Assembly (NCBI RefSeq): GCF_013114835.1
Contig: NZ_JAAVLW010000001.1
Coordinates: 310,001 to 374,000 of the forward strand
Source: Bradyrhizobium archetypum
GTDB lineage: Bacteria; Pseudomonadota; Alphaproteobacteria; Rhizobiales; Xanthobacteraceae
Direction: 5' to 3'
DNA length: 64,000 nt
Every line of letters begins with the position of its first letter. The stretch's first letter is position 1. Below are positions 1 to 64,000 of this stretch, one piece after another. Both the position numbers and the translations under genes were made by a program. Under the pieces are notes generated by a model that was not told the origin of the DNA, did not search any database, and saw only the letters and a list, made by a program, of their open reading frames with translations.

Positions 1-328
1 GCGGGACCATTAGCCCGCCGGCGCCCTCGATCACGAGCGGACGCTCCCCGCTGTCCGGCACATCGATCGCATCTGTGTCGATGCGAACTCCGTCGATTTC
101 GGCTGAGTAATGGGGCGAAGCGGGCGTTCGAAGGCGGTAAAGCTCTGGCACGATGCGATCGGGTGAGAGACTGCCCAGCCGCGCCACGAGCTCGCTATCG
201 GTCTCTCCTTCAAGGCCGGCCTGAATCGGTTTCCAATAGTTCGCGCCGAGGAGATTGGCGAGCCCTGCGGAAAAGACCGATTTCCCAATTCCGGTATCTG
301 TGCCTGTCACAACGATCCGCTGAGTCAT
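1..328 (-). CDS. bioD: Dethiobiotin synthetase, 3' part cut by window edge
   Basis: ATP-dependent carboxylation of diaminopelargonic acid to dethiobiotin, the third step of the late biotin pathway. The reading frame starts at the ATG at 328 and runs off the left edge. The N-terminus [17 protein letters not shown] contains the TGTDTxxGKS-type P-loop typical of BioD, and the last visible residues ([11 protein letters not shown]) match the conserved EGAGG loop. Its start codon overlaps the bioF stop as ATGA, so the two are translationally coupled. About 109 residues are visible of a usual length near 220. bioA and bioZ would be expected further left but are outside the window. Confidence 0.93.
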
Positions 329-1479
329 CGCGAACCGCCCAACGTCTCTTCGACCAACGCATCAATCATGTCCGATACATCATCTTCGCGAACTTTGAGC
401 GTGATTGAAATTCTTAATCGTGCCGTTCCCGCCGGCACGGTTGGCGGCCGGATTCCACGTATGTCGAAGCCGCGCGCCTGCAGTGCAGAGGCGAGCCGCA
501 TTGTATGGGCGTTGTCGCCAATGATGTAGGGCACGATCTGCGAGTCCGAAGGACTGCGCAGACCGCGCAAACGAATCTTCCGATGAGTGAAGGCGACCAG
601 CTTGGCCAGACGCTGCTGACGCTCAGGCTCCTCCTGCAGAATTGAGAGTGCTTCCCGCACGGCGACAGCCATCAACGGTGGGGGAGCGGTGGCGAAGATA
701 AACGGGCGACAACGATTGACCAAGAAGTCGCGCAGCACGCGTGTGCAAGTGACGAGCGCACCAGCAGCGCCCAGCGCCTTGCCGCAGGTATGAACGACTA
801 GGAGATTTTCGCTCCCCTCGTAGGGCGCGGTGAGCCCCCGTCCCTGCCTGCCGTAGACGCCTGTGGCATGGGCCTCATCCACGATCAGGAAAGCGTCGTG
901 CCGGTCCGCGATCGCGACCAGATCTTTAAGTGGTGCGAAATCGCCATCCATGCTGTAGAGACTTTCGGCCACGATCCAGACCCGGCCCGTTCCGCCCTTG
1001 ACCCGCCAGTCACGAATTTTGTCTTCGACCGATTGGGCGTCGTTATGATCGCTTATCCGAAACTCCGCCCGGCCAGCGCGCGCGCCTTCATGAATGCTCG
1101 CATGCACAAGAGAATCGAGAACGAGCAGATCGCCCCGCTGCGGCAGCGATGTCAGGACGGCAAAATTTGCAAAGTAGCCGCCGCTAAAGAAAAGCGCCGT
1201 CTTCGCTCCAAAGAACTGAGCTGCTTCTGCTTCCAGACTTTCGTGTTCCTCGCAATTGCCGCGTAAGAGCCGCGAGCCGCCGGCCCCAACTGGCGTGCCG
1301 GCTTCGAGCGCGGCCACGACGGCCATTTTCATACGTGGCGCGCTCGCCAGCGCAAGATAATCGTTCGAAGAAAAGTCGAGGCCAGCGCGCGGCTTGAGGC
1401 AGCGCAGCCGGTCGTCTTCTTTTAAGGCATGCAGGGCCGTGGCAAAATTTCTCATTTTGGCCGCATGGGTCGAGCTCAT
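325..1479 (-). CDS. bioF: 8-amino-7-oxononanoate synthase
   Basis: A PLP enzyme of the alpha-oxoamine synthase family that condenses pimeloyl thioester with alanine to give KAPA, the first step of biotin ring assembly. It has 384 residues, the normal family length. Visible landmarks are the glycine-rich substrate loop [10 protein letters not shown] (66-75), DEAHATG (201-207) for cofactor contact, and the Schiff-base lysine in [11 protein letters not shown] (K234). It follows panD by 82 bp and overlaps bioD by 4 bp. The ATG at 1479 is chosen because upstream sequence in this frame is not conserved-looking. A second frame over the N-terminus is a shadow. Confidence 0.95.
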
Positions 1480-1561
1480 CCTTCACTCCCACGTCGCATT
1501 TACACGCAGAAATTCCATTTGGCAGCCAAGAACAAGGCTTCATCCATCGGCCTTCATGTTT

Positions 1562-1915
1562 TCAACCTGGTAAGATGCGATTTTCTTGATCAACCAGAAC
1601 AACGCGTGGTCTGAAGATTTTCGCTTCCGCCTCATCGAAGGAGGCATATGCAACGATGATGATTTTCTCTCCGGGCATCGCGATTCGAGCGGCCGCACCG
1701 TTGAGGCTTATCGTGCCAGAGCCCTTGGGCGCCTCGATCACATAGGTAGCAAAGCGCGCTCCGGTTTCGATATTATAGATTTCAACGCGTTCGTTGATCA
1801 AAAATCCCGCCGCATCCAGCAGCGTACGATCAATCGATATCGAGCCGTCATAGTGTAGATCGGCTTCGGTTACCGACGCGCGATGGATTTTACCCTTCAT
1901 CAAAGTAATCTGCAT
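1562..1915 (-). CDS. panD: Aspartate 1-decarboxylase proenzyme
   Basis: Makes beta-alanine from aspartate for pantothenate/CoA synthesis. The proenzyme self-cleaves to form a pyruvoyl group. At 117 residues it is full length. The cleavage site is visible as HYDGSISID with Gly24-Ser25, and the conserved K9 and H11 near the start and the LNGAAAR segment are present. It lies between bioB and bioF on the same strand (54 bp from bioB, 82 bp from bioF), so it should be co-transcribed with the biotin genes. Embedding a CoA-precursor gene within a biotin operon fits a shared cofactor-supply island, but that purpose is inference. Confidence 0.95.
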
Positions 1916-1969
1916 TGTTCACCTAGACTGAAATTTCCGCGCGGGGTGCTCGCCGCTGGTCTGCTTTAC

Positions 1970-2983
1970 TTAGGCAAGCCCGGACGTGATACCGAGCCGG
2001 TTCAGCAAATTGGCATCCCGGTCGGCTTTCGGGTTTTCGGTGGTCAACAGCACATCCCCGATGAAGATTGAATTCGCGCCGGCCAAAAAACACAGCGCCT
2101 GCAGTTCATCGGTCATGTATTGCCGTCCGGCGGACAACCGCACCACGCTCTTGGGCATCATGATCCGGGCCGTAGCCACCAGGCGCACGTGCGTGATCGG
2201 ATCGGGGCGCTCGGCGGTGGCGTAGACCGGTACGCCCTTGACCTCGTTCCAGAGGTTGATCGGCACGCTTTCCGGATGCTTTTGGAGATTGGCGAGCAGC
2301 ACAAGCATGCCGAGTCGGTCCTCGACACGCTCACCCATGCCGATGATGCCGCCGCTGCACACCTTGATGCCGGCCCTGCGCACCTGCGCCAGTGTGTCGA
2401 TGCGGTCTTGCAAGGTGCGAGTGGTGATTACTCTGCCGTAGAACTCCGGCGAGGTGTCGACGTTATGATTGTAGAAGTCGAGCCCGGCCTCAGCGAGCCG
2501 CGCGGCCTGCCTCAACGTCAGCATGCCAAGCGTGACGCAGGTCTCCATGCCTAGAGCCTTGACCGCGCCAACCATCTCGCAGACCTGATCGAGATCACGG
2601 TCTTTTGGACTGCGCCAGGCGGCGGCCATGCAGAAGCGGCTCGCGCCGGCGTCCTTGGCGCGCTGGGCGGTGGCGACCACATCGGCGCGCGCCTTGAGGC
2701 GGCTGGCTTTCAGGCCAGTGTCATAATACGCGCTCTGGGCGCAGTAGCCGCAGTCTTCGGGACAGCCGCCGGTCTTAATGCTGAGCAGACTTGCGGTTTC
2801 GACGTGATTTGGATCGAAGTTCTCGCGATGAACGCTCTGGGCCCGAAACATCAAGTCGGCAAACGGCAGGCCATAAAGTGCTTCGGCCTCGGCGCGCTCC
2901 CAGTTACTGCGAACCGGCGCGTCGTTGCCGTTTTCGTTCCGTTGCGCTCCCACTCCACCAACCATTAAGATTTGCTTTCCCAT
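1970..2983 (-). CDS. bioB: Biotin synthase (radical SAM)
   Basis: Inserts sulfur into dethiobiotin to form biotin. The radical-SAM cluster motif CxxxCxxC is clear in [13 protein letters not shown] (Cys near 74, 78 and 81 from the chosen start). [12 protein letters not shown] and the C-terminal [15 protein letters not shown] are typical BioB segments. About 337 residues, normal length. The frame also offers a TTG two codons upstream (2989) and an internal ATG (M7), so the ATG at 2983 is a best guess. It is the first gene of the leftward bioB-panD-bioF-bioD run and is divergent from the bioR-like gene across 295 bp that hold BioR-type boxes. Confidence 0.95.
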
Positions 2984-2996
2984 CAGCAAGTTACCG

Positions 2997-3022
2997 TAGA
3001 TAATGGAAGCTATAATCTATAA
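2997..3022. promoter_or_regulatory. Probable BioR boxes upstream of bioB
   Basis: The stretch contains TAGATAA (2997-3003) and TAATCTATAA (3013-3022) in opposite orientation. The second differs by one base from the published BioR consensus TTATMKATAA. Both lie just upstream of the bioB start, where a repressor of the biotin genes would act. The site assignment is inference from motif and position. Confidence 0.7.
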
Positions 3023-3264
3023 CAACTGCTCACGGCAACAGCACTTGGACGCTCGGGAGATGACCTTCAAGAACTCTCGGAGCGGCGTGCAGGCGCCCCA
3101 ATTAGCGCTCAACGCAATGGTGTAAAGTGTGTTGGCGCGTAAAGACCGCGAAATCAGCCAAAGTTTGGAGAAATACCGCAAAATGAGGGTGCCTCTTACA
3201 TTTTGACGCCTGGCCATTGCGCATGGCCGGGCACTCGCCTGCTTCCCGAGTGCAAACGCTTATG

Positions 3265-3277
3265 ATAGATAATCTAT
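3265..3277. promoter_or_regulatory. Palindromic BioR-type operator at the bioR start
   Basis: ATAGAT-A-ATCTAT is a perfect palindrome ending two bases before the ATG of the GntR gene at 3279. It shares the AATCTATAA core with the box in front of bioB. The position over the start codon suggests autorepression. Confidence 0.75.
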
Positions 3278-3278
3278 A

Positions 3279-3914
3279 ATGACTGACGACGAGAATACGA
3301 CGACCGCGGGGCGCATTGCAGAGGCAATCGGCGAGCGCATCATCAGCGGCGAGCTGCAGCCGGACGCCCCACTCCGGCAGGACCATATCGCACGAGAATT
3401 CAATTCGAGCCACGTCCCGGTGCGCGAGGCCTTTCGGCAACTTCAGGCCCAACATCTTGTCGTCGCTGTGCCCCGTCGCGGTGTGCGAGTTGCCCCACTT
3501 AATATCAATTCCGTGAAGGAGATCGCTGAGATGCGCGCCGCGCTGGAAGTGGTCGCGTTGCGCAATGCGGCGCCAAAGCTCACCTCTAGCCATTTGGCAC
3601 GGATCGAGCTCGCCCTGATTGAAGGAGACGCCGCCCAGACCATTCAGGAGTTTGAAATAGCCAACCGCGCTTTTCACCACGCGCTGGTGGCGCCCTGCGC
3701 GATGCCGCGCCTGCTCGCGAGCCTTGACGGACTACAGCTTGCAAATTCACGACTCGTGTTCGCGATGGCGCGCAGTAGCGGCTGGCGACCGCGGTCCAAT
3801 CAGGATCACCGCCTGATTTTGCAAGCCCTGCGGGCGCGCAACGTCGATCAAGCCTGTAGTCTGCTCGCGCGCCACATTCAAACTATTGAGCGCCTTGCCC
3901 TTCCCTCGTCATGA
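3279..3914 (+). CDS. bioR: GntR-family biotin regulator, BioR-like
   Basis: A 211-residue FadR-type GntR regulator. The N-terminal winged helix (about 8-75) shows the typical ...IAREFNSSHVPVREAFRQLQAQHLV recognition region, and the C-terminal FCD-like all-helical effector domain follows (EMRAALEVVALR, then ANRAFHHALV and ARHIQTIERLA). BioR represses bio genes in alphaproteobacteria. Here the gene is divergent from bioB and its own start is covered by a palindrome shared with the bioB promoter, so control of this island's biotin genes is the likely role. Ligand or cofactor cannot be read from the sequence. Confidence 0.88.
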   Translation: MTDDENTTTAGRIAEAIGERIISGELQPDAPLRQDHIAREFNSSHVPVREAFRQLQAQHLVVAVPRRGVRVAPLNINSVKEIAEMRAALEVVALRNAAPKLTSSHLARIELALIEGDAAQTIQEFEIANRAFHHALVAPCAMPRLLASLDGLQLANSRLVFAMARSSGWRPRSNQDHRLILQALRARNVDQACSLLARHIQTIERLALPSS

Positions 3915-4084
3915 CCGCGAACGAGATCTGGCGAGGTCCGTTGCAAACCCCGGCAAAGCGCAAGAGCGCCAAACTCCGACCTTTTTGCCGCGCGACGCGG
4001 CTTGCGGCTGCGCCCCCGTTGCAGCGGGCTCGATCCCAAGATAGTAAAGCGACCTCCTTGCGACATCACTCCTTAAGGCCACCC

Positions 4085-4444
4085 ATGATTCGTCACATCG
4101 TCTTGTTCAGCGCCAAGGATCAGGCCCATATCGAGCAAATCATCGAAGGCCTATCGGTTCTCACCACAATCCCGCATGCACGTCGGCTCGAGATTGCGCG
4201 CAATTGCAAGGCCGACCAGCTCGGTAACGAGATCGACGTGGTGGTGTATGGTGAGTTCGACAACGAGACGGAGCTGGCAGCGTACAAAGCGCATGATCTG
4301 TATCAGGAATCGATCAGGCGGGTACGACCCCTTCGGGAGCTACGGTTCGCGGCCGACTATAATGTATCAGCCGATGCGCGGTTCGCCTCGACGGCAGCGA
4401 TAAGCGAAGTTAGTGAGCGCTTCGGGTCAACTGGCGGGAGTTAA
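4085..4444 (+). CDS. Dabb (stress-responsive A/B barrel) domain protein
   Basis: 119 residues starting MIRHIVLFSAKD, the usual opening of the Dabb ferredoxin-like barrel. The domain body (QIIEGLSVLTTIPHARRLEI through YKAHDLYQESIRRVRPL) is about 95 residues, with the conserved H in YKAHDLY. The frame is open upstream to an ATG at 3911 that overlaps the bioR stop, but that extension is basic, low-complexity and unlike the family, so the ATG at 4085 is preferred. It sits between bioR and pabB on the same strand. Function of these small dimeric proteins varies and the substrate is unknown. Confidence 0.75.
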   Translation: MIRHIVLFSAKDQAHIEQIIEGLSVLTTIPHARRLEIARNCKADQLGNEIDVVVYGEFDNETELAAYKAHDLYQESIRRVRPLRELRFAADYNVSADARFASTAAISEVSERFGSTGGS

Positions 4445-4546
4445 TCTGGCAATCGGTCTCAAAACCTTGTGGGTGCTAGACGAGGATGGGATTCGCAATC
4501 GCAGCGCGCCCCACCAGCACGCCCGTTGTCAGTGACTGACAAGGCG

Positions 4547-5941
4547 ATGCACGTCCGCGAACTGCGGTGGATTGAGCCTGTCACCGCGATGCGCTGTCTC
4601 GCGCATCGAGCGCACCTGACGTTTCTCGACAGCGCGGCAACGCATGAGCTGCTTGGGCGCTATTCCTATCTGAGCTGCGAGCCGTTCAGCACCTATACGG
4701 TCACGGACGGACAGGCGAGTTACAACACAGAGGCTCTCGCGGGCGATCCGTGGCGAGCTCTTCGCACCCTGCTCGCGAGGTACCCAGAAGAGCATCGTCC
4801 CGATCTGCCGCCGTTCCAGGGCGGTGCGGCCGGCTTCTTTGCTTATGATCTGAACAGGACACTGGAGCGACTGCCCGCGCCAGCAATCTCCGGTCAGAGG
4901 TTGCCGCAATCCATCCTGCATTTCTATGACGTGGTCATTAGCTTCGACCACCGTGACGACAGATGCTGGATCGTCTCGACCGGATGGCCGGAGCAGGATC
5001 CCGCACGACGGCGCGAGCGTGCGCGTCGTCGGGCCGATGAGTTTGCAGCGCTGCTCGACCGCCCAAGGGCGCCGCGGAATGACTTCCCCGCCACAGCGGG
5101 CGCATGGCATTCTAACTTCAGCCGTGAGGGCTACATTGCGGCGGTGCAGCGCGTTATCGAATTGATTCTGGCTGGCGACGTTTTCCAAGCGAACATTGCG
5201 CAGCGCTTCAGCGCCCGCTTATCGAGCTCATTTGATCCGCTGGCCTTCTATTGCCAGTTGCGGTCATTGAACCCGGCTCCCTTTGCAGCCCTCATGCGGT
5301 ACGGCAAGCTGACCATTGCCTCGAGCTCGCCGGAACGATTCCTCAAGCTTGATGGACGGCAGGTCGAAACGCGGCCGATCAAGGGCACGATCGCGCGCTC
5401 CGCTGATTCGAAGGACGACCGGCGCCGCGCTGAACTCCTCCTCGCGTCCGAGAAGGACCGTGCCGAGAACACGATGATCGTGGACCTCCTGCGCAACGAT
5501 CTGTCACGCGTTTGCACGCCGCAGTCGGTCGAGGTTCCAGCGCTGTGTGCCCTGGAATCCTATGCTTCAGTGCACCACCTCGTGTCGACCGTGACGGGTG
5601 AACTTGCCGTAGATGAAGACGCCGTCACCTTATTGCGAGCTTGCTTTCCCGGCGGCTCCATCACCGGCGCGCCCAAGGTGCGATCGATGGAAATCATTGG
5701 AGAGATCGAGCGAGTGGCGCGAGAGGTCTATTGCGGGGCGATCGGCTTTATCGGCTTTAACGGGCACATGGATACGAATATCGCCATCCGCACTGTCACA
5801 ATCGACGATGATTTTGCTCTGTTTCATGCAGGGAGCGGGATCACGGCGATGTCAGATCCAGAGGCCGAATACGAGGAGACGCTCGCGAAGGCGCAGCGCA
5901 TATTTGACGCGTTTCGTGCTAACACATCTGGTGCACTTTGA
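4547..5941 (+). CDS. pabB: Aminodeoxychorismate synthase component I
   Basis: Amination of chorismate to aminodeoxychorismate for p-aminobenzoate and folate. The frame from the ATG at 4547 gives 464 residues with the chorismate-binding domain in the C-terminal two thirds. The active-site motif PIKGT (277-281, lysine 279) separates PabB from anthranilate synthase TrpE, which has PIAGT. DLLRNDLSRVC, the CFPGGSITGAPK loop and GAIGFIGFNGHMD are all present. An in-frame ATG at 4469 adds 26 residues that look non-conserved. It overlaps pabA by four bases (TTGA), so the two subunits are coupled. No pabC lyase gene is adjacent. Confidence 0.92.
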   Translation: MHVRELRWIEPVTAMRCLAHRAHLTFLDSAATHELLGRYSYLSCEPFSTYTVTDGQASYNTEALAGDPWRALRTLLARYPEEHRPDLPPFQGGAAGFFAYDLNRTLERLPAPAISGQRLPQSILHFYDVVISFDHRDDRCWIVSTGWPEQDPARRRERARRRADEFAALLDRPRAPRNDFPATAGAWHSNFSREGYIAAVQRVIELILAGDVFQANIAQRFSARLSSSFDPLAFYCQLRSLNPAPFAALMRYGKLTIASSSPERFLKLDGRQVETRPIKGTIARSADSKDDRRRAELLLASEKDRAENTMIVDLLRNDLSRVCTPQSVEVPALCALESYASVHHLVSTVTGELAVDEDAVTLLRACFPGGSITGAPKVRSMEIIGEIERVAREVYCGAIGFIGFNGHMDTNIAIRTVTIDDDFALFHAGSGITAMSDPEAEYEETLAKAQRIFDAFRANTSGAL

Positions 5942-6522
5942 TTGTCATTATCGACAACTACGACTCCTTTGTCTTCAACATTGCCCGCTATTTTCGCCAG
6001 CTGGGTGCCGCAACGGCAGTGATCCGGAATGACGTCGTCAGCCTCAGCGATCTTGCCTGCCTCAAGCCGCACGCCCTGGTCCTCTCCCCCGGTCCCTGCA
6101 CGCCAATGGAGGCCGGACTGTCGACAACCGTAATCCGCGAGCTGTCGGGTCATCTCCCAATTCTCGGCATCTGCCTTGGACACCAGTGTATTGGGAGCGT
6201 GTTCGGCGGACGCGTCGCGCGTGCCCGTCGTCCGATGCACGGCCGGTCCTCATACGTCACCCATGACGGCCGCGGACTGTTCAAGGAACTCGCGTCCCCA
6301 CTTTGCGTTGGCCGCTACCATTCTCTTGTTGTTGAGCTCGACGAATCGTGCGCACCGCAACTAACGGTGACAGCGCGTTCGGATGAAGGCGAGATCATGG
6401 CCCTCGCACATCGCTCTCACCCGACCTATGGCGTACAGTTCCACCCGGAATCGATACTTACCCAACAAGGGCAGGTGCTACTGATGAACTTCTTGCGAGT
6501 CGCAGAGACTTGCCAATCGTGA
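5938..6522 (+). CDS. pabA: Aminodeoxychorismate synthase component II (glutamine amidotransferase)
   Basis: A class I glutamine amidotransferase of 194 residues that supplies ammonia to PabB. The triad is visible: nucleophile Cys79 in GICLGHQ, and His169/Glu171 in GVQFHPES. The oxyanion segment LSPGPCTP is also present. The start is a TTG at 5938 overlapping the pabB stop codon, which is the only start that gives the conserved IVIIDNYDSF N-terminus. PabA and TrpG subunits look alike. The PabB partner upstream makes the PabA call. Confidence 0.92.
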   Translation: MIVIIDNYDSFVFNIARYFRQLGAATAVIRNDVVSLSDLACLKPHALVLSPGPCTPMEAGLSTTVIRELSGHLPILGICLGHQCIGSVFGGRVARARRPMHGRSSYVTHDGRGLFKELASPLCVGRYHSLVVELDESCAPQLTVTARSDEGEIMALAHRSHPTYGVQFHPESILTQQGQVLLMNFLRVAETCQS

Positions 6523-6577
6523 GGATATCGGAGAGCGTGTCGCACACTTGCCAGCTTAACGCACGGAAGCGAAATCG

Positions 6578-6908
6578 TCAGCTTCTGCCAGTCTGATAGA
6601 TACTAAGGAGATGGCTTAGGGCAGGCAATGGCAGCAAGTAAATCAACTTGAAATCAGTGCCGCGATCACCCGTTGAAGCTTTGGCGGACACTAAGCAGCG
6701 GTTCTCCCGCCTTGAGCCAGATGCGCCAGTGCGCGGTGTTACGGATGTTGGTGACCAGTGGCGCGCGACTTGGCGGGGTTTGCGACCCCACACCGGGCTT
6801 GCCTCCACGGTTGACACCCCGTCCAATCGGAGCGGACTTCGGGCCGGCGAAATTTGGCGGGCACGGCCGAAAAGACGCGCGTTTGGATGAGCTGCGGCAG
6901 TCCCTCAA
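6578..6908 (-). pseudogene. Frameshifted remnant of an SRAP (YedK/HMCES-like) peptidase gene
   Basis: Two overlapping leftward frames together recall the middle of SOS-response-associated peptidases. One reads TPPSRAPLVTNIRNTAHWRIWLKA, the other continues with RRENRCLVSAKASTG. In intact family members these join as ...VTNIRNT..HWR.WL..ENRCLVPA.SF. The N-terminal Met-Cys2 active site and the C-terminal half are absent. The fragment lies between pabA and the citrate-synthase-like gene, and nothing else is recognisable in this 390-bp gap. Identification is from motif memory and would be settled by a translated search. Confidence 0.6.
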
Positions 6909-6914
6909 GGTACA

Positions 6915-7742
6915 TCATGGCGCTTCCTTCAGGCTGCGCTTTGGCTGCCCCTGATATTTGTAGGCGAACTGCTTGGGCATTGGCCCTTTATTGCGGTCCT
7001 TGCGTCCGGTCTGCTCCCATGCATGCGCCAGGATGCCTACCGCGCGTGACAAGCAGAAGATGCCGCGGGCTAGGGGTGGAGCAAAGCCCAGCTCCGCGTA
7101 GATGACTGCAGTGGCTCCATCGACGTTCATCGGGATGAGCTTGCCTTTGCGCTCGCGCATGACGCGCTCGATCGCGCGCGCAGCGCTGGCGTAGCGACCG
7201 CTGACGGCAGCATCACTGACCGCGGCATCGACTAGTACGAGCAGCGGGTCAGCGCGCGGGTCGACGGGATGAAACCGGTGACCGAAGCCAGGCAGATATT
7301 TGCTTCGCGTGGTGGTGAAATGATCGATTGCCTCAGCGGCAGCCTCATCCAGATCCTTGGTCTCGCTCCGTCGGAGGACCTCGTCGTAGAGCTCGATCGC
7401 CTGCTCCCCCGCTCCGCCATGCAGGTCCCCGAGCGTGTTGATCGCGGAAGCCATCGCGCCATTGAGCGGCAGCCCACAACTGACAGCCATCTGCGCGATA
7501 GCGATAGAAGGTGCATGCGGGCCATGATCCACTGATGCAACCAGTGCAGCCTGCAACAGCCGCTCCTGCGCCGGTGTGGGTAGCTCGCCGCGCAGCATCA
7601 ACCAGATCATTGCGGGGAAGGAAATCTGATCAATCAATTCCTCGATCGTGTATCCGCGGTAGGCGATCCGCCCGGGCGCAATGTCGCATATGGAGGTCCG
7701 CCACCAATGGGCGGCCTGCTCTCGCAGCTGCGTTTCGCTCAT
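6915..7742 (-). CDS. Short citrate-synthase-fold protein, citryl-CoA lyase-like
   Basis: 275 residues from the ATG at 7742 (MSETQLREQAAHWWRTSI). The citrate synthase small and large domain landmarks are present: GRIAYRGYTIEELI, the loop GAMASAINTLGDLHGGAGEQA, and the histidine motif LPGFGHRFHPVDPRADPL. It is far shorter than true citrate synthase (about 430), matching the citryl-CoA/citramalyl-CoA lyase-like subgroup. It lies 64 bp downstream of a class III CoA-transferase. Together the pair could activate a dicarboxylic or hydroxy acid to its CoA thioester and cleave it. The actual substrate is not evident. The frame runs upstream to 8063 inside the transferase gene, which is not meaningful. 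Confidence 0.8.
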   Translation of the reverse strand: MSETQLREQAAHWWRTSICDIAPGRIAYRGYTIEELIDQISFPAMIWLMLRGELPTPAQERLLQAALVASVDHGPHAPSIAIAQMAVSCGLPLNGAMASAINTLGDLHGGAGEQAIELYDEVLRRSETKDLDEAAAEAIDHFTTTRSKYLPGFGHRFHPVDPRADPLLVLVDAAVSDAAVSGRYASAARAIERVMRERKGKLIPMNVDGATAVIYAELGFAPPLARGIFCLSRAVGILAHAWEQTGRKDRNKGPMPKQFAYKYQGQPKRSLKEAP

Positions 7743-7806
7743 TCTGTTCTCCAATCTCGTCAGCCTATGTCCGGCCGAAGCTTGCTTGCGCGCAACTCCC
7801 TGCCCG

Positions 7807-9069
7807 TCACGCTGCTCCATCCGTCGCCGGGCGGACCCGCGGAAAATCCGCTCCTCCTTGACGTGCAGTTCCGGCGGCACCGCTTGCGATAAGGTGCTCA
7901 ATTTCCGGACAGGTATAACCGAGCCGAGCCAGCCATCGCTCTGTGTCCGCACCGAGCGACGGAGGGAGTGCGGGGACAGGAAACGCCTCATCCAGCCGAA
8001 AACCAGGGCGCGTAATGCGTAATGGTGGTTCGCCAGCCCTGTCGAGCGCAAGCGTCTCGACAAAGCCGCGCTCCAGCAACTGCGGCTCGCGCAAAACTTG
8101 CGGAACGGTCAGCACACAGCCGGCGGGCACGCCGGCGGCATTCAACAGTGCCTCCCACTCCTCCGCAGGCCTGTAGCTCAAAGCTGCATTCAACTCGTCG
8201 CTAAGCGCCGCGCGGTTCATTTTACGTGCTTCGCGCTTAGCGAAGCGCGGATCTGTCTTCAGATCCGGCCGGCCGATCAGATCGCAAAGGGTCCGGTACT
8301 GTTTCTGCTCGTTAGCGGCTATATTCAGCGGGCCGGTCGCCGTGCGGAACGTGCCGGAGGGTGCGGCCGTGAAATTCTCGTTCCCCATCGGCCGCGGCTC
8401 GACTCCGCCGTTCAGGTGATTGGAAACCACCCATCCCATAGCGGAGATTGTCGCCTCGAGCAGCGACACGTCGATGAACCGGCCCCTGCCCATTTGCTGC
8501 TGCTCGACGAGGGCGGCCGAGATGGCAAAGGCGGCCGTTAGCCCGGCGATGGTGTCAGAGATCGGGAAGCCGGTCCGCAGCGGAGCCGTCGCTGCATCAC
8601 CAGTAATACTCATCGCGCCGGAAAGGCCCTGGACGATCTGGTCGTAGGCCGGGCGGGCGGACCAAGGACCGTTTTGCCCAAAGCCTGAGATCGCACAATA
8701 GATGAGCCGCGGGTTGCGCTTGCACAACGCGTCAAAACCGAGACCAAGCCGCTCCATGACTTTGGGCCGGAAGTTTTCGAGAAGGACGTCGGCCTTGGAC
8801 ATCAGCCTGAAAAACACTTCTCTGCCCGCTTCAGACTTCAGATCGAGCGCCACCGACTGCTTACCGGCATTCACGGCGACGAACGAGAGCCCCTGAAGGC
8901 GCTCTGCCCTTTGCGGATCTGCGCCAAGGCGCCGCGCGAGATCGCCTCCATTGGAGTTTTCGATCTTGATAACCTCCGAGCCGAGGCGCGCGAGATGGTA
9001 GCCGCAGAACGGGCCTGCCAATACGTTCGACAGGTCGAGGACACGGATACCGGTGAGCGGCAGGGACAT
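7807..9069 (-). CDS. Class III (CaiB/BaiF-type) CoA-transferase
   Basis: 420 residues. The N-terminus MSLPLTGIRVLDLSNVLAGPFCGYHLARLGSEVIKIE is the classic family III opening. The catalytic aspartate lies in SARPAYDQIVQGLSG, and MGNENFTAAPSGTF plus the C-terminal LLERGFV segment are typical. It transfers CoA between carboxylic acids. Next gene is the citryl-CoA-lyase-like protein, and upstream is a ruined ABC transporter, all under a divergent IclR regulator, so this was probably an uptake-plus-activation operon for one organic acid. The C-terminal 25 residues (AGTARQGGADFP...) look like an unstructured extension. Confidence 0.9.
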   Translation of the reverse strand: MSLPLTGIRVLDLSNVLAGPFCGYHLARLGSEVIKIENSNGGDLARRLGADPQRAERLQGLSFVAVNAGKQSVALDLKSEAGREVFFRLMSKADVLLENFRPKVMERLGLGFDALCKRNPRLIYCAISGFGQNGPWSARPAYDQIVQGLSGAMSITGDAATAPLRTGFPISDTIAGLTAAFAISAALVEQQQMGRGRFIDVSLLEATISAMGWVVSNHLNGGVEPRPMGNENFTAAPSGTFRTATGPLNIAANEQKQYRTLCDLIGRPDLKTDPRFAKREARKMNRAALSDELNAALSYRPAEEWEALLNAAGVPAGCVLTVPQVLREPQLLERGFVETLALDRAGEPPLRITRPGFRLDEAFPVPALPPSLGADTERWLARLGYTCPEIEHLIASGAAGTARQGGADFPRVRPATDGAA

Positions 9070-9111
9070 CTGACGAAGCCTTCTTTGCGGTATCTTCGGC
9101 CGCTGCGGTTG

Positions 9112-10141
9112 CTACTTCAGTTGCTGGACCGCACGCTCGGCGAAGCGATTGGTGAAGTTTTTGGCTGAAGTCGATAGGATCGTCTCGACCAGCGTTATGC
9201 CAACATCGCCCCGGAAATCCGGCGTCGACGTCCACTTCCTCATCCTGCCGACAAGGGGCGACGGCGCCGGAAACAAGAAGGCGTCGATGTGGCCTGATCG
9301 CACCCCGAGCTCCGAGATCGGGACAAGATCGACAAATATGGCGACTTGCGTGACAACGAGCTTAGTTCCGGGCGGCATAGCTCTTCTCCGCTTCCCCACC
9401 AGGCAGCGACCAGATTTCGCGATAGAGCGCGACGAACTCGTCCGTGGTCTGCAGCGCGGAGACCTCCCGCGATCAGGCAGCGTGATCCTGACCTCGCCGA
9501 CCATCCCGCTTGCAGGCCCCGCGGACGTCACGCCGACTTGGTCAGCCAGCGTGATCGCCTCATCGAGATCATGGGCGATGAAGATCAAGGAGCTTCGCTC
9601 GGCCTGCCAGAGATCGAGCAGGATGCGGTGCATCAGCCGGCGCGTGTGAACGTCGAGCGCCGAGAAGGGCTCGTCCAGGAGAACAATTCTCGGCTCCGTG
9701 ATGAGCGTCTGCATCGCCGCGCGCTTGCGTTGCCCGCCTGATAGCGGATGCGGATAACGCTGCTCAAATCCCGTCAGGCCGAACCGAGCCTCGGCGCGCG
9801 CCTCCTCGACTGACTTGCCCTGAAAGACGAGCCGGAGCCCAATGTTGTCCTGCGCGATCTTCCACGGCATTAGGCCCGCCTGTTGAGCATGTAGCCGGAC
9901 TGATCATTCAGTCCCGTGAGCGGCTTGCGGAAGATCTGAACGTCTCCGACGAGTGTTTGAAGAGACCTGTGACAGTGTTCAGGATGGTGGACTTGCCGCA
10001 ACCGATTGGGCCCACGACCGCAACGAACTCCGCGTCGCCTACCTGGAGGTTCATGCTTTTGGCTGGGATGAATGCGCCGACGCGGATCATTACCTCGCGC
10101 AAGTCAACGGCCAGCGTTGGTGGCCTTCCATTGTCTCGCAT
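9112..10141 (-). pseudogene. Decayed SsuB/TauB-type ABC transporter ATPase fused to permease remnant
   Basis: The N-terminal part reads ...NLQVGDAEFVAVVGPIGCGKSTILNTVTGL (Walker A), then the frame is lost near 9950. It resumes briefly as LVGDVQIFRKPLTGLNDQSGYML and is lost again near 9878. It then continues with LMPWKIAQDNIG, the signature LSGGQRKRAAM and Walker B IVLLDEPFSALD. After a further shift around 9450 a permease-like stretch appears (HIDAFLFPAPSPLVGRM ... GDVGITLVETILS), ending in an unrelated tail. At least two single-base losses and one deletion explain this. The transporter class (nitrate/sulfonate/taurine type) is clear, its substrate is not. Confidence 0.82.
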
Positions 10142-10143
10142 TT

Positions 10144-10280
10144 CAGAACTCGTTCTGTTATGTGCATCCATAGTCCTGCGTGCGAAAAAAGTCAATCTGT
10201 TCTGGTGTACAGAACCATCTTCCTCCATATCTGGCGGCATCTAACACTTCAATTTTATGCTGGTTCTACTCTTCAGAACC
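10144..10280. promoter_or_regulatory. Three GTTCTG/CAGAAC palindromes between the transporter remnant and iclR
   Basis: Inverted repeats occur at 10144-10157 (CAGAAC-TC-GTTCTG), 10199-10215 (GTTCTG-N5-CAGAAC) and 10262-10280 (GGTTCT-N7-AGAACC). They fill the divergent promoter region and share one half-site, as expected for an IclR operator with autoregulation. The assignment to the adjacent regulator is inference. Confidence 0.72.
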
Positions 10281-10290
10281 CGGAGCAGAG

Positions 10291-10980
10291 ATGAGCAAGA
10301 TAGGAGTTGACGCGGTCAGGAGAGCGCTCGCGATCCTGAAAAGTTTCGACGCGGAGCAGTCTGCGATGACGCTGACGCAGATTGCGGAAATGACAGACCT
10401 CTACAAGAGCACAGTGCTCCGATTGGCCTCTTCCTTGGAAGCTGATGGCTTTCTCGTCCGCGGCGCGGACCGGTTGTTTCGACCGGGACCGGAATTGTGG
10501 CGTCTTGGGGCGCTCTATCAGCGCGGTCTGGATCTTGGCGAAGTCATCCGGCCATCCCTTCGGCGTCTGGTTGAGGCAACGGGAGAAACTGCATCCTTTT
10601 ATGTTGCAGATGGCGACGAACGCATCTGTCTTTACCGCGTCAATTCTCCACGTTCAGTTCGACACCATCTCGAAGAAGGCCAGCGATTGCCGATTGATTG
10701 CGGCGCCGCCGGTCGAATTCTCACTGCATACCGCGAGCCAACGAACGTAGAAGGGAGGAAGATCCGCGATAGAGGCTTTTATGTTTCGATCGGAGAGCGG
10801 GATCCGGAGGTCGGCGCGGCGGCCGTGCCGTTGATGGACGTACACGGCAAACTGAGGGGCGCCCTTTCGCTATCAGCGATCAAGACGCGCTTCCATGCTG
10901 AAGCCCGCAAGTCGGCAATCGATGCTCTCAAATCGGAAGCCAAGGCCTTAGCGGGGTTACTGCCCGCAAGCGAATGCTGA
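10291..10980 (+). CDS. IclR-family transcriptional regulator
   Basis: 229 residues from the ATG at 10291. The N-terminal winged helix (about 8-70: VRRALAILKSFDAEQSAMTLTQIAEMTDLYKSTVLRLASSLEADGFL) is followed by the IclR effector domain (LRRLVEATGETASFYVADGDERICLYRVNSPRSVRHHLEEGQRLP, later DCGAAGRIL and GALSLSAIKTRF). The effector pocket binds small carboxylates in known members. It is divergent from the ABC-transferase-lyase genes and probably controls them through the three palindromes upstream. The longer frame upstream (from 10180) runs through those palindromes and is not used. Confidence 0.9.
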   Translation: MSKIGVDAVRRALAILKSFDAEQSAMTLTQIAEMTDLYKSTVLRLASSLEADGFLVRGADRLFRPGPELWRLGALYQRGLDLGEVIRPSLRRLVEATGETASFYVADGDERICLYRVNSPRSVRHHLEEGQRLPIDCGAAGRILTAYREPTNVEGRKIRDRGFYVSIGERDPEVGAAAVPLMDVHGKLRGALSLSAIKTRFHAEARKSAIDALKSEAKALAGLLPASEC

Positions 10981-11053
10981 TCATTGAGGGCGTCCGCTTT
11001 GCGCCATTTTGTAAAGAAACAGACGCGGCTTCGGCAAAGGCTGGCAGTGTCTT

Positions 11054-11401
11054 ATGGCGCAGCATGAGGCAATCAGGCAGTTCCCGACTGTTCAGAGGCG
11101 GAGCAGCCATGTTGAACGATCGACAACAGAGATGATGGAGGCGAATGACATTCACATGCGATTCGATGCGCCCGCCACGCTTCGCAAATGGCCGTCCATA
11201 AACAACGAACGTCGTGCAGACAGAAGCACCTATCTGCTGGCGGAAGGCACGCTGGACGACTGCATACGAGAGTTTATGACGAAGCCTGAGGTCACACGTC
11301 ATCTTTACGAGATCCACACGGCGCCACAGCCTCCGCTTGTAACGGAAATCTTGTTAGCCGATCACATCACGGAACTCGCCAGATTCCGAAGTTTCCTCTG
11401 A
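11054..11401 (+). CDS. Small conserved-looking hypothetical protein
   Basis: 115 residues, or about 88 if translation begins at the internal MMEANDIHMRFD. The C-terminal two thirds (NERRADRSTYLLAEGTLDDCIREFM ... YEIHTAPQPPLVTEILLADHITELARFRSFL) look like a compact, non-repetitive protein of a type I associate with Bradyrhizobium genomes. No catalytic motif, signal or membrane segment is visible. Upstream by 73 bp is the iclR stop. Function unknown. Confidence 0.5.
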   Translation: MAQHEAIRQFPTVQRRSSHVERSTTEMMEANDIHMRFDAPATLRKWPSINNERRADRSTYLLAEGTLDDCIREFMTKPEVTRHLYEIHTAPQPPLVTEILLADHITELARFRSFL

Positions 11402-12332
11402 TCGGGATGTTCCTGTCGGCACTTCTGGACCAGGCGAAGGTCAGCCTCAAAATCGGTGAGTCTCAGATCAAGGACAACAATTCCGCTTCGCCCTCGAAAG
11501 CAGAGCTGTGCGTCAGTGCTGCCTTCGTCCTTAAGACCGGCTGGCCGGAGCACTGGCTCTTATTTAATTAGAAGCGATCATGCAGCTGCCCGCTGCGCGT
11601 CTTGTCGCCGACCGTCCCAGCCACGAACTGTCCCGTCCGCGCGGCGGGTCCTCTGAGTGCCGTCGTCCCATCGCCATGATGGTGGTGCCCATCGCGAGGA
11701 GTTGAGGGTGATGATGGCGCCGTAGAGGCCCTGCCGTGCTGCTGAGTCCGCCTGATTGATCAACCAAATCGAACGCGCAGCGAACTCCAGTGCCGTCACC
11801 TTAGTCAGCGCCTTGAATCAAATCGCGCTGGTCATCGCAACTGTAGTGAAATCGCGCGATCTGCCAAAGGGCGACATTGCGCCTGGGATCTTCGTCATCA
11901 ACATCAGAGTTGTTGCGCCAAAGGGCGATCCGCAAACCACCGACGTTCGGCCAACCAAAACGGCACGCCGCGCGCGAGTTCTTCTACAAAACGGCCATCG
12001 ACAGTAAGCTGAATCGGGGAAGAAGGTCAGATCCGAGCCGCCGATGAAGTTGGCGACTCACGAGGCATGGGAAGTTCCGGCGCTAAAACCGGTCACAACG
12101 GGAGGGGCATGGTTGAAAAGAGAAAGTCGCCGAAAAGAGGGAGGAGGACTCCGCTCGGTGATGGCAGGCAGTTCCTGACGATGATGTCGCCACACGCATA
12201 AAGGCGATAAAGCAGGCCGCTTTGGAGGACGACCGCGCCGCGTGGAATGTAATGGAGGAAGCCGCGACGCAACGGCTGGAGCGACGAAAGTCCAAATAAG
12301 GGGCGCTTGCGACGACGGCGACCGCAAATGTC
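11402..12332. other. Gene-poor stretch with no recognisable coding sequence
   Basis: About 930 bp without a frame that resembles a protein family on either strand. A 54-codon frame at 11407-11571 (+) directly follows the previous gene, but its translation suggests nothing. Short frames around 11560-11800 are low-complexity. The stretch looks like eroded accessory DNA. Confidence 0.5.
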
Positions 12333-12407
12333 TCTCCCGCGCTTGAATGGTTAGAGCCCGCCTTTCATACGGTTTCATTCCAGGTTCGAGTCCTGCCGGG
12401 ATCGCCA
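12333..12407 (+). pseudogene. Degenerate tRNA-like sequence with encoded CCA
   Basis: 75 nt that fold along the tRNA plan. The acceptor arm TCTCCCG pairs 5 of 7 with CGGGATC. The D arm is GCTT/GAGC around GAATGGTTA. A T arm with loop TTCGAGT has four pairs, then discriminator G and CCA. The anticodon stem is badly mispaired and the loop TTCATAC would give anticodon CAT. The lost pairing suggests a dead copy rather than a working tRNA, possibly left by an integration event. Alternative: a chance T-arm-like fragment. Confidence 0.45.
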
Positions 12408-12503
12408 ACACCTAATTCGACGGCAACAATTTCAATGGTTTATCGAGATGTTAGTCACCGGGTCAAGAACGGTTAGTCACTCGATGTTCTCAAACTGTTT
12501 CCG

Positions 12504-12764
12504 TCACCGCTGATCCAGTCCGCGCGCGTCGAGTTCGAACATCTGCACCGTGGCGGGGCCATTGTGTTGCAACCGCTCCGCGGTTCCAACAGCAGCCAGA
12601 CCGTAACCGAGCGCTTCTAGTTTGGCGGGAAGTTCCGACAGTGGCGGTCTGGATCGGCAATACCTGGGCTGCGATGTTACCCAGCCGCCATTATTCCCAA
12701 TGAAACAGTTTAGCGCTTCCCATAGCGCCGCCCTCTGCTTCTTGGCAAGGGCTGCGGTTGGCAT
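12504..12764 (-). CDS. Hypothetical 86-residue protein or fragment
   Basis: MPTAALAKKQRAALWEALNCFIGNNGGWVTSQP... then LPAKLEALGYGLAAVGTAERL and NGPATVQMFELD. The regular hydrophobic pattern and the GGWVTS segment suggest a genuine small protein, or part of one from mobile DNA. It lies in a decayed region between a tRNA remnant and another broken gene, so it may be non-functional. I do not recognise a family with a known role. Confidence 0.4.
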   Translation of the reverse strand: MPTAALAKKQRAALWEALNCFIGNNGGWVTSQPRYCRSRPPLSELPAKLEALGYGLAAVGTAERLQHNGPATVQMFELDARGLDQR

Positions 12765-12863
12765 CTTAATGAACCGTGGTGTTCAATGTTATGCGAACGC
12801 CTCCATTTGATTGAATGCAGCGAGCCGCTGCCTTCTGGGCGGCCCCGCTGGAAATGACAGCAT

Positions 12864-13165
12864 TCAGACCGGCAACGTGGCCTGAGCCGCAGCGCTGGCC
12901 TTGCCCCTGCCCTTGGCTGGCTTGTTTTGCGTGGCTGCCTTGGCTGCCTTAATCGTTGCGACTTCGGCCTCGGTCGGCGCCGGCTCCTTCGCGGGCTGAC
13001 CAACCCACTCCACTTGAGATTTGTGGAATAGACGGAATTGCTTGATCTTGGTCGCCTTCTCGCCCGGCTTCACCTTGAAGCCCTGAGCCAGCTAGCGATT
13101 ATAGGTCTGCACATCCTCGCGAGGCTTCACATCTCCAAAGCCTGCCCTCTTGAAGGCCCTAACGA
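12864..13165 (-). pseudogene. Broken gene, ArdC-like or other plasmid-type protein (family unsure)
   Basis: Reading leftward from about 13165 gives FKRAGFGDVKPREDVQTYNR, a TAG stop near 13095, then LAQGFKVKPGEKATKIKQFRLFHKSQVEW and an alanine/lysine-rich tail ending at 12864. The phrase V(K/R)PGEKATK.. recalls the N-terminal domain of ArdC-type antirestriction proteins, but this is weak. A frame from the internal ATG at 13073 (69 residues) could still be translated. The in-frame stop sits where a tryptophan (TYNRWLA) would be expected, which argues for pseudogenisation by point mutation. Confidence 0.45.
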
Positions 13166-13339
13166 CGGCGAGTCGATCTTTTGGTTCTCAGTCTTACTTA
13201 TTGGCGGGGGCCCTTCGGAAGTGGCAGCAAGAACCTCGAGATCCGCGGGCATGACTACGATCGGATCCGCCAGCCTATGCGAAGTACGTGGAACGCAGGG
13301 AAGATCGACTGTCTGATCCTCGAATGTAACGCGGATCAC
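13127..13339 (-). CDS. Small frame coupled to the Fic gene
   Basis: A GTG at 13339 overlaps the Fic stop codon (GTGA) and opens 70 codons: VIRVTFEDQTVDLPCVPRTSH... followed by low-complexity sequence. Stop-start overlap suggests translational coupling. The end of the frame runs into the broken gene at 12864-13165, so the original protein may be truncated. No family recognised. Confidence 0.3.
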   Translation of the reverse strand: MIRVTFEDQTVDLPCVPRTSHRLADPIVVMPADLEVLAATSEGPPPISKTENQKIDSPSLGPSRGQALEM

Positions 13340-14577
13340 GGCCCTTTTGGGCCGGCCGAAACCTCGTCCGGATCAATCTCGTCCGGATCGACCTCGGCAA
13401 AGATAGGCTCTTCGCCGAACGGACGGTTGATGATAGCGAGAGCTTCGGGAGCGGCGTAGATTCGATTGCGCGCGTATCCGGTCCTCTCTTGCAGAATGCC
13501 GGCTTCTTGCAATTGCGCAATGCCCTGATTTATCTGTGCAGGCGAGATATCGAGCAGTTGGCCGAGCCGCTTCGCAGTCACGACCGGATAGTTATGAAGT
13601 TCGTCCAAGGCTCGCATGGCCGCAGATCCCTTTCGGAATTTTCGGCGCTGCCTCCAGCGCTCGGACAATTCCGAAAGTGCCGTCCGGGTTCGGATGAGCT
13701 CTTCGACGGTACCGGTCACGGCGTCGGCCATGAAGGTGATGATGGGCTCCCAGTCGAGCCGTTGTTGAGCATCCTTAAGCGAAGCGTAGTACGCGCCCTT
13801 TTTGCTTTCGATGTAAGGCGAAAGGTACAGAGGCACATGCTTCTCCGCCGCCATCATGAGCGGAAGTAGAAGGCGACCGACACGTCCGTTGCCGTCGCGA
13901 AAGGGGTGCACTGCCTCGAAATGGGTGTGCGCGATCGCAATCCGCGTAATGAACCCTTGCGTCATCTGCTGCATCCCCTCGTTCCGTAGGTAATCGACCG
14001 TTTGGGCGAGGCAGTCGGGGACGTCGGCAGGAGGGGGAGGATTCAAACTAGAATATGCGATGTCTTTGTTTCCGCCGATCCACACAACGCGCGTGCGGAG
14101 GTCGCCGGGAACGTCCTGATAGTCTGGGTCGTCCTTCATCACGGCGCGATGGAGATCCTTGATCAGGTCCATCGTGAAGACGCTGTAGCCGTCATTGGCG
14201 GCTCTCGGGATGAATCCGTCCAAGGCAACGGCGTAGTTGCGAACTTGGCGCGCTTCGTCCCGGGCGCCGTCGTCACCCGACTCTTCGAAGGAAAGCAGTT
14301 CGTCGAGAGTGCTCTGGGTACCCTCGATCGACGAGGAACTGACTGCCTCGCGTCTGGTAAGGACCCGACTGACGATGTAGGGGTCCTTCATCTGGGCCGC
14401 GATGGCGTCGACCTTGCCGAATGCCGCTTGAGCGGCTTCCAAGGCCTTCGTCGCTCCTCCAACGAACACGCCGTCCTCCGGGGGGGCAGGCGGGATGATC
14501 CCGTAATGGGAGTCGTAAGGCGGCGGTAGCTTCTTAAGCGTCTCGCGGATCGTGTGGCTGAGATCGCTGCGCTTCAT
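13336..14577 (-). CDS. Fic-domain protein with N-terminal inhibitory motif and C-terminal winged helix
   Basis: 413 residues from the ATG at 14577. Fic enzymes transfer AMP or related groups from nucleotides to target proteins. The core motif HPFRDGNGRVGR is complete (224-235, catalytic His224). An inhibitory-helix motif SSSIEG (81-86, S-x3-E-G) lies N-terminal, a class II arrangement. The C-terminal part (about 340-395, HNYPVVTAKRLGQLLDISPAQINQGIAQLQEAGIL) is a winged helix, so the protein can probably bind DNA. A perfect 11-bp inverted repeat immediately upstream is a likely autoregulatory site. Frame extension to 14715 covers that repeat and is rejected. Target unknown. Confidence 0.9.
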   Translation of the reverse strand: MKRSDLSHTIRETLKKLPPPYDSHYGIIPPAPPEDGVFVGGATKALEAAQAAFGKVDAIAAQMKDPYIVSRVLTRREAVSSSSIEGTQSTLDELLSFEESGDDGARDEARQVRNYAVALDGFIPRAANDGYSVFTMDLIKDLHRAVMKDDPDYQDVPGDLRTRVVWIGGNKDIAYSSLNPPPPADVPDCLAQTVDYLRNEGMQQMTQGFITRIAIAHTHFEAVHPFRDGNGRVGRLLLPLMMAAEKHVPLYLSPYIESKKGAYYASLKDAQQRLDWEPIITFMADAVTGTVEELIRTRTALSELSERWRQRRKFRKGSAAMRALDELHNYPVVTAKRLGQLLDISPAQINQGIAQLQEAGILQERTGYARNRIYAAPEALAIINRPFGEEPIFAEVDPDEIDPDEVSAGPKGP

Positions 14578-14580
14578 GGA

Positions 14581-14623
14581 AACCCAAAATAAACGTGGTA
14601 TTTTCCTATTTATATTTTGGGTT
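14581..14623. promoter_or_regulatory. Perfect 11-bp inverted repeat before the Fic gene
   Basis: AACCCAAAATA (14581-14591) and its exact complement TATTTTGGGTT (14613-14623) are separated by 21 bp and lie 3 to 46 bp upstream of the Fic start codon. The spacing of two turns and the winged helix in Fic suggest an operator. A hairpin in the leader RNA is an alternative. Confidence 0.65.
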
Positions 14624-14727
14624 CCTGCAAAAAGCCACAACAGGCTGCGGTCGCGAAGGCGCTTGTTTTGGCTTTTCGAAAGTTTCAGCCGGGCTCTGTT
14701 CCCGATACGTTCCACAAACGAAGGGTT

Positions 14728-14748
14728 GATTATATACTTGACACCACA
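14728..14748 (+). repeat. Left terminal inverted repeat
   Basis: 21 bp (GATTATATACTTGACA..., to 14748) identical to the reverse complement of 17700-17720. It contains TTGACA followed after 17 bp by TAGTAA, a poor match of the promoter seen at the other end. Confidence 0.85.
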
Positions 14749-14846
14749 GGATAAAGATCCTAGTAATGCTGCCGCTTCCGGTGATTTGTCGCCGGGAGCT
14801 GGCGCGCCCGAACTAATCTTTATTGCTCCGAATGAGGTGGGTCAGC

Positions 14847-15836
14847 TCATTGCGCAGGAGTTGATGGACTATTTTTGTCAGCCTGCTTCATGCGGTGAAG
14901 CTCTGCTTGAACACGAGGCTCTGCACATAGCTGGTGGTATCGTTCAGCTCGCCACTCAGCGTTCGAAGAGCCAATGTAGCCCCAAAAAGAGCCGATGAAA
15001 CCATGCAACCATTCGAGGTCCTGAGCGATGGTTTCTAGGTCGTCGGCCTCATACACGAACACTTCATCAAGGTGCTTGGTTTCCATCTGCGTATAGTCGG
15101 TGCCCCAAACGATTGCCGTGTGGCTGGCATGGTCCTTCTGGTCTGACCACAGGATGCCGTTCTCGACTGACATGGAGCCGCCAATCACGCCATGAACCAA
15201 GTGGTTTCTGGCGCTCTCTACGCTGCGGCGTATGTTCATCATTGCTTGGAAGAGCCTGAAGTCATCGGGGGACAAAACGGACTTGGCAGCGGCCGTGATA
15301 ACAGAAACCTGGACCCGTGAATTCTGCATGGCCAGAAACATTGCCAGCGCCGGCTCGGTATTGATCTTTAGTATTTTTGCCAACAGCAATGCGGTCTGGT
15401 TTTCGACGTAACTCCAATTGACCACGCAACGCGCAAAGATGACGGCGCATTCTGGTCGTTCCTCGATGAACTTGAGACCAAATGACGCTTTTGCTTTAGG
15501 GTACCTATTGGATAGCTTCTGTCTGGCTTTGCCAGAGGGTTTGCGGCGGCGGAAAAGCAACTCGGGGCCATCGTCCTGTTCGGCTTGCAAGGGTACGAGA
15601 TCGGAGGCTTCAAACACCAGTTCTTCCGTCTTACATTGACGGCATGGCGCACTGAATTTTCCTCGTCCTATTGCGATCGGCGGCTTGGCTTGACCTTGGG
15701 TCGGGTCGTCCAGTGCAAAAATTTTTGCTTTACACTTGCTGCAAATGAAACCGAAGTACCACTTACCATTGTGGACTCTCTTGTTCTCCCAGGACAGCCT
15801 AAAGGTACCTTTATCGAGTAAGATTGGGATCGGCAT
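14847..15836 (-). CDS. Passenger gene: zinc-finger-like protein of unknown function
   Basis: 329 residues from the ATG at 15836 (MPIPILLDKGTFRLSWENKR). An N-terminal CxxC...CxxC pair (CSKCKAKIF..., CRQCKTEEL, roughly residues 30-75) suggests a zinc ribbon. It is followed by a helical region (FARCVVNWSYVENQTALLLAKIL ... RNHLVHGVIGG) that recalls proteins with an RxxxxH-type core, though I cannot name a family. The frame extends upstream to 15926 but that part overlaps the divergent small gene. It lies inside the inverted repeats of the IS1595-like element and is therefore likely transposon cargo. Confidence 0.7.
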   Translation of the reverse strand: MPIPILLDKGTFRLSWENKRVHNGKWYFGFICSKCKAKIFALDDPTQGQAKPPIAIGRGKFSAPCRQCKTEELVFEASDLVPLQAEQDDGPELLFRRRKPSGKARQKLSNRYPKAKASFGLKFIEERPECAVIFARCVVNWSYVENQTALLLAKILKINTEPALAMFLAMQNSRVQVSVITAAAKSVLSPDDFRLFQAMMNIRRSVESARNHLVHGVIGGSMSVENGILWSDQKDHASHTAIVWGTDYTQMETKHLDEVFVYEADDLETIAQDLEWLHGFIGSFWGYIGSSNAEWRAERYHQLCAEPRVQAELHRMKQADKNSPSTPAQ

Positions 15837-15850
15837 GGTGGCTGTACCAA

Positions 15851-16003
15851 ATGTCTGACAAAAAAGACGACAGGCTTTCTCCTGAAGAGACCCAGGCCCG
15901 CTTTGAAGCCGCGTTACGTGGCGCAATGAAGACGCCGCATAAGCCGCTGAAGGCGAAGAAGGCAGCGAAGAAAAACAAGGCGAAGAAGAAGCCCGGCAAG
16001 TGA
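15851..16003 (+). CDS. Passenger gene: 50-residue lysine-rich protein
   Basis: MSDKKDDRLSPEETQARF... then EAALRGAMKTP and a basic tail KAKKAAKKNKAKKKPGK. The N-terminal half is a predicted helix and the tail is histone-H1-like, suggesting nucleic-acid contact. Short proteins of the form MSDKK...LSPEETQARFEAALRGA are, to my recollection, common in alphaproteobacteria. It is divergent from the neighbouring zinc-finger-like gene with 14 bp between the start codons. Confidence 0.65.
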   Translation: MSDKKDDRLSPEETQARFEAALRGAMKTPHKPLKAKKAAKKNKAKKKPGK

Positions 16004-16095
16004 GCCGGGATTCTCGTTAGCGGGGCAACGATGAGAACTATTCGTCTTAGGCTAGTTATGAACTTCGCCCGACTGCTCCGTGTGCCAGTGGAGGT

Positions 16096-16416
16096 TCAGG
16101 CCGTCTTTTTCAATCGTTGGAAAAACGAGCGCAGAACATCTGGATATTCGACTGCACCGAAGTAACAGGCCGACATGTCGCTGGGATCGAAAACAAACAG
16201 CATATCTTCGTCGGCGCTCAGACCCTTGCACGCCTTCGATGCAAAGGCATCTGTGCTGAGATCGGAGGTAATGAGAAAGAACGAGGTAGTTTCGTCCCAA
16301 TATCCACACCCTTTGGTGTGAATATTGTCGATCAGTTGCTGCCGTCGCTCGTCGTAGGTTTTGCCGTTAAGTCTTTTGTTCGCAAGACGAAACGACACGC
16401 AGTATGTGGAAGCCAT
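16096..16416 (-). CDS. Passenger gene: hypothetical 106-residue protein
   Basis: MASTYCVSFRLANKRLNGKTYDERRQ begins with a beta strand and a basic helix, then GYWDETTSFFLITSDLSTDAFASKACKGLSADEDMLFVFDPSDMSACYFGAVEYPDVL. The fold pattern (strand-helix-strand-strand-helix-strand) resembles small ferredoxin-like proteins such as those annotated SinR-like or Cas2-like, but no catalytic motif is obvious. It lies between the other cargo genes and a bidirectional terminator. A toxin or accessory role is speculation. Confidence 0.65.
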   Translation of the reverse strand: MASTYCVSFRLANKRLNGKTYDERRQQLIDNIHTKGCGYWDETTSFFLITSDLSTDAFASKACKGLSADEDMLFVFDPSDMSACYFGAVEYPDVLRSFFQRLKKTA

Positions 16417-16535
16417 TCTGGCCCCTTTCTAAATGCGGAGCCGACCTTGACTGCATAGGAGAATCTGGAGTCTACTCCAGCGGTGACTACCCCTAATAGA
16501 CCGCGACCGACCCCATAAGTTGGTTGCGGTATCGG

Positions 16536-16563
16536 AAGCCCACCCTTGCCGGGGTGGGCTTTT
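16536..16563. terminator. Strong hairpin terminator
   Basis: AAGCCCACCC and GGGTGGGCTT form a perfect 10-bp stem around TTGCCG, followed by Ts on the plus strand and preceded by As. It can end transcription from either side and separates the cargo genes from the transposase. Confidence 0.85.
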
Positions 16564-16734
16564 CCGACTCAACTTTGAGGCGATTCTCCCTTTCCAGTCC
16601 AGCGCGAGGTTCCCGTTCTGTGCGGCTTATGCACAGGCTGCCGGGTACGCCAGTATTTGACGAATTTCGGCTTTGGTTTCGGTAGTTTAGAGCGCCATTT
16701 TAGAAAGCGCCGGGCAAACTGGGACAGATCGGGT

Positions 16735-17654
16735 TTAGTTAGGCCCCCGGTACGTCAGACGCTTGCCAGCCGCGCCTTTGATGGCAAGGTCTGCCCGTTC
16801 CCCGTCGCCGATACCGAGCGCAACGCGGTTGCTGTTACGGAAGTCAAATTCTGAGAGATAGCGGTGAAGGTGCTTCTCTTTGCAGTGCTGATAGACGCCC
16901 TTCATGCCGCGCTTGAAGATCGAATAGTAACCTTCAACGGTGTTGGTTGAGATCACGTCTTCGCCTTCATAGCGGACGTATTCGTCCTTGGAGTGGTTGA
17001 CCGTGTTGTGGTCGAGGCCTTTTCCGCGATGTACTTGTAGGAATACATTTCGTCGGTCATGAGCTTGGCTTCGCGGCTCAGGTTGGCGCGAATGATCGGA
17101 AGGATTTCGCCAGCGCGAGCGCCGTCAATGTGGAAGCTGCGAGCGCCGCCGCCACGTTCAACGAGCGTCAGAACAACGTTCTTGTTGGCCCAAGCGTAAC
17201 GGCCTTTCTTCGGAGTGCCTTCAAGGCGAACGTAGAAAGTCTCGTCAACTTCGACTGCCTTGCCGCCACCGCCCATCGGAGGCAGCAAGCCGCCTGCGCG
17301 CATGGCTTCGCGAATACGATGCGTCAGGAACCACGCCGACTTGTAGGTAATGCCCAAGGCCCTGTGAAGCTGATGGGAGCTGATGCCCTTCTTGCTGGAC
17401 GCCATCAGGAAGAACGCCTGTAGCCAGACGTGCAGCTTGATATGGCTGCTTTCCATCACGCTCTTGGTGGTGACGCTGAAGTCCTTGCGGCACTCCTTGA
17501 CACGGCAGCGGTAGACGCCGGGCTTCTTGGTCAGAAAGGACTCGTTGACGGTGCCACAGTGCGGGCAAACGCGCTCAGCGCCCCAGCGGAGACCTTCGAG
17601 GTACTCGCGGGCTGCTTCGTGGCTCTGAAAGTGGGGCGCGTTGAACTGAGACAT
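16735..17654 (-). pseudogene. IS1595-family transposase, interrupted by one frameshift
   Basis: The first frame (17654 to 16953) has the zinc-ribbon start CPHCGTVNE...YRCRVKECRKDFSVTT and the DDE-type segments VEVDETFYV and LMTDEMYSYK. At about 17016-17024, in a GCCTTTT tract, the frame shifts. The correct continuation (GLDHNTVNHSKDEYVRYEGED then VISTNTVEGYYSIFKRGMKG) is in another frame ending at 16735. One lost base explains it. If repaired the protein would be about 305 residues, normal for the family. A sequencing error in the tract cannot be excluded. Confidence 0.88.
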
Positions 17655-17681
17655 GGTGCCAAATCCCTAGTGAATGCGGCG

Positions 17682-17710
17682 ATTCTAGGGATTGGGCCTT
17701 GTGGTGTCAA
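17682..17710 (-). promoter_or_regulatory. Transposase promoter inside the terminal repeat
   Basis: On the minus strand TTGACA (17710-17705) and TAGAAT (17687-17682) are 17 bp apart, a near-consensus sigma-70 promoter, starting within the terminal repeat and reading toward the transposase ATG at 17654. Confidence 0.7.
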
Positions 17711-17720
17711 GTATATAATC
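17700..17720 (-). repeat. Right terminal inverted repeat
   Basis: 21 bp exactly complementary to 14728-14748. The sequences diverge immediately outside. Confidence 0.85.
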
Positions 17721-17766
17721 GCCTTTCCCGGAGCTACACACGCGTCCAGTGAGGATCGGCGGATGG

Positions 17767-20004
17767 TCAGCGCAAAGTCTTGGCGATTGCCGTGGCCGTG
17801 CCAACGAACTGCCCGTTCTGAAGTGCCCACTGCTTCTGAGCGAGCGCCTGCGGCACGAAGTCCTGAAACTTCCCTGAGCGTACGTTCTTCACGAAAGCTG
17901 CGACGTCCATAGGATCGAGCGCGGACATGCAGCCGAGTTTCTCGAGAATGGGAACCATCTGCGCCGGCGTGGTCTCGGGCACGGTCACTCCCAAATCGTG
18001 GACACCGCACTCCAAGCCGGCCATTCCGAGCGCAGCGCTGAAGACGGCCGTCGTCTGCGAGCCCCTCCAGACGAAGAGGTGGAGGTCGCGCTCTTCCTGG
18101 ATGAGGGAGCGCCGATCGAGGTCGAGCGCCCGAAAGGTATCGCGCCCTTCGGCCAACAGTTCTTGGGCTGCCTTGTCCAGGTATTCCGGAACATCGTTGT
18201 CGAGGTAGACCGCCCTCATCTCGGCCAACAATCGGTCGTGCGCGGCCTCACCGTGAGATGGCTCGAACCGCGGCACCATGCCTCCCGGATGCGGAGCGAC
18301 CGACAGGACCTTTCCGGCCTCGTCGACGTCGAGAACGATCCACCGTTGCCCGGCGAAGACCACCAGGCTGTCCTTGTGAACCGGGAACGAGATCGGGAGA
18401 GTGCCGAGCGTGCGCCCGGCCGCGGTGAGATGCCATTCCTCCGAACTCTCGAACACAGCGAAGAAATCGCGCGACTGCACGATCTTCTCGCCCTCCGAAC
18501 CGAGCATCAGGACGCCGTCTGGCGCCTGTTCTAACATCCGGACCTCACCGGATCCCAGATGACGCAGCAGCTGCGCGAAGTCCGCCGTATCGATCGAGTT
18601 GAACGGTCCCGGCCCGCACAGCAGATCGAACAACGGCTTCGGACGGATGCCGCCCCGTTCGGCGATGACGGACAGAACTTGATGGATCAGCGTGGAGGTC
18701 GTTTCCGGGCTGGGCGCAGCAGGCTCGACGAACCCAGCCAGCAGCAAGCGGACCACAGCCACCGACCGGATAGTATTCGGACGCAATTGGTCGAGGATCC
18801 CCGACTTGACGTCGACGTAGGGCTCGCGAACGTACACGCGTAGGATCGACGGGGTCCCGCGCCGCCGACCAGTTCGGCCGAGACGTTGTCGCAGCGACGA
18901 AAGAGAGCGAGGCGCGCCGACCTGGGCGACCGATTTGACGGAGCCGATGTCGACGCCAAGCTCGAGGGTGGACGTACATACCGCCGTCGTCGGCAGGCTT
19001 CCGTCCTTCAGCCGAATCTCGAGATCCTCTCGGAGAACCTTCGAAAGACTACCGTGATGAGGATAGAACTCATTCGAAACGCCCGCTTTCTCGCATCGAC
19101 GCCTAAGACGGTCAGCGGCCGACTCCACGGTTCGCCGAGACCCGCCGAAGACCAGATTGTTCGTGCCGCGCAAGGTCGAGAATAGATGGTCACAGATCGC
19201 GTCCAGCGCGATGCGCTTAGGCGGATGAGCGTCTTGGCTGCCTCCTTCCGCATGATCGGGATCGTCGAGATCCGGCGGCTCGACGTAGCCACGTATCTGG
19301 AGCCGCAACTCTGGAGAATCCGCCTTCGCGACGAGAAGTTCGACATTTTGCGGGGCCGACGGACGAAGCCAGACCGTAGCTTGGGTCAGATCACCGATGG
19401 TAGCCGACAATCCGACTCTGCGGGCTGGCTTCTGAGCCATCGCGTCGATGCGCTTGAGGAGGCTGGCCACATGCAGGCCGCGCGGCCCCTGCAGGAAGGC
19501 GTGGAGCTCGTCGACGACGATGAAGTCGGCCGATCCGAAAAGGCGCGCCGCATCGCCAGGGCGCCGCGTCAACATCGCCTCGATCGACTCGGGGGTTATC
19601 AGCGCGATGCCGGAAGGCTTCGCGATGGCCTTTCTCTTCTCGGCCTGGGAGGCGTCCCCGTGCCATTTGACGACAGGGATCTCCATCGCTTCGCAGAGCT
19701 CGTCCAACCGCCGAAATTGATCGTTGATCAACGCTTTCAGAGGACTGACGTAGATCGCAGAGAATCCGCCGCCCTTCCTTTCCGCGATCAAGGTCAGGAT
19801 CGGCAGGAACGCCGCCTCGGTCTTTCCAGCCGCGGTCGCAGCCGCAATTACGACGTCTCCTGACCCATCGAGAATGGCCCCGATGGCTCTTGCCTGAACC
19901 TCGCGAAGCTCGTCCCAGCCCTGCTCGCGAATCCAGCGCCGAATCTTTGGATGGAGCCGATCATAGGCGCCTTCAGCTACCGATGCGGAGATTGGTGAGC
20001 TCAT
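17767..20004 (-). CDS. Lhr-like DEAD/DEAH superfamily 2 helicase
   Basis: About 745 residues. The start MSSPISASVAEGAYDRLHP (20004) is preferred and overlaps the ATPase gene by 32 bp. Motifs run in order: Q-like region ELREVQARAIGAIL, motif I AATAAGKTEA, Ia YVSPLKALINDQ, II VDELHAF, III GLSATIG, IV-V region HHGSLSKVLRE and TSTLELGVDIG, and VI QRLGRTGRRRG. After the two RecA domains comes a long C-terminal region as in Lhr-type helicases. It is the last gene of the TerB-ATPase-helicase operon. Helicases of this kind (BrxHII-like) accompany BrxD-type ATPases in some BREX loci. Role here presumably nucleic-acid remodelling in defence, by inference. Confidence 0.87.
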   Translation of the reverse strand: MSSPISASVAEGAYDRLHPKIRRWIREQGWDELREVQARAIGAILDGSGDVVIAAATAAGKTEAAFLPILTLIAERKGGGFSAIYVSPLKALINDQFRRLDELCEAMEIPVVKWHGDASQAEKRKAIAKPSGIALITPESIEAMLTRRPGDAARLFGSADFIVVDELHAFLQGPRGLHVASLLKRIDAMAQKPARRVGLSATIGDLTQATVWLRPSAPQNVELLVAKADSPELRLQIRGYVEPPDLDDPDHAEGGSQDAHPPKRIALDAICDHLFSTLRGTNNLVFGGSRRTVESAADRLRRRCEKAGVSNEFYPHHGSLSKVLREDLEIRLKDGSLPTTAVCTSTLELGVDIGSVKSVAQVGAPRSLSSLRQRLGRTGRRRGTPSILRVYVREPYVDVKSGILDQLRPNTIRSVAVVRLLLAGFVEPAAPSPETTSTLIHQVLSVIAERGGIRPKPLFDLLCGPGPFNSIDTADFAQLLRHLGSGEVRMLEQAPDGVLMLGSEGEKIVQSRDFFAVFESSEEWHLTAAGRTLGTLPISFPVHKDSLVVFAGQRWIVLDVDEAGKVLSVAPHPGGMVPRFEPSHGEAAHDRLLAEMRAVYLDNDVPEYLDKAAQELLAEGRDTFRALDLDRRSLIQEERDLHLFVWRGSQTTAVFSAALGMAGLECGVHDLGVTVPETTPAQMVPILEKLGCMSALDPMDVAAFVKNVRSGKFQDFVPQALAQKQWALQNGQFVGTATAIAKTLR

Positions 20005-21307
20005 CGCCCTCCCCTTCCGCAGGCTGCGACGACTCCTCCGTGACGGCGATATCCGGCGCATCGGGCGCGATCTGGATCTCGCCGATCAGGTCCTGCCAGC
20101 GTGCTCCCGGATTCTGTTCGAGAACGGCGAGCATCTGCACGAATGCACGGACGGTGGTGCGCGGAGTCCTGAAATACGCCTCTCCGATGCGGCGATTGCA
20201 GTGATCCATGAAGGCGGTCAAGGCGTCGTCCGGCACCAGGAACTTCGCAGGGTCACCGCCAGCGAAGACGTTCCGGATGTTGGACAGAAGGATGAGAAGA
20301 TCTTCCGGTGTGAGGCTCTGCAGCCGGATGACCGGACCGCTGTAGTCGACCAGACCGTTCGCCGCAAAACGGTTTTCGGACAGGCGCGATTGCAGCGCTT
20401 CGTAACTGTACAGGCCGCGCCGCGTGTCGAGGAGGAATTCCGGTGTCCCGCACATCATGAAGCCGATGCCGGTGGTATTGCCCTGCAGGGCGTCGTTCAC
20501 AATGCGAAGGATTTCCTCGAAGTTCTGATTGCGAGCCTGGGAATTCTGCAGCTTGTAGATGTTGACCATCTCATCGAACATCACGATCAGGCCGGCATAT
20601 CCTGCCAGCCGCGTCAGACAGGCGAGAGACTTCAATGAATCGTAGACGTTGTCGTCGTCGATGATGGTCCGCACCCCTAGCGCCTGGCGGGCTTCCGTCT
20701 TTGTCGAGAACTCCCCTCGGAGCCACCTCAGGGCCGAGGTTTTCAACGTCTCGTCGGAATGCTCGCTGCCGCGCCAATAGGCCTTCAGCACGACGGCGAA
20801 ATCGTATCCCCCGACGAAATCCTGAATGGGAGCGAGCTTCTGATCGATCACGGTCTCGACCGAAAGCTGCCGATCGGCGGCCTCCTTAACGGAGTCCGTG
20901 ACCAGCCTCTCGATTACCGCACCCAGCGCGCCGCCGTCCGGCTTAGTGCGAGTGGCCATATTGCGAATGGCCTCGGAGTACAGCGCCCGCGCCTGTCCGC
21001 CGCCCGCGTGGATGCGTCTATCCGGCGCAAGATCGGCGTGGACGGTGACGCACTTCCGCTCCAACGCGATGAGACGGATCAGGTTCGCGAAGAACGTCTT
21101 GCCGGCACCGTATTCGCCGATGATGAAGCGAACGCCGGCGCCGCCGTCGGAGATCCGTTCGATGTCGCGAACCAGCGCGGTGATCTCCGCCGCGCGGCCG
21201 ACCTGGATGTGCGGCAGCCCTATGCGTGGCACAACGCCGGCGGCGAGCGCCTGGATGATGGTGTCCCGGTCCTTCGCTTTGATCGGGCGTGCAGTGGATG
21301 GATTCAT
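19973..21307 (-). CDS. BrxD/DUF2791-like P-loop ATPase
   Basis: 444 residues. Walker A is GEYGAGKT (64-71), and Walker B is GLIVMFDEMVNI around residue 240. The later segments LSENRFAANGLVDYSGPVIRLQSLTPEDLLILL and YFRTPRTTVRAFVQML are typical of DUF2791 (BrxD) proteins. Its ATG overlaps the TerB-protein stop by 4 bp and its 3' end overlaps the helicase gene, so all three are one translational unit. In BREX types that carry BrxD the partner is also a large helicase, but here the core BREX genes are absent. Partner is therefore likely the TerB-domain protein. Confidence 0.86.
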   Translation of the reverse strand: MNPSTARPIKAKDRDTIIQALAAGVVPRIGLPHIQVGRAAEITALVRDIERISDGGAGVRFIIGEYGAGKTFFANLIRLIALERKCVTVHADLAPDRRIHAGGGQARALYSEAIRNMATRTKPDGGALGAVIERLVTDSVKEAADRQLSVETVIDQKLAPIQDFVGGYDFAVVLKAYWRGSEHSDETLKTSALRWLRGEFSTKTEARQALGVRTIIDDDNVYDSLKSLACLTRLAGYAGLIVMFDEMVNIYKLQNSQARNQNFEEILRIVNDALQGNTTGIGFMMCGTPEFLLDTRRGLYSYEALQSRLSENRFAANGLVDYSGPVIRLQSLTPEDLLILLSNIRNVFAGGDPAKFLVPDDALTAFMDHCNRRIGEAYFRTPRTTVRAFVQMLAVLEQNPGARWQDLIGEIQIAPDAPDIAVTEESSQPAEGEGDELTNLRIGS

Positions 21308-23697
21308 GCCGCTTCTCTCAGTTCAGCCAGCCTGTTGCGCAGGTGCTCTACCATGACGACGTCCTCGCCGTCCTCGATGATTGCCTCCTCGAACCGGTCA
21401 AAGGCCCAATCGTTGATCCGTTCGATGGCCCCGTCCGGCAGCAGCTTGAGGTCCTTCGCGCGCTGCTCGAACTCCGCCCTCGGCAGGGATCCCTTAATTT
21501 CGAGGAGCTCGACCAATTCGGCATGGGCGGCGTCGAGCCCATCCAGCGAGCCGGTGGTGCCGGAGACGGCGGGGGATGATTCGGGCGGCGATGGCCCGTC
21601 TTCTTCGAAAATATTCGCTAGGAGAGCCGAAACCGTTTGGGTCTCGCGTTGCGTTCGTGCAAGCCGGGCGGCATCTATGCGGATCGTCGATGCTGCCGCC
21701 GACTGCGCCTGCGCCTTGGCCGTCTCGGCCGGAGTGGGCGTCTCCTCCGAGACGGGGATCGGTACCCCCTCGGCACGGGCTTCTTGTGAGATGGCAACGG
21801 GCTCGTCGGCTGCCTGGGTTGGACTTGCGCGATGCAAGGCGGAATACACCCGTTCCTTCGGAAGACCGAGCGCCTTATGGAGCCGCTCCAGAAAGCGCAC
21901 TTCGCTCGAATCCACGTTCTCGTTGCCAGCGATGATCGCTAGTGCGGCATCGGCGATGATCGTGCGCTCCTCTGGGCTGCGCTCGCCCAGCTTGCGCATT
22001 ACCCGGTCCTGCTTGGGCGGACTGTTGAACACGGTCGCGGCGTAGGCGATCAGCCGTGCCTGCTCGATCGGGGATAGATCCGAGGCGTCTCGAACTCCTG
22101 CGACTACCCGCTTCAACTCGTCGGCGGAGGCATCGCCGTCAGCGGCCGCGGCCAAGACGGCCACCTCGACCTGAGCCCTCACGGCTCTGTAGCAGGATCG
22201 GTCAGGATCGACCTTTCCGCCGCCATCCGCTTTGAAGATGATCACCTGATCCTCGAGTTGAGGGACGCCGCTCCCATAGCGGCGATCCGGCTCTATCGCG
22301 ATGTCGATACGGTCCAGAGCCGAGCCGAGCTGATCGGCAAGCGTGGACGTGACTTTCCCGTTCGCCGGCATGTCGAAGCCCGCCGCCTCCAGCATGTTGC
22401 GCATCTTCGTGCTGGCGCGTTTGTGTTCGCCCATCGAGCGGTGCATCTTCTGGCCAAAGAGGTGAATGCGGCCATCCGCAGGGTCTCGTTGCAGCGGCTC
22501 CGGCAACAAAAGCGCGGCCTGCATAGACTCGCGGGAGTCGGGACGCCTTCCGACGAAGCGACTGAAGCTGTCGAGTTCGTCCGTGCACTCCTGAACGATC
22601 CTCTTCAGATTGGCCGGCCCCTTTACCGAAGTCTGGCAAATGTCCGGATATCTCTCGTGACTACCCGCTATGGGAACCTCGAACGCGCCGCTCGCAGCCT
22701 TGTAGCTGAGGCGGATGTTGCCCGTTGCTCGAAGCGCAAGGCCGCTGGGATAGCGCTCGTTGAACCGATGGCGGAAGAGCCGCTCGAATTCCTCGAAGCA
22801 CCGGACTGCGGGCGTCCGAAGATAGACGTCCGGAATTGCAAGCGCCCACAGCAAGGCGTCGTGGGGGCCGAGCGCTCCATCCTGCTGAAGCGCCCGCCCG
22901 AGGTGCAGTCGGATCGCGACATCCAGTTCCGAGGTGACTGTCCGCTCCGGGGAAGGAGTTGGCGGCGAGATCGGAATCCCGGCGGCTATTCTGGCATAGC
23001 TCAAAAAGCGCGTGGCATAGCCGCGGAAGGAGTTGTTGTCCGCGTAGACAGTCAGCAGCCGCTCCACTTCCTGAATGAGAGCAGGCAACGACGCAAGATT
23101 CGTCTCGATGAAGGCGCGGTGCTCCAGACCGTAGAAAAAAAGGAACACGTGTCCAACGCCGTAAGCTCGGCTGTTGCGCCCTTCGGCCATCCAGTTCAGG
23201 AAGCCGCGGCGGGCGGCAGGAGTAATGGCGGCATAGGACGGCCAATAGGGCATCGAACTTCCTTCGACGTCAGGCCGAGTTGCGCTCGCGGAGAGCTTCG
23301 GATTGATCGCGTACTGATCAGTCGAGCGCCGGTCGTCCAACTGCGCGAAATCGCCCAGATAGAACAACCCGCCCTGGATCTGCGCGCCCTGCACGACCAC
23401 AGTTTCTGAAGGATCAACCCACCGCGCTGGAGCCCGCTTTGCTGCCTGCCGGTTCATCGGCGCGACGACTGAACCCTGGTCGCTCTGCGCCGGCAACGGC
23501 GGGGGAGCTTTGCCCGAAGACAGCGCCCGCGCCCCTATCGACCAGATCAGGAGTAGCACCCCCACAACAATTGCAAACCCTGCGATGGCGGCGCCATTTT
23601 GCAGGACGAAGTGATACGCCGCGCTCAGGGCCCAAAAAACGAGACCCAAAACGATCAATAGGCCCATTCCCGCCGAATTATTGCTACGTCGCCCCAT
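21304..23697 (-). CDS. Membrane-anchored TerB_N-TerB-TerB_C domain protein
   Basis: 797 residues. Two hydrophobic helices near the N-terminus (about 10-30 and 36-55) anchor it in the membrane. A TerB_N-like region follows (WVDPSETVVVQGAQIQGGLFYLGDF; YGLEHRAFIE). A TerB helical core lies at about 510-630 (VRAQVEVAVLAAAADGDASADELKRVV, then DAALAIIAGNENVDSSEVRFLERLHKALG), with acidic metal-binding-like repeats. After an Ala/Pro-rich linker comes a TerB_C-like end (LPRAEFEQRAKDLKLLPDGAIERINDWAFDRFEEAIIEDG). It opens the second defence operon, 251 bp after jetD. TerB-type proteins are linked to membrane-associated stress and anti-phage systems. Confidence 0.84.
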   Translation of the reverse strand: MGRRSNNSAGMGLLIVLGLVFWALSAAYHFVLQNGAAIAGFAIVVGVLLLIWSIGARALSSGKAPPPLPAQSDQGSVVAPMNRQAAKRAPARWVDPSETVVVQGAQIQGGLFYLGDFAQLDDRRSTDQYAINPKLSASATRPDVEGSSMPYWPSYAAITPAARRGFLNWMAEGRNSRAYGVGHVFLFFYGLEHRAFIETNLASLPALIQEVERLLTVYADNNSFRGYATRFLSYARIAAGIPISPPTPSPERTVTSELDVAIRLHLGRALQQDGALGPHDALLWALAIPDVYLRTPAVRCFEEFERLFRHRFNERYPSGLALRATGNIRLSYKAASGAFEVPIAGSHERYPDICQTSVKGPANLKRIVQECTDELDSFSRFVGRRPDSRESMQAALLLPEPLQRDPADGRIHLFGQKMHRSMGEHKRASTKMRNMLEAAGFDMPANGKVTSTLADQLGSALDRIDIAIEPDRRYGSGVPQLEDQVIIFKADGGGKVDPDRSCYRAVRAQVEVAVLAAAADGDASADELKRVVAGVRDASDLSPIEQARLIAYAATVFNSPPKQDRVMRKLGERSPEERTIIADAALAIIAGNENVDSSEVRFLERLHKALGLPKERVYSALHRASPTQAADEPVAISQEARAEGVPIPVSEETPTPAETAKAQAQSAAASTIRIDAARLARTQRETQTVSALLANIFEEDGPSPPESSPAVSGTTGSLDGLDAAHAELVELLEIKGSLPRAEFEQRAKDLKLLPDGAIERINDWAFDRFEEAIIEDGEDVVMVEHLRNRLAELREAA

Positions 23698-23947
23698 CGC
23701 TCAGCTTCGTGATAAATGCAGGCACCGATCAATGGGCGCCGTTATTACAAGACCGTCCCATGGAGTTGCCGATCGTCGCAAGCGCAATCGAGAAACTCCA
23801 CTGCCGTTTCCACCTGTTTTGAAGGCCTGTGCGTTATATGACTTTGACTTCATAAGAAGATTAGGCGCGAAGGATCGGCCGTCCTGCCCCAAAACCGTTT
23901 CCTTTCCATCTGCACACCTGCTCCCCCTGCGCCTGTTTTCCTGGCGC

Positions 23948-25156
23948 TCAGCCTAGGCCGTGATCCGCAGCTGGCACGACGGACCGCGGCTCCAGCGCCT
24001 CCTGCTCCAGGTGGCGCACATCGGATCCAAACGCCAGCCAGTCAGCCAAATTGCGGATAGCGCTTTCGGATCTCGCGATCGACCCTAGGCTCGGTTCCGG
24101 ATCGGCCGGCTGCCCGGCCTTCTCGGCCAGCTCCTTGGTCATCAGGTGCGGCTGCGGCCCACGCGGCAAGTTTTCCTCCAAATACCTGAAAATCCGCAGA
24201 CCGCCGGCATCTACATCGCCCCAGTGAAGGAACGGCACCTCGGCGGGCACGGTCAGCAGAACCTTCGACAGGAGCTCGATGACTCCCGCCGCCGGGAAAC
24301 CGCCGGTGTAGACGACCAGGCTGCCGTCCTCGATCTCGCGAACCTGCCGATTGAAACTCGCGTAGTTCTCGATCGTCAGGACGGCCGTCGGCCGCACCAA
24401 GACCGATAGCTGCGAGAGCATCTCCGGATGGATTGATGCGAACGGCTTGGCGCGACCGTCGACCACGCGGCCACTGGCCCCGTCCACGACAATAGGCCCT
24501 TTCAGATGAACAGGGTGGCTGAAACGCTCCAGGCCGATGTGCGCCCAGACTACGTCCGCCGCTGCACCGGGCTGCCCGATCTGGACGCCGAGAACGGCGG
24601 CGAGCCGCGAAGCGTGCCGATCGAACGCCTTCGTGTCGTTCGTCGCCTTTTGGGAGAAGGTTCGCGCGTCCAGTCCTTTGGCCTCCTGCCGCGAGATGGA
24701 CGCCAACAGCGTGAAGAACTCCTTGGCGGCATCGGCCTGGCCGGCCGCCAGGCGATAGGCGGGCTCGTTGCGGGTCCACCTAGCCGTCATTTCATCCAAT
24801 AGGCCGACCACCCACGGCTCACCGGCCGTAGCGACCGGAAGCAGCTCGTTCCGGACGCGCTGCGCGGTCGCTGGCGCCGGCGGACGCCCCAGGTGTCTGG
24901 CCAGCAGTTCAGGATCGCGCACGCGAACCCGCTCGATCAGATGGCTCCGGTCTCTCTTGCCCCGCAGCAGTTCGACGGCGCCGAACCTCTCCGCCGCCGC
25001 CATCTGATCGTGGAAGCGGCTAACCTGCTGCGCGGTCGATAGCCTGTCGTACTCCGGAGCCGCGGAAGCCGGCCGGGAGCGATCAGGGTTGCGCTCGCTC
25101 CGCTCCAGCAGCCGGTCAAGGAATTCGACGGCATCCGGTGTACGAACGTCGGTCAT
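23948..25156 (-). CDS. jetD: Wadjet protein JetD (TOPRIM nuclease subunit)
   Basis: 402 residues. The C-terminal half carries the Toprim-like nuclease typical of JetD (DUF2220): the glutamate in LTIENYASFN and the acidic pair in HWGDVDAGGLRIFRYLE. JetD cuts plasmid DNA after the JetABC condensin recognises small circular DNA. The N-terminal half (DUF3322-like) includes LDRLLERSERN and RVRDPELLARHLGRPP. The start overlaps the jetC stop (ATGA). Last gene of the Wadjet operon. Confidence 0.92.
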   Translation of the reverse strand: MTDVRTPDAVEFLDRLLERSERNPDRSRPASAAPEYDRLSTAQQVSRFHDQMAAAERFGAVELLRGKRDRSHLIERVRVRDPELLARHLGRPPAPATAQRVRNELLPVATAGEPWVVGLLDEMTARWTRNEPAYRLAAGQADAAKEFFTLLASISRQEAKGLDARTFSQKATNDTKAFDRHASRLAAVLGVQIGQPGAAADVVWAHIGLERFSHPVHLKGPIVVDGASGRVVDGRAKPFASIHPEMLSQLSVLVRPTAVLTIENYASFNRQVREIEDGSLVVYTGGFPAAGVIELLSKVLLTVPAEVPFLHWGDVDAGGLRIFRYLEENLPRGPQPHLMTKELAEKAGQPADPEPSLGSIARSESAIRNLADWLAFGSDVRHLEQEALEPRSVVPAADHGLG

Positions 25157-28100
25157 TCCGCCGCCTGGTCCTGGGGGATGACCGCAGCCTTCTCGACAGC
25201 AATCAGCTCGGATTTGAACACGTCGAAGCCCTTCCGGTATGGGTCGATCGCAACGATCGCGTCGCGGGCCTTCTCGGTCAGGAATTCAGTGTCGATCATC
25301 ACCTGGTTGCCGAGCCGGTTCACATTTACGACGGTGTCGACCACTTCCATGAACACGTGACGCTTTTCGTCGGGGGTGGCCAGCATGACCTGGAGCCCGA
25401 GATCCCGCATGAATTCCGAGCACTGACCGATCGCCTTCGTGTCCAGTCGATTGAAGGCCTCGTCGAAGATGGCGAGCGACAGTCCGCTCTCGCCGGTGCG
25501 CCGGTTCTGGTACGTGGCGGCCAACGAGGCACCGATGGCGATGTAGAAGGGCAACTGGCCTTCACCACCGGATCCCGTGCCCGCACGGCTCGTCAGCGAC
25601 GATCGGATCTTGCCTTCGGCATCCTGGATGTAGAGTTCGAAATTGAAATACTTGCGCGGGTCCTCGATATCCTCGGTCCGCGCCTCCACATTCGACAGGA
25701 TCTCCTCGATCTGGCGAACCGCCCGGATCATGGGAGAGTTCGCGTCGCCGCTGCGATCCCCGAAGAGAGACAGATTGAACTCTGACTTCCTGGATTCCTC
25801 GACGAGCTCGATCATGTCGACATGGGTCGGGGCCTCCAGCGCCTTGAACGAGTAGTAGTCGCGCCCGTGGAACTGACGATCCTTGAGGTGACGATTGAGC
25901 TCGTTCAGGGTGGCCTTAATGCCGGTGAAGGCGTCGTCGAGGCGATGCAGGAGATCATCGCGGAATGCCGAGGTCATCTCGGTCGCGGCATTCCGGCACT
26001 GCTCCTCGTATTGGACCAGTTCATGTGTCTCGAGGCGCTGCTTTTCCGCCGCGGCCCACTTCTCAACGGCCGCCGGCGTCGCTTCTTCAGCCGTGAATGG
26101 CGGCACGACATGGAATTCCTGACCATGCTTGTTCATTGCGCCGGTCATTTCGCGCATGAGACTCGAGCGGCGATCCGTCGAGCGGCGATCCCGATCGGCC
26201 ACGAAGCCAGCGATGAGGTTTTGTATAGATTCAGTGGCGATCGCAGGGACCTGCCCCCGGTACTCGCGCATGGCCGTCGACTGCGGAAAGCTATCCCGCA
26301 TCTGGCGCGCGCGACCGCGCCGGACCGACGACAAGTGGTCGCGGTTCTCCTTCACATAGATTTCGTATGCGCCCTCGGCGCGGTCCCGCGCCGTTTGTGC
26401 CCCGTTGAAGGTCACTTGAGTCGTGTTTTTCAGCCGGGCGGCCGTCCCCGCTTCAGACCGCAGACGATCTCGCTCTGATATGAGCTTGGGATCGCGATTG
26501 CGCCGGGCATCCTCGATGTTCTTCTCGGCGTCCGAGATCTTGCGATCGAATTCGACCAGCGTAGCGCCGCACGACAAGCAGCTCAGGCCCGCGCCCTGTA
26601 CTTTCTGGAATTGCGCGAACATGCCCTCGAAGAGACGGGCCTCTTCTTCCAGGCGCCCAATCTCACGAGCCTGTTCGGCGAGCTTGAGCTCGAGCTCTTG
26701 CCGCTCGGTCTGAAGTTGCTGGCGCATCTGGGCCTGCGTGGCGCGACCGAGTTTCAGGTACTCCGGCTTAGGAAGTCGCCGGACCGTCCTGCCGCCCTGC
26801 ATCATGCGATCTGGCGTAATGGCGTTCTCAGCGGCGACCATCCTGTCCATGGTCTCCACCATCATCAGTCGGCCGAGGCGATAGTTCAGGAAGGCCCGCG
26901 CGTGCCGGTTTTCCGTGCTGATGATCTGCGCCAGCGAGCCCTTTTCGGCCGGCCTGGTACTGTCAGTCTTCGTCGTGTTGATGACCTCAGCGTGCTGGAA
27001 CGAATACTCCCCGCCTTCCCGATAGATTTCGAGGGCGCGGACCGCCCGATTAGGCTCAACGATCAGCGCCTCCCGGGACCGCCCCAGTACGGCTTCGGCC
27101 GCCATCCGCCACTTGTCGTCGCGGATTTCCACCAGATCGCACAATGGTTCAGCTTCGATGCCATGCGAACGAAGCTGGTCGATCAGCTCCCGCGTGCCAC
27201 GCTCGATGGCGCTCAGTCCCTGGTCCATTCGCTTGAGATTGCTGTTGATCTGATCAATGCGATCCTGAAGATCCTTGGTCGCGACACGGGCGTTGAAATG
27301 GACATCCGAGAATGTCTTGCGGACCGCCGCGAGCCGTTCCTGATCGACCGCGGCAAGCGCCGCATCCAGATGCGAAGCGCTATCCTTCCAGTCCTCCGAG
27401 AGCGTCTTGTCCCATTCGGAAAGTGGCGCTCTTCCCCGAGCGACCACGACTGCACTCAGCAGCGCATGCAGCAGATCGTCCCGGCGAACCAGCAGATTGC
27501 GCTCAACGGCCCTTTTTATCGAGGCGATGAGCCCATCGATCTCGTTGACCGGTGCCATTGCATTGGCGCGCTGACCCACGGTGAAATTCTTGTCCGATTC
27601 ATACATTTGGGCGAGTTGTTCGCCGTCACTGGTGTTGATCGACAACTCGACGGCCTTGAGCTCCGTTTCGAGCGTCGAGTGCCGGGTCGACGCAGCGACG
27701 GCTTCCACTTCCGCCTTTGCAGCGGCGCTCTTGAGCTGCGCAATGTTCTCTTCCTGACGTCGCGCATCCCGCCGGAACTTCTCCCACTCAAGGCGGGCAA
27801 TCTGCCAATTGGTGACCGCGATAACTCGTTCGTTTTCGACGGCGCGGCCGACGATGCGGAGGATTCCGGCGAAGCTCGCGCTCTGCGCCCTCAATTCCTC
27901 GATACGGCGGGTCAGCGAACGCCAATGTTCGATCCCGCGCCGAAGCCTATCGACCTGGAGGGGCTGAACATCGAGAACGTAGTTCCGGATAAAGTCCGTG
28001 GGATTGTCCACTGGTTTCAGCAGCAGCGCGTTCCGGAATGCCTTCTGAAAGCGCCTCGGGTCGAGCGGGAAGCCCGCCGGCGACAAGGCCCGGAGCGATT

Positions 28101-28653
28101 CCGCCACGAAGTCGGTCGCGCTGGAGAACGCGTCGTCGACTTCGATATTCCGGGCCCGCAACGCGGTGCGCACCGCATGCCACTGCAGCGTCTCGACCTC
28201 ATCGTCGCCAACCGCAGCGAGGATGTCTTCCTTCGTCATCGCGCACCTGGCAATGAAGCGCGCCTCGCAGGACTCGTCGCTTCTCGATGCCGATGCCGAA
28301 AAAGCCACGCCCAAGCTCACTGTGGAGCCGTCGTTCAGGTCTTCGAAAACCAGGATGACGTAGGTGTAGGCATGCTGCCTGGTCGGCTCCGACCGCTCGC
28401 CCTTCTCATCGAGCGAGACCACGCCGAGGCAGTAGTCGCGCAGCGTCCGCTTACTCCTGACGTTGCTCTGGGCGCTCGGATTGAACCGGATGCTGGCCAT
28501 ACTTGCGCCGGAGAGCACGGTCTGAACGGCGTCGATGATCGCCGATTTCCCCGCCCCATTCGGGCCGATGATCGCGGTCATGCCGCGCATGTCGACCTGC
28601 TGCGCCCGGAACAGATACCAGTCGACCAGGATGATACGACGGAGTTCGATCAC
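25153..28653 (-). CDS. jetC: Wadjet protein JetC (SMC/MukB-like ATPase)
   Basis: 1166 residues with the SMC plan. Walker A is GPNGAGKS at 30-37. A long coiled coil leads to a hinge-like globular region (about 500-640, AVLGRSREALIVEPNRAVRALEIY...). A returning coil follows, then the ABC signature GSGGEGQLPFYIAIG and Walker B LSLAIFDEAFNRLD near the C-terminus. A CxxC (CLSCGATL, about residue 690) sits at the start of the returning coil. JetC extrudes DNA loops with JetA and JetB to sense plasmid topology. Overlaps jetB and jetD by 4 bp each. Intact in frame. Confidence 0.95.
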   Translation of the reverse strand: MIELRRIILVDWYLFRAQQVDMRGMTAIIGPNGAGKSAIIDAVQTVLSGASMASIRFNPSAQSNVRSKRTLRDYCLGVVSLDEKGERSEPTRQHAYTYVILVFEDLNDGSTVSLGVAFSASASRSDESCEARFIARCAMTKEDILAAVGDDEVETLQWHAVRTALRARNIEVDDAFSSATDFVAESLRALSPAGFPLDPRRFQKAFRNALLLKPVDNPTDFIRNYVLDVQPLQVDRLRRGIEHWRSLTRRIEELRAQSASFAGILRIVGRAVENERVIAVTNWQIARLEWEKFRRDARRQEENIAQLKSAAAKAEVEAVAASTRHSTLETELKAVELSINTSDGEQLAQMYESDKNFTVGQRANAMAPVNEIDGLIASIKRAVERNLLVRRDDLLHALLSAVVVARGRAPLSEWDKTLSEDWKDSASHLDAALAAVDQERLAAVRKTFSDVHFNARVATKDLQDRIDQINSNLKRMDQGLSAIERGTRELIDQLRSHGIEAEPLCDLVEIRDDKWRMAAEAVLGRSREALIVEPNRAVRALEIYREGGEYSFQHAEVINTTKTDSTRPAEKGSLAQIISTENRHARAFLNYRLGRLMMVETMDRMVAAENAITPDRMMQGGRTVRRLPKPEYLKLGRATQAQMRQQLQTERQELELKLAEQAREIGRLEEEARLFEGMFAQFQKVQGAGLSCLSCGATLVEFDRKISDAEKNIEDARRNRDPKLISERDRLRSEAGTAARLKNTTQVTFNGAQTARDRAEGAYEIYVKENRDHLSSVRRGRARQMRDSFPQSTAMREYRGQVPAIATESIQNLIAGFVADRDRRSTDRRSSLMREMTGAMNKHGQEFHVVPPFTAEEATPAAVEKWAAAEKQRLETHELVQYEEQCRNAATEMTSAFRDDLLHRLDDAFTGIKATLNELNRHLKDRQFHGRDYYSFKALEAPTHVDMIELVEESRKSEFNLSLFGDRSGDANSPMIRAVRQIEEILSNVEARTEDIEDPRKYFNFELYIQDAEGKIRSSLTSRAGTGSGGEGQLPFYIAIGASLAATYQNRRTGESGLSLAIFDEAFNRLDTKAIGQCSEFMRDLGLQVMLATPDEKRHVFMEVVDTVVNVNRLGNQVMIDTEFLTEKARDAIVAIDPYRKGFDVFKSELIAVEKAAVIPQDQAAE

Positions 28654-29291
28654 GCCTGCACCTCGCTCGTGGCGTCGGTCTTTGCCGTCGCCGCGGCCGA
28701 GCGCGAGACGAACTCTTCGAGGGAGCCGAGCGTGTCCTTGGAGACCACGATCGGCAACGCGGGCCGCAGGAACAGGGTAAAGTTCCTGTCGTCCCGATCC
28801 TCGATCCTCACGAGGCCGCGCTGCCTGAAGCCGGCCAGGATTTCCTTTACCCGCCCGAAGTTAGGCCGCTCGCGATGGGTCCGGTCCTCGTAGATCTGCA
28901 GGATCTGCTCGCTCTCGACCTCCACCTCGCCGAATTCCTTGGCCTCGAACCGCGTGAACGCCTCCTCGTAATGGAGCCGCAGCACCAGCAGGAGCAGGCT
29001 TTCGTCGAGTTTCATGCTCTGACGGGGAGGCAGTTCGTTCGCCACCAGGCCGACGTATCCGTCGTTCGGCCTGCCTACGACGCGGTAACCCAGGGCGTCG
29101 AACAGGTTCTCGAAGTAGCCCATGTAGCGGCGGAGCACCTCGAAGGAGGTCTTCATGCCCCAGTCGTTTTCGTAGATGAACTGGGCGCGCCAGAGCGACT
29201 GCGCGGCCTGGCGCAACTCCTTCTGCAACCGGTCGCCGTCGCCGCCCTCGGAATCCTCGTCGTCGATCAGTTTGGAAAGATCACGCAGCAT
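28650..29291 (-). CDS. jetB: Wadjet protein JetB (kleisin-associated/MukE-like subunit)
   Basis: About 213 residues from the ATG at 29291 (MLRDLSKLIDDED). The body is a tandem winged-helix type protein: RAQFIYENDWGMKTSFEVLRRYMGYFENLFDALGYRVV, then LDESLLLLVLRLHYEEAFTRF and GRVKEILAGFRQRGLVRIED. JetB is the MukE-like partner bridging JetA and JetC. The frame continues upstream to 29405, but that part overlaps jetA and is proline/serine-rich shadow. It overlaps jetA by 11 bp and jetC by 4 bp. Confidence 0.9.
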   Translation of the reverse strand: MLRDLSKLIDDEDSEGGDGDRLQKELRQAAQSLWRAQFIYENDWGMKTSFEVLRRYMGYFENLFDALGYRVVGRPNDGYVGLVANELPPRQSMKLDESLLLLVLRLHYEEAFTRFEAKEFGEVEVESEQILQIYEDRTHRERPNFGRVKEILAGFRQRGLVRIEDRDDRNFTLFLRPALPIVVSKDTLGSLEEFVSRSAAATAKTDATSEVQA

Positions 29292-30699
29292 CGGCGGAGG
29301 TCCTCGTTCTCTCGATGCGGAAGGCGGTAACGTCGATCCAGTCGTTAGCGGTGCGCTCCTCCTCGAGCGTGATGGTGAATTCGCCCAACCGCACGGAGCG
29401 ACCAACCGCCGCCAGGTTCGGCAGGGCCCGGTAAGCGAACAGATCCGGGATGCTTTCTATCTCGATCTCCGCGGACGACACGGCATCGCGGCCTTGCATC
29501 TGCCGGCGAGCAAACTCGAGCAGCTTCTGGTCGGACACCCGCACCATCCGGTCGAACTCGGTCGTGGCCTGGACATAGGCTCGCAGATAGGGATCCTGCT
29601 TCGGTACCTTGAAGCGGGTCCGCTCCGGAGGAGCCTTCGGCGGCGGCGGGGTGTATAGCGCGAGGGACGTGATCGGCAGACCGACATCCGGCGACCTCAG
29701 ACGGATCTCGACCTCGTCGCTGCCGATCTTCGAGAGCTGCTCGATCAACCGCACGATCCGCTCGGCGGACCCTTCTCCCATGACGTCCATGTAGTGGACC
29801 GTAGTGCGGATGCGGCGTTCGAGGCGATCGCGGAAGTCCTCGATCTTGTCCATGAACGGTCCGACGTCCTCGAATACGCTCTTAATCTTTTCGAGCTCCG
29901 CGACGACGCGCTCCTCGGCCGTGGCGATCGTGGCGCCCGGAGCCATGACACCCTGCTCGATGTAGGCGCGTGCGATCTTGCCGAGCAGCGCGGCATCCGC
30001 GAGCATGTCGCCCGCGAGCGATGCGATCGTGCGGCGATGACGGTAGGGGTTGTTGGACGTCTTGAGTTGCTTGTAGTCAGCGATCAGCAGCCCGTCGACA
30101 AAGTCCTGGAAGAAAGTGCGGAGGATGGCCGCCGCGTTTGGATTGCCCAGAATGCGGTCCTCGATCTCGCGCATGCCGGCGAGGATCCGGCGCATGCTGC
30201 GGGCGAACCGCAGGGCCGTGTCGTGCGCGTTGGCCAGACCTTGGGCCATGGTCTCCGGCTCGCGGTTCGCGGCCTCAAGGTTGTTCTTGACGTCGACAAC
30301 GGCTCCGGCGACGCGCACCCGGCTGTTGCCGAAGTCGGTGATCGCGCCCAGGACCATGAACGCGTCCGGATTCATGTCGACGTAGGTGCGCCACTTCTCG
30401 GTCTCTTCTGTGAGCCAACCGGTGTCGCGCAGTCGATAGTAGGCAAGGTAATGAGCTTGGCTCGTGGTCTGATCTTCCTCAGGGTCGCCCTCGGAAAGCT
30501 CGCCCATCGATCCGATGCCGAACTCCGAGAGGCCGATTTCGATCTGCTTCACGACCTCTTCCCTGAGCGGCGTCTCGAGGATCCGTGCCGAATAGACCCT
30601 CTCGTAGAGACGCATCAGCAGGCGCGCGTAGACGTGCTTCTTCGGCCCCGATAGAGGCTTGAAGAGGGTCTCCGGAAGATAACCAAACAGCTTCATCAT
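29281..30699 (-). CDS. jetA: Wadjet protein JetA (kleisin-like), type II appearance
   Basis: 472 residues starting MMKLFGYLPETLFKPLSGPKKHVYARLLMRLYE, matching the MKLF..LP..F..L.S.....Y...L..LY opening of the type II JetA family (formerly DUF5716). Helical regions around 190-300 (VDVKNNLEAANREPETMAQGL..., EERVVAELEKIKSVFEDVGPFMDKIEDF) fit a kleisin. First gene of the operon, so jetABCD is complete and in canonical order. Promoter should lie in 30700-30740, just downstream of a broken RHH gene. Confidence 0.9.
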   Translation of the reverse strand: MMKLFGYLPETLFKPLSGPKKHVYARLLMRLYERVYSARILETPLREEVVKQIEIGLSEFGIGSMGELSEGDPEEDQTTSQAHYLAYYRLRDTGWLTEETEKWRTYVDMNPDAFMVLGAITDFGNSRVRVAGAVVDVKNNLEAANREPETMAQGLANAHDTALRFARSMRRILAGMREIEDRILGNPNAAAILRTFFQDFVDGLLIADYKQLKTSNNPYRHRRTIASLAGDMLADAALLGKIARAYIEQGVMAPGATIATAEERVVAELEKIKSVFEDVGPFMDKIEDFRDRLERRIRTTVHYMDVMGEGSAERIVRLIEQLSKIGSDEVEIRLRSPDVGLPITSLALYTPPPPKAPPERTRFKVPKQDPYLRAYVQATTEFDRMVRVSDQKLLEFARRQMQGRDAVSSAEIEIESIPDLFAYRALPNLAAVGRSVRLGEFTITLEEERTANDWIDVTAFRIERTRTSADAA

Positions 30700-30736
30700 C
30701 GGTCCTTGAGCCGATGGATTGAACCGTTACGCTCCT

Positions 30737-30964
30737 TCAACTGCAAGGAAAAACAGTAGAGTTTCGGGGCGTTCTCCTTGCTTTCCTCCGCTTCAGAAGC
30801 TCCGTCGCGGCCTGCTCCATGATATCCCAGGCTGCCCGATGCTCGTCGATGGCCACCTACTTGATGTCCGCGATGATGTCCTTGTCCATCATCGCAATTA
30901 ACGTAACCCGGTCCCCTATGGGGGTTCGTTTGCCCTTTTTCGGCGCCCTCTTCCTTCCGACCAT
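30737..30964 (-). pseudogene. Ribbon-helix-helix-like gene with an internal amber stop
   Basis: From the ATG at 30964 the frame reads MVGRKRAPKKGKRTPIGDRVTLIAMMDKDIIADIK, a TAG at 30859-30857, then VAIDEHRAAWDIMEQAATELLKRRKARR to a stop at 30737. Ignoring the TAG, it is a basic N-terminus, a beta strand (DRVTLIAMM) and two helices, the CopG/RHH pattern. A CAG to TAG change would create the stop. It lies 37 bp upstream of jetA on the same strand, so it may once have been a regulator or first gene of the Wadjet operon. Confidence 0.6.
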
Positions 30965-31121
30965 TGACCCCTCCGCTGCGAGAAACCTTTCGTTAACCAT
31001 AGCGGGGGCGGGGGCGCGGGCCCGGATGGCAGGACCTTATCGACCGGTGCTGCGTCCAGATCCGGACGGCTGTCCAAGCCGACGGCGGCACCTTCCAGTT
31101 GACGCATATCAGAGAGAAATA

Positions 31122-31453
31122 TGGCTCGCCCCCTGTATTGGACAGACCGATTGTCTCTGGACGCGAACGGCCAGGTCGAGGAGGCGATCGATCTGGCCGA
31201 GGCCCGCAGCGCCTGCACCTGAGAAGTGTGCGGCGAGGTCGGCGTCCTCCGCAGCGGCGGCTGGCTGACGACTCGCTGCTACCGGTACGCCGAGGCCGGC
31301 CTCCTGCCGAGGTCCGTCCCGGCTTCGAGAACATCGGCATGGTCCGGTACGGCATCGGCGATCAGCGCCGGATCACCTGCCGATGCTACGACCGGGAGAA
31401 CGATGCGTTCGTGGACGTCGATCCCGCCTACCCCGGAATCGAGGAGGAATGGG
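31122..31453 (+). other. Eroded coding DNA of unknown origin
   Basis: A short frame MARPLYWTDRLSLDANGQVEEAIDLAEA ends after 33 codons at 31223. In other plus-strand frames stretches such as WLTTRCYRYAEAGLLP and GMVRYGIGDQRRITCRCYDRENDAFVDVDPAYPG look protein-like. No frame holds together, so this is probably one or two broken genes of mobile-element type. Family not recognised. Confidence 0.4.
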
Positions 31454-31638
31454 ATGGCCAGATTCCGCTGTCGCGCTTGCGGCCAGAAAGGCGATTTCGT
31501 CTACGACCCGAAGCGGCACGAGTGCCCGCGCTGCGGCTCGCGCGAGGTGCAGTTCGCGCTCCCGACCAGCTCGTGTATGAGATCATCGAAAACCTGAGCC
31601 GGGCCGAGCCCCTCGACCGCGAAGGCGGGAGGAACTGA
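31454..31638 (+). pseudogene. Frameshifted zinc-ribbon protein
   Basis: MARFRCRACGQKGDFVYDPKRHECPRCGSREVQFALP shows two CxxC knuckles of a rubredoxin-like zinc ribbon. After about 37 codons the natural continuation (DQLVYEIIENLSRAEPLDREGG) is in another frame ending at 31638. The pair zinc ribbon plus metallophosphoesterase recurs in mobile regions of rhizobia as far as I recall. Here both are broken. Confidence 0.6.
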
Positions 31639-31640
31639 CC

Positions 31641-32450
31641 ATGCGCTTGTGGGTCATGTCCGACCTCCATCTCAAGCTCACGCGGGGCTGGGACCTGCGT
31701 CCGGCGCGGCGCGTCCGGATTACGACGTGCTGATCGTCGCCGGCGACCTGGTCCCCAGGGCCGAGCGCGGCGTCCGCTGGTTGCTCGACCGCGTGACAGA
31801 CCGGCCCCTCATCTACGTCATGGGCAATCACGAACGTTATGGCACGACCTGGGAACGACGCTCGAGAGGGTCAGGGCTGCGGCTGCCGGAATGCACGTGC
31901 ACGTTGCGGAGAACGAAACCGTCCGCGTCGGCGATGTCACGTTCGCGGGCGCGACACTCTGGACGGACGTCGGCCTCAACGGCCACGCGCATCGCGATGA
32001 TGACCGCCGGCGACCGGATGAACGACTTCAAGAAGATCCGGATTTCAAACTATGAGCCGCGCTTCCTGCCGCATCACGCCCTCACGAGGCATCTCATTTT
32101 TGTGGCATTTCTGGACGCCGAAATGCGCAAGCCCCGCGGCGGAGACCGCCTGGTCCTCGTCATGCACCATGCGCCGGTGCGACAGATGCCGCCACAGCGC
32201 AGCGTCCGGAGAGCGACCTCGCCCTCGACGCCGCCTACTGCAGCGATCTAACGCGACTGATGATCTCTGCGTGACGACGGACGGGGCGCGCTGCGCCCGG
32301 CCGACCTCTGGCTCTATGGCCACACGCACGAGTCCTTCGACGCCAGGATCAGCGAAAGCCGGTGGTGTCCAACGCGAAGGGATACGGGCTGTGGCACCTG
32401 GGACCACCCCGACTTCAACGAACGCCTCACAAGCACAGCGAGGTTCCGAA
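31641..32450 (+). pseudogene. Metallophosphoesterase broken by several frameshifts
   Basis: Starts MRLWVMSDLHLKLTRGWDLRP (motif SDLH). The frame then shifts to DYDVLIVAGDLVPRAERGVRWLLDRVTDRPLIYVMGNHERYGTTW (GDLV and GNHE motifs). Further pieces follow in other frames: MHVHVAENETVRVGDVTFAGATLWTD, KKIRISNYEPRFLPHHALTRH, RLVLVMHHAPVRQMPP and DLWLYGHTHESFDA (GHTH motif). All calcineurin-like metal-binding motifs are recognisable, but at least four frameshifts separate them. Confidence 0.85.
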
Positions 32451-32742
32451 TGCTCGGTAGTTTAGCCATCTGATCCTGGCGGCGATCTACAATGTCTGGG
32501 GCCCACGGCATTCCGAACCCAAGGCCAAGCCCATTCAAAGAGCGATTCGCAATCTTTGGTTTCAAGACTTGAAGCGACTCATAATTCTTTGGTTCTCAAA
32601 CTCACGTTTTTTTGGAGCTAGACCAAAAATCAACAGCTTAGCCGACCACATTTGAATGGCCCCGACGTGACCGCCACCAATCGCTCAGATTCACCGATGC
32701 GGGAAATGGGCGACAGGCCACCCCCGGCCGGTCGCCTACAGG

Positions 32743-32922
32743 TTAAGCGCGCGTTGATAATGAAACGCCTAGCTTTGCTGCCATCACAGTGGTGGCACCG
32801 GGCGTCCGCTTTAGCGCCTTTGCGATCCTGGCGACGCCTAACTTTGCTTTTGCCATGGTCTTCATTTTTCGAACATCGTCTTTCGTCCACGCGCGGCGAA
32901 CTACTTTCTTTGCTTTTGCCAT
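32743..32922 (-). CDS. Small basic protein (59 residues)
   Basis: MAKAKKVVRRAWTKDDVRK... then MKTMAKAKLGVARIAKALKRT and PGATTVMAAKLGVSLSTRA. The pattern WTKDDVR.LKTMAKAK.....IAKALKRT.GAT is that of a small helical protein I recall as common in rhizobia, resembling half of a helix-turn-helix (ARIAKALKRTPGATTVMAAKLGVS). It is intact in a region where most genes are broken. Divergent neighbours are far, so it is probably monocistronic. Role unknown, DNA binding plausible. Confidence 0.72.
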   Translation of the reverse strand: MAKAKKVVRRAWTKDDVRKMKTMAKAKLGVARIAKALKRTPGATTVMAAKLGVSLSTRA

Positions 32923-33089
32923 TCTTTCTCCGAATCGGATTGGGACAGAGCCGGGCTTCTATCATGACAGCCTGCATTGGCGACAATGAACAAGGCGAGA
33001 ATGTGAATGCGACCTCGTCGCCTGAGATTTGGATTACTGTTGTCGGGCGCAAAAACGGGCATGTGCCTCTCATATCAAGGGGGACTAGC

Positions 33090-33251
33090 ATGGGCGAGCG
33101 ATTTTATGTGGATAGAGCGCGCGTCGTTCGGGCGCTTGCGGAGGAGGCAGACCCCTTGGTCAAGAAACGGCGTCTACGCCTTGCGAACAATGACGACGGC
33201 ATGCGAAAGCAGATAACGCGCGGTCACGTGAGAAAAAGCCAGCCGTTCTAA
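33090..33251 (+). CDS. Small hypothetical protein (53 residues)
   Basis: MGERFYVDRARVVRALAEEAD... then PLVKKRRLRLANNDDGMRKQ. A strong AAGGGGG ribosome-binding site lies 7 bases before the ATG. The pattern (R.RALAEEADP..K.RLLRLA..YD) resembles small rhizobial proteins of unknown role. The C-terminus may be truncated or altered, since the usual second helix is short here. Confidence 0.5.
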   Translation: MGERFYVDRARVVRALAEEADPLVKKRRLRLANNDDGMRKQITRGHVRKSQPF

Positions 33252-33927
33252 ATTCGAAAGTCGGGCCGCAGATTAGCCGACCCTTTTTGCTGTGTAGTGT
33301 CTTCGGGCATCGAACGGCGGGTCGAAAATTATATCCGCAAAATGGGCGACCTCGACCTGCCTCAACAAATGGCAAGATTTCCGGCGGCATGTATCCAGAG
33401 TCGCGATTTTGAGGAGCGCGCTTACCGGCACCATGTGCTTACTATCGCGTAAATAAGCCAATTTGCGACGCGGCCGGCCTGTCCAGTTCATCATGGCCAA
33501 AATTGTGCGAGCTAAAGCAATAAAGGCGACGGCTTGATGCGCGTTCAGCAAAATTGGTTACACCCAAAAATGACGCGAAAATCCAGTCACCGGAAAATGA
33601 TCGCTGTGTTCTTCTCCGATCTCACCGGCTCTCAATGATCCTCGGCTCTTTCAGCTGTCCCATAATACTCGAAGCTTTCGTAGCTTTCACTGGAGAGAGG
33701 AGCGAATGCCGTGATTGAATGAATCGACGCGGAGCTTTCTTCCCTGCCACTCGTTTTTATGTTGCGGTCACCAATCTTGCGGTCACCAATCTGGTGTCGA
33801 GAACCAAACTCACAAAGGCATGTCAGGCGCGCGCTGTTCCGAAGCGCCGCCGTTAGCCGCACGAGACCGCCGATCTTGATTCAATTGGGCGGCGGAGAAG
33901 AATGAATAACCGAGCAGGGAGCGATTG
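33252..33927. other. Intergenic stretch without recognisable gene
   Basis: About 675 bp. A 92-codon minus-strand frame at 33273-33551 contains mildly protein-like sequence (AVAFIALARTILAMMNWTG) but no family. A short direct repeat TGCGGTCACCAATCT occurs twice in a row near 33763-33793. No promoter or terminator stands out. Confidence 0.45.
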
Positions 33928-34137
33928 ATGGCGATGACGGATGAGCCCCGCAAAAAACGGAACCTGATTCCGTTAAAAAAGGCGTTGGAGCGGGGTGGTT
34001 TCGGCCGGACCAAGGCCTACAAGCTGATCAAGAAGGGAAAGATCATCGCCTACAAAATGGAGGGCCAGACCATGGTCGATGCCGATTCCATCGAGGCCTA
34101 TCATATGACCCTCCCTCGCATTGAGCCGAGAACGTGA
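33928..34137 (+). CDS. Excisionase/AlpA-like helix-turn-helix protein
   Basis: 69 residues (MAMTDEPRKKRNLIPLKKALERGGFGRTKAYKLIKKGKIIAYKMEGQTMVDADSIEAYHMTLP). The core is the MerR-like excisionase fold: a GFGRTKAYKLIKKGKI helix-turn-helix and a DADSIEAYH wing. It faces the integrase tail to tail with 8 bp between stop codons, the usual partner arrangement for an integrative element. It could direct excision or regulate the integrase. Confidence 0.78.
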   Translation: MAMTDEPRKKRNLIPLKKALERGGFGRTKAYKLIKKGKIIAYKMEGQTMVDADSIEAYHMTLPRIEPRT

Positions 34138-34145
34138 AGGCGCTC

Positions 34146-35531
34146 TTAATTCGCACAGCTTTCGAGGATTTCCTTGATCGGCACAATCTTTTTTGGGAGG
34201 GCAAAGCGATTGATCCGGTCAGCCCAATGCTGCATCAGCTTGGTCCGCGAGCCGATCAGAGCCAGCGGTCCGTGCCGTTTGTAGATCGCCTTCACCGAGT
34301 CACTTTCGAGATGCGCAAGTTGCAACTCGATGACGTCGCCATCCCACGCCTTGGCTTCCTTGATCTCCTCATGGTGACAAAGGGTCGAGAATGTAGTGCG
34401 GAAGCCATGGGCGCAATGTTCGGTTTTGGTGTCGATGCCGAGTGCACGCAGCCGAGAACAAAGCGATCTACTGGACAAGGGCTCATCTTCGGCACAAGCG
34501 AACACGTAGCGCCGATTGCCGTTGATTTTCCGCACGCGTCGCAGGATAGCGACGGCTTGTCGCGACAGGGGCACGACATGATCCCAGCCGGTCTTCATCT
34601 TAGCAGCAGGAATAGTCCACCGTTCGGCATCCCAGTCGACTTCTGACCATTCCATGTTGTTGATCATGCCGGGGCGCGGGATGGTAAGTGCATCGAGCCG
34701 AAGGGCATCACCGACGACATCACCAAATCTGGCCTTCGCCCATGTCGGCATGATCAGCCTGAACAAGCGAATCACATCCTGCGGATCAGTGACGCCGGGC
34801 CGCGGCGTCGAGACGTTGGCAATAAGCTGCTTCTTGCAGGCACGGAACGGATTGTAGCCATCCCCTTCGAGGTCAGCGTAGTCGCAAACTTGCGAACCGA
34901 TACTGTGAACTCGGTCACGGGTCTCTAGTCTGCCTTCAGCCTGCATCGCCCGAAAGAAAGCGAGAACGTCGGGGCGTTTGATGTCTTTCCGACAGAGCTT
35001 GCCGAAACGACCCTTCAGATAACCAGCCCATCTTTCGAGCAGCGCGATGGTTTCAGGACTGCGAACTGTGACAAGTCTGCCGCGCTTGATCTTCTCGATC
35101 TTCTTCTCTGCAAGCCATTCATCGATCCACACGCCCAGAGGGCGTTCGGCCGCCTGACGATGTCTTTCGAATTGTTTTTCGACGGAGGGATCGACTGGTG
35201 GGCTTTGGGCGAGCAGCGCCTTTGCGACGTCGCGCTTCTGACGTGCAGTGGCGAGTGAAAAGGTGCCGTCGTTGCCATCGCCGTAAGGCCCGACGGAGTA
35301 GGTCTTCTGTCGGCCATGAAAGCGATAGGCCATCTGCCAGAGCTTGGAGGCGGCTTTGCCCGGCCTGTTCAGGTCCGGCTTGATGAAGAGATAGAGACCG
35401 CCGCCTGTCACGTCAGAAATTTTCGTGGCGGTCCAAGCGCCGTTCTCGAATTTCGGTTTGGCGGCGCGACAGTCGACGTCGGTCCTGATCTGCTGGGGGT
35501 TTGCGTGCTCGCCAACCTGACTGCGTGCCAT
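34146..35531 (-). CDS. P4-type tyrosine recombinase (integrase)
   Basis: 461 residues from the ATG at 35531 (MARSQVGEHANPQQI). The N-terminal DUF4102-like arm-binding domain (GLYLFIKPD...YRFHGRQKTYSVGPYGDG) is followed by a SAM-like core-binding domain and a catalytic domain with RPGMINNMEWSEVDWD (first Arg), HGFRTTFST (His-x-x-Arg) and LAHLESDSVKAIYKR (His, nucleophile Tyr). All catalytic residues seem present, so it may be active. The frame extends to 35711 but this is less family-like. It lies at the change from accessory to core DNA and reads into the island. Confidence 0.9.
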   Translation of the reverse strand: MARSQVGEHANPQQIRTDVDCRAAKPKFENGAWTATKISDVTGGGLYLFIKPDLNRPGKAASKLWQMAYRFHGRQKTYSVGPYGDGNDGTFSLATARQKRDVAKALLAQSPPVDPSVEKQFERHRQAAERPLGVWIDEWLAEKKIEKIKRGRLVTVRSPETIALLERWAGYLKGRFGKLCRKDIKRPDVLAFFRAMQAEGRLETRDRVHSIGSQVCDYADLEGDGYNPFRACKKQLIANVSTPRPGVTDPQDVIRLFRLIMPTWAKARFGDVVGDALRLDALTIPRPGMINNMEWSEVDWDAERWTIPAAKMKTGWDHVVPLSRQAVAILRRVRKINGNRRYVFACAEDEPLSSRSLCSRLRALGIDTKTEHCAHGFRTTFSTLCHHEEIKEAKAWDGDVIELQLAHLESDSVKAIYKRHGPLALIGSRTKLMQHWADRINRFALPKKIVPIKEILESCAN

Positions 35532-35811
35532 CTGCTTCGACTTCTCGCGTCTCGGAAGATCGGAATTGTGCCCCGACGTTTGTTCTTCCGATACCAACAA
35601 AAATACCAACAAAGTCGGCGGCTGGACGCGAACGAGAACAAACGGTGACGAACATGAATGTACGCGGAAACCCCGATTTTTCAAGCGTTTCTGAGCGTGT
35701 GCGGACACCATCGAACATCTTAGAACGTCTTCGAACAGTCTGCCTTCTTACGTCCGAGGTAATCGAAACGGGTCACAGGCTGGCTCATCTTGGGGACACA
35801 GGAGATGACCC

Positions 35812-36033
35812 ATGCTGATGCTCATCCTCTTCCGTCTCGCCGCCGCCATGACTTCCTTTGTGGTCAATCTGGCCACCTTGTTGCTGGCGCGTTCGCTGAA
35901 CATGCCCGCGCCGATGCTGCACGACACCGGCGTCTTCGTGTTCGCGCAGATGCAGACGATCGAGAACAAGGTCGGCAAGGCGCTGTGTCCTGTGCGGCTG
36001 ATGCGTCAACTTCGGTCGTTGATGCAACGCTGA
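35812..36033 (+). CDS. Small hydrophobic-N-terminus hypothetical protein
   Basis: 73 residues (MLMLILFRLAAAMTSFVVNLATLLL...). A GGAG ribosome-binding site lies 7 bases upstream. One hydrophobic helix spans about residues 3-27, then ARSLNMPAPMLHDTGVFVFAQMQTIENKV and a basic end. Possibly a small membrane protein, or a truncated relic at the island edge. It precedes another membrane protein by 42 bp, so the two could be co-transcribed. Confidence 0.45.
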   Translation: MLMLILFRLAAAMTSFVVNLATLLLARSLNMPAPMLHDTGVFVFAQMQTIENKVGKALCPVRLMRQLRSLMQR

Positions 36034-36075
36034 TCCCTGCCCTTAAACAAACCACCCAAGCAAAGGAGAATCGTC

Positions 36076-36474
36076 ATGATCCGTCCGTCCACCTTCCTGA
36101 GCCGCGCCCTGCTCGCCGACGCCATCTTCAGTGGCGTCGCCGCGGTCGCGTTGACGCTCGGCGCCGGCGCGTTCGCGCCGTTGCTCAGTCTGCCGGAAGT
36201 CCTGTTGCGCGAAACCGGCCTGTTCCTGATCGCCTATACGGCGCTGGTCGGCTGGCTGGCTACGCGGTCGACGGTGGCAAAGGCGCTGGTGTTGCTCGTG
36301 ATCGTGGGCAATGCCGCGTGGACGCTGGGCAGCATCGCGCTCTTGTTCTCTGGCGCGGTTAGCCCCAACCTGCTCGGTCAGGTCTTCATCGTGGCGCAGG
36401 CGATTGCGACCGGCGTGTTTGCCGAGCTGCAGTATGTCGGGCTGCGTAGAAGCGGTGAGACGGTGACGGCGTAA
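36076..36474 (+). CDS. Four-helix integral membrane protein, unknown
   Basis: 132 residues with an AAAGGAGAA ribosome-binding site. Four hydrophobic segments (about 10-32, 45-63, 72-92 and 100-122) with short loops. The opening SRALLADAIFSGVAAVALTLGAGAFAPLLSLP resembles small DoxX-like or permease-like proteins of unknown role. A dispersed palindromic repeat begins directly after its stop. Confidence 0.75.
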   Translation: MIRPSTFLSRALLADAIFSGVAAVALTLGAGAFAPLLSLPEVLLRETGLFLIAYTALVGWLATRSTVAKALVLLVIVGNAAWTLGSIALLFSGAVSPNLLGQVFIVAQAIATGVFAELQYVGLRRSGETVTA

Positions 36475-36480
36475 GCCTTC

Positions 36481-36603
36481 CCGTCATTGCGAGGCATCCG
36501 GTCGGCGCGAAGCGCCGCCGGATGACAGGCGCCGCGAAGCAATCCATATCGCAGCAAACACGACAGATGGATTGCTTCGTCGCGTCGCTCCTCGCAATGA
36601 CGG
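36481..36603. repeat. Dispersed palindromic repeat, type A
   Basis: Outer arms CCGTCATTGCGAG (36481-36493) and CTCGCAATGACGG (36591-36603) are exact complements. Inner arms CGAAGCAATCCAT (36535-36547) and ATGGATTGCTTCG (36567-36579) also pair. The same inner arms recur at 55142-55186, so it is a genome-wide repeat family. Confidence 0.85.
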
Positions 36604-36613
36604 GGCAAACATG

Positions 36614-36748
36614 TCAGCTCAACACCAGCGCTGCAATCATCCCCGCGAGCGTCAATACAAGCCCGATCACCAGCATCGGCACCAGGCTGCTGCCAGAATA
36701 CGGATCGGCCTGCTCCTTGTTCGTTACGACATGTGCCCGATAAGCCAT
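36614..36748 (-). CDS. 44-residue single-helix membrane peptide
   Basis: MAYRAHVVTNKEQADPYSGSS followed by a transmembrane helix LVPMLVIGLVLTLAGMIAALVLS. Its ATG overlaps the hemoglobin stop (ATGA), so translation is coupled. Such a peptide directly after a group III hemoglobin could be an anchor or respiratory-chain accessory. That is inference. Confidence 0.65.
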   Translation of the reverse strand: MAYRAHVVTNKEQADPYSGSSLVPMLVIGLVLTLAGMIAALVLS

Positions 36749-37218
36749 CAGACTGCTCCTGCCTGGTTGCGTCGAAATCTTTCGCCGTTCCCCAGCATCA
36801 CGCCATTGGCGCCGGCGATGCCCAGTTCGAGACTGGCAGCAATCCGCCGGGCCCGCTCCATGAAATGCGCTTCTGCCTCCGGCGGGCAGATCTCGCGGGC
36901 GGTTTCCTCGAACAGCGCGAGCCAGCGATCGAAATGCGCGGCATCGACCGGCAGCGGTAGATGCTTGGCCATCGGCGTGCCGTGATAGCGGCCCGTCATC
37001 AGCGCGACCGAGGACCAGAACGCGCACATCTGCTCAAGATGCGGCTCCCAATCCTTGATCTTGGCACCGAAAATCGGCCCCAGCACGGCGTCGGCGCGCA
37101 CCTTGGCGTAGAAGCCGTGCACCAGGCGCTCGATCATCGGTTCATCGATGCCGGTCCGCTCCATGATTTCGGCCGTCAAGCGCTCACGCCGCGCCGGTCC
37201 CGCCACAATCGCTTCCAT
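36748..37218 (-). CDS. Group III truncated hemoglobin
   Basis: 156 residues of the 2/2 globin fold. Group III landmarks are IERLVHGFYAKVRADAVLGPIF (helix B-C), WEPHLEQMCAFWSSVALMTGRYHGTPMAKHLPLPVDAAHFDRWLALFEET. The proximal His is in HFDRW, with HLPL preceding. These heme proteins bind O2/NO and are often linked to nitrosative stress. An NsrR-like regulator is divergent with a near-perfect palindrome between them, which supports an NO-response role. Confidence 0.9.
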   Translation of the reverse strand: MEAIVAGPARRERLTAEIMERTGIDEPMIERLVHGFYAKVRADAVLGPIFGAKIKDWEPHLEQMCAFWSSVALMTGRYHGTPMAKHLPLPVDAAHFDRWLALFEETAREICPPEAEAHFMERARRIAASLELGIAGANGVMLGNGERFRRNQAGAV

Positions 37219-37235
37219 TCCTGCACCTGCCCCTT

Positions 37236-37260
37236 AAATAAGTATTTCAAATACTCATTT
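37236..37260. promoter_or_regulatory. NsrR-type operator between hemoglobin and regulator genes
   Basis: AAATAAGTATTT, one base C, then AAATACTCATTT: arms match at 11 of 12 positions. The layout (12-1-12, AT-rich, AAAT...ATTT) resembles the NsrR consensus and lies 18 bp before the hemoglobin start and 46 bp before the regulator. Confidence 0.8.
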
Positions 37261-37306
37261 AGACGGCTATAGATGATTTGCAAGCAGATCTTTGGAAAGG
37301 GCTCTT

Positions 37307-37735
37307 ATGCGCCTGACGTCGTTTACGGATTTTGCCTTGCGCGCCCTGATGCGGCTGGCGGGCGAGCCCGATCGCTCTTTCGCCACCAATGAAATCGCGG
37401 CCGAGTTCGGCATTTCCCGCAATCATCTCGCCAAGGTGGTGCGCGACCTCGCCGATAGCGGTTTCATCACCACCCAGCGCGGCGTCGGCGGCGGCTTCAT
37501 GCTGGCCCGCCCGGCCCAGTCGATCACGATCGGCGAAGTGGTGCGCGCCCTCGAAGGGCCGCCACTGGTCGAATGTTTTCGCGAGGATGGCGGCAATTGC
37601 GTGCTGAGGCCGCGCTGCCGGCTGAAGGCCAAGCTCGCCGCCGCGCGCGAAGCCTTCATGCGCGAGCTTGATGCCACCACACTGGCGGAATGCGCCTATC
37701 CCGCGCCGGCCAGGCGGAGCCCTGTGCACGCATGA
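37307..37735 (+). CDS. Rrf2-family regulator, NsrR-like
   Basis: 142 residues from the ATG at 37307 (MRLTSFTDFALRALMRLAGEP, the NsrR-type opening). Winged helix with EIAAEFGISRNHLAKVVRDLADSGFITTQRGVGGGFMLA. Three cysteines in ECFREDGGNCVLRPRC suit a [Fe-S] cluster that senses nitric oxide. Divergent from the hemoglobin gene and likely its repressor through the operator between them. An upstream ATG at 37292 adds five residues. Confidence 0.85.
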   Translation: MRLTSFTDFALRALMRLAGEPDRSFATNEIAAEFGISRNHLAKVVRDLADSGFITTQRGVGGGFMLARPAQSITIGEVVRALEGPPLVECFREDGGNCVLRPRCRLKAKLAAAREAFMRELDATTLAECAYPAPARRSPVHA

Positions 37736-37764
37736 GAACTGCAACGAAGCATCAGGCCTAACGA

Positions 37765-38054
37765 ATGAAACCGATCGAGTTCGAAATGGCGTCGTGCAGA
37801 TCGACGCGTCCATCGTTGCCGAGGGCCTCGGCCTCGCGCCGTCCCTGCTACGGGAGGAGATGCGCGCGGGCAGGATCACGAGCCTTGCCGAGCGCGGAGT
37901 GGATGGCGATTCCGGCCGCCATCGCCTGACCTTCTTCTCCGAGCACCGGCGGTTTCGCGTCGTCTTCGACGAAACCGGCACGATCATTCAGCGCTCGGCG
38001 GTCGATTTCGGCAATTCGGCGCTGCCGAAATCGGTGCGCAAGATCAGCGGCTGA
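37765..38054 (+). pseudogene. DUF6522-type gene with a one-base frameshift near its start
   Basis: The start MKPIEFE (37765) is followed by an AAA tract at 37784-37786. The family-like continuation NGVVQIDASIVAEGLGLAPSLLREEMRAGRITSLAERGVDGDSGRHRLTFFSEHRRFRVVFDE is in the next frame. Adding one A (GAAAAT) restores a normal protein of about 97 residues. Either the gene is recently broken or the base was lost in sequencing. The downstream part could still be made from a GTG at about 37794. It follows nsrR by 29 bp, fitting a nitrosative-stress operon. Confidence 0.65.
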
Positions 38055-38070
38055 GGCCCGCGGGTACAGC

Positions 38071-38760
38071 CTAGGCCTGTAACGGTGGCGCCGAGACCGG
38101 CCGTTTCCGGCCCGCCGACTTCCTCCCGGCAACCCTGACGCGGCTGTTGCCATTCAAATGCTTGGCATTCGCTGACTTGCCATTCAGCACGTGGCCATTG
38201 AGCTTCTTCTTCTGCGCAGCCTTCGCCTTCAATTTTTCCTTCAGCTTGGCGTCAGCCTTCGCTAGCTTTTCCGCCTTCCTCAGCGCCTTGCGCTCGGCCT
38301 TGGCCCTCAGGCGGGCCTTCTCGGCCCGCGCCTCGGCGCGCTTTTTCTTGCGCTTCTTTTCGCACGAGGCGCATTTGCAGCCGATCGGCTTCAGATAGGC
38401 TTTGAAATAGTCGGTGCCGTAGTCGTAATTGATCTCCTCGCCCGGCTCGATGTTCTTGATGGCGCGGATGAACACCTTGCGTTTACGGGGCTTGACGTCG
38501 GACTCGGCGTTCGGCCTGCAGGAATGGTTGATATAGCGGGCGATGTTCTCGCGGACCGAGCCGTCAATGGTCCAGCGCCCGCTCAGCTCGAACAGATATT
38601 TGTTCTCGATCGCGTCTTCCTCCTCCTTCTTCGAATCCAGGAGCGGCCCAAAATAACGGATGATCTTGGTGCCCTTCTTGATCGGCTTGGTGGCGAAGAG
38701 GCCAAGCCCGGTGCGGGAGCGGCCGACGCGATAGGGTTTGTTCGGAGGAATGGACGGCAT
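38071..38760 (-). CDS. SET-domain lysine methyltransferase with lysine-rich tail
   Basis: 229 residues from the ATG at 38760. SET motifs: RTGLGLFATKPIKKGTKIIRYFG, IARYINHSCRPNAES (NHSCxPN, cofactor binding) and GEEINYDYG (catalytic Tyr), then a post-SET-like CKCASC. From about residue 135 the protein is an extreme Lys/Ala/Arg tail (RAEARAEKARLRAKAERKALRKAEK...), histone-H1-like and probably DNA- or RNA-binding. Bacterial SET proteins methylate DNA-binding or ribosomal proteins. The target is unknown. The frame is open upstream to 39012, overlapping the divergent gene, and is not used. Confidence 0.88.
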   Translation of the reverse strand: MPSIPPNKPYRVGRSRTGLGLFATKPIKKGTKIIRYFGPLLDSKKEEEDAIENKYLFELSGRWTIDGSVRENIARYINHSCRPNAESDVKPRKRKVFIRAIKNIEPGEEINYDYGTDYFKAYLKPIGCKCASCEKKRKKKRAEARAEKARLRAKAERKALRKAEKLAKADAKLKEKLKAKAAQKKKLNGHVLNGKSANAKHLNGNSRVRVAGRKSAGRKRPVSAPPLQA

Positions 38761-38915
38761 GACGACTAAATGACTGCACGCTCGGAAAGTGAGGAATTGC
38801 GAAGCCGTCCTTCTAGGACGATTCCGCGGCAAAGTCAGGTGTTTCGTACCTTTGCCATGAACCTTCCCCAGATTGCGCGCGTCTGATCTTGGAAGTTCCA
38901 ATTGCGAGACATGAG

Positions 38916-39539
38916 ATGAAACGCGTTGCCCGTCGGCAGTTCGTCCTTTCGGCCGCCGCGGCGCTGTTCGCGGCTGTATTTTGGCTGAATTTACCGGCCA
39001 ACGCCCAAACATTCAGCAGCAGCTACACCTCGACCGCGCCGAAGGATTGCCGAACCGTCGGCAAGTCCAGCGACCCCAACGGCAGCGCAAGGCAGGTCTG
39101 CCCTGGCAAATCGGGGTTGATCGTGCTGATCAGTGCCGACGACCTGCGCGAGACTGTCTCGGTCGGGCCGAGCCAAGCTTCTGCCGCCAAAGAGCCCGCG
39201 GCAGAAGCCTGGTTCGCCCCCTTCAATTCGAGCGCCCATACCATTGAATGGCGAGCGGTGGACGGCAAGCCATTTGCGATCATTCAGCGCTGGCTGATCG
39301 CCGACAACGATCATCCAGACAAGACTGGAAATCCGACCACGAAACCGATGCTGGCGGTGACCAGGCTACCTCCCGGGCCGGTCTGCCATGTCGCCTATAT
39401 CGACGGCCAGGCCAACCGCAACGCCAACGAACTCGCGCGCCAGGCGGCCGACCAATTTGCGCGTGATTTCAAGTGCGGGAAGGACGAAGTGAAAGTGGTT
39501 GGCGAAAAAGGCACAGCCGTCAGCCTCGCGAAGCGCTGA
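38916..39539 (+). CDS. Exported protein of unknown function
   Basis: 207 residues starting MKRVARRQFVLSAAAALFAAVFWLNLPANAQ, a clear signal peptide with cleavage after ANA. The mature part has four cysteines (DCRTVG, QVCPGK, PVCHVA, FKCGK), likely two disulfides, and an ending VKVVGEKGTAVSLAKR. No catalytic motif recognised. It stands alone, divergent from the SET-protein gene. Confidence 0.8.
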   Translation: MKRVARRQFVLSAAAALFAAVFWLNLPANAQTFSSSYTSTAPKDCRTVGKSSDPNGSARQVCPGKSGLIVLISADDLRETVSVGPSQASAAKEPAAEAWFAPFNSSAHTIEWRAVDGKPFAIIQRWLIADNDHPDKTGNPTTKPMLAVTRLPPGPVCHVAYIDGQANRNANELARQAADQFARDFKCGKDEVKVVGEKGTAVSLAKR

Positions 39540-39647
39540 TCGCGCCGGCTGCCTGGCGTGTTTTCGCCGCATTAACGTCAAAGCTTAAGGTTTGAGTGCT
39601 TATAGTTTATCAGATCATGTTCTTGCACGGCATCACTTGGGGCAACG

Positions 39648-39992
39648 ATGCACATAAAATTCCTGACACTCCTCATTATCGGCACTGCCCTCTCCGGCTG
39701 CTGCGCCTCCGGCACCGGCTGCTCGACGCCAACCGCCACCGGCGCACCGATCGCCTGGGACGGCTTGGGCGAACCGCCGACGGCAGATGGCGAACAGGCT
39801 GGACCGTCCAAACCGAAGCGAAGGACCGCGCGCAATCGCGATCGCGAGATCATTCTCGGCCCGCTGAATGAAGCCGCGCCCAGGGAAACATCGGCCAGAT
39901 CGGCATACGAAGAGTGGACGCGCCTGCCCAACGAAGATCCCGAGGCGGACGCAAGACTGAAGCGGCAAATCAAGATCTGCCGGGATTGCTGA
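39648..39992 (+). CDS. Probable small lipoprotein
   Basis: 114 residues. MHIKFLTLLIIGTALSGCCAS carries a lipobox (ALSGC) after a short hydrophobic core, suggesting lipid attachment at Cys18. The rest is proline-, charge- and arginine-rich (PKRRTARNRDREIILGPLNEAAPRE) and probably disordered until EEWTRLPNEDPEADARLKRQIKICRDC. Unknown role. Confidence 0.65.
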   Translation: MHIKFLTLLIIGTALSGCCASGTGCSTPTATGAPIAWDGLGEPPTADGEQAGPSKPKRRTARNRDREIILGPLNEAAPRETSARSAYEEWTRLPNEDPEADARLKRQIKICRDC

Positions 39993-40197
39993 CCGGCACG
40001 CCAGCCGCTATGGTCGCCGCAGGTCCATTCTGACGCCGACGAACACGCCCGTAAAAACTACGTCCCCCAACTTCTGGGTGCTTGAGGCCGTGCCGCGAGC
40101 GGAATAGGCTTACTGTATTGGAAATCCCGTATTGGAATAGAGAAGTGATAGTCCGGTAATCTGTCGGAAAAATAGTTCCATCAGAGTAGGCGTTTTT

Positions 40198-42867
40198 ATG
40201 CGCCAAACGATCGAGAGCGCACCCCGGAACCAAGAGACCATCATCCTCGAGGATGATGCGAGTGGAACTTTTGATGTCGCTCGCTGGTCGATCGAGGCGG
40301 GCGAATGGATCAGTGAAAACGGGGAACCAAGCAAGATCAAGCCGACGCATTGGTCTCCGCTGCTACATAATCCGTATCTCCAACGACCGGCTACCTCCTC
40401 TCACGCCGGCCGTGCGCGGCGGCGATTTGCGGCTTCCTCCATCACCACGGCGCTCGTTGCGGCGGCGCTAACCGGCCTGTATTTTCGCGCCGAGGTCGCT
40501 ACCTGGGTGATGCGAGACGCCGGTCAGCAGGAAACCCTTGCTGTCGGCGCGATCGGCAAGCAGCTCGCTGAGCAAGAGACCCGCTTGGTGAGCCAGGATC
40601 CGCCGAAGACCGATCTGTTTGGGCAGATCGACCACGGAGCGCAGACGAGGACGCAGAAGGCGCTGCGTCCGGAAATCCTGGCGACTGAGGCTCCCGAGAC
40701 ACGCAGCGCGATCGAGCAAATGCGCTCGCCGGCTGCGAATTCCGCACAATCGCTCGAACAGGAGCGCGAAAAAACCACGGCTCTTGCACTGGAGGTCGCC
40801 ACCGCACAACATGACCGGGCGGCAAGCATGGAGCAACAACGCCAAGCGCTTCAAGAGGAGCGCGCTCGCGGAGCCGTGCTGGCGAGCGAGCTCGCGGCGG
40901 CGAGGCGCGAAATCGAGGCGAACGCAGCGCTGCTGACCAAGGCGCGCGACGACGCGGCGCAGTTCAAGCGGGCTGCGGAGAGGGCAACGGCGGAGCTGCA
41001 GAAGGAGCGCGGCAGCGCCGAGCTTCTATCGCACGAACTTACGATGGCGCGCCAGGCAAAGGCAGCACTGCTGACCAAGCAGCGCGACGATGCGGCGCAG
41101 TTCAAGCAGACGGCGGAGACGGCGGCGGCGGAGCTGCAGAAAGAGCGCGATGGTGCCGCAACCCTGTCGCGCGAACTCGCGGCGGCGCGCCGCGAAATCG
41201 AGGAAAACGCAGCGCTACTGACCAAGGTGCGCGACGATGCGACGCAGTTCAAGAAAACGGCGGAAACGGCGACGTCGGACCTGCAGAAGGAGCGCGACGG
41301 TGCCGCAACTCTGTCGCGCGAACTCGCGGCGGCGCGCCGCGAAATCGAGGAAAACGCAGCGCTACTGACCAAGGTGCGCGACGATGCGACGCAGTTCAAG
41401 AAAACGGCGGAAACGGCGACGTCGGACCTGCAGAAGGAGCGCGACGGTGCCGCAACTCTGTCGCACGAACTCGCGGCGGTGCGCCGCGAAATCGAGGAAA
41501 ACGCAGCGCAACTGACCAAGGCGCGCGACGATGCTGCGCAATTGAAAAAGACGGCGGAGACGGCGGCGGCGGAGCTGCAGAAAGAGCGCGACGGTGCCGC
41601 AACCCTGTCGCGCGAACTAGCAGTGGCGCGCCGCGACATCGAGCAAAACGCCGCGCTGCTAGCCAAAGTGCGCGACGATGCGACGCAGTTCAAGAAAACG
41701 GCGGAAGCGGCGACGTCGGACCTACAGAACGAGCGCGACGGTGCCGCAACCCTGTCGCACGAACTCGCGGCGGCGCGCCGCGAAATCGAGGCAAACGCAG
41801 CGCTACTGACCAAGGCCCGCGAAGACGCAGCGCAATTCAGAAAGACGGCGGAAACGGCGGCGGCGGACCTGCAGAAAGAGCGCGATGGCGCCGAATCCTT
41901 ATCGCGTGAGCTCGCGGCGGCGCGCCGCGAAATCGAGGCGCTGCTGGCCAAGCAGACTGCGGAACGGACGACTGAGGAGCAGCAGAAAGCGCGCGACGGC
42001 GCCGAGGTCCTTTCGCGCGAACTCGCGATGGCGCACCGCGAAATAGAAGCCAATGCAGCGTTGCTGGACAAGGCGCGTGACGATTCGACGAAATTCAGGC
42101 AGACTGCAGAAACAGCGACCGCGGAGCTGCAGGAAGAGCGTGACGGTGCCAAGGTGCTGTCGCACGAACTGGCGATGGCGCGCCGCGAAATCGAGGCAAA
42201 CGCAGCGCTCCTGACCAAGGCGCGCGACGATGCGGCGCAGTTCAAGCGGACTGCTGAAGGTACAACGGCTGAGCTGCAGAAAAAGAATGGCAGCGCCGAG
42301 TCTCTATCGCGCGAGCTCGCAGCGGCGCGCCGCGAAATCGAGGCCAATGCGACGCTACTGACCAAGGCGCGCGATGACGCGGTGAAATTCAGACAGACTG
42401 CGGAGAGGACAACCGCGGAGCTCGAGCAAGAGCGCGACAAAAACAAAGTACTGTCCCGCAAACTCACAATAGCGCAGCGCGCGATTGAGGCGCACGCTGC
42501 GGTCGCCCCTGCTGCGAATAGCCGGATTACCCAGGCAACCCAAACTGTAGAGGCCGCCGCTCCAGCGCAACCGGCGGCCGCAGGCGCGCAAGGCAATCCG
42601 GAAGCTGCGCGGCTAATGGCGCGCGCCAGTGCGCTGGTTGCTCAGGGAAATATCGGTGCGGCGCGGATCGTACTCGAGCGGGCCGTCGAGACAGGCAGTG
42701 CTCAGGCGAGCTTCATGCTCGCGGAGACGTATGATCCGGCCATTCTTTCCACATGGGGGACATTCGGTACGCGCGGCGAAGCGGCAAAAGCGCGCGAACA
42801 TTACGCAAAGGCTTTTGCTGGCGGAATTGAGGAGGCCAAGAATCGATTGAACGCGCTGTCTCAGTGA
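40198..42867 (+). CDS. Membrane-anchored coiled-coil repeat protein with Sel1-like C-terminus
   Basis: 889 residues. About 70 N-terminal residues are cytoplasmic, with one transmembrane helix near 78-100 (AASSITTALVAAALTGLYF). A very long coiled coil (about 150-760) consists largely of tandem 49-residue units (ELAAARREIEENAALLTK, VRDDATQFKKTAETATSD, LQKERDGAATLSR), exactly seven heptads each. The end (about 800-889, ARLMARASALVAQGNIGAARIVLERAVETGSAQASFMLAETYDP) is a TPR/Sel1-like helical repeat. Downstream genes on the same strand encode exported proteins, suggesting a cell-envelope assembly or scaffold. Function unknown. Confidence 0.85.
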   Translation: MRQTIESAPRNQETIILEDDASGTFDVARWSIEAGEWISENGEPSKIKPTHWSPLLHNPYLQRPATSSHAGRARRRFAASSITTALVAAALTGLYFRAEVATWVMRDAGQQETLAVGAIGKQLAEQETRLVSQDPPKTDLFGQIDHGAQTRTQKALRPEILATEAPETRSAIEQMRSPAANSAQSLEQEREKTTALALEVATAQHDRAASMEQQRQALQEERARGAVLASELAAARREIEANAALLTKARDDAAQFKRAAERATAELQKERGSAELLSHELTMARQAKAALLTKQRDDAAQFKQTAETAAAELQKERDGAATLSRELAAARREIEENAALLTKVRDDATQFKKTAETATSDLQKERDGAATLSRELAAARREIEENAALLTKVRDDATQFKKTAETATSDLQKERDGAATLSHELAAVRREIEENAAQLTKARDDAAQLKKTAETAAAELQKERDGAATLSRELAVARRDIEQNAALLAKVRDDATQFKKTAEAATSDLQNERDGAATLSHELAAARREIEANAALLTKAREDAAQFRKTAETAAADLQKERDGAESLSRELAAARREIEALLAKQTAERTTEEQQKARDGAEVLSRELAMAHREIEANAALLDKARDDSTKFRQTAETATAELQEERDGAKVLSHELAMARREIEANAALLTKARDDAAQFKRTAEGTTAELQKKNGSAESLSRELAAARREIEANATLLTKARDDAVKFRQTAERTTAELEQERDKNKVLSRKLTIAQRAIEAHAAVAPAANSRITQATQTVEAAAPAQPAAAGAQGNPEAARLMARASALVAQGNIGAARIVLERAVETGSAQASFMLAETYDPAILSTWGTFGTRGEAAKAREHYAKAFAGGIEEAKNRLNALSQ
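40900..42470 (+). repeat. Tandem 147-bp coding repeats
   Basis: Units of 147 bp (49 codons) repeat head to tail. The copies beginning near 41251 and 41398 are nearly identical over a full unit, and flanking copies are more diverged and sometimes lack a few heptads. The near-identity of the central copies points to recent duplication or conversion. Confidence 0.85.
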
Positions 42868-42944
42868 GACGATTACGTTCTCAGCATCGGGCTTTGCCGG
42901 AGGCGATGGCGCGTCGAGAGCCGGATTAGAAGAGGAGTTTGCAG

Positions 42945-43976
42945 ATGAATACCTTTTTTAAATCACGCTTATTACTCATGCTCAGCATATTGGCGCCGGT
43001 GATGCTGGCACTTCAGTTTGCCGAAGTCGGTGCAAAGGCGCAGCCCGCACGCCCGCCGCGAAGCGGTCCAGCGCTCGAGACGCAAAAAAAAGAAAGAATG
43101 AATGCCTGGACGGTCGGCCTGGCCGGCGGCCTGCTGGAGGGCGCACCTATTCGCCTTGCTGCCGAGATCGCCCGCGTCGTCGATGACGGGCCGAACATGC
43201 TTGTGCTGCCCATCGTGACCCGAGGCGCCACCGAAAATATGAATGCGTTGCTCCATCTGCGTGGCGTCGACATGGCGATCATTAATTCCGACGCGCTCGA
43301 AGAGTACAAGCTTCAGGCGCCTGAGGTTCAGCATCGCGTCGTCTCGCTTCTCAACCTCTTCCCGTCGGAACTGCATATCTTCGTTCGGCCGGAGATTGCG
43401 AGCCTACAGGACCTTGCCGGCAAAAAAGTGAACTTCAACACGCTGGGCACCGCCGCGGCCTATTCGGGCCCGTTGATCTTCAGCCGCCTCGGCGTCGACG
43501 TCGAAAAAACCTTCATCCCGCACCAGGTCGCGCTGGAGCAGATGCGCAAGGGCGAAATGGCCGCCGTCGTTTTCATCACTTCGAAGCCGGTTGACGCTTT
43601 CCTGCGTGGGCGCTGGGAGCCTGGCTTCAAGTTCCTTCCGGTCGCTTACGAGAGCAAATTCGAGGATTACTATCTTCCTGCAGTGCTGGAGCCGAGCGAA
43701 TATCCCAATCTGATTAAGCAAGGCGAACGCGTGTCGACAATCGCAGTGCCGACGGTTCTTGTTGCCTTCAATTGGCCTATCCAATCGAATCGCTACCAGC
43801 GCGTCGCACGCTTTGTCGACTACCTGTTTTCCCGGATCGACAGGCTGCAGGCAACCGGCTTCGACCCGAAATGGAAATCGATCAATCTTGCTGCGACGGT
43901 ACCCGGCTTAGCCCGCGCCCCGGCGGCGCAGGCATGGCTGGATCGTCAGGCGCGTGGAAAGCAGGCGTCGCAATGA
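42945..43976 (+). CDS. TAXI-family solute-binding-like protein
   Basis: 343 residues from MNTFFKSRLLLMLS. Signal peptide to about 32. The mature protein has TAXI/TRAP-type binding features: TVGLAGGLLEGAPIRLAAEIARVV, GATENMNALLHLRGVDMAIINSDAL, then LAGKKVNFNTLGTAAAYSGPLIFSRLGVDVEKTF. No TRAP permease genes are adjacent, so it may be an orphan binding protein or a sensor partner. It overlaps the next gene by 4 bp. Confidence 0.82.
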   Translation: MNTFFKSRLLLMLSILAPVMLALQFAEVGAKAQPARPPRSGPALETQKKERMNAWTVGLAGGLLEGAPIRLAAEIARVVDDGPNMLVLPIVTRGATENMNALLHLRGVDMAIINSDALEEYKLQAPEVQHRVVSLLNLFPSELHIFVRPEIASLQDLAGKKVNFNTLGTAAAYSGPLIFSRLGVDVEKTFIPHQVALEQMRKGEMAAVVFITSKPVDAFLRGRWEPGFKFLPVAYESKFEDYYLPAVLEPSEYPNLIKQGERVSTIAVPTVLVAFNWPIQSNRYQRVARFVDYLFSRIDRLQATGFDPKWKSINLAATVPGLARAPAAQAWLDRQARGKQASQ

Positions 43977-44605
43977 GGACCGCTGCGATCCCCTTGTTTG
44001 TCGCGCTCGAGCTGGCGAGCGGAAGCGCCCTCGCACAAAGCACGAGCGATCCGCTCGCGCAACTTCGCGGCTGTTCCCTGATGGAGCGCGCGGAGCGGCT
44101 GAAATGTCTGGACCGGCTGTCGCGCAGCATGGCACCCCCAGCGGGCCCGGCGTCGCCGCTCGGCAACTGGACGATCAGTGAGACCACATCGCCCGTGGAC
44201 TATAGGCCGTTCGTCGTGGCCATCACATCATCCCTTGACGCCGCGGAAGGCGCCGCGATGCGGCTCTCTATCTACTGTCGCAACGGCCGCACTGAACTTG
44301 TGGTCACCGGCACGGCCATCGCTGGCCGCGGCGAAGATTACGAGATGTCCTATCGCGTCAATGGCGACCAGCCGGTGCAAACGGTGGCAGGTTCACCATC
44401 GTTTGGAACGGGCGTCGCATTCAAGGGCGATGTCGTGCGCTTGTTGCAGTCGCTCCCCGAGGAGGGCGAGGTCGCCGTTCGCCTTTCTCCCCGAACCGGC
44501 ATTGCCCGCGAGGGGAATTTTTCGATCGGCGGATTGAAGGTGGTGCGAGACAAGCTGGCCGCGGCATGCAAATGGCCGCAAGCCATTGCCACGCCGCGCA
44601 ATTAA
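43973..44605 (+). CDS. VasI/TagO-like exported protein
   Basis: 210 residues from the ATG at 43973 (overlapping the previous stop). Signal peptide MRTAAIPLFVALELASGSALAQ. The mature part has C..M.RA.RLKCLDRLSR, then GNWTISETTSPVDYRPFVVAIT and LSIYCRNGRTELVVTG, the pattern of type VI secretion-associated VasI/TagO proteins. No other type VI genes are visible, so a general envelope role is more likely. Coupled to the TAXI-type gene. Confidence 0.68.
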   Translation: MRTAAIPLFVALELASGSALAQSTSDPLAQLRGCSLMERAERLKCLDRLSRSMAPPAGPASPLGNWTISETTSPVDYRPFVVAITSSLDAAEGAAMRLSIYCRNGRTELVVTGTAIAGRGEDYEMSYRVNGDQPVQTVAGSPSFGTGVAFKGDVVRLLQSLPEEGEVAVRLSPRTGIAREGNFSIGGLKVVRDKLAAACKWPQAIATPRN

Positions 44606-44643
44606 GGAGCATTGGACAGGAAAACGTTCAAGGGAGATGAGTG

Positions 44644-45240
44644 ATGATTAAATTTGAAAATTTTGTTAGAGCGGCGATGGGCGTCGTAGCGCTGTTCATC
44701 CTCGCAACGCCATCGGCGGCGGAGCCCGCGAAGGATCCGATGAGGGCGCAGATCGCCGCACCGCCATTGGCGGCGGCACCGGCGAAGAAGCCAATGAGGG
44801 CACGGCTCGCCGCCGCGCCAGCAGCGCCGACGAAGCAAACGACAGCGCGGAAACAGGTTGTTGCTGACAAGAAGTTGCACAATCTTATCTTGCAGGTAAA
44901 CACCAACGAACCCGCAATGATGAATCTCGCACTCAATAATGCGGCGAACGTCGCGCAATACTACAAGGACCTCGGCGAGAAAGTGTCTATCGAAGTCGTC
45001 ACTTTCGGCCCTGGCCTGCACATGCTGCGCAACGACACGTCGCCGGTGAAGGCGCGACTAGAGGTGCTCGCATTGAGCACGCCGGAAATCTCATTTAAAG
45101 CCTGCGCCAATACCCAGGAAAACATGCGCAAGGCCGAGGGCAAGGACATTCCAATCGTTCCACAGGCGCAAGTCGTTAAGTCCGGCGTCGTGCGCGTGAT
45201 GCAATTGCAGGAGAAGGGCTGGTCGTATGTAAAGCCCTGA
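44644..45240 (+). CDS. Exported DsrE-like protein
   Basis: 198 residues from MIKFENFVRAAMG. Signal peptide (to about SAAEP) and an alanine/proline/lysine-rich linker with repeated (A)PMRA(R/Q) motifs. The C-terminal domain (LHNLILQVNTNEPAMMNLALNNAANVAQYYKDLGEKVSIEVVTFGPGLHML) has the DsrE/DsrF fold, with a single Cys in SFKACANTQ at the usual active position. DsrE-like proteins carry or sense sulfur species. Fourth gene of the exported-protein run. Confidence 0.75.
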   Translation: MIKFENFVRAAMGVVALFILATPSAAEPAKDPMRAQIAAPPLAAAPAKKPMRARLAAAPAAPTKQTTARKQVVADKKLHNLILQVNTNEPAMMNLALNNAANVAQYYKDLGEKVSIEVVTFGPGLHMLRNDTSPVKARLEVLALSTPEISFKACANTQENMRKAEGKDIPIVPQAQVVKSGVVRVMQLQEKGWSYVKP

Positions 45241-45386
45241 AGCATCGCGGTCGCAAGCGGTCCATATTTGGGCCCTTGCGGCCGGTCGATCTCACCGCTG
45301 CGGGCCTTGGCTTTTCGGCGCCATGTATCGCGAGAAATGCGCGTCGCCGCCCTGCCCGTTATGGACCAGGCGCCGGCAGCGCGGCA

Positions 45387-46121
45387 TCAAGTCCCCTGCG
45401 GTCGGGCCACGGTTGATCTGAGCATCGCATCCAGGAGCTGTTCGACGCTGGTACCTTCGGGCAACCGGTGCAGGATGTCCTTCAACCTTCCATCGAGCAG
45501 CAGCGAGGTGAAGCCGTGCACCAGCGACCAGGCGCGCGCGATCGCGGCGGCCTGATCGAGCGACAGCGCCTCCAGCGCGTCGCCGGTCAGCTTTTCGTTG
45601 CGGCTGGCGCCGATCGCACTCGCCAGTCCTTCAAACGAGGCGGTCGCCGCCTCGTGCAGCGAGGGCCGTGTCATGTCGAGCCGCTCGGTGCGGAACATCA
45701 GCCCGTACATGCCGGGGCGCGCCTGCGCATAGGCGACATAGGCCTTGGCGCGCGCCATCGACTTCATCAGCGGGTGCGTTTCCGTGTTGCCCGCCGCGAT
45801 CATCGCCTCATTGAACCTTCGAAATCCGATGGCTGCGAGTTCGCTCAGTAGTCCGGCGAGATCGCCGAAATGATGGGTGGGCGCGGCATGCGAAACGCCG
45901 GCCTCGCGCGCCACCGCGCGCAGCGTCAGGCCAGGCAGTCCGTCGCGCTCCAGCACCCGCTCGGCTGCGGCCAGCAAGGCGTCGTGGAGATCGCCGTGAT
46001 GATAGGGGGTCTCGCCCGCGGGATGACGGCGGCGCGTGGCCGGCCTTTCGGTCACGGCTCTTGCCGACCTGTGCCTCGCGGCTGAACGGTTCACTCTGGT
46101 TTCTCTGGAAGTTCTTGTCAT
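45387..46121 (-). CDS. TetR-family regulator with TetR_C_33/WHG-type C-terminus
   Basis: 244 residues from the ATG at 46121. A basic 40-residue leader precedes the DNA-binding domain (HDALLAAAERVLERDGLPGLTLRAVAREAGVSHAAPTHHFGDLAGLLSELAAIGF). The C-terminal ligand domain (MARAKAYVAYAQARPGMYGLMFRTERLD...) has the WHG-type look. It is divergent from the carotenoid-oxygenase gene, with two palindromes between them that recur before a second operon. It probably represses both. The frame extends far upstream through the oxygenase gene as a shadow. Confidence 0.9.
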   Translation of the reverse strand: MTRTSRETRVNRSAARHRSARAVTERPATRRRHPAGETPYHHGDLHDALLAAAERVLERDGLPGLTLRAVAREAGVSHAAPTHHFGDLAGLLSELAAIGFRRFNEAMIAAGNTETHPLMKSMARAKAYVAYAQARPGMYGLMFRTERLDMTRPSLHEAATASFEGLASAIGASRNEKLTGDALEALSLDQAAAIARAWSLVHGFTSLLLDGRLKDILHRLPEGTSVEQLLDAMLRSTVARPQGT

Positions 46122-46142
46122 GCGACTCTTATAGCCACAATT

Positions 46143-46212
46143 TTTACACTGTAAAGATTTTGCTTGACGCTCGGCTCTCGCATCCCTACCAATATCTTTA
46201 CGATGTAAAGAT
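46143..46212. promoter_or_regulatory. Two TetR-type operators between regulator and oxygenase genes
   Basis: A palindrome TTTAC-ACT-GTAAA at 46143-46155 lies next to the TetR start, and a perfect one, ATCTTTAC-GAT-GTAAAGAT, at 46194-46212 lies 20 bp before the oxygenase ATG. The same core occurs at 47812-47883, so these define a local regulon. Confidence 0.85.
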
Positions 46213-46232
46213 AGAACCGGAGGAGACGTGAG

Positions 46233-47636
46233 ATGGCTGACCAAGTGACAACCGAGTTGGCGCAGCCCAATCTGGCCCCGATCCCGATGGAGTGCGACGC
46301 GCCGCATCTCAAGGTGACCGGCGAGTTGCCGCGCGAGCTCAACGGCACGCTCTATCGCAACGGCCCCAATCCGCAATTCGACGCGCCCGGCGCCCACTGG
46401 TTTGTCGGCGACGGCATGCTGCACGCCTTTCATCTGGAGAATGGCCGCGCCAGCTATCGCAACCGCTGGGTCCGCACCCCGAAATGGCTGGCCGAGCATG
46501 ACGCCGGCCGCGCATTGTTCGGCGGCTTCGGCCGCAAGCTGCCGGGCGCGCCGGCCGGCACTACCGACGATGGCGGCGTCGCCAACACCAACATCATCTT
46601 CCATGCCGGCAAGCTCTTGGCGCTGGAGGAAGGCCACCTGCCGACCGAGATCGAGCCCGGCACCCTCAAGCGAACAGGCTATTGCGACTACAATGGCGCC
46701 ATCAAAGGGCCCTTCACCGCGCACCCCAAGATCGATCCCGTGACCGGCGAGATGGTGTTCTTCGGCTACAACGCCGCAGGTCCCCTCACCCCCGCCATCT
46801 CCTTCGGATCGGTCAACGCTTCCGGCGTCGTGACGCGGTTCGATCGCTTCGAAGCGCCCTATGCCAGCATGGTGCACGACTTCATCGTCACCGAAAATCA
46901 CCTGTTGTTTCCGATCCTGCCCATCACCGGCAGCATGGAGCGGGCGATGCGCGGCAAAGCGCCGTACGCCTGGGAGCCAGAGAAAGGCGCGTATGTCGGC
47001 CTCATGAAGCGCAACGGCTCGACGAAGGATCTCGTCTGGTTCCGCGCCGAGAGCTGTTACGTCTTCCACGTCATGAACGCTTGGGAGGAAGGCAATCGTA
47101 TCATTGCCGACGTGATGCAGTTCGAGGAAGCGCCGCTGTTCACTCATCCCGACGGCTCGAAAACCGATCCGCAGAAATCGCGCGCCCGGTACTGCCGCTG
47201 GACCTTTGACCTTGCAGGCAATACCGACCGCTTCACGCAAACCTATCTCGACGATCTCACCGGCGAATTTCCGCGCATCGATGACCGCCGCGCGGGACAG
47301 GCGAGCAGACATGGCTGGTACGCCTGTGCTAATCCCGATCTGCCGATGTTTGGCGCGTTGTCCGGCATTGTCCATGTCGACGGCAACGGCAAGCGTCTCG
47401 GCCATTACCTCCTGCCCGCCGGCGACACGATTTCCGAACCGGTGTTCGTGGAGCGCGAGCCGGACGCCGCCGAAGGCGATGGCTGGTTGCTTGCCGCCGT
47501 CTGGCGCACGCGGGAGAACCGCAGCGACCTCGCGGTGTTCAATGCGCAGGACGTCGAAGCCGGGCCTGTCGCGCTGGTGCATCTCGGCCACCGCGTGCCC
47601 GACGGTTTTCACGGCAACTGGGTCGGCGCGGAATAG
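46233..47636 (+). CDS. Carotenoid/stilbene-cleaving oxygenase family protein
   Basis: 467 residues of the RPE65/lignostilbene dioxygenase family, non-heme iron enzymes that cleave a C=C bond. The four iron-binding histidines are in TAHPK, SMVHDF, CYVFHVMNAWEE and DGFHGNW (C-terminal). ELNGTLYRNGPNPQF and VGDGMLHAFHL are typical blade motifs. No signal peptide. The substrate (apocarotenoid or plant phenolic stilbene) cannot be chosen from the sequence. Ribosome-binding site GGAGGAGA. Regulated probably by the divergent TetR protein. Confidence 0.92.
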   Translation: MADQVTTELAQPNLAPIPMECDAPHLKVTGELPRELNGTLYRNGPNPQFDAPGAHWFVGDGMLHAFHLENGRASYRNRWVRTPKWLAEHDAGRALFGGFGRKLPGAPAGTTDDGGVANTNIIFHAGKLLALEEGHLPTEIEPGTLKRTGYCDYNGAIKGPFTAHPKIDPVTGEMVFFGYNAAGPLTPAISFGSVNASGVVTRFDRFEAPYASMVHDFIVTENHLLFPILPITGSMERAMRGKAPYAWEPEKGAYVGLMKRNGSTKDLVWFRAESCYVFHVMNAWEEGNRIIADVMQFEEAPLFTHPDGSKTDPQKSRARYCRWTFDLAGNTDRFTQTYLDDLTGEFPRIDDRRAGQASRHGWYACANPDLPMFGALSGIVHVDGNGKRLGHYLLPAGDTISEPVFVEREPDAAEGDGWLLAAVWRTRENRSDLAVFNAQDVEAGPVALVHLGHRVPDGFHGNWVGAE

Positions 47637-47652
47637 AACCGTTATGTAGCCT

Positions 47653-47747
47653 CGTCATTCCGGGATGGTCCGAAGGACCAGGCCCGGAATTTCGGAATTC
47701 TCAGACGCCGCCACGGTTCGATGCTGGCGCATCGCCCCGGAATGACG
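47653..47747. repeat. Dispersed palindromic repeat, type B
   Basis: CGTCATTCCGG (47653-47663) pairs with CCGGAATGACG (47737-47747) and an inner GGTCCGAAGGACC hairpin is present. The same family appears at 54178-54277 and 62301-62383. Confidence 0.85.
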
Positions 47748-47811
47748 CTGTGAAGCATGAGCTTCAGCATCAACACATTGATCCATAAGCCGATTTAACT
47801 ACACTCATCTG

Positions 47812-47883
47812 ATTTTGACACTGTAAAGATTTGTCTTGACGAAGCCGATACACAGCCTTAGGCTATCTTTACGCTGTAAAGAT
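47812..47883. promoter_or_regulatory. Second pair of TetR-type operators
   Basis: An imperfect copy (TTTTGAC-ACT-GTAAAGAT) lies at 47812-47830 and a perfect one (ATCTTTAC-GCT-GTAAAGAT) at 47865-47883, 17 bp before the next gene. The arms and 3-bp spacer equal those before the oxygenase gene. Confidence 0.85.
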
Positions 47884-47900
47884 TAGTCCGAGAGGCTATC

Positions 47901-48479
47901 ATGACCATCTTTCTGATCCTCGCCCCCTTTGGCTCGTTCGCCCTGCTGATGTTGGTGACGTCGGCCGAGATCAGCCTCTTCGCAGCGGCAGCGATCTGTC
48001 TTGCCATCATCAGCATCGACGTCTATCGCGGCCGCGCGATCAAGCTGCTTGGCGCGGGCTCTGCGGTCATGTTCACCGCACTCGGGGCCTACGTCGCATT
48101 GGTCGATCCGAGCCTCAGCCATTCAGCCGTCAAGCTGATCGTCGACGCTGGCGTGCTCGCAATCTCGCTGGTCTCGCTGATCATCCGCAAGCCGTTTGTC
48201 CTGCAATATGCGCTTGAGGAGGTGGATGCCGACACGGTCAGGCAGCCCGGCTTTCTGAAGGCGGTCTATCTGATCACCTGGGCCTGGAATGCCGCGTTTG
48301 TGCTGATGATCATCGGCAACGTGCTGACGATCTACGTGCCGGGCTTGCCGATCTGGTCAGGACTTGTGATCGCGTTCGCCGCCCGCAACAGTGCCGCCTA
48401 CTTCACGACATGGTATCCGCAATATCGCAAGGCGAAGTATGGTACACCGCCTGCGAACGCCCTTCCCGGCACCCACTGA
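47901..48479 (+). CDS. Multi-helix membrane protein, unknown
   Basis: 192 residues with about six hydrophobic segments (3-20, 23-42, 50-68, 78-98, 122-145 and 150-170). A conserved-looking KPFVLQYALEEVD loop connects the two halves. RBS GAGAGG. First gene after the second TetR operator pair, followed 41 bp later by a YciB-like gene. Possibly paired with it in membrane organisation. No transporter signature recognised. Confidence 0.8.
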   Translation: MTIFLILAPFGSFALLMLVTSAEISLFAAAAICLAIISIDVYRGRAIKLLGAGSAVMFTALGAYVALVDPSLSHSAVKLIVDAGVLAISLVSLIIRKPFVLQYALEEVDADTVRQPGFLKAVYLITWAWNAAFVLMIIGNVLTIYVPGLPIWSGLVIAFAARNSAAYFTTWYPQYRKAKYGTPPANALPGTH

Positions 48480-48520
48480 GCCCGACTTCCACCGCAACAC
48501 GATCAGCAGAGAGCAAAACG

Positions 48521-49078
48521 ATGAGGGATGTATTCGCCAGACTGGGCGCCGACTTTTTCTCCACCATCGTTTTCATCGCGATCTATCTCGCGACCGACAA
48601 CGTCCTGCTGGCAACCGGCGTGGCGATCGCAGGCGCAATAGGTCAGGTGATCTACTCTCGCATCAAGGGCAAGCAGCTCGGCTACATGACATGGGCCAGC
48701 CTCGCCCTTGTCATCGTGCTCGGCAGCGCGACGCTCCTCACCCACGATCCGCGCTTCGTGCTGGCGAAACCTGCTATCGGACATTTCGCGATCGGCCTCA
48801 TCATGCTCAAGCGTGGCTGGATGCTGCGCTACATGCCTCCGCTCGTAACCCAGACCATTCCCGAGTATGTCACCTTCGCCGGCTATGCCTGGGCCGTGCT
48901 GTGTTTCGTACTCGCCGCCGGCACTATCGGCGTCGCGATGACCGGCGACATGAAGCTGTGGACGTTCTATGTGACCGTCGTGCTGGTCGGCGCCAAGATT
49001 GCGGCCTTTGCAATTCAATACATCGCGTTTCGTATCTTGGTCGGCGGCCGCATTCGCGCTGCCGCCCAACGCGCCTAA
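48521..49078 (+). CDS. YciB-like (septation protein A family) membrane protein
   Basis: 185 residues from the ATG at 48521 (MRDVFARLGADFFSTIVFIAIYLATDNVLLATG). Five hydrophobic helices. The loop KGKQLGYMTWASLALVIVLGSATLLTHDPRFVLAKPAIGHFAIGLIMLKRGWMLRYMPPL matches the YciB/IspZ family core (F...KP). These inner-membrane proteins affect septation and envelope homeostasis. A longer frame from 48410 overlaps the preceding gene and is not used. Probably co-transcribed with 47901-48479. Confidence 0.82.
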   Translation: MRDVFARLGADFFSTIVFIAIYLATDNVLLATGVAIAGAIGQVIYSRIKGKQLGYMTWASLALVIVLGSATLLTHDPRFVLAKPAIGHFAIGLIMLKRGWMLRYMPPLVTQTIPEYVTFAGYAWAVLCFVLAAGTIGVAMTGDMKLWTFYVTVVLVGAKIAAFAIQYIAFRILVGGRIRAAAQRA

Positions 49079-49206
49079 AGGAATGCGCGTCAAAACGACG
49101 CTTGAGACGGTTGGGCTTGTGCGGCGAGATAGGCTATACCGCCAATCGAATTTAGCGGTTCTCGCAAGCCATCCCGGTTTGCCGGGAAAATATCGGAGAG
49201 ACAGCA

Positions 49207-49503
49207 ATGGCCGTGGACGGAAACTGGAATATCACCATGAGCACGCCGATGGGCGAGCGCAAGGCGACGCTGTCGCTGAAGAGCACGGGCAGCACGCTGA
49301 CGGGCACGCAAGGCGCGGACGGCAATTCCGGTGAAATCTTTGACGGCACCGTTAACGGCGACGACGTCGCCTGGAAGATCTCCATCACCAATCCGATGCC
49401 GCTGACCCTTGCCTTCACCGGCAAGGTTTCCGGCGACAGCATGTCCGGCGAAATGGGCATCGGCCCGATGGGCAGCTTCCCGTTCACGGGTTCGCGGGCC
49501 TGA
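49207..49503 (+). CDS. Small beta-rich hypothetical protein
   Basis: 98 residues (MAVDGNWNITMSTPMGERKATLSLKSTGSTLTGTQGADG...). The sequence alternates short strands and turns (GEIFDGTVNGDDVAWKISITNPMPLTLAFTGKVSGDSMSGEM), a beta-barrel-like pattern with no signal peptide. RBS GGAGAGACAGCA. I recall similar proteins in Bradyrhizobium. Function unknown. Confidence 0.8.
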   Translation: MAVDGNWNITMSTPMGERKATLSLKSTGSTLTGTQGADGNSGEIFDGTVNGDDVAWKISITNPMPLTLAFTGKVSGDSMSGEMGIGPMGSFPFTGSRA

Positions 49504-49515
49504 GTCCCGCATCGC

Positions 49516-50186
49516 TTAGAACCAAATCTGCATGGGCAAGCCGTGCGCATCAAAGGGCGGCGATCCCTCGGGAACGCTGCCCGAAGGGTCATGCGCGGCG
49601 AGAGCTGCAGCACAGGCGTCCAAGACATCATCCGCCTTCGCGCCAATACCTATGCGGATGTGCGTAAGCCACCGTTCGATATCTTCGAAGCCTTCCCGCT
49701 TCAGTAGCTTTTGGCGCAACAGGATTCCAGCTTCGGATTTCTTTGACTGCAGCGGTTCACCGCCGTTCAGTCGCTGAAACACAAGTTCGGGATGGGTTTC
49801 ACGAATGTCGAGAGATCGATTTGCGCGGACAAAGGCATCGACCTGCATGATCTTGGAGCCGAGATGCCAGAGCTGGCGAGACACCCGCTTCTGTCCACGC
49901 CGCAGCGCCTCATCATTCGCTCTGTCCGGGTGATCGAATTCTTCCCACAGCCACCGCCGCGCTCCGTCAAAGACACGGCAAGTATGCGGTCGCAATTTCT
50001 CGCGAGCCAACAAATCGCAGCCTCGTCGGCCATCGTCGCCCATGCCGATTGGGATGTCGATCGCTATCCGGTCGAATGGAGCAGATAGCGCATCGGCAAT
50101 GTCGCAATGGAAGCTAATCTTGCGCTGGCCGTCGGCCAACGAAACGGCGACCCAACCCTTGCAGAATCCGTCGAGGCCGAGCGCCC

Positions 50187-50190
<4 letters not shown>
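49516..50190 (-). CDS. DUF429 protein (RNase H-like fold)
   Basis: 224 residues. [15 protein letters not shown] (first strand with Asp), [25 protein letters not shown], and [14 protein letters not shown] near the C-terminus correspond to DUF429. The acidic positions suggest an RNase H-type metal site. Its start overlaps the fumarase stop by 4 bp, so it is coupled. Biochemical role unknown. Confidence 0.85.
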
Positions 50191-51839
<1,649 letters not shown>

Positions 51840-52053
51840 GTCGAAATCTCGGGTTGGAGCCGGCGGCGGCCGGAACGGCACCGCGGAGATAGACCCGTTC
51901 TAAGCATTTTTCGACCAAAAGGAAGGTTTTGCTTGCCAGCCAGACGCGGCTGAAACCGGCGATTGCCGTGCCCAATCGGCGATTGAACCAGTGCGGGTCA
52001 TCTTCAGACAAACCCGAGATTTCCGTTTTTCCCCGAACAGACCAGCGATTGTA

Positions 52054-52581
52054 ATGTCCGCCACCACGGTGCCCGACGCAGCCCCTGCCCCGACCCGCTC
52101 GCCACGGCTGCTCGGGCTTTATTTGCTCCTGATCATAATCGCCGCGATCGAAGCTTTCGACGGGCTCTCGCACGCGCCGATCCTGTTCGGCGACATGTCA
52201 CAAATTCCAGGCCCTGGAGTCGGCGGTGCGATCATCAAGACGTACATTGCAAGCCATCCGGTACTGGCGCTGGCGGCGCTGGGGTTTGCAACCACCGGAA
52301 GGCTGCGTTACGCCGTCCTCGCGCTTGGCGCGCTCGGGCTCATGACCTGGCTGAATTTCATGCCCTCGGTGGTGCGGCACGGCTTGGATTTCCATGGGGT
52401 CTCCGCCTTCGAGACGCCGGTCCGGATCATCGCGTTTCCGCTGATGGCCGCCTGCGCCATCGCACTTGCCGCACGCGGCGAGCGGCTGGGTCTGGCCACC
52501 ATGCTGGTCAGCATTCCAACGCTGTATGGCGTGGCCTCGGTGATCGCCTTCGGGATCGGCATTTTCCTCTACGGGTTCTGA
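52054..52581 (+). CDS. Membrane protein of unknown function
   Basis: 175 residues from MSATTVPDAAPAPTRS. Four hydrophobic segments (about 20-38, 68-85, 90-108 and 130-150, plus a C-terminal one). GLSHAPILFGDMSQIPGPGVGGAII and SVVRHGLDFHGVSAFETPVRI are the loops. No family recognised. Divergent from fumarase with a 214-bp gap. Confidence 0.75.
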   Translation: MSATTVPDAAPAPTRSPRLLGLYLLLIIIAAIEAFDGLSHAPILFGDMSQIPGPGVGGAIIKTYIASHPVLALAALGFATTGRLRYAVLALGALGLMTWLNFMPSVVRHGLDFHGVSAFETPVRIIAFPLMAACAIALAARGERLGLATMLVSIPTLYGVASVIAFGIGIFLYGF

Positions 52582-52664
52582 CACTCGCAAGATCGGATTG
52601 ACTTCCGCGCGCGCTCCTTGCAGGAAATCCGCGCGGGCTTCAATGGTGCATGGGGGCATTCATA

Positions 52665-53141
52665 ATGGCTTTGGGACCACATCTTCGACGATCAACCTTG
52701 CTTGCCGCGGCGCTGGCGCTGGCCGCCACGGCCGCTGCATCGCCGGCACACGCCGACCGTTGCGAGGATATCGCCAAGGAGTTGAAGAACCAGATCGACG
52801 GCCTCAAGATCAGCGTCAACACCGGCAATATGATCTATCTGACGCATCCGGCGGCGAAGGAGCTGTCGCTCGGCTGCCGCGGCCGCAACTATTCCAACGA
52901 GCTTTACGCCAAGACCGATCGCAAGCCGAAGCCGCAATTCTTCGAACTGATCGCATCGGCCGGCGCCATCATCTTCACGATCCCGAAGCCGGACGTTGCG
53001 ACCGGCTCCTCGCGCTGCATCAAGCGCATGGGCATTTTCCGCGGCGACAGAGTTTCGATGCGCTTTCGCCGCCTCAACATGGAATGCACGCGCACCAAGA
53101 CCGAGGCCTCGATCGTGGTGACCCGCGGCAAGGACGAATAG
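52665..53141 (+). CDS. Exported protein of unknown function
   Basis: 158 residues from MALGPHLRRSTLLAAALALAATAAASPAHA (signal peptide, cleavage after AHA). The mature part DRCEDIAKELKNQIDGLKISVNTGNMIYLTHPAAKELSLGCRGRNYSNELY... has four cysteines and ends in MECTRTKTEASIVVTRGKDE. An ATG at 52650 adds five residues. Role unknown. Confidence 0.8.
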   Translation: MALGPHLRRSTLLAAALALAATAAASPAHADRCEDIAKELKNQIDGLKISVNTGNMIYLTHPAAKELSLGCRGRNYSNELYAKTDRKPKPQFFELIASAGAIIFTIPKPDVATGSSRCIKRMGIFRGDRVSMRFRRLNMECTRTKTEASIVVTRGKDE

Positions 53142-53288
53142 CGCCAATCTCCCGATCCATCGCATTTGAACGATTCCGCGAGCCGTCCGTTCACCATTGG
53201 GCGGAATTGACGACATCGATGCGGGATTGCCGCGCCGTATTCACCAATCGTTCGTTCAGCCCGGCCAGTGTCGGAGGCAACCAATAGG

Positions 53289-53483
53289 ATGCTTCCGATG
53301 AATGTCTCTGCTGTCCCCGCAATGGTGGTAGTCAAGGCGCCCGAAGCCCCCGTGTTCAAGGCACCCGATAAGACCCTCGACGTTCAGAACGGCGCGGCCG
53401 CCGACGGCACCCGCACGCCGAAGCCGACGCTAGTGGCTCCCCTGCCGCCGGGTCAGGGGACGCGGATCGACCAGTTGGCCTGA
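53289..53483 (+). CDS. Small proline/alanine-rich hypothetical protein
   Basis: 64 residues from MLPMNVSAVPAMVVVKAPEAP, low complexity and probably disordered. Preceded by a weak AGG. The frame also allows a start at 53268. Kept with low confidence. A dispersed repeat follows directly. Confidence 0.4.
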   Translation: MLPMNVSAVPAMVVVKAPEAPVFKAPDKTLDVQNGAAADGTRTPKPTLVAPLPPGQGTRIDQLA

Positions 53484-53500
53484 TCTCACAGCGCGCCCTC

Positions 53501-53636
53501 GCTGTCATCGCCCGCCAACGAAGTCGCGCGAATGCGCGACTGATGACAGGCCCGCAGGCGATCCAGGTATTCCAGAGACGTTCGTGATTGAGCCGAGAAG
53601 GCGCGGCGCACTGGATAACCGCCTTCGCGGGTATGA
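53501..53636. repeat. Dispersed palindromic repeat, type C
   Basis: CTGTCATCGCC... and TGATGACAGG flank an inner CGCGCGAATGCGCG hairpin, followed by the GATCCAGGTATTCCAGAGACG and CTGGATAACCGCCTTCGCGG elements. The layout recalls a Bradyrhizobium intergenic repeat. Only one copy is seen here. Confidence 0.55.
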
Positions 53637-53807
53637 CGAGCCTTGGCAACTGGCACCTCGCCTCAACGCCGCAAGCTTGCCGAAAAAATCCGTGGTAATA
53701 TCGCGCGTGCGGCAATGGAACCCGCGTATGATCGCCAAGCTTTGCGCGCGTGTGCGCTATCGTCTGGTACCTGGAATCTGGTGGGACAATAAAGAAGGCG
53801 GATTACG

Positions 53808-54167
53808 ATGTCCGAAAGCAAGACCTACACCGGCGGCTGCCATTGCGGCCAGGTGCGCTTCGAGTGCACCACCGATCTCGCGATGGTCACCGCCTGCAAT
53901 TGCTCGATCTGCACCAAGAAGGGGCTGCACTTCACCTTCCTCGATCCGAAGAGCTTTCACCTGCGTGCCGGCGAGGAGAATTTGAAGGAATACCTTTTCA
54001 ACAAGCACGCGATTCACCATCAGCTTTGCGTCGATTGCGGCGTCGACGTCTTCGCACGCGGCAAGAAACCCGATGGCAGTGAAGTGGTGGCGCTGAACGT
54101 GAGCTGCATCGACGGCATCGAGCTGTCGAAGCTGACGATGACACCCATCGATGGGCGGAGTTTGTGA
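53808..54167 (+). CDS. GFA-family (glutathione-dependent formaldehyde-activating) zinc protein
   Basis: 119 residues. Cysteine pattern GGCHCGQVRFEC, then CNCSICTKKG, and HHQLCVDCGVDVF, the two zinc sites of the GFA fold. RBS absent or weak, start ATG at 53808 by family length. Family members vary from glutathione-formaldehyde adduct formation to centromere-like functions, so substrate is open. Confidence 0.88.
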   Translation: MSESKTYTGGCHCGQVRFECTTDLAMVTACNCSICTKKGLHFTFLDPKSFHLRAGEENLKEYLFNKHAIHHQLCVDCGVDVFARGKKPDGSEVVALNVSCIDGIELSKLTMTPIDGRSL

Positions 54168-54177
54168 CGGCGGAGCG

Positions 54178-54277
54178 GTCATTCCGGATGGTCCGTAAGA
54201 ACAGACCTCAGGTGCGCAATTGCGCAGCTGGGGAATCTCGAGATTCCGGATTCGCGCTACGCGCGCTCCGGAATGAC
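54178..54277. repeat. Dispersed palindromic repeat, type B
   Basis: GTCATTCCGGA (54178-54188) pairs with TCCGGAATGAC (54267-54277). Inner hairpins GCGCAATTGCGC and CGCGCTACGCGCG are present. It lies between convergent GFA and GST genes. Confidence 0.85.
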
Positions 54278-54281
54278 ACGG

Positions 54282-54989
54282 CTAGGCATCGAGCGCCTTG
54301 TACCTCCGGAAAATCCCCTCCTCGTTGAAAGGAATCCTTCGATCGCTTGCCAGATATGCCTTGATGTTCGGCCGCGCCGCGACGCGGTCGCGCAGCTCGA
54401 GCAGGCCGGGAACTTTGCGCTCGAAGGCCTTCATGCGTTTCGGGAAAGCGTAGCGCAGTCCCTCGATGATCTGGAACAGCGACAGGTCGACATAAGTCAG
54501 GCGACGGCCGGTGACGTAAGTCCCGCCATTGGCCTTCAGCAGTTCTTCAAAATAGTCCAGATATTTCGGCACGCGCGATTTCCAGAAATCCTCGGTCCGT
54601 TTCTTCGCCGGCGCCTTCTGGTCTTCGTAATAGAGCGAAGGCCCGAGCGGGTGATGGGTGTCGTGAATTTCGACCACCAGATCGGCGATCGTGAGCTGCA
54701 ACTGATGCACCCACAACTTGCCAGCCTCCGACTTCGGCGCCAGCCCGTGGCGCGATCCCAGATAAAGCAGAATGTTGGCGGTCTGCCCGATCACGAGCTT
54801 TCCGTCCTTAAGAAACGGCGGCGCGAACGGCGGCGTTCCCTTCCCTGCGTTCATCATTCGCATCATCGTAGCCATGCCGTTGCCGCGGCGCGCCACGTCG
54901 GCGTAGCGTGCGCCCGCCTCTTCGAGCGCGAGGCGGATATATTCGCCGCGGCCCTGTATCATCGGCCAGTAATAGAGCTCGTAAGGCAT
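54282..54989 (-). CDS. Glutathione S-transferase family protein
   Basis: 235 residues. The thioredoxin-like N-domain begins MPYELYYWPMIQGRGEYIRLALEEAGARY (Tyr6/Tyr7 catalytic region) and has the loop LPPPF-like PFAPPFLKDGKLVIGQTANILLYLG (cis-Pro and QT for glutathione). The helical C-domain includes LTYVDLSLFQIIEGLRYAFP (N-capping box). Overall similar to sigma/GSTs of bacteria. Monocistronic, substrate unknown. Confidence 0.9.
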   Translation of the reverse strand: MPYELYYWPMIQGRGEYIRLALEEAGARYADVARRGNGMATMMRMMNAGKGTPPFAPPFLKDGKLVIGQTANILLYLGSRHGLAPKSEAGKLWVHQLQLTIADLVVEIHDTHHPLGPSLYYEDQKAPAKKRTEDFWKSRVPKYLDYFEELLKANGGTYVTGRRLTYVDLSLFQIIEGLRYAFPKRMKAFERKVPGLLELRDRVAARPNIKAYLASDRRIPFNEEGIFRRYKALDA

Positions 54990-55083
54990 CGATCACACCT
55001 CCGCTGCCGGTTCGATTGCCATAACAAACCATCCCGCGGTCCGTTCGTCACGCGCTTCGGCGCGATCAATGCGCAAAGAAGAA

Positions 55084-55101
55084 GGCCGCCTGGCGGCGGC
55101 C
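55084..55101 (-). terminator. Hairpin terminator, probably of the lectin-like gene
   Basis: GGCCGCC-TGGC-GGCGGCC with a TTCTTCTTT run on the minus strand, located 147 bp beyond the stop of the gene at 55248. It could alternatively act as part of the nearby repeat. Confidence 0.55.
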
Positions 55102-55130
55102 TCGATCGCGAAATTTGGCAACGGCATCAG

Positions 55131-55210
55131 GGCGAGCGAAGCGAAGCAATCCATATCGCGGCATGCCGGACAGATGGATTGCTTCGTCGCTTCGCTTCTC
55201 GCAATAACGG
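55131..55210. repeat. Dispersed palindromic repeat, type A
   Basis: GCGAAGCAATCCAT (55141-55154) pairs with ATGGATTGCTTCG (55174-55186), and the outer arms GGGCGAGCGAAGC / GCTTCGCTTCTCGC are imperfect. Same family as 36481-36603. Confidence 0.85.
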
Positions 55211-55247
55211 ACTCAACTATTGCCGCTTCCCAGATTTATCAGGGCAA

Positions 55248-55928
55248 TCAGTTCGCCGCGAAGCAATAGAACAGACCGTCACCCCCGGTGCTCTTCAGGT
55301 CAGCCTGCGAGCAGCCGCCATCCGGGCCGCGCGAGGGGTGCGAAGAATTCCAGGACTTCGAGGCGTCGTCGTCGCGCAGGCCCATGCGGTCGGAATGACC
55401 GACCATCGCCGCACCTTGCGTCGAGCTCGTCCAGTTCTTGCAAGTGCGATCCTCGCCGGCTGCGAACGCGGTGCCGTCCGCTTGCGATCCGGTCAGCACG
55501 TCATGGCGATTGGGCGTATCGCCGCGGCCGTTGATGACCTCACCCTTCTCGCTGAGCGCAGTCTGCTTGGTGAGGCCGTTGGCGCCGTGCAATTCGCCGA
55601 CGTCCTTGGCGACCACCGCGCCTTTCGCATTCTTCCACGGCCCCTTGCCGATGCGATCGCGTGCATTGACGGCAGGCTGACCGTCGGCCGCTTGCGTCGA
55701 GAGGTAGGCGCGCCAGGTCTTGCCGCCCGCTCCGGCCGCCTGCGCCAACGTCTGGCAGTGATTGTCAGCGCCGGCGAGACCGCCGAGATTGCCGCCATTA
55801 CCGATGCCGTTGCTGGTCACGAAGAAGCTGGTATCGGCGGATTGCGCTCGTGCGGGCGCTGCTGAGACGACTGACATGACGGCAACCATCATGCAGGCCG
55901 GCGTGACGATCCTCGCAAGATTCTTCAT
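55248..55928 (-). CDS. Exported lectin-like protein
   Basis: 226 residues. Signal peptide MKNLARIVTPACMMVAVMSVVSAAPARAQ. The mature part SFFVTSNGIGNGGNLGGLAGADNHCQTLAQAAGAGGKTWRAYLSTQAADGQPAVNARDRIGKGPW has the C-type-lectin-like/COL-domain pattern and ends DDDASKSWNSSHPSRGPDGGCSQADLKSTGGDGLFYCFAAN. Three cysteines fit disulfides. Possibly a secreted carbohydrate-binding or matrix protein. Ends near a hairpin terminator. Confidence 0.85.
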   Translation of the reverse strand: MKNLARIVTPACMMVAVMSVVSAAPARAQSADTSFFVTSNGIGNGGNLGGLAGADNHCQTLAQAAGAGGKTWRAYLSTQAADGQPAVNARDRIGKGPWKNAKGAVVAKDVGELHGANGLTKQTALSEKGEVINGRGDTPNRHDVLTGSQADGTAFAAGEDRTCKNWTSSTQGAAMVGHSDRMGLRDDDASKSWNSSHPSRGPDGGCSQADLKSTGGDGLFYCFAAN

Positions 55929-56184
55929 CTGGTTTCTCCCTGTGCGTTTTTGTTCGTTGTCATCAACCCGATGCGACAGCCATTATTCCGATCGCGGTGA
56001 CCTCATCGTGAAATCAATAGACGAAGAACTCTCGTGTCGCGGACGCGGCGCGGCACGGAGTGACGCGACGCAGAGCCGGGATCCAAACCCCGCAAGGTCC
56101 CGCTCTGCGGCGCAGCGTACCGGACGATGCTCCGCATCGCCGAGAGAACGCTGCACCCGTTCGCGACCCGTGCCGCCCAAAGAA

Positions 56185-56217
56185 AAAGGCGCCGCGGAAC
56201 AAGCCGCAGCGCCTTTG
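56185..56217 (-). terminator. Terminator of the Tim44-domain gene
   Basis: On the minus strand AAAGGCGCTGCGG and CCGCGGCGCCTTT pair around CTTGTT, with a T-run TTTTTCTTT after the stem, 19 bp beyond the stop of the Tim44-like gene. Confidence 0.85.
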
Positions 56218-56235
56218 TCGCCTTTGTGAAGGCGA

Positions 56236-57201
56236 TTAGCTGGTCTGCTGGATCGCCGAGAGTTCCCAATCGCCGCCGCGCCGGCGGGCAAAGGTCCAGA
56301 CTTCGGTGACTTCGACCGGCGTCTCGCTGCCCGCGACCAGACGGCCGGTGGTGCGCTCCAGGGTCTTGTCGACCAGCGAGAACCGCATCGCCACGCTGGC
56401 GTAGTCGGTTTCGCCATCGCGCCAGGCTTCCGCGAGGTCGCCCTGCAGCAGCTTGACGTCGGACACCTTGTTGATGTCGTTGCGCGCCTTGTTCTCCTCG
56501 AGATCCTTGGAGAAATAGGACACCATCTCGGGCGTGGCCAGCGTATGAAGCTTTGCGACGTCCTCGTTCGACCATGCCGCCTGGATCTCGCCAAGCAGCC
56601 GCTCGAAGGCTTCGTAGTCAGCCGGCTGGATTTCCAGCGGCGGCTGGCTCGAGCCGAGCCCAAAGCCGCCCAGTCCGGAGCGGAAGCTGGTCTGGGCGCC
56701 GGGGCCTTCGGCAGGCCCGCCCGCATAGGCTGAAGCCGGCGTATGGCGGCGCTGCCACCACGACATCGCCAGCCGCACCACGATCACGATCAGGGCGATC
56801 TGCAGCAAGAGACCAATGATCGACGACAGGCCGCCGAGACCGGAGAACAATCCGCCGCCGAACAGCATACCGAGCAGGCCGGCACCGAGGAAGCCCGCGG
56901 CGAGGCCGCCGAGCATGCCCATGCCGGGCCGGTTGAAGAAGCCGCCCTTATTGGCCGCGGCCGGCGCGCCCGCTGCAGGGGTGCCAGGCTGGGTAAAGGT
57001 GCGGTTCATGGGTTGCGCCGTGCCCGGCGCGGTGGTCGTGCTCGGGGGCGCCGAATAGGTCCGCGATCCCCGCGAACCGGAGCTGCCGCCGCCGCCAACG
57101 CGGGCATCGGCCGCTTCGATTGTGATCGCCAGTGGAACCGCCACCGACAGGACGATGGCCATGGACCGTACAATTCCGCGCGCAGTCTGCGTGAAATTCA
57201 T
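56236..57201 (-). CDS. Tim44-like domain protein with signal/anchor
   Basis: 321 residues from MNFTQTARGIVRSMAIVLSVAVPLAITIEAADARV. A signal-like segment is followed by a Gly/Ser/Pro/Thr-rich linker. A hydrophobic region (GMGMLGGLAAGFLGAGLLGMLFGGGLFSGLGGLSSIIGLLLQIALIVIVVRLAM) and the C-terminal Tim44 domain (about 190-321, DYEAFERLLGEIQAAWSNEDVAKLHTLATPEMVSYFSKDLEENKA...) follow. Bacterial Tim44-domain proteins are envelope proteins of uncertain role. A strong terminator follows. Confidence 0.86.
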   Translation of the reverse strand: MNFTQTARGIVRSMAIVLSVAVPLAITIEAADARVGGGGSSGSRGSRTYSAPPSTTTAPGTAQPMNRTFTQPGTPAAGAPAAANKGGFFNRPGMGMLGGLAAGFLGAGLLGMLFGGGLFSGLGGLSSIIGLLLQIALIVIVVRLAMSWWQRRHTPASAYAGGPAEGPGAQTSFRSGLGGFGLGSSQPPLEIQPADYEAFERLLGEIQAAWSNEDVAKLHTLATPEMVSYFSKDLEENKARNDINKVSDVKLLQGDLAEAWRDGETDYASVAMRFSLVDKTLERTTGRLVAGSETPVEVTEVWTFARRRGGDWELSAIQQTS

Positions 57202-57368
57202 ATCTTTTTCCTCATTCCCCTCCATGGGGAAGTGCCCCTAAGATGGGCACCGCCAGCCAAAAGTGAAGCAAATACCGGGAACGGCGGCTGCGGCCCTCAG
57301 TCGCGGGGATGTGACGATTTGGCCGTCAACTCCGCATTCACCATGCGCCGCAGCTTTCGGCCAGGATT

Positions 57369-59933
57369 TCATGAGGCCGTCATCGTCTCCTTGACCTTCT
57401 CGACCAGCGCGGCGAGCGCGAACGGCTTAGGCAGGAAGGCGAACTGTTCGTTCTCCGGCAGGCTCTTGTCGAAGGCCTCCTCGGCATAGCCGGAGACAAA
57501 GATGATCTTGAGGTTCGGGTTCCGTTTGCGCATTTCGCGCAGCATCGTCGGGCCGTCCATTTCCGGCATGACCACGTCGGAGACGACAAGATCGACGGCG
57601 CCGTCCTTTTCGTCGAGCGCTTCCATCGCCTCGATTCCGTTGGAGGCCTCGATCACGCTGTAGCCGCGCGAACGAAGTCCGCGTGCGTTCAGCGAACGCA
57701 AGCCATCCTCGTCTTCCACCAGCAGGATGGTGCCCTGCCCGGTCAGATCGGGCCGCGGCTTCGGCTGCTCGGCCGTCCCTTCCTTGGCCGCACCGTTGGT
57801 TGCCTGCGCTTCCGGCTGTGCTTCCAGTTCGGGCCGATGACGCGGCAGGAAGATGCGGAAAGTGGTGCCTTCGCCGGGCGTGGAGTCGACATAGATGAAG
57901 CCGCCGGTCTGCTTGACGATGCCGTACACCGTAGAGAGGCCAAGGCCGGTGCCCTTGCCGACCTCCTTGGTCGAAAAGAACGGCTCGAAGATCTTGTCGA
58001 CGATGTCGGCCGGGATTCCGGTGCCGGTATCGGAAATGTCGATCCGCACGTAGTCGGCCGCCGGCATGCCCTTGTGCGAGAGCTGCGCGGCTTCATCCGC
58101 CGCGACATTAGCGGTTCTCACCGTCAGCTTGCCGCCATCGGGCATCGCGTCGCGGGCGTTGACTGCGAGATTGACGACCACCTGCTCAAACTGCGAGACG
58201 TCGACCTTCACCGGCCAGAGGTCGCGGCCATGCACGAGATCGAGCTTGACCTTCTCGCCGATCAGGCGGCGCAGCAGCATGGTGAGGTCGGAAAGCGCGT
58301 CGCCGAGGTCGAGCACCTGCGGCCGCAGCGTCTGGCGGCGCGAGAACGCAAGCAGTTGCCGCACCAGCGTCGCGGCGCGGGTCGCATTCTGCTTGATCTG
58401 CATGATGTCCTGGAACGACGGATCGGTCGGCTTGTGCGCGTTCAACAGGAAATCGTTCGCCATCATGATGGCGGACAGCACGTTGTTGAAGTCGTGCGCG
58501 ATGCCGCCGGCCAGTTGGCCGACCATGTCCATCTTCTGCGACTGGTTGATCTGGTTTTCCAGCGTGCGCCGCTCGGTGGTCTCGAGCAGATAGACAATGG
58601 CGGCTTCGGTGTCGCGCTCGTCCTCCTCGACCGCGGTGACGAAGAACTGCCCCCAGCGTTCCTTGGCGCCGTCCAGCATGACTTCAACTGGCGCAATGTC
58701 GCCCTGCCCCTCGGCGGCCTGGTTGATCGCCGAGATCAGCAGGCTGCGGTCGCGCGCGTTCACGGTGCGGAAGATCGACTTGTTGGCTGCGCCGTCCGAG
58801 CCCAGACTTTGCGCGAGCTTGGCGAAGCGCGCATTGGCGCGCACCACCGTGCCGCCACGGTCTACCGTCGCAATCGCCATCGGCGTATGATCGAAGAACC
58901 GCATGAAGCGGACTTCGGCAGCGCGTTCGGGGTCGGAATGCTCGTCGCGGGTGCGGCTGATCACGAGCGTGCGCGACGAACCCGGCGATCCGTCGGCTCC
59001 GAAGGCGAGCTTGTGATAGAGCCGCACCGGCATGGTCTTGCCGCCGCGCATCCGCAGGTCGATGTCGAACACCTCGGTTTTGACCTCGCCCGGCACCGCC
59101 ACGATCGACGTCAGGAGCGCAGCGCCGTCGCCGGAAACGATATCGGTAAGCCTCAGCCCGCCGGACCCGATCTCGGCGAGATCGTAATCGAGCCAGTTCG
59201 CCAGCGTGGCGTTGACATAGATGACGTCGCCGACCGGATTGACCGAGAAGAACCCGCATGGCGCATGGTCGAGATATTCGATCGCGTGCTGCAGCTCCCG
59301 GAACACGTCTTCCTGGCGCTCACGGTCCCGCGTGATGTCGGCGATCGACCACACCGCGTATTTTGCTTCGCGCTTGCTCTGGCCGAGCGGACGAACCCGC
59401 ATCCGCAGCCAGCGGCCCTGGGCACCATCGGCACCCGCGATGCGGACCTCCTCCTGCTGCCGCTTGCCTTCACGCGCCGCCTTGAGCAGCCGGAACACGG
59501 CTTCGGAGACGTCCGGGTTGCCGATGAAGACGCGTTCGACGGGCCGCACGTCCTGGGGGCTCGCAGCGCCCGTCAGCGCCAGATAGGCCGCGTTGGAATA
59601 GACCACATGGCCCTTGGGATCGGTGACCGCCAGGCCGTCATAGGCGTGATCGGCGATGCGGCCCATCACCGGGTCGTCGGCGGCGCGGTCGGTGAAGCGG
59701 ATGATACCGGCAGCGAAGGCAAACAGATTGAACAGGCCGACCATGGCCAAAAGCGCCAGCACGCCGAGGATATAGGGCTGTGCCTGGGCGCGGCCGATGG
59801 TCATCAGCGCCACCGCGACCGCGATGATGCCGGCCGCCACCAGCAGTACCAGCACGATGCTACCGCCGCGCCGCGCCGGTTCATGAGCCGCAAAGCGCTC
59901 GGTCGGCGGATGGCTGTCAATTTCGACGGTCAT
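57369..59933 (-). CDS. cckA: CckA-type hybrid sensor histidine kinase
   Basis: 854 residues from [14 protein letters not shown]. Two transmembrane helices (about 25-80), tandem PAS domains (about 85-440), a HisKA domain with the phosphorylated His in [18 protein letters not shown], and a HATPase domain ([39 protein letters not shown]). A receiver follows at the C-terminus ([44 protein letters not shown]). This order is that of CckA, which phosphorylates CtrA through ChpT. It is 155 bp downstream of flhB on the same strand. A site matching the CtrA consensus lies before the flagellar operon. Confidence 0.9.
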
Positions 59934-60087
59934 AGAAAAGGCGCCGCCTTTCGGCATGGAAGGGGTGACGCGCCGGGTTGCGCGCCCCTCCTGAGTGCCT
60001 GAATCGGACCCGCAAGCGCAAGTCCATCAGGCAGCAATTTGACATATTGAAGGTATTTCAAGGGGATTTCTGGCTGTTCCCTCGCAT

Positions 60088-61155
60088 TCACCGCCCGGAA
60101 AGCCCACTCTTCAGGCGCATGACGTAGCCGATGATCTCGGCGACCGCGTGATAGTGCTCGACCGGAATCTCCTCGTCGATATCGACGGTGGCATAGAGCG
60201 CACGCGCCAGCGGCACGTTCTCGACGATGGGAATGTCGTGCTTTTTGGCGATTTCCCTGATCTTGAAGGCGATGTTGTCGACCCCCTTGGCGACGCAGAC
60301 GGGCGCCGCCATGCCGCGATCGTAGGACAGCGCCACCGAATAGTGGGTCGGGTTGGTGATGACCACGCTGGCATTGGGAACGGCGGCCATCATGCGTTTC
60401 TTCATCCGCTGGACCCGCAACTGGCGGATGCGGCCCTTGATGTGGGGATCGCCTTCCGACTGCTTGAACTCGTCCTTGATTTCCTGCAGCGACATCTTCT
60501 GCCGCTCGAACCATTGCCGGTACTGGAAGAAATAGTCGGCGATCGCGACCGCGGCCAGCATCGCTGCTACCGCGCCCATGAGCTGCAGCGTCAGATTGGT
60601 GGTGACCCCGAGGATCGCCGAGGGATCGAACATCAGGAATGATTCCAGCCGGTGTCGTTCGGGCCACAGCACCGCCATCATGACGGCACCGAGCGCGATC
60701 AGCTTGAATATTCCCTTGGCGAAATTCGCCACCGCCTGCTTGCCGAAGATACGTTTCAGCCCGGCGCCGGGAGAGACCTTGCTGAACTTCGGCTTCAGCG
60801 ATTCCGACGACCACACCAGGCGATGCTGGATCATGTTGCCGGCGATCGCGGCGAGCGCCAGCATCAGCAGCGGCACGCCGATTGCGCCGAGAACGGCATA
60901 GCCGAGCGTGTTGCCGAGCGCGAGCAGTGCTGCGCCGTCGGTGCGAAGCTGGCCTGCATTGGCGATCAGGTTGCGCAATGGCGTCAGGATGCCGCCGCCG
61001 ATCGATCCCGAGAATGTCGACAAGATCAGCGTGCCGCCCGCAATGATGAACCAGGTATTGACCTCCTGGCTCTTGGCGACGTCACCCTTGGCAAGCGCAT
61101 CGTCGAGACGTTTTTGCGTAGGGTCTTCTGTTTTGTCGTCGCTATCGTCGGCCAT
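60088..61155 (-). CDS. flhB: Flagellar export gate protein FlhB
   Basis: 355 residues, inner-membrane switch protein of the flagellar type III export apparatus. Four membrane segments (about 34-55, 85-105, 145-165 and 185-210) and a cytoplasmic domain with the autocleavage motif NPTH (268-271, VVITNPTHYSVAL). The N-terminus DDKTEDPTQKRLDDALAKGDV is typical. Last gene of the flagellar run, 69 bp after fliR with a palindromic repeat in between. Confidence 0.95.
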   Translation of the reverse strand: MADDSDDKTEDPTQKRLDDALAKGDVAKSQEVNTWFIIAGGTLILSTFSGSIGGGILTPLRNLIANAGQLRTDGAALLALGNTLGYAVLGAIGVPLLMLALAAIAGNMIQHRLVWSSESLKPKFSKVSPGAGLKRIFGKQAVANFAKGIFKLIALGAVMMAVLWPERHRLESFLMFDPSAILGVTTNLTLQLMGAVAAMLAAVAIADYFFQYRQWFERQKMSLQEIKDEFKQSEGDPHIKGRIRQLRVQRMKKRMMAAVPNASVVITNPTHYSVALSYDRGMAAPVCVAKGVDNIAFKIREIAKKHDIPIVENVPLARALYATVDIDEEIPVEHYHAVAEIIGYVMRLKSGLSGR

Positions 61156-61177
61156 CGCGGCACTCTAGTCTTTCTTT

Positions 61178-61223
61178 GAGCATGATCTTCGGAAACCCGG
61201 CACCCGCTTTTCCGGATCATGCT
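61178..61223. repeat. Dispersed palindromic repeat, type D
   Basis: AGCATGATC...TTCGGAAA and TTTTCCGGATCATGCT are complementary arms in the gap between fliR and flhB. The GCATGATC...GGAAA pattern is a familiar Bradyrhizobium intergenic palindrome. Confidence 0.7.
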
Positions 61224-61994
61224 TCATTTCAGCGGCGTCAGCTCGTGCATTACGCCGATGAAGTAATTGAGATAAGTCGACATCATTCCGGTGAGAACGA
61301 GGGCGAAGATCAGGAAGCCCGCCATGATCGAGAGCGGCACGCCGACGAAATAGACCTGCATCGCCGGCATCAACCGCGCCAGCACGCCAAGCCCGATATT
61401 GAAGACGAGGCCGAATACCAGGAACGGCGCCGAGAGCTGCATGCCAATCTTGAAGGCGGTGGCGAAGGCGCGCGTGGCAAGCGCCGCCACATCGCCGCTC
61501 GGCATCAGTTCTCCCGGCGCGAAGATCCGGTAACTCTCATTCAGCGCGGCAATGACGAGGTGATGGGTGTCGGTGGCAAACAACAGCGTCATGCCTAGGA
61601 TGGAGAGGAAGTTGCCGATCAGCACGCCCTGCTGCCCTTGCGTCGGATCGACAGCGGTGACGAAGCCGAGGCCGAGCTGCTGGGCGATCACCGAGCCCGC
61701 CACCGACAGCGCCGCCAGCGTGACGCGCGCGGTGGCGCCGAGCACGATGCCGATGGCGATCTCGTGCACCAGGAGCACGCCGAGCGCGGCCATCGACGTC
61801 AGGTCGACCTGGTAGGCGGTACGATGCAGCGGCAGGATAATCAGCGTCAGCAGCAGCGCGATCGCGAGCTTGATGCGGACCGGGATGTTGCTCTCGCCGA
61901 ACCCCGGCAACAGCATCACCATCGCTCCCACGCGGGCAAACACCAGCATGAAGGTGGCGGCAAGGGCCGGCAGTAGCGATATGTCGACGCGCAT
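61224..61994 (-). CDS. fliR: Flagellar export gate protein FliR
   Basis: 256 residues with six hydrophobic segments, component of the type III export gate with FliP and FliQ. MRVDISLLPALAATFMLVFARVGAMVMLLPGFGESNIPVRIKLAIALLLTLIILP is typical. The C-terminal LVFNIGLGVLARLMPAMQVYFVGVPLSIMAGFLIF is the conserved end. Starts 14 bp after the fliQ stop. Confidence 0.95.
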   Translation of the reverse strand: MRVDISLLPALAATFMLVFARVGAMVMLLPGFGESNIPVRIKLAIALLLTLIILPLHRTAYQVDLTSMAALGVLLVHEIAIGIVLGATARVTLAALSVAGSVIAQQLGLGFVTAVDPTQGQQGVLIGNFLSILGMTLLFATDTHHLVIAALNESYRIFAPGELMPSGDVAALATRAFATAFKIGMQLSAPFLVFGLVFNIGLGVLARLMPAMQVYFVGVPLSIMAGFLIFALVLTGMMSTYLNYFIGVMHELTPLK

Positions 61995-62008
61995 TTATTC
62001 ACAATGCA

Positions 62009-62272
62009 TCAACCGCCTATGATTCGCGACGATATCCGCATCATGTGCCCGTGCAGCGAATCCGCCATGAACGGTAACGCGAGCAATAACGTAACGAAGA
62101 TCGCGAGAATCTTCGGCACGAAGATCAGCGTCTGTTCCTGGATCTGGGTCAGCGCCTGGAACAGCGAAACGACGACGCCGACCACAAGACCAATCACCAT
62201 CAAGGGCGACGAGACCACCACGATGGTCCAGATCGCATCGCGCGCCACGTCGAGGGTTTCAGCACCGGTCAT
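62009..62272 (-). CDS. fliQ: Flagellar export gate protein FliQ
   Basis: 87 residues from MTGAETLDVARDAIWTI (the ATG at 62272). Two membrane helices (about 14-36 and 48-68) with the connecting loop TQIQEQTLIFVPKI typical of FliQ. An in-frame start at 62308 lies within the repeat before it and is not used. Between fliE and fliQ there is a dispersed palindrome. Confidence 0.94.
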   Translation of the reverse strand: MTGAETLDVARDAIWTIVVVSSPLMVIGLVVGVVVSLFQALTQIQEQTLIFVPKILAIFVTLLLALPFMADSLHGHMMRISSRIIGG

Positions 62273-62300
62273 TATTGTGTTCTCGCTTGCTTTCACTTGC

Positions 62301-62383
62301 ACCGTCATTCCGGGGCGATACGAAGCATCGAACCCGGAATCTCGAGATCCCGGGTCTGGTCCTTCGGACCATCCCGGGATGAC
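62301..62383. repeat. Dispersed palindromic repeat, type B
   Basis: CCGTCATTCCGGGG (62301-62314) faces CCGGGATGACG (62373-62383), with inner GAATCTCGAGATCCC and GGTCCTTCGGACC hairpins. It fills the fliE-fliQ gap, so it is transcribed within the operon. Confidence 0.88.
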
Positions 62384-62396
62384 GCCCCAAGGGACG

Positions 62397-62708
62397 TCAG
62401 ATCGGCATCTTCATGATGTCTTCATAGGACTGGATCACGCGGTCGCGCACCGACACCAGCGTGGAAACCGCGACATCGGTTTCGGCCACCGCGGTCACGA
62501 CGTCCATGACATTGGCCTTGCCGGAGGTCATCGCCATGGTCTGGGCATCGGATTTCTTGCCGGCATCCAGCACACTTCCGACCGCGTCCTTGAGCAGCGC
62601 GCTGAAGGACGGGCCGCCGGCGGCCTGCTTGCCCTTCTCGGCGCCGCCGGATTCCATGATGCGCGAAAGCGCGGCGTAGGCATTTGCTGCAACGGTCGGT
62701 GACGCCAT
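62397..62708 (-). CDS. fliE: Flagellar hook-basal body protein FliE
   Basis: 103 residues. Adaptor between the MS ring and the rod. The C-terminal helix (VMDVVTAVAETDVAVSTLVSVRDRVIQSYEDIMKMPI) is the conserved FliE end. The GGPSFSALLKDAVGSVLDAGKKSDAQ region is typical. Starts 16 bp after the flgC stop. Confidence 0.94.
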   Translation of the reverse strand: MASPTVAANAYAALSRIMESGGAEKGKQAAGGPSFSALLKDAVGSVLDAGKKSDAQTMAMTSGKANVMDVVTAVAETDVAVSTLVSVRDRVIQSYEDIMKMPI

Positions 62709-62724
62709 TTTCTATGGTTCCTGT

Positions 62725-63150
62725 TCAGGCCTTGAGGATGTCGAGCGTGCGTTGAATCATGCGCCGCGTGGCGCTGATGATGTTGAGGTTGGCTTCATAG
62801 GAGCGCTGCGCTTCGCGCATGTCGGTCATTTCGACCAGCGGATTGACGTTCGGATATTTGACGTTGCCGGCCGCGTCCGCCGCCGGATTGCTCGGCTCAT
62901 GCTTGACGCGAAACGCCGACTGATCGGCTCTGACTTTGCCGAGCGTCACCACGCGCGCATCCATCGTGCGATCGAGCGCGGACGAAAATGTCGGCACCTT
63001 GCGGCGATAGGGATCGCCGCCCGCGGTCGGCGCCGTGGAATCCGCATTGGCGATGTTTTCCGAAATCACCCGCATCCGCCCCGCCTGTGCGCGCAGGCCG
63101 GAGGTCGCGATGCTCATCGAGCGGGCGAAATCGCTTCCATCATCTGCCAT
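62725..63150 (-). CDS. flgC: Flagellar proximal rod protein FlgC
   Basis: 141 residues with the flagellar rod N-terminal motif (MSIATSGLRAQAGRMRVISENIANADST) and the C-terminal motif (MTDMREAQRSYEANLNIISATRRMIQRTLDILKA). The middle carries YRRKVPTFSSALDRTMDARVV. 27 bp after flgB. Confidence 0.95.
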   Translation of the reverse strand: MADDGSDFARSMSIATSGLRAQAGRMRVISENIANADSTAPTAGGDPYRRKVPTFSSALDRTMDARVVTLGKVRADQSAFRVKHEPSNPAADAAGNVKYPNVNPLVEMTDMREAQRSYEANLNIISATRRMIQRTLDILKA

Positions 63151-63177
63151 GATCTACTTTCTCCTAATCGCGGCGCG

Positions 63178-63588
63178 TCAGCGCTTTCCGATCGCGGTTT
63201 TGAGCAGGCCGAGGCTGCGGGTGTAGAGCGATGTGGCGGCTGCGTAGTCCATCTGGTTGGCCGAGACCTTCAGCATCTGGTCTTCCAGATTGACCGAATT
63301 GCCGGCAGGCTTGGTCAGGAAGCCGCTCCTGCCGCCGTCACCCCTGAAGCTCGGCGCGCCGCCGGACACGCCGATATGGGTGGCGCTGGTGCGCGTCATG
63401 GCGAGCGAGCCCATCGTGCCGCCGACGTCGGCGCCCTTGTTGTCGAACTTCGGCTCGACCAGGTCGCTCGGCCTGAAATTCGGGGTGTTGGCGTTGGACA
63501 CATTTTCGGCGAGCACGCGCTGGCGCTCCTGGTGCCACTGCATCTTGGTGCGCAGCGCCGACAGGATCGGAAGATCGTTGATGGCCAT
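63178..63588 (-). CDS. flgB: Flagellar proximal rod protein FlgB
   Basis: 136 residues. MAINDLPILSALRTKMQWHQERQRVLAENVSNANTPNFRPSDL is the rod-protein opening, and the end DQMLKVSANQMDYAAATSLYTRSLGLLKTAIGKR is typical FlgB. First gene of the flgB-flgC-fliE-fliQ-fliR-flhB run. A CtrA-type box lies 64 bp upstream. Confidence 0.95.
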   Translation of the reverse strand: MAINDLPILSALRTKMQWHQERQRVLAENVSNANTPNFRPSDLVEPKFDNKGADVGGTMGSLAMTRTSATHIGVSGGAPSFRGDGGRSGFLTKPAGNSVNLEDQMLKVSANQMDYAAATSLYTRSLGLLKTAIGKR

Positions 63589-63651
63589 CGAGCTGTTCCC
63601 CGTTAACCTCTGGCTGCGCCGCGAGGTAGGCAGAATTTGCCCGGTGTATGG

Positions 63652-63666
63652 TTAACGGCCGGTTAA
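63652..63666. promoter_or_regulatory. CtrA-type box upstream of flgB
   Basis: TTAA-N7-TTAA (TTAACGGCCGGTTAA), an exact match of the CtrA consensus, 64 bp before the flgB ATG. Further TTAA words lie at 63748-63751 and near 63817-63824. CtrA control of flagellar genes is established in alphaproteobacteria. Confidence 0.75.
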
Positions 63667-63906
63667 AATCGCCCCGAAGCGGCCTCAGAGATGGCAAATG
63701 CCCGGCTGCGGCAACGAAACGAGCGCATTTTCGCCACGAAATCTGCGTTAACCAGCAGCAACCAACGCGGCTTGGGGCGCTCAGAAGTCGTTTTGGCTCA
63801 ACCGATTCTTGGTCTATTAATTAACCGGACGGCGGCGCTCGCCGCGGGGAATTAAGGAATAAGGCTGATCTCGGGCGTGATTCGCGGCGGCGGATCGCTT
63901 CGGAGC

Positions 63907-64000
63907 ATGGTCAGGGTGGCGGGAATCGTATTCCCGGGGAACATGCTCGGACAGGAAGACCTAGGACCGCACTCGTCGAAGCCAGCACCAAGAGAACGGC
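63907..64000 (+). CDS. Possible partial gene running off the right edge
   Basis: An ATG at 63907 opens a frame (MVRVAGIVFPGNMLGQED...) that continues to the window end without a stop. No recognisable family in 31 codons and no clear ribosome-binding site, so it is a weak candidate. It would be divergent from flgB, sharing the promoter region with the CtrA-type box. Confidence 0.25.
   Translation, partial: MVRVAGIVFPGNMLGQEDLGPHSSKPAPRER

What the first reader, a model, noticed from the sequence alone, without database searches (positions are those of the whole stretch)
17767..30699. Complete Wadjet operon directly followed by a TerB / BrxD-like ATPase / Lhr-like helicase operon
Seven co-directional genes in two tightly overlapping units: jetA-jetB-jetC-jetD (overlaps of 4-11 bp) and, after a 251-bp gap, TerB-domain membrane protein, P-loop ATPase and superfamily 2 helicase (overlaps of 4 and 32 bp). 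Wadjet is an established anti-plasmid system. The second trio combines parts known separately from BREX (BrxD, BrxHII) and Ter-type stress systems but without any BREX core gene. Their fixed neighbourhood raises the idea that the trio is a stand-alone defence module or a partner of Wadjet, for example for membrane-associated or linear DNA that Wadjet misses.
Basis: partly seen in the sequence, partly recalled or inferred. Interest (0 to 1): 0.85.

Follow-up and report, generated by a model that had tools for sequence, protein, structure and literature searches.

The report
Wadjet and Shango defence systems back-to-back
Two already published bacterial defence systems, Wadjet (predicted to cut small invading plasmids) and Shango (predicted to stop phages), sit back to back on what is likely a mobile DNA island in a Bradyrhizobium-like soil bacterium; close relatives carry either one without the other, so they probably work independently.

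Summary
Seven co-directional genes lie at 17767-30699 (minus strand). The first four match Wadjet type I models (JetA1-JetD1); the last three match SngA, SngB and SngC of Shango (E 4e-88, 6.5e-176, 4e-254). So the "unnamed trio" is a published anti-phage system (PMC10250203) and the main novelty claim fails. Behind it, past an IS-like insertion, lies a SoFic-type gene, a third known system. The pairing is real but confined to one lineage: JetD lies within 4 kb of SngB in 8 of 56 Shango genomes, all in the window's genus; type I restriction is within 10 kb on the same contig in 0 of 56. Nine genus genomes carry the same Wadjet without Shango, the sequence changing in the last ~40 bp of jetD; Pycsar-type, Qat or OLD-like genes follow in five. 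One genome carries the same Shango without Wadjet. Each module looks broken in some relatives, and Shango is frequent on conjugative plasmids. This fits modular assembly of a defence island better than an obligate Wadjet-Shango machine. Cooperation is not excluded: JetC trees need three gains or losses of the Shango link.

The parts
29281..30699 (-). jetA (Wadjet type I kleisin-like subunit), 472 aa
   Evidence: PADLOC JetA1 8e-169; Pfam JetA
28650..29291 (-). jetB (Wadjet KITE/MukE-like subunit, DUF4194), 213 aa
   Evidence: PADLOC JetB1 1.7e-67; start supported by 6 of 7 relatives
25153..28653 (-). jetC (Wadjet SMC/MukB-like ATPase), 1166 aa, Walker A GPNGAGKS at residue 30
   Evidence: PADLOC JetC1 1.4e-216; PDB JetC chains 8dk1, 9qxt, 8as8, 8dk2; motif
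23948..25156 (-). jetD (Wadjet nuclease, DUF3322 plus JetD_C/Toprim), 402 aa, HWGDVDAGG at 311-319
   Evidence: PADLOC JetD1 1e-144; Pfam JetD_C; motif
23698..23947 (-). 250-bp gap that holds the junction of the two modules: Wadjet homology to Shango-less relatives ends in the last ~40 bp of jetD; Shango homology to the Wadjet-less G567 begins at about 23790
21304..23697 (-). sngA (Shango TerB_N-TerB-TerB_C protein with two predicted N-terminal membrane helices), 797 aa
   Evidence: PADLOC SngA 4e-88; Pfam; hydropathy; AlphaFold2 model mean pLDDT 81.8; Foldseek best hits 2h5n, none with E below 0.001
19973..21307 (-). sngB (Shango P-loop ATPase, BrxC/BrxD family), 444 aa, GEYGAGKT at 64, IVMFDE at 241
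   Evidence: PADLOC SngB 6.5e-176 against BrxD 8e-47; motifs
17767..20004 (-). sngC (Shango Lhr-like SF2 helicase), 745 aa (764 aa if it starts at 20061); motifs AATAAGKTEA, VDELH, SAT, RLGRTGR
   Evidence: PADLOC SngC 4e-254 against BrxHI/BrxHII 9e-125
14728..17720 (.). insertion between sngC and the SoFic gene with 21-bp perfect terminal inverted repeats; IS1595-family transposase frame 17654-16953 plus a 359-aa frame 15926-14847 without a family; not at this place in the relatives compared
13336..14715 (-). SoFic-type gene (Fic protein, HPFRDGNGR motif), third defence gene of the island in 6 of the 8 Wadjet-Shango loci
   Evidence: PADLOC SoFic 5.3e-79, NCBIfam SoFic 97 bits, below its cut-off of 550
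34146..35711 (-). tyrosine integrase; likely the integrase of the island, since homology to G419 (B. lablabi) stops at 35753 while synteny with five other relatives continues beyond it

Best explanation
The locus is a complete type I Wadjet operon (jetABCD) followed by a complete Shango operon (sngABC), likely two independent defence systems joined end to end by recombination on what is probably an integrase-bearing island in Bradyrhizobium. Wadjet is predicted to work as published: the JetABC SMC complex extrudes DNA loops, recognises small circular DNA, and JetD cuts it. Shango is predicted to act against phages: the ATPase SngB and the helicase SngC would work on phage DNA, and the TerB protein SngA, likely held at the membrane, would tether or sense; these roles are inferred from domains, and I found none established for any Shango. 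The two modules come from separate stocks: the same Wadjet exists without Shango and the same Shango exists without Wadjet. The joined piece then moved as a unit and mixed with other Wadjet copies by homologous recombination (inferred). Carrying both would give additive cover against plasmids and phages; the SoFic-type gene would add a third layer.
For: Family assignments. Shango is published as a three-gene TerB/ATPase/helicase anti-phage system (PMC10250203, passages). Nine genus genomes have this Wadjet (JetA 88-97%, JetC 77-92% identical to the window, where present) without Shango, homology stopping in the last ~40 bp of jetD. What follows: PycC cyclases plus an E2-domain gene (scanned in L101; L100 and L102 show the same frames), qatABCD (L107), an OLD-like gene (L106), a Hsp70/TPR/AAA set (L105), no PADLOC match in the frames scanned (L104, 7 frames; L109, 4 frames), contig end (L103). 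G567 has this Shango (SngB 94.8%) and no JetD_C match, homology starting about 93 bp before sngA. G469 shares 17764-31009 (82.9% of bases) and a weaker 282-bp stretch up to 31295 with the window, but not the flanks beyond. Separate decay: jetC split in G419, jetD split in G446, sngA and sngB broken in G513. dS against the window jumps along the block, e.g. L091 jetC 0.67, jetD 0.40, sngA 0.09. SngB relatives are on 695 of 72,556 plasmid records, 545 of them conjugative; of 60 records spread over that list, 58 are SngB-like (54-79% identity), 1 is BrxD, 1 a fragment.
Against: The pair is tighter than chance: 8 of 56 Shango genomes have JetD within 4 kb, against 0 of 56 for type I restriction within 10 kb on the same contig. 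In the genus, strong JetD and Shango co-occur more than expected (8 seen, 2.2 expected, Fisher p 3e-4; not corrected for kinship). The JetC tree forces at least three changes of the Shango link and the JetA tree at least two, so repeated recruitment, hence selection for the pair, is possible. All seven genes have dN/dS 0.02-0.14 against G469. Wadjet also decays where Shango was never seen: jetA looks split in L101 and L102, and jetA and jetB are gone in L107. No activity of these copies was measured.
Confidence: 0.85

Rival explanations
1. Cooperative unit: in this lineage Shango and Wadjet act together, e.g. Shango opens or stalls invading DNA and feeds circular or membrane-bound forms to Wadjet, and the pair is selected as one seven-gene cassette.
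For: The pair occurs as one block in an unrelated setting in G469; linkage well above that of type I restriction; the JetC tree allows up to three gains; Shango and Wadjet are also among the commonest systems of Pseudomonas PAPI-2 islands (PMC12629846, passage).
Against: Same Wadjet without Shango in 9 genomes and same Shango without Wadjet in 1; 0 of 27 Shango genomes outside the genus have JetD near SngB; in some relatives one module looks broken while the other is open.
Confidence: 0.1
2. The trio is a BREX offshoot (BrxD plus BrxHII) with BREX-like chemistry.
For: BrxC_BrxD Pfam 507 bits; BrxHI/BrxHII PADLOC match 9e-125; SngC, BrxHI, DruE and DpdJ form one helicase clade (PMC12278908, passages).
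Against: Sng models score far better; NCBIfam BrxD below cut-off; no PglZ, BrxC or PglX among the 13 neighbouring proteins scanned; a TerB protein is present instead.
Confidence: 0.03
3. Mere hitchhiking: the adjacency is chance in one island, with no benefit of carrying both.
For: One lineage only; what follows jetD is variable.
Against: Both operons are open in the window and show low dN/dS against G469; the pair is kept in several species and in at least three settings.
Confidence: 0.2

Closest known systems
Shango (SngABC), E. coli and Pseudomonas aeruginosa PA14
   Same: Three genes with TerB, ATPase (BrxC/D family) and DEAD/DEAH helicase; PADLOC SngA, SngB and SngC models match (SngA 27-526 of 528, SngB 4-426 of 439, SngC 4-710 of 720)
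   Different: SngA is longer (797 aa) with two N-terminal membrane helices, also seen in the Afipia, Nitrobacter and Bradyrhizobium loci but not in all Shango loci; sits behind Wadjet
Wadjet type I (JetABCD)
   Same: All four genes and their order; JetA1-JetD1 models
   Different: Followed by Shango; the last dozen or so residues of JetD differ from Shango-less relatives
Pseudomonas PAPI-2 islands
   Same: Shango, SoFic and Wadjet are among their most abundant systems (PMC12629846, passage)
   Different: Other host, other island; adjacency there not examined
BREX proteins BrxD and BrxHII
   Same: Homologous ATPase and helicase
   Different: No BREX core gene among the neighbours scanned; lower scores than Sng models

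Membership tests
Wadjet type I | jetA, jetB, jetC, jetD in one operon in this order | tested here: met
Wadjet type I | SMC-type ATPase JetC with Walker A and SbcC-type Walker B region; Toprim acidic residues in JetD | tested here: met
   GPNGAGKS and SbcC_Walker_B; DVDAGG and JetD_C (that these motifs are catalytic is recalled)
Wadjet type I | Restriction of small circular plasmids, not linear DNA | not testable with these tools
   Published for other Wadjets (PMC10586767 passages)
Shango | Three-gene operon SngA (TerB), SngB (ATPase), SngC (helicase) | tested here: met
Shango | ATPase and helicase motifs present | tested here: met
   (meaning of the motifs recalled)
Shango | Protection against phages | not testable with these tools
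   Shown for PA14 Shango (PMC10250203 passages)
BREX | BREX core genes (PglZ, BrxC, PglX) in the locus | tested here: not met
   None among the 13 proteins between 13336 and 37218 that were scanned
BREX | SngB passes the curated BrxD cut-off | tested here: not met
   157.5 bits, cut-off 350
SoFic | Fic motif and SoFic model match | tested here: inconclusive
   PADLOC 264 bits and HPFRDGNGR present; NCBIfam 97.4 bits, cut-off 550
Wadjet-Shango partnership | Wadjet and Shango linked wherever this lineage occurs | tested here: not met
   9 Wadjet loci without Shango, 1 Shango without Wadjet

The most novel reading that the evidence does not exclude
The 3' end of jetD is a docking point: Bradyrhizobium Wadjet operons repeatedly pick up a second, complementary defence module (Shango, Pycsar-type, Qat, OLD-like) directly behind jetD by homologous recombination, and the Wadjet-Shango form is a selected seven-gene unit that covers circular plasmids and phages together.
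Probability: 0.12. Interest if true: 0.6.

Novelty: new member of a known kind. Interest (0 to 1): 0.28.

Why it matters
It turns an apparently new defence trio into a known one and answers the question of a fixed Wadjet partner with counts. What remains useful is a natural series in one genus (Wadjet alone, Shango alone, both joined, either one broken) with mapped module borders, good for testing whether an anti-plasmid and an anti-phage system add up or cooperate. That Shango is frequent on conjugative plasmids bears on how plasmids may protect their hosts from phages.

Tried and rejected
Rejected: the trio as a new system (matches SngABC); the trio as BREX; a transfer RNA attachment site (ARAGORN found none in the window). 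The attachment repeat of the island was not found and not pursued. A hidden nuclease in SngA was sought by AlphaFold2 and Foldseek: no match with E below 0.001, best 2h5n. A wider Shango gene set with an AddAB-like nuclease-helicase pair: present behind sngC in L097/L111 and L120, and in L119 as far as its end shows; remnants in two relatives; not general among the 31 named loci. JetD and SngB against the PDB by sequence: no match.

Rows dropped before counting: 7 of 27 genomes with weak SngB (20-90 bits), 2 of 31 (88 and 110 bits, BrxD-like), 12 of 24 weak (under 130 bits), 4 already counted, 8 kept. Partial or split SngB hits (G278, G439, G442, G451, G513, G638) were kept. From the 10 strong-JetD genomes without Shango, one (G444, L108) was set aside as a distant Wadjet (JetC 25%). 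Limits: JetD_C may miss very divergent Wadjets; where JetD or HsdR lie on other contigs than SngB the distance is unknown; 12 of the 26 named loci without Jet genes hold under 20 kb; a weak SoFic-model hit (38 bits) lies about 8 kb from SngB in G852 and was not counted. The two plasmid searches used different E limits and proteins of different conservation, and the plasmid list is dominated by clinical Klebsiella and Salmonella records, many alike, so the counts are not numbers of independent events.
Full report
Observation. PADLOC gives JetA1 (8e-169), JetB1 (1.7e-67), JetC1 (1.4e-216), JetD1 (1e-144), then SngA (4.2e-88), SngB (6.5e-176) and SngC (4e-254). Pfam agrees: JetA, DUF4194, SbcC_Walker_B and SMC hinge, DUF3322 plus JetD_C, TerB_N/TerB/TerB_C, BrxC_BrxD, DEAD/Helicase_C. 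Nucleotide-binding and other motifs are present in JetC, JetD, SngB and SngC (their meaning is recalled). jetB most likely starts at 29291; for sngC 20004 and 20061 are both possible.

Identity of the trio. It is Shango. PMC10250203 (passages) describes a three-gene TerB, ATPase and helicase system in P. aeruginosa PA14 that lowers plating of many, not all, phages tested 10-100 fold, and says it was also reported from E. coli (that other paper, Millman et al. by recall, is not held). In the searches made I found no mechanism in print for Shango (listings; PMC10855318 lists it under unknown, passage). The helicase SngC groups with BrxHI, DruE and DpdJ (PMC12278908, passages). The structure model of SngA (mean pLDDT 81.8) shows two N-terminal helices where hydropathy predicts membrane spans; Foldseek best matches are 2h5n, a protein of unknown function (that it is TerB-like is recalled), and weak winged-helix regulators, none with E below 0.001. 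This suggests, but does not show, a membrane-anchored sensor or scaffold rather than a nuclease.

Neighbours. Behind sngC lies an insertion (14728-17720) with 21-bp perfect terminal inverted repeats and an IS1595-type transposase frame, then a SoFic-type gene (13336-14715). L002, L003, L004 and L030 have this gene in the same place without the insertion; L005 lacks the gene. Upstream lies a tyrosine integrase (34146-35711). The sequence right of it is syntenic with five relatives (G446, G489, G508, G433, G513), but in G419 homology ends at 35753, as expected of an element border at a different site.

How often are the two linked? SngB models were searched in 397 genomes of the order, 242 of the genus and 398 of the phylum. 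After weak BrxD-like hits were dropped, 56 genomes carry Shango: own plus 19 others of the order sample, 28 more from the genus sample, 8 more from the phylum sample. Outside the genus it is 0 of 27. Eight further Shango genomes have a JetD_C match elsewhere (G001, G439, G442, G451, G466, G475, G586, G617), mostly on other contigs; in G617 a distant Wadjet lies about 13-20 kb from Shango. Control: type I restriction HSDR_N occurs in 24 of 56 but within 10 kb of SngB on the same contig in 0. The SoFic gene of the island (263-266 bits) is next to Shango in 6 of 56, all among the 8. A second set of 31 named loci, partly the same genomes, gives Jet genes in 5, all Bradyrhizobium with SngB 96-98% identical, and in 0 of the other 26, of which 12 hold under 20 kb. 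In the genus, Shango is in 29 and strong JetD in 18 of 242, both in 8 against 2.2 expected (Fisher p 3e-4; any JetD: 76 of 242, both 15 against 9.1, p 0.018; not corrected for kinship).

Borders and history. Ten genus genomes have strong JetD (over 80 bits) without SngB. Nine of the ten carry the window's Wadjet type. Aligned to the window, they match until the last ~40 bp of jetD and then stop. What follows: PycC cyclases with an E2-domain gene in L101 (same frames in L100 and L102, which are near-identical), qatABCD in L107 (jetA and jetB missing, only the second half of jetC found), an OLD-like gene 2.6 kb on in L106, a Hsp70/TPR/AAA set in L105, no PADLOC match among 7 frames of L104 and 4 of L109, contig end in L103. 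jetA looks split in L101 and L102. In the other direction, G567 has this Shango without Jet genes, matching the window from 23790 to 17766. The 250-bp gap is found in all Wadjet-Shango loci (74% identity over 175 columns in L097); in the stand-alone Shango loci held at that point it was not found, and G567 shares only its last ~93 bp. G469 shares 17764-31009 with the window (82.9% of bases) plus a 282-bp stretch at 31016-31295 (70%), and has other flanks. So the two modules have separate origins, one junction, and a later life as a movable block (the order of events is inferred).

Recombination and decay. dS against the window varies strongly along the block (L095: jetA 0.22, jetD 0.03, sngB 0.20; L091: jetC 0.67 over its first 689-aa frame, sngA 0.09; L093: jetC 0.004, sngB 0.17). 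The JetC tree (16 rows) forces at least three changes of the Shango-linked label, with L104 next to the window group and L106 next to L091/L092; the JetA tree (14 rows) forces two; the SngB tree (12 rows, 4 of them unlinked) keeps the linked ones together with only G567 among them, the linked ones forming one side of a branch in 34% of bootstrap trees. Three gains, or one gain and two losses, both fit. jetC is split in G419, jetD in G446, sngA and sngB in G513 (the first two are drafts, so sequencing error is possible). Against G469 all seven genes have dN/dS 0.02-0.14.

Plasmids. SngB relatives are on 695 of 72,556 plasmid records, 545 of these conjugative, 452 in Klebsiella. Of 60 records spread over the whole ranking, 58 are SngB-like (54-79% identity), one is annotated BrxD (25%) and one is a fragment. 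Many are near-identical clinical plasmids, so this is not a count of independent events. The window's JetC matches 6 records at E 1e-30, none over 80% of its length, all on replicons of 315 kb or more. Limits and conservation differ, so only the direction is informative: Shango travels on plasmids freely, which does not suggest an anti-plasmid partner of Wadjet.

Verdict. Two known systems side by side, plus a third, on an island. Searches for print on the pairing: Shango with Wadjet and co-occur gave 4 papers, of which I saw passages of two; Wadjet with Bradyrhizobium gave 1 paper on Paenarthrobacter (listing); a wider search gave 33, of which 25 were listed. PMC12629846 (passage) names Shango, SoFic and Wadjet among the commonest systems of PAPI-2 islands, so joint carriage is known, though tight adjacency was not described in what I saw. 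Shown here: gene identity, borders, counts. Inferred: function, additive benefit, route of recombination.

Noticed in passing
L100-L102, L105-L107 (behind jetD): Relatives of this Wadjet carry other systems directly or shortly behind jetD: PycC cyclases with an E2-domain gene, qatABCD, an OLD-like gene, and in L105 a Hsp70/TPR/AAA set of which only the AAA protein matches PADLOC (IetA, 89 bits); it may be a new module.
   Followed up: partly
L097:16575-19229 with L111, L119:16957-19611, L120:12841-18854: Behind sngC in three loci lies a PD-(D/E)XK plus UvrD pair that is AddAB-like but far below the AddA cut-off; short remnants of the first gene remain behind sngC in L003/L094 and L005/L093.
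   Followed up: partly
about 30750-30950 (minus), upstream of jetA: A small frame of about 66 aa upstream of jetA is conserved in relatives with and without Shango (intact copies exist) and is interrupted by a stop codon in the window and in L093; the copy of L097 has no Pfam match.
   Followed up: partly
14728-17720: IS1595-type element with perfect 21-bp terminal repeats carries a 359-aa frame without any Pfam or PADLOC match; the transposase frame may be split.
   Followed up: no
40198-42867: Ten register copies of a repeat with a spacing of mostly 147 bp (49 codons) inside an 889-aa frame; a similar repeat region is present in L113.
   Followed up: no
plasmid collection: Shango ATPase homologues on 695 plasmid records, 545 conjugative, 452 in Klebsiella and 144 in Salmonella.
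   Followed up: partly
L098 and L099 (G617): A distant Wadjet lies about 13-20 kb from a Shango locus, so joint carriage in one island may have arisen more than once.
   Followed up: no
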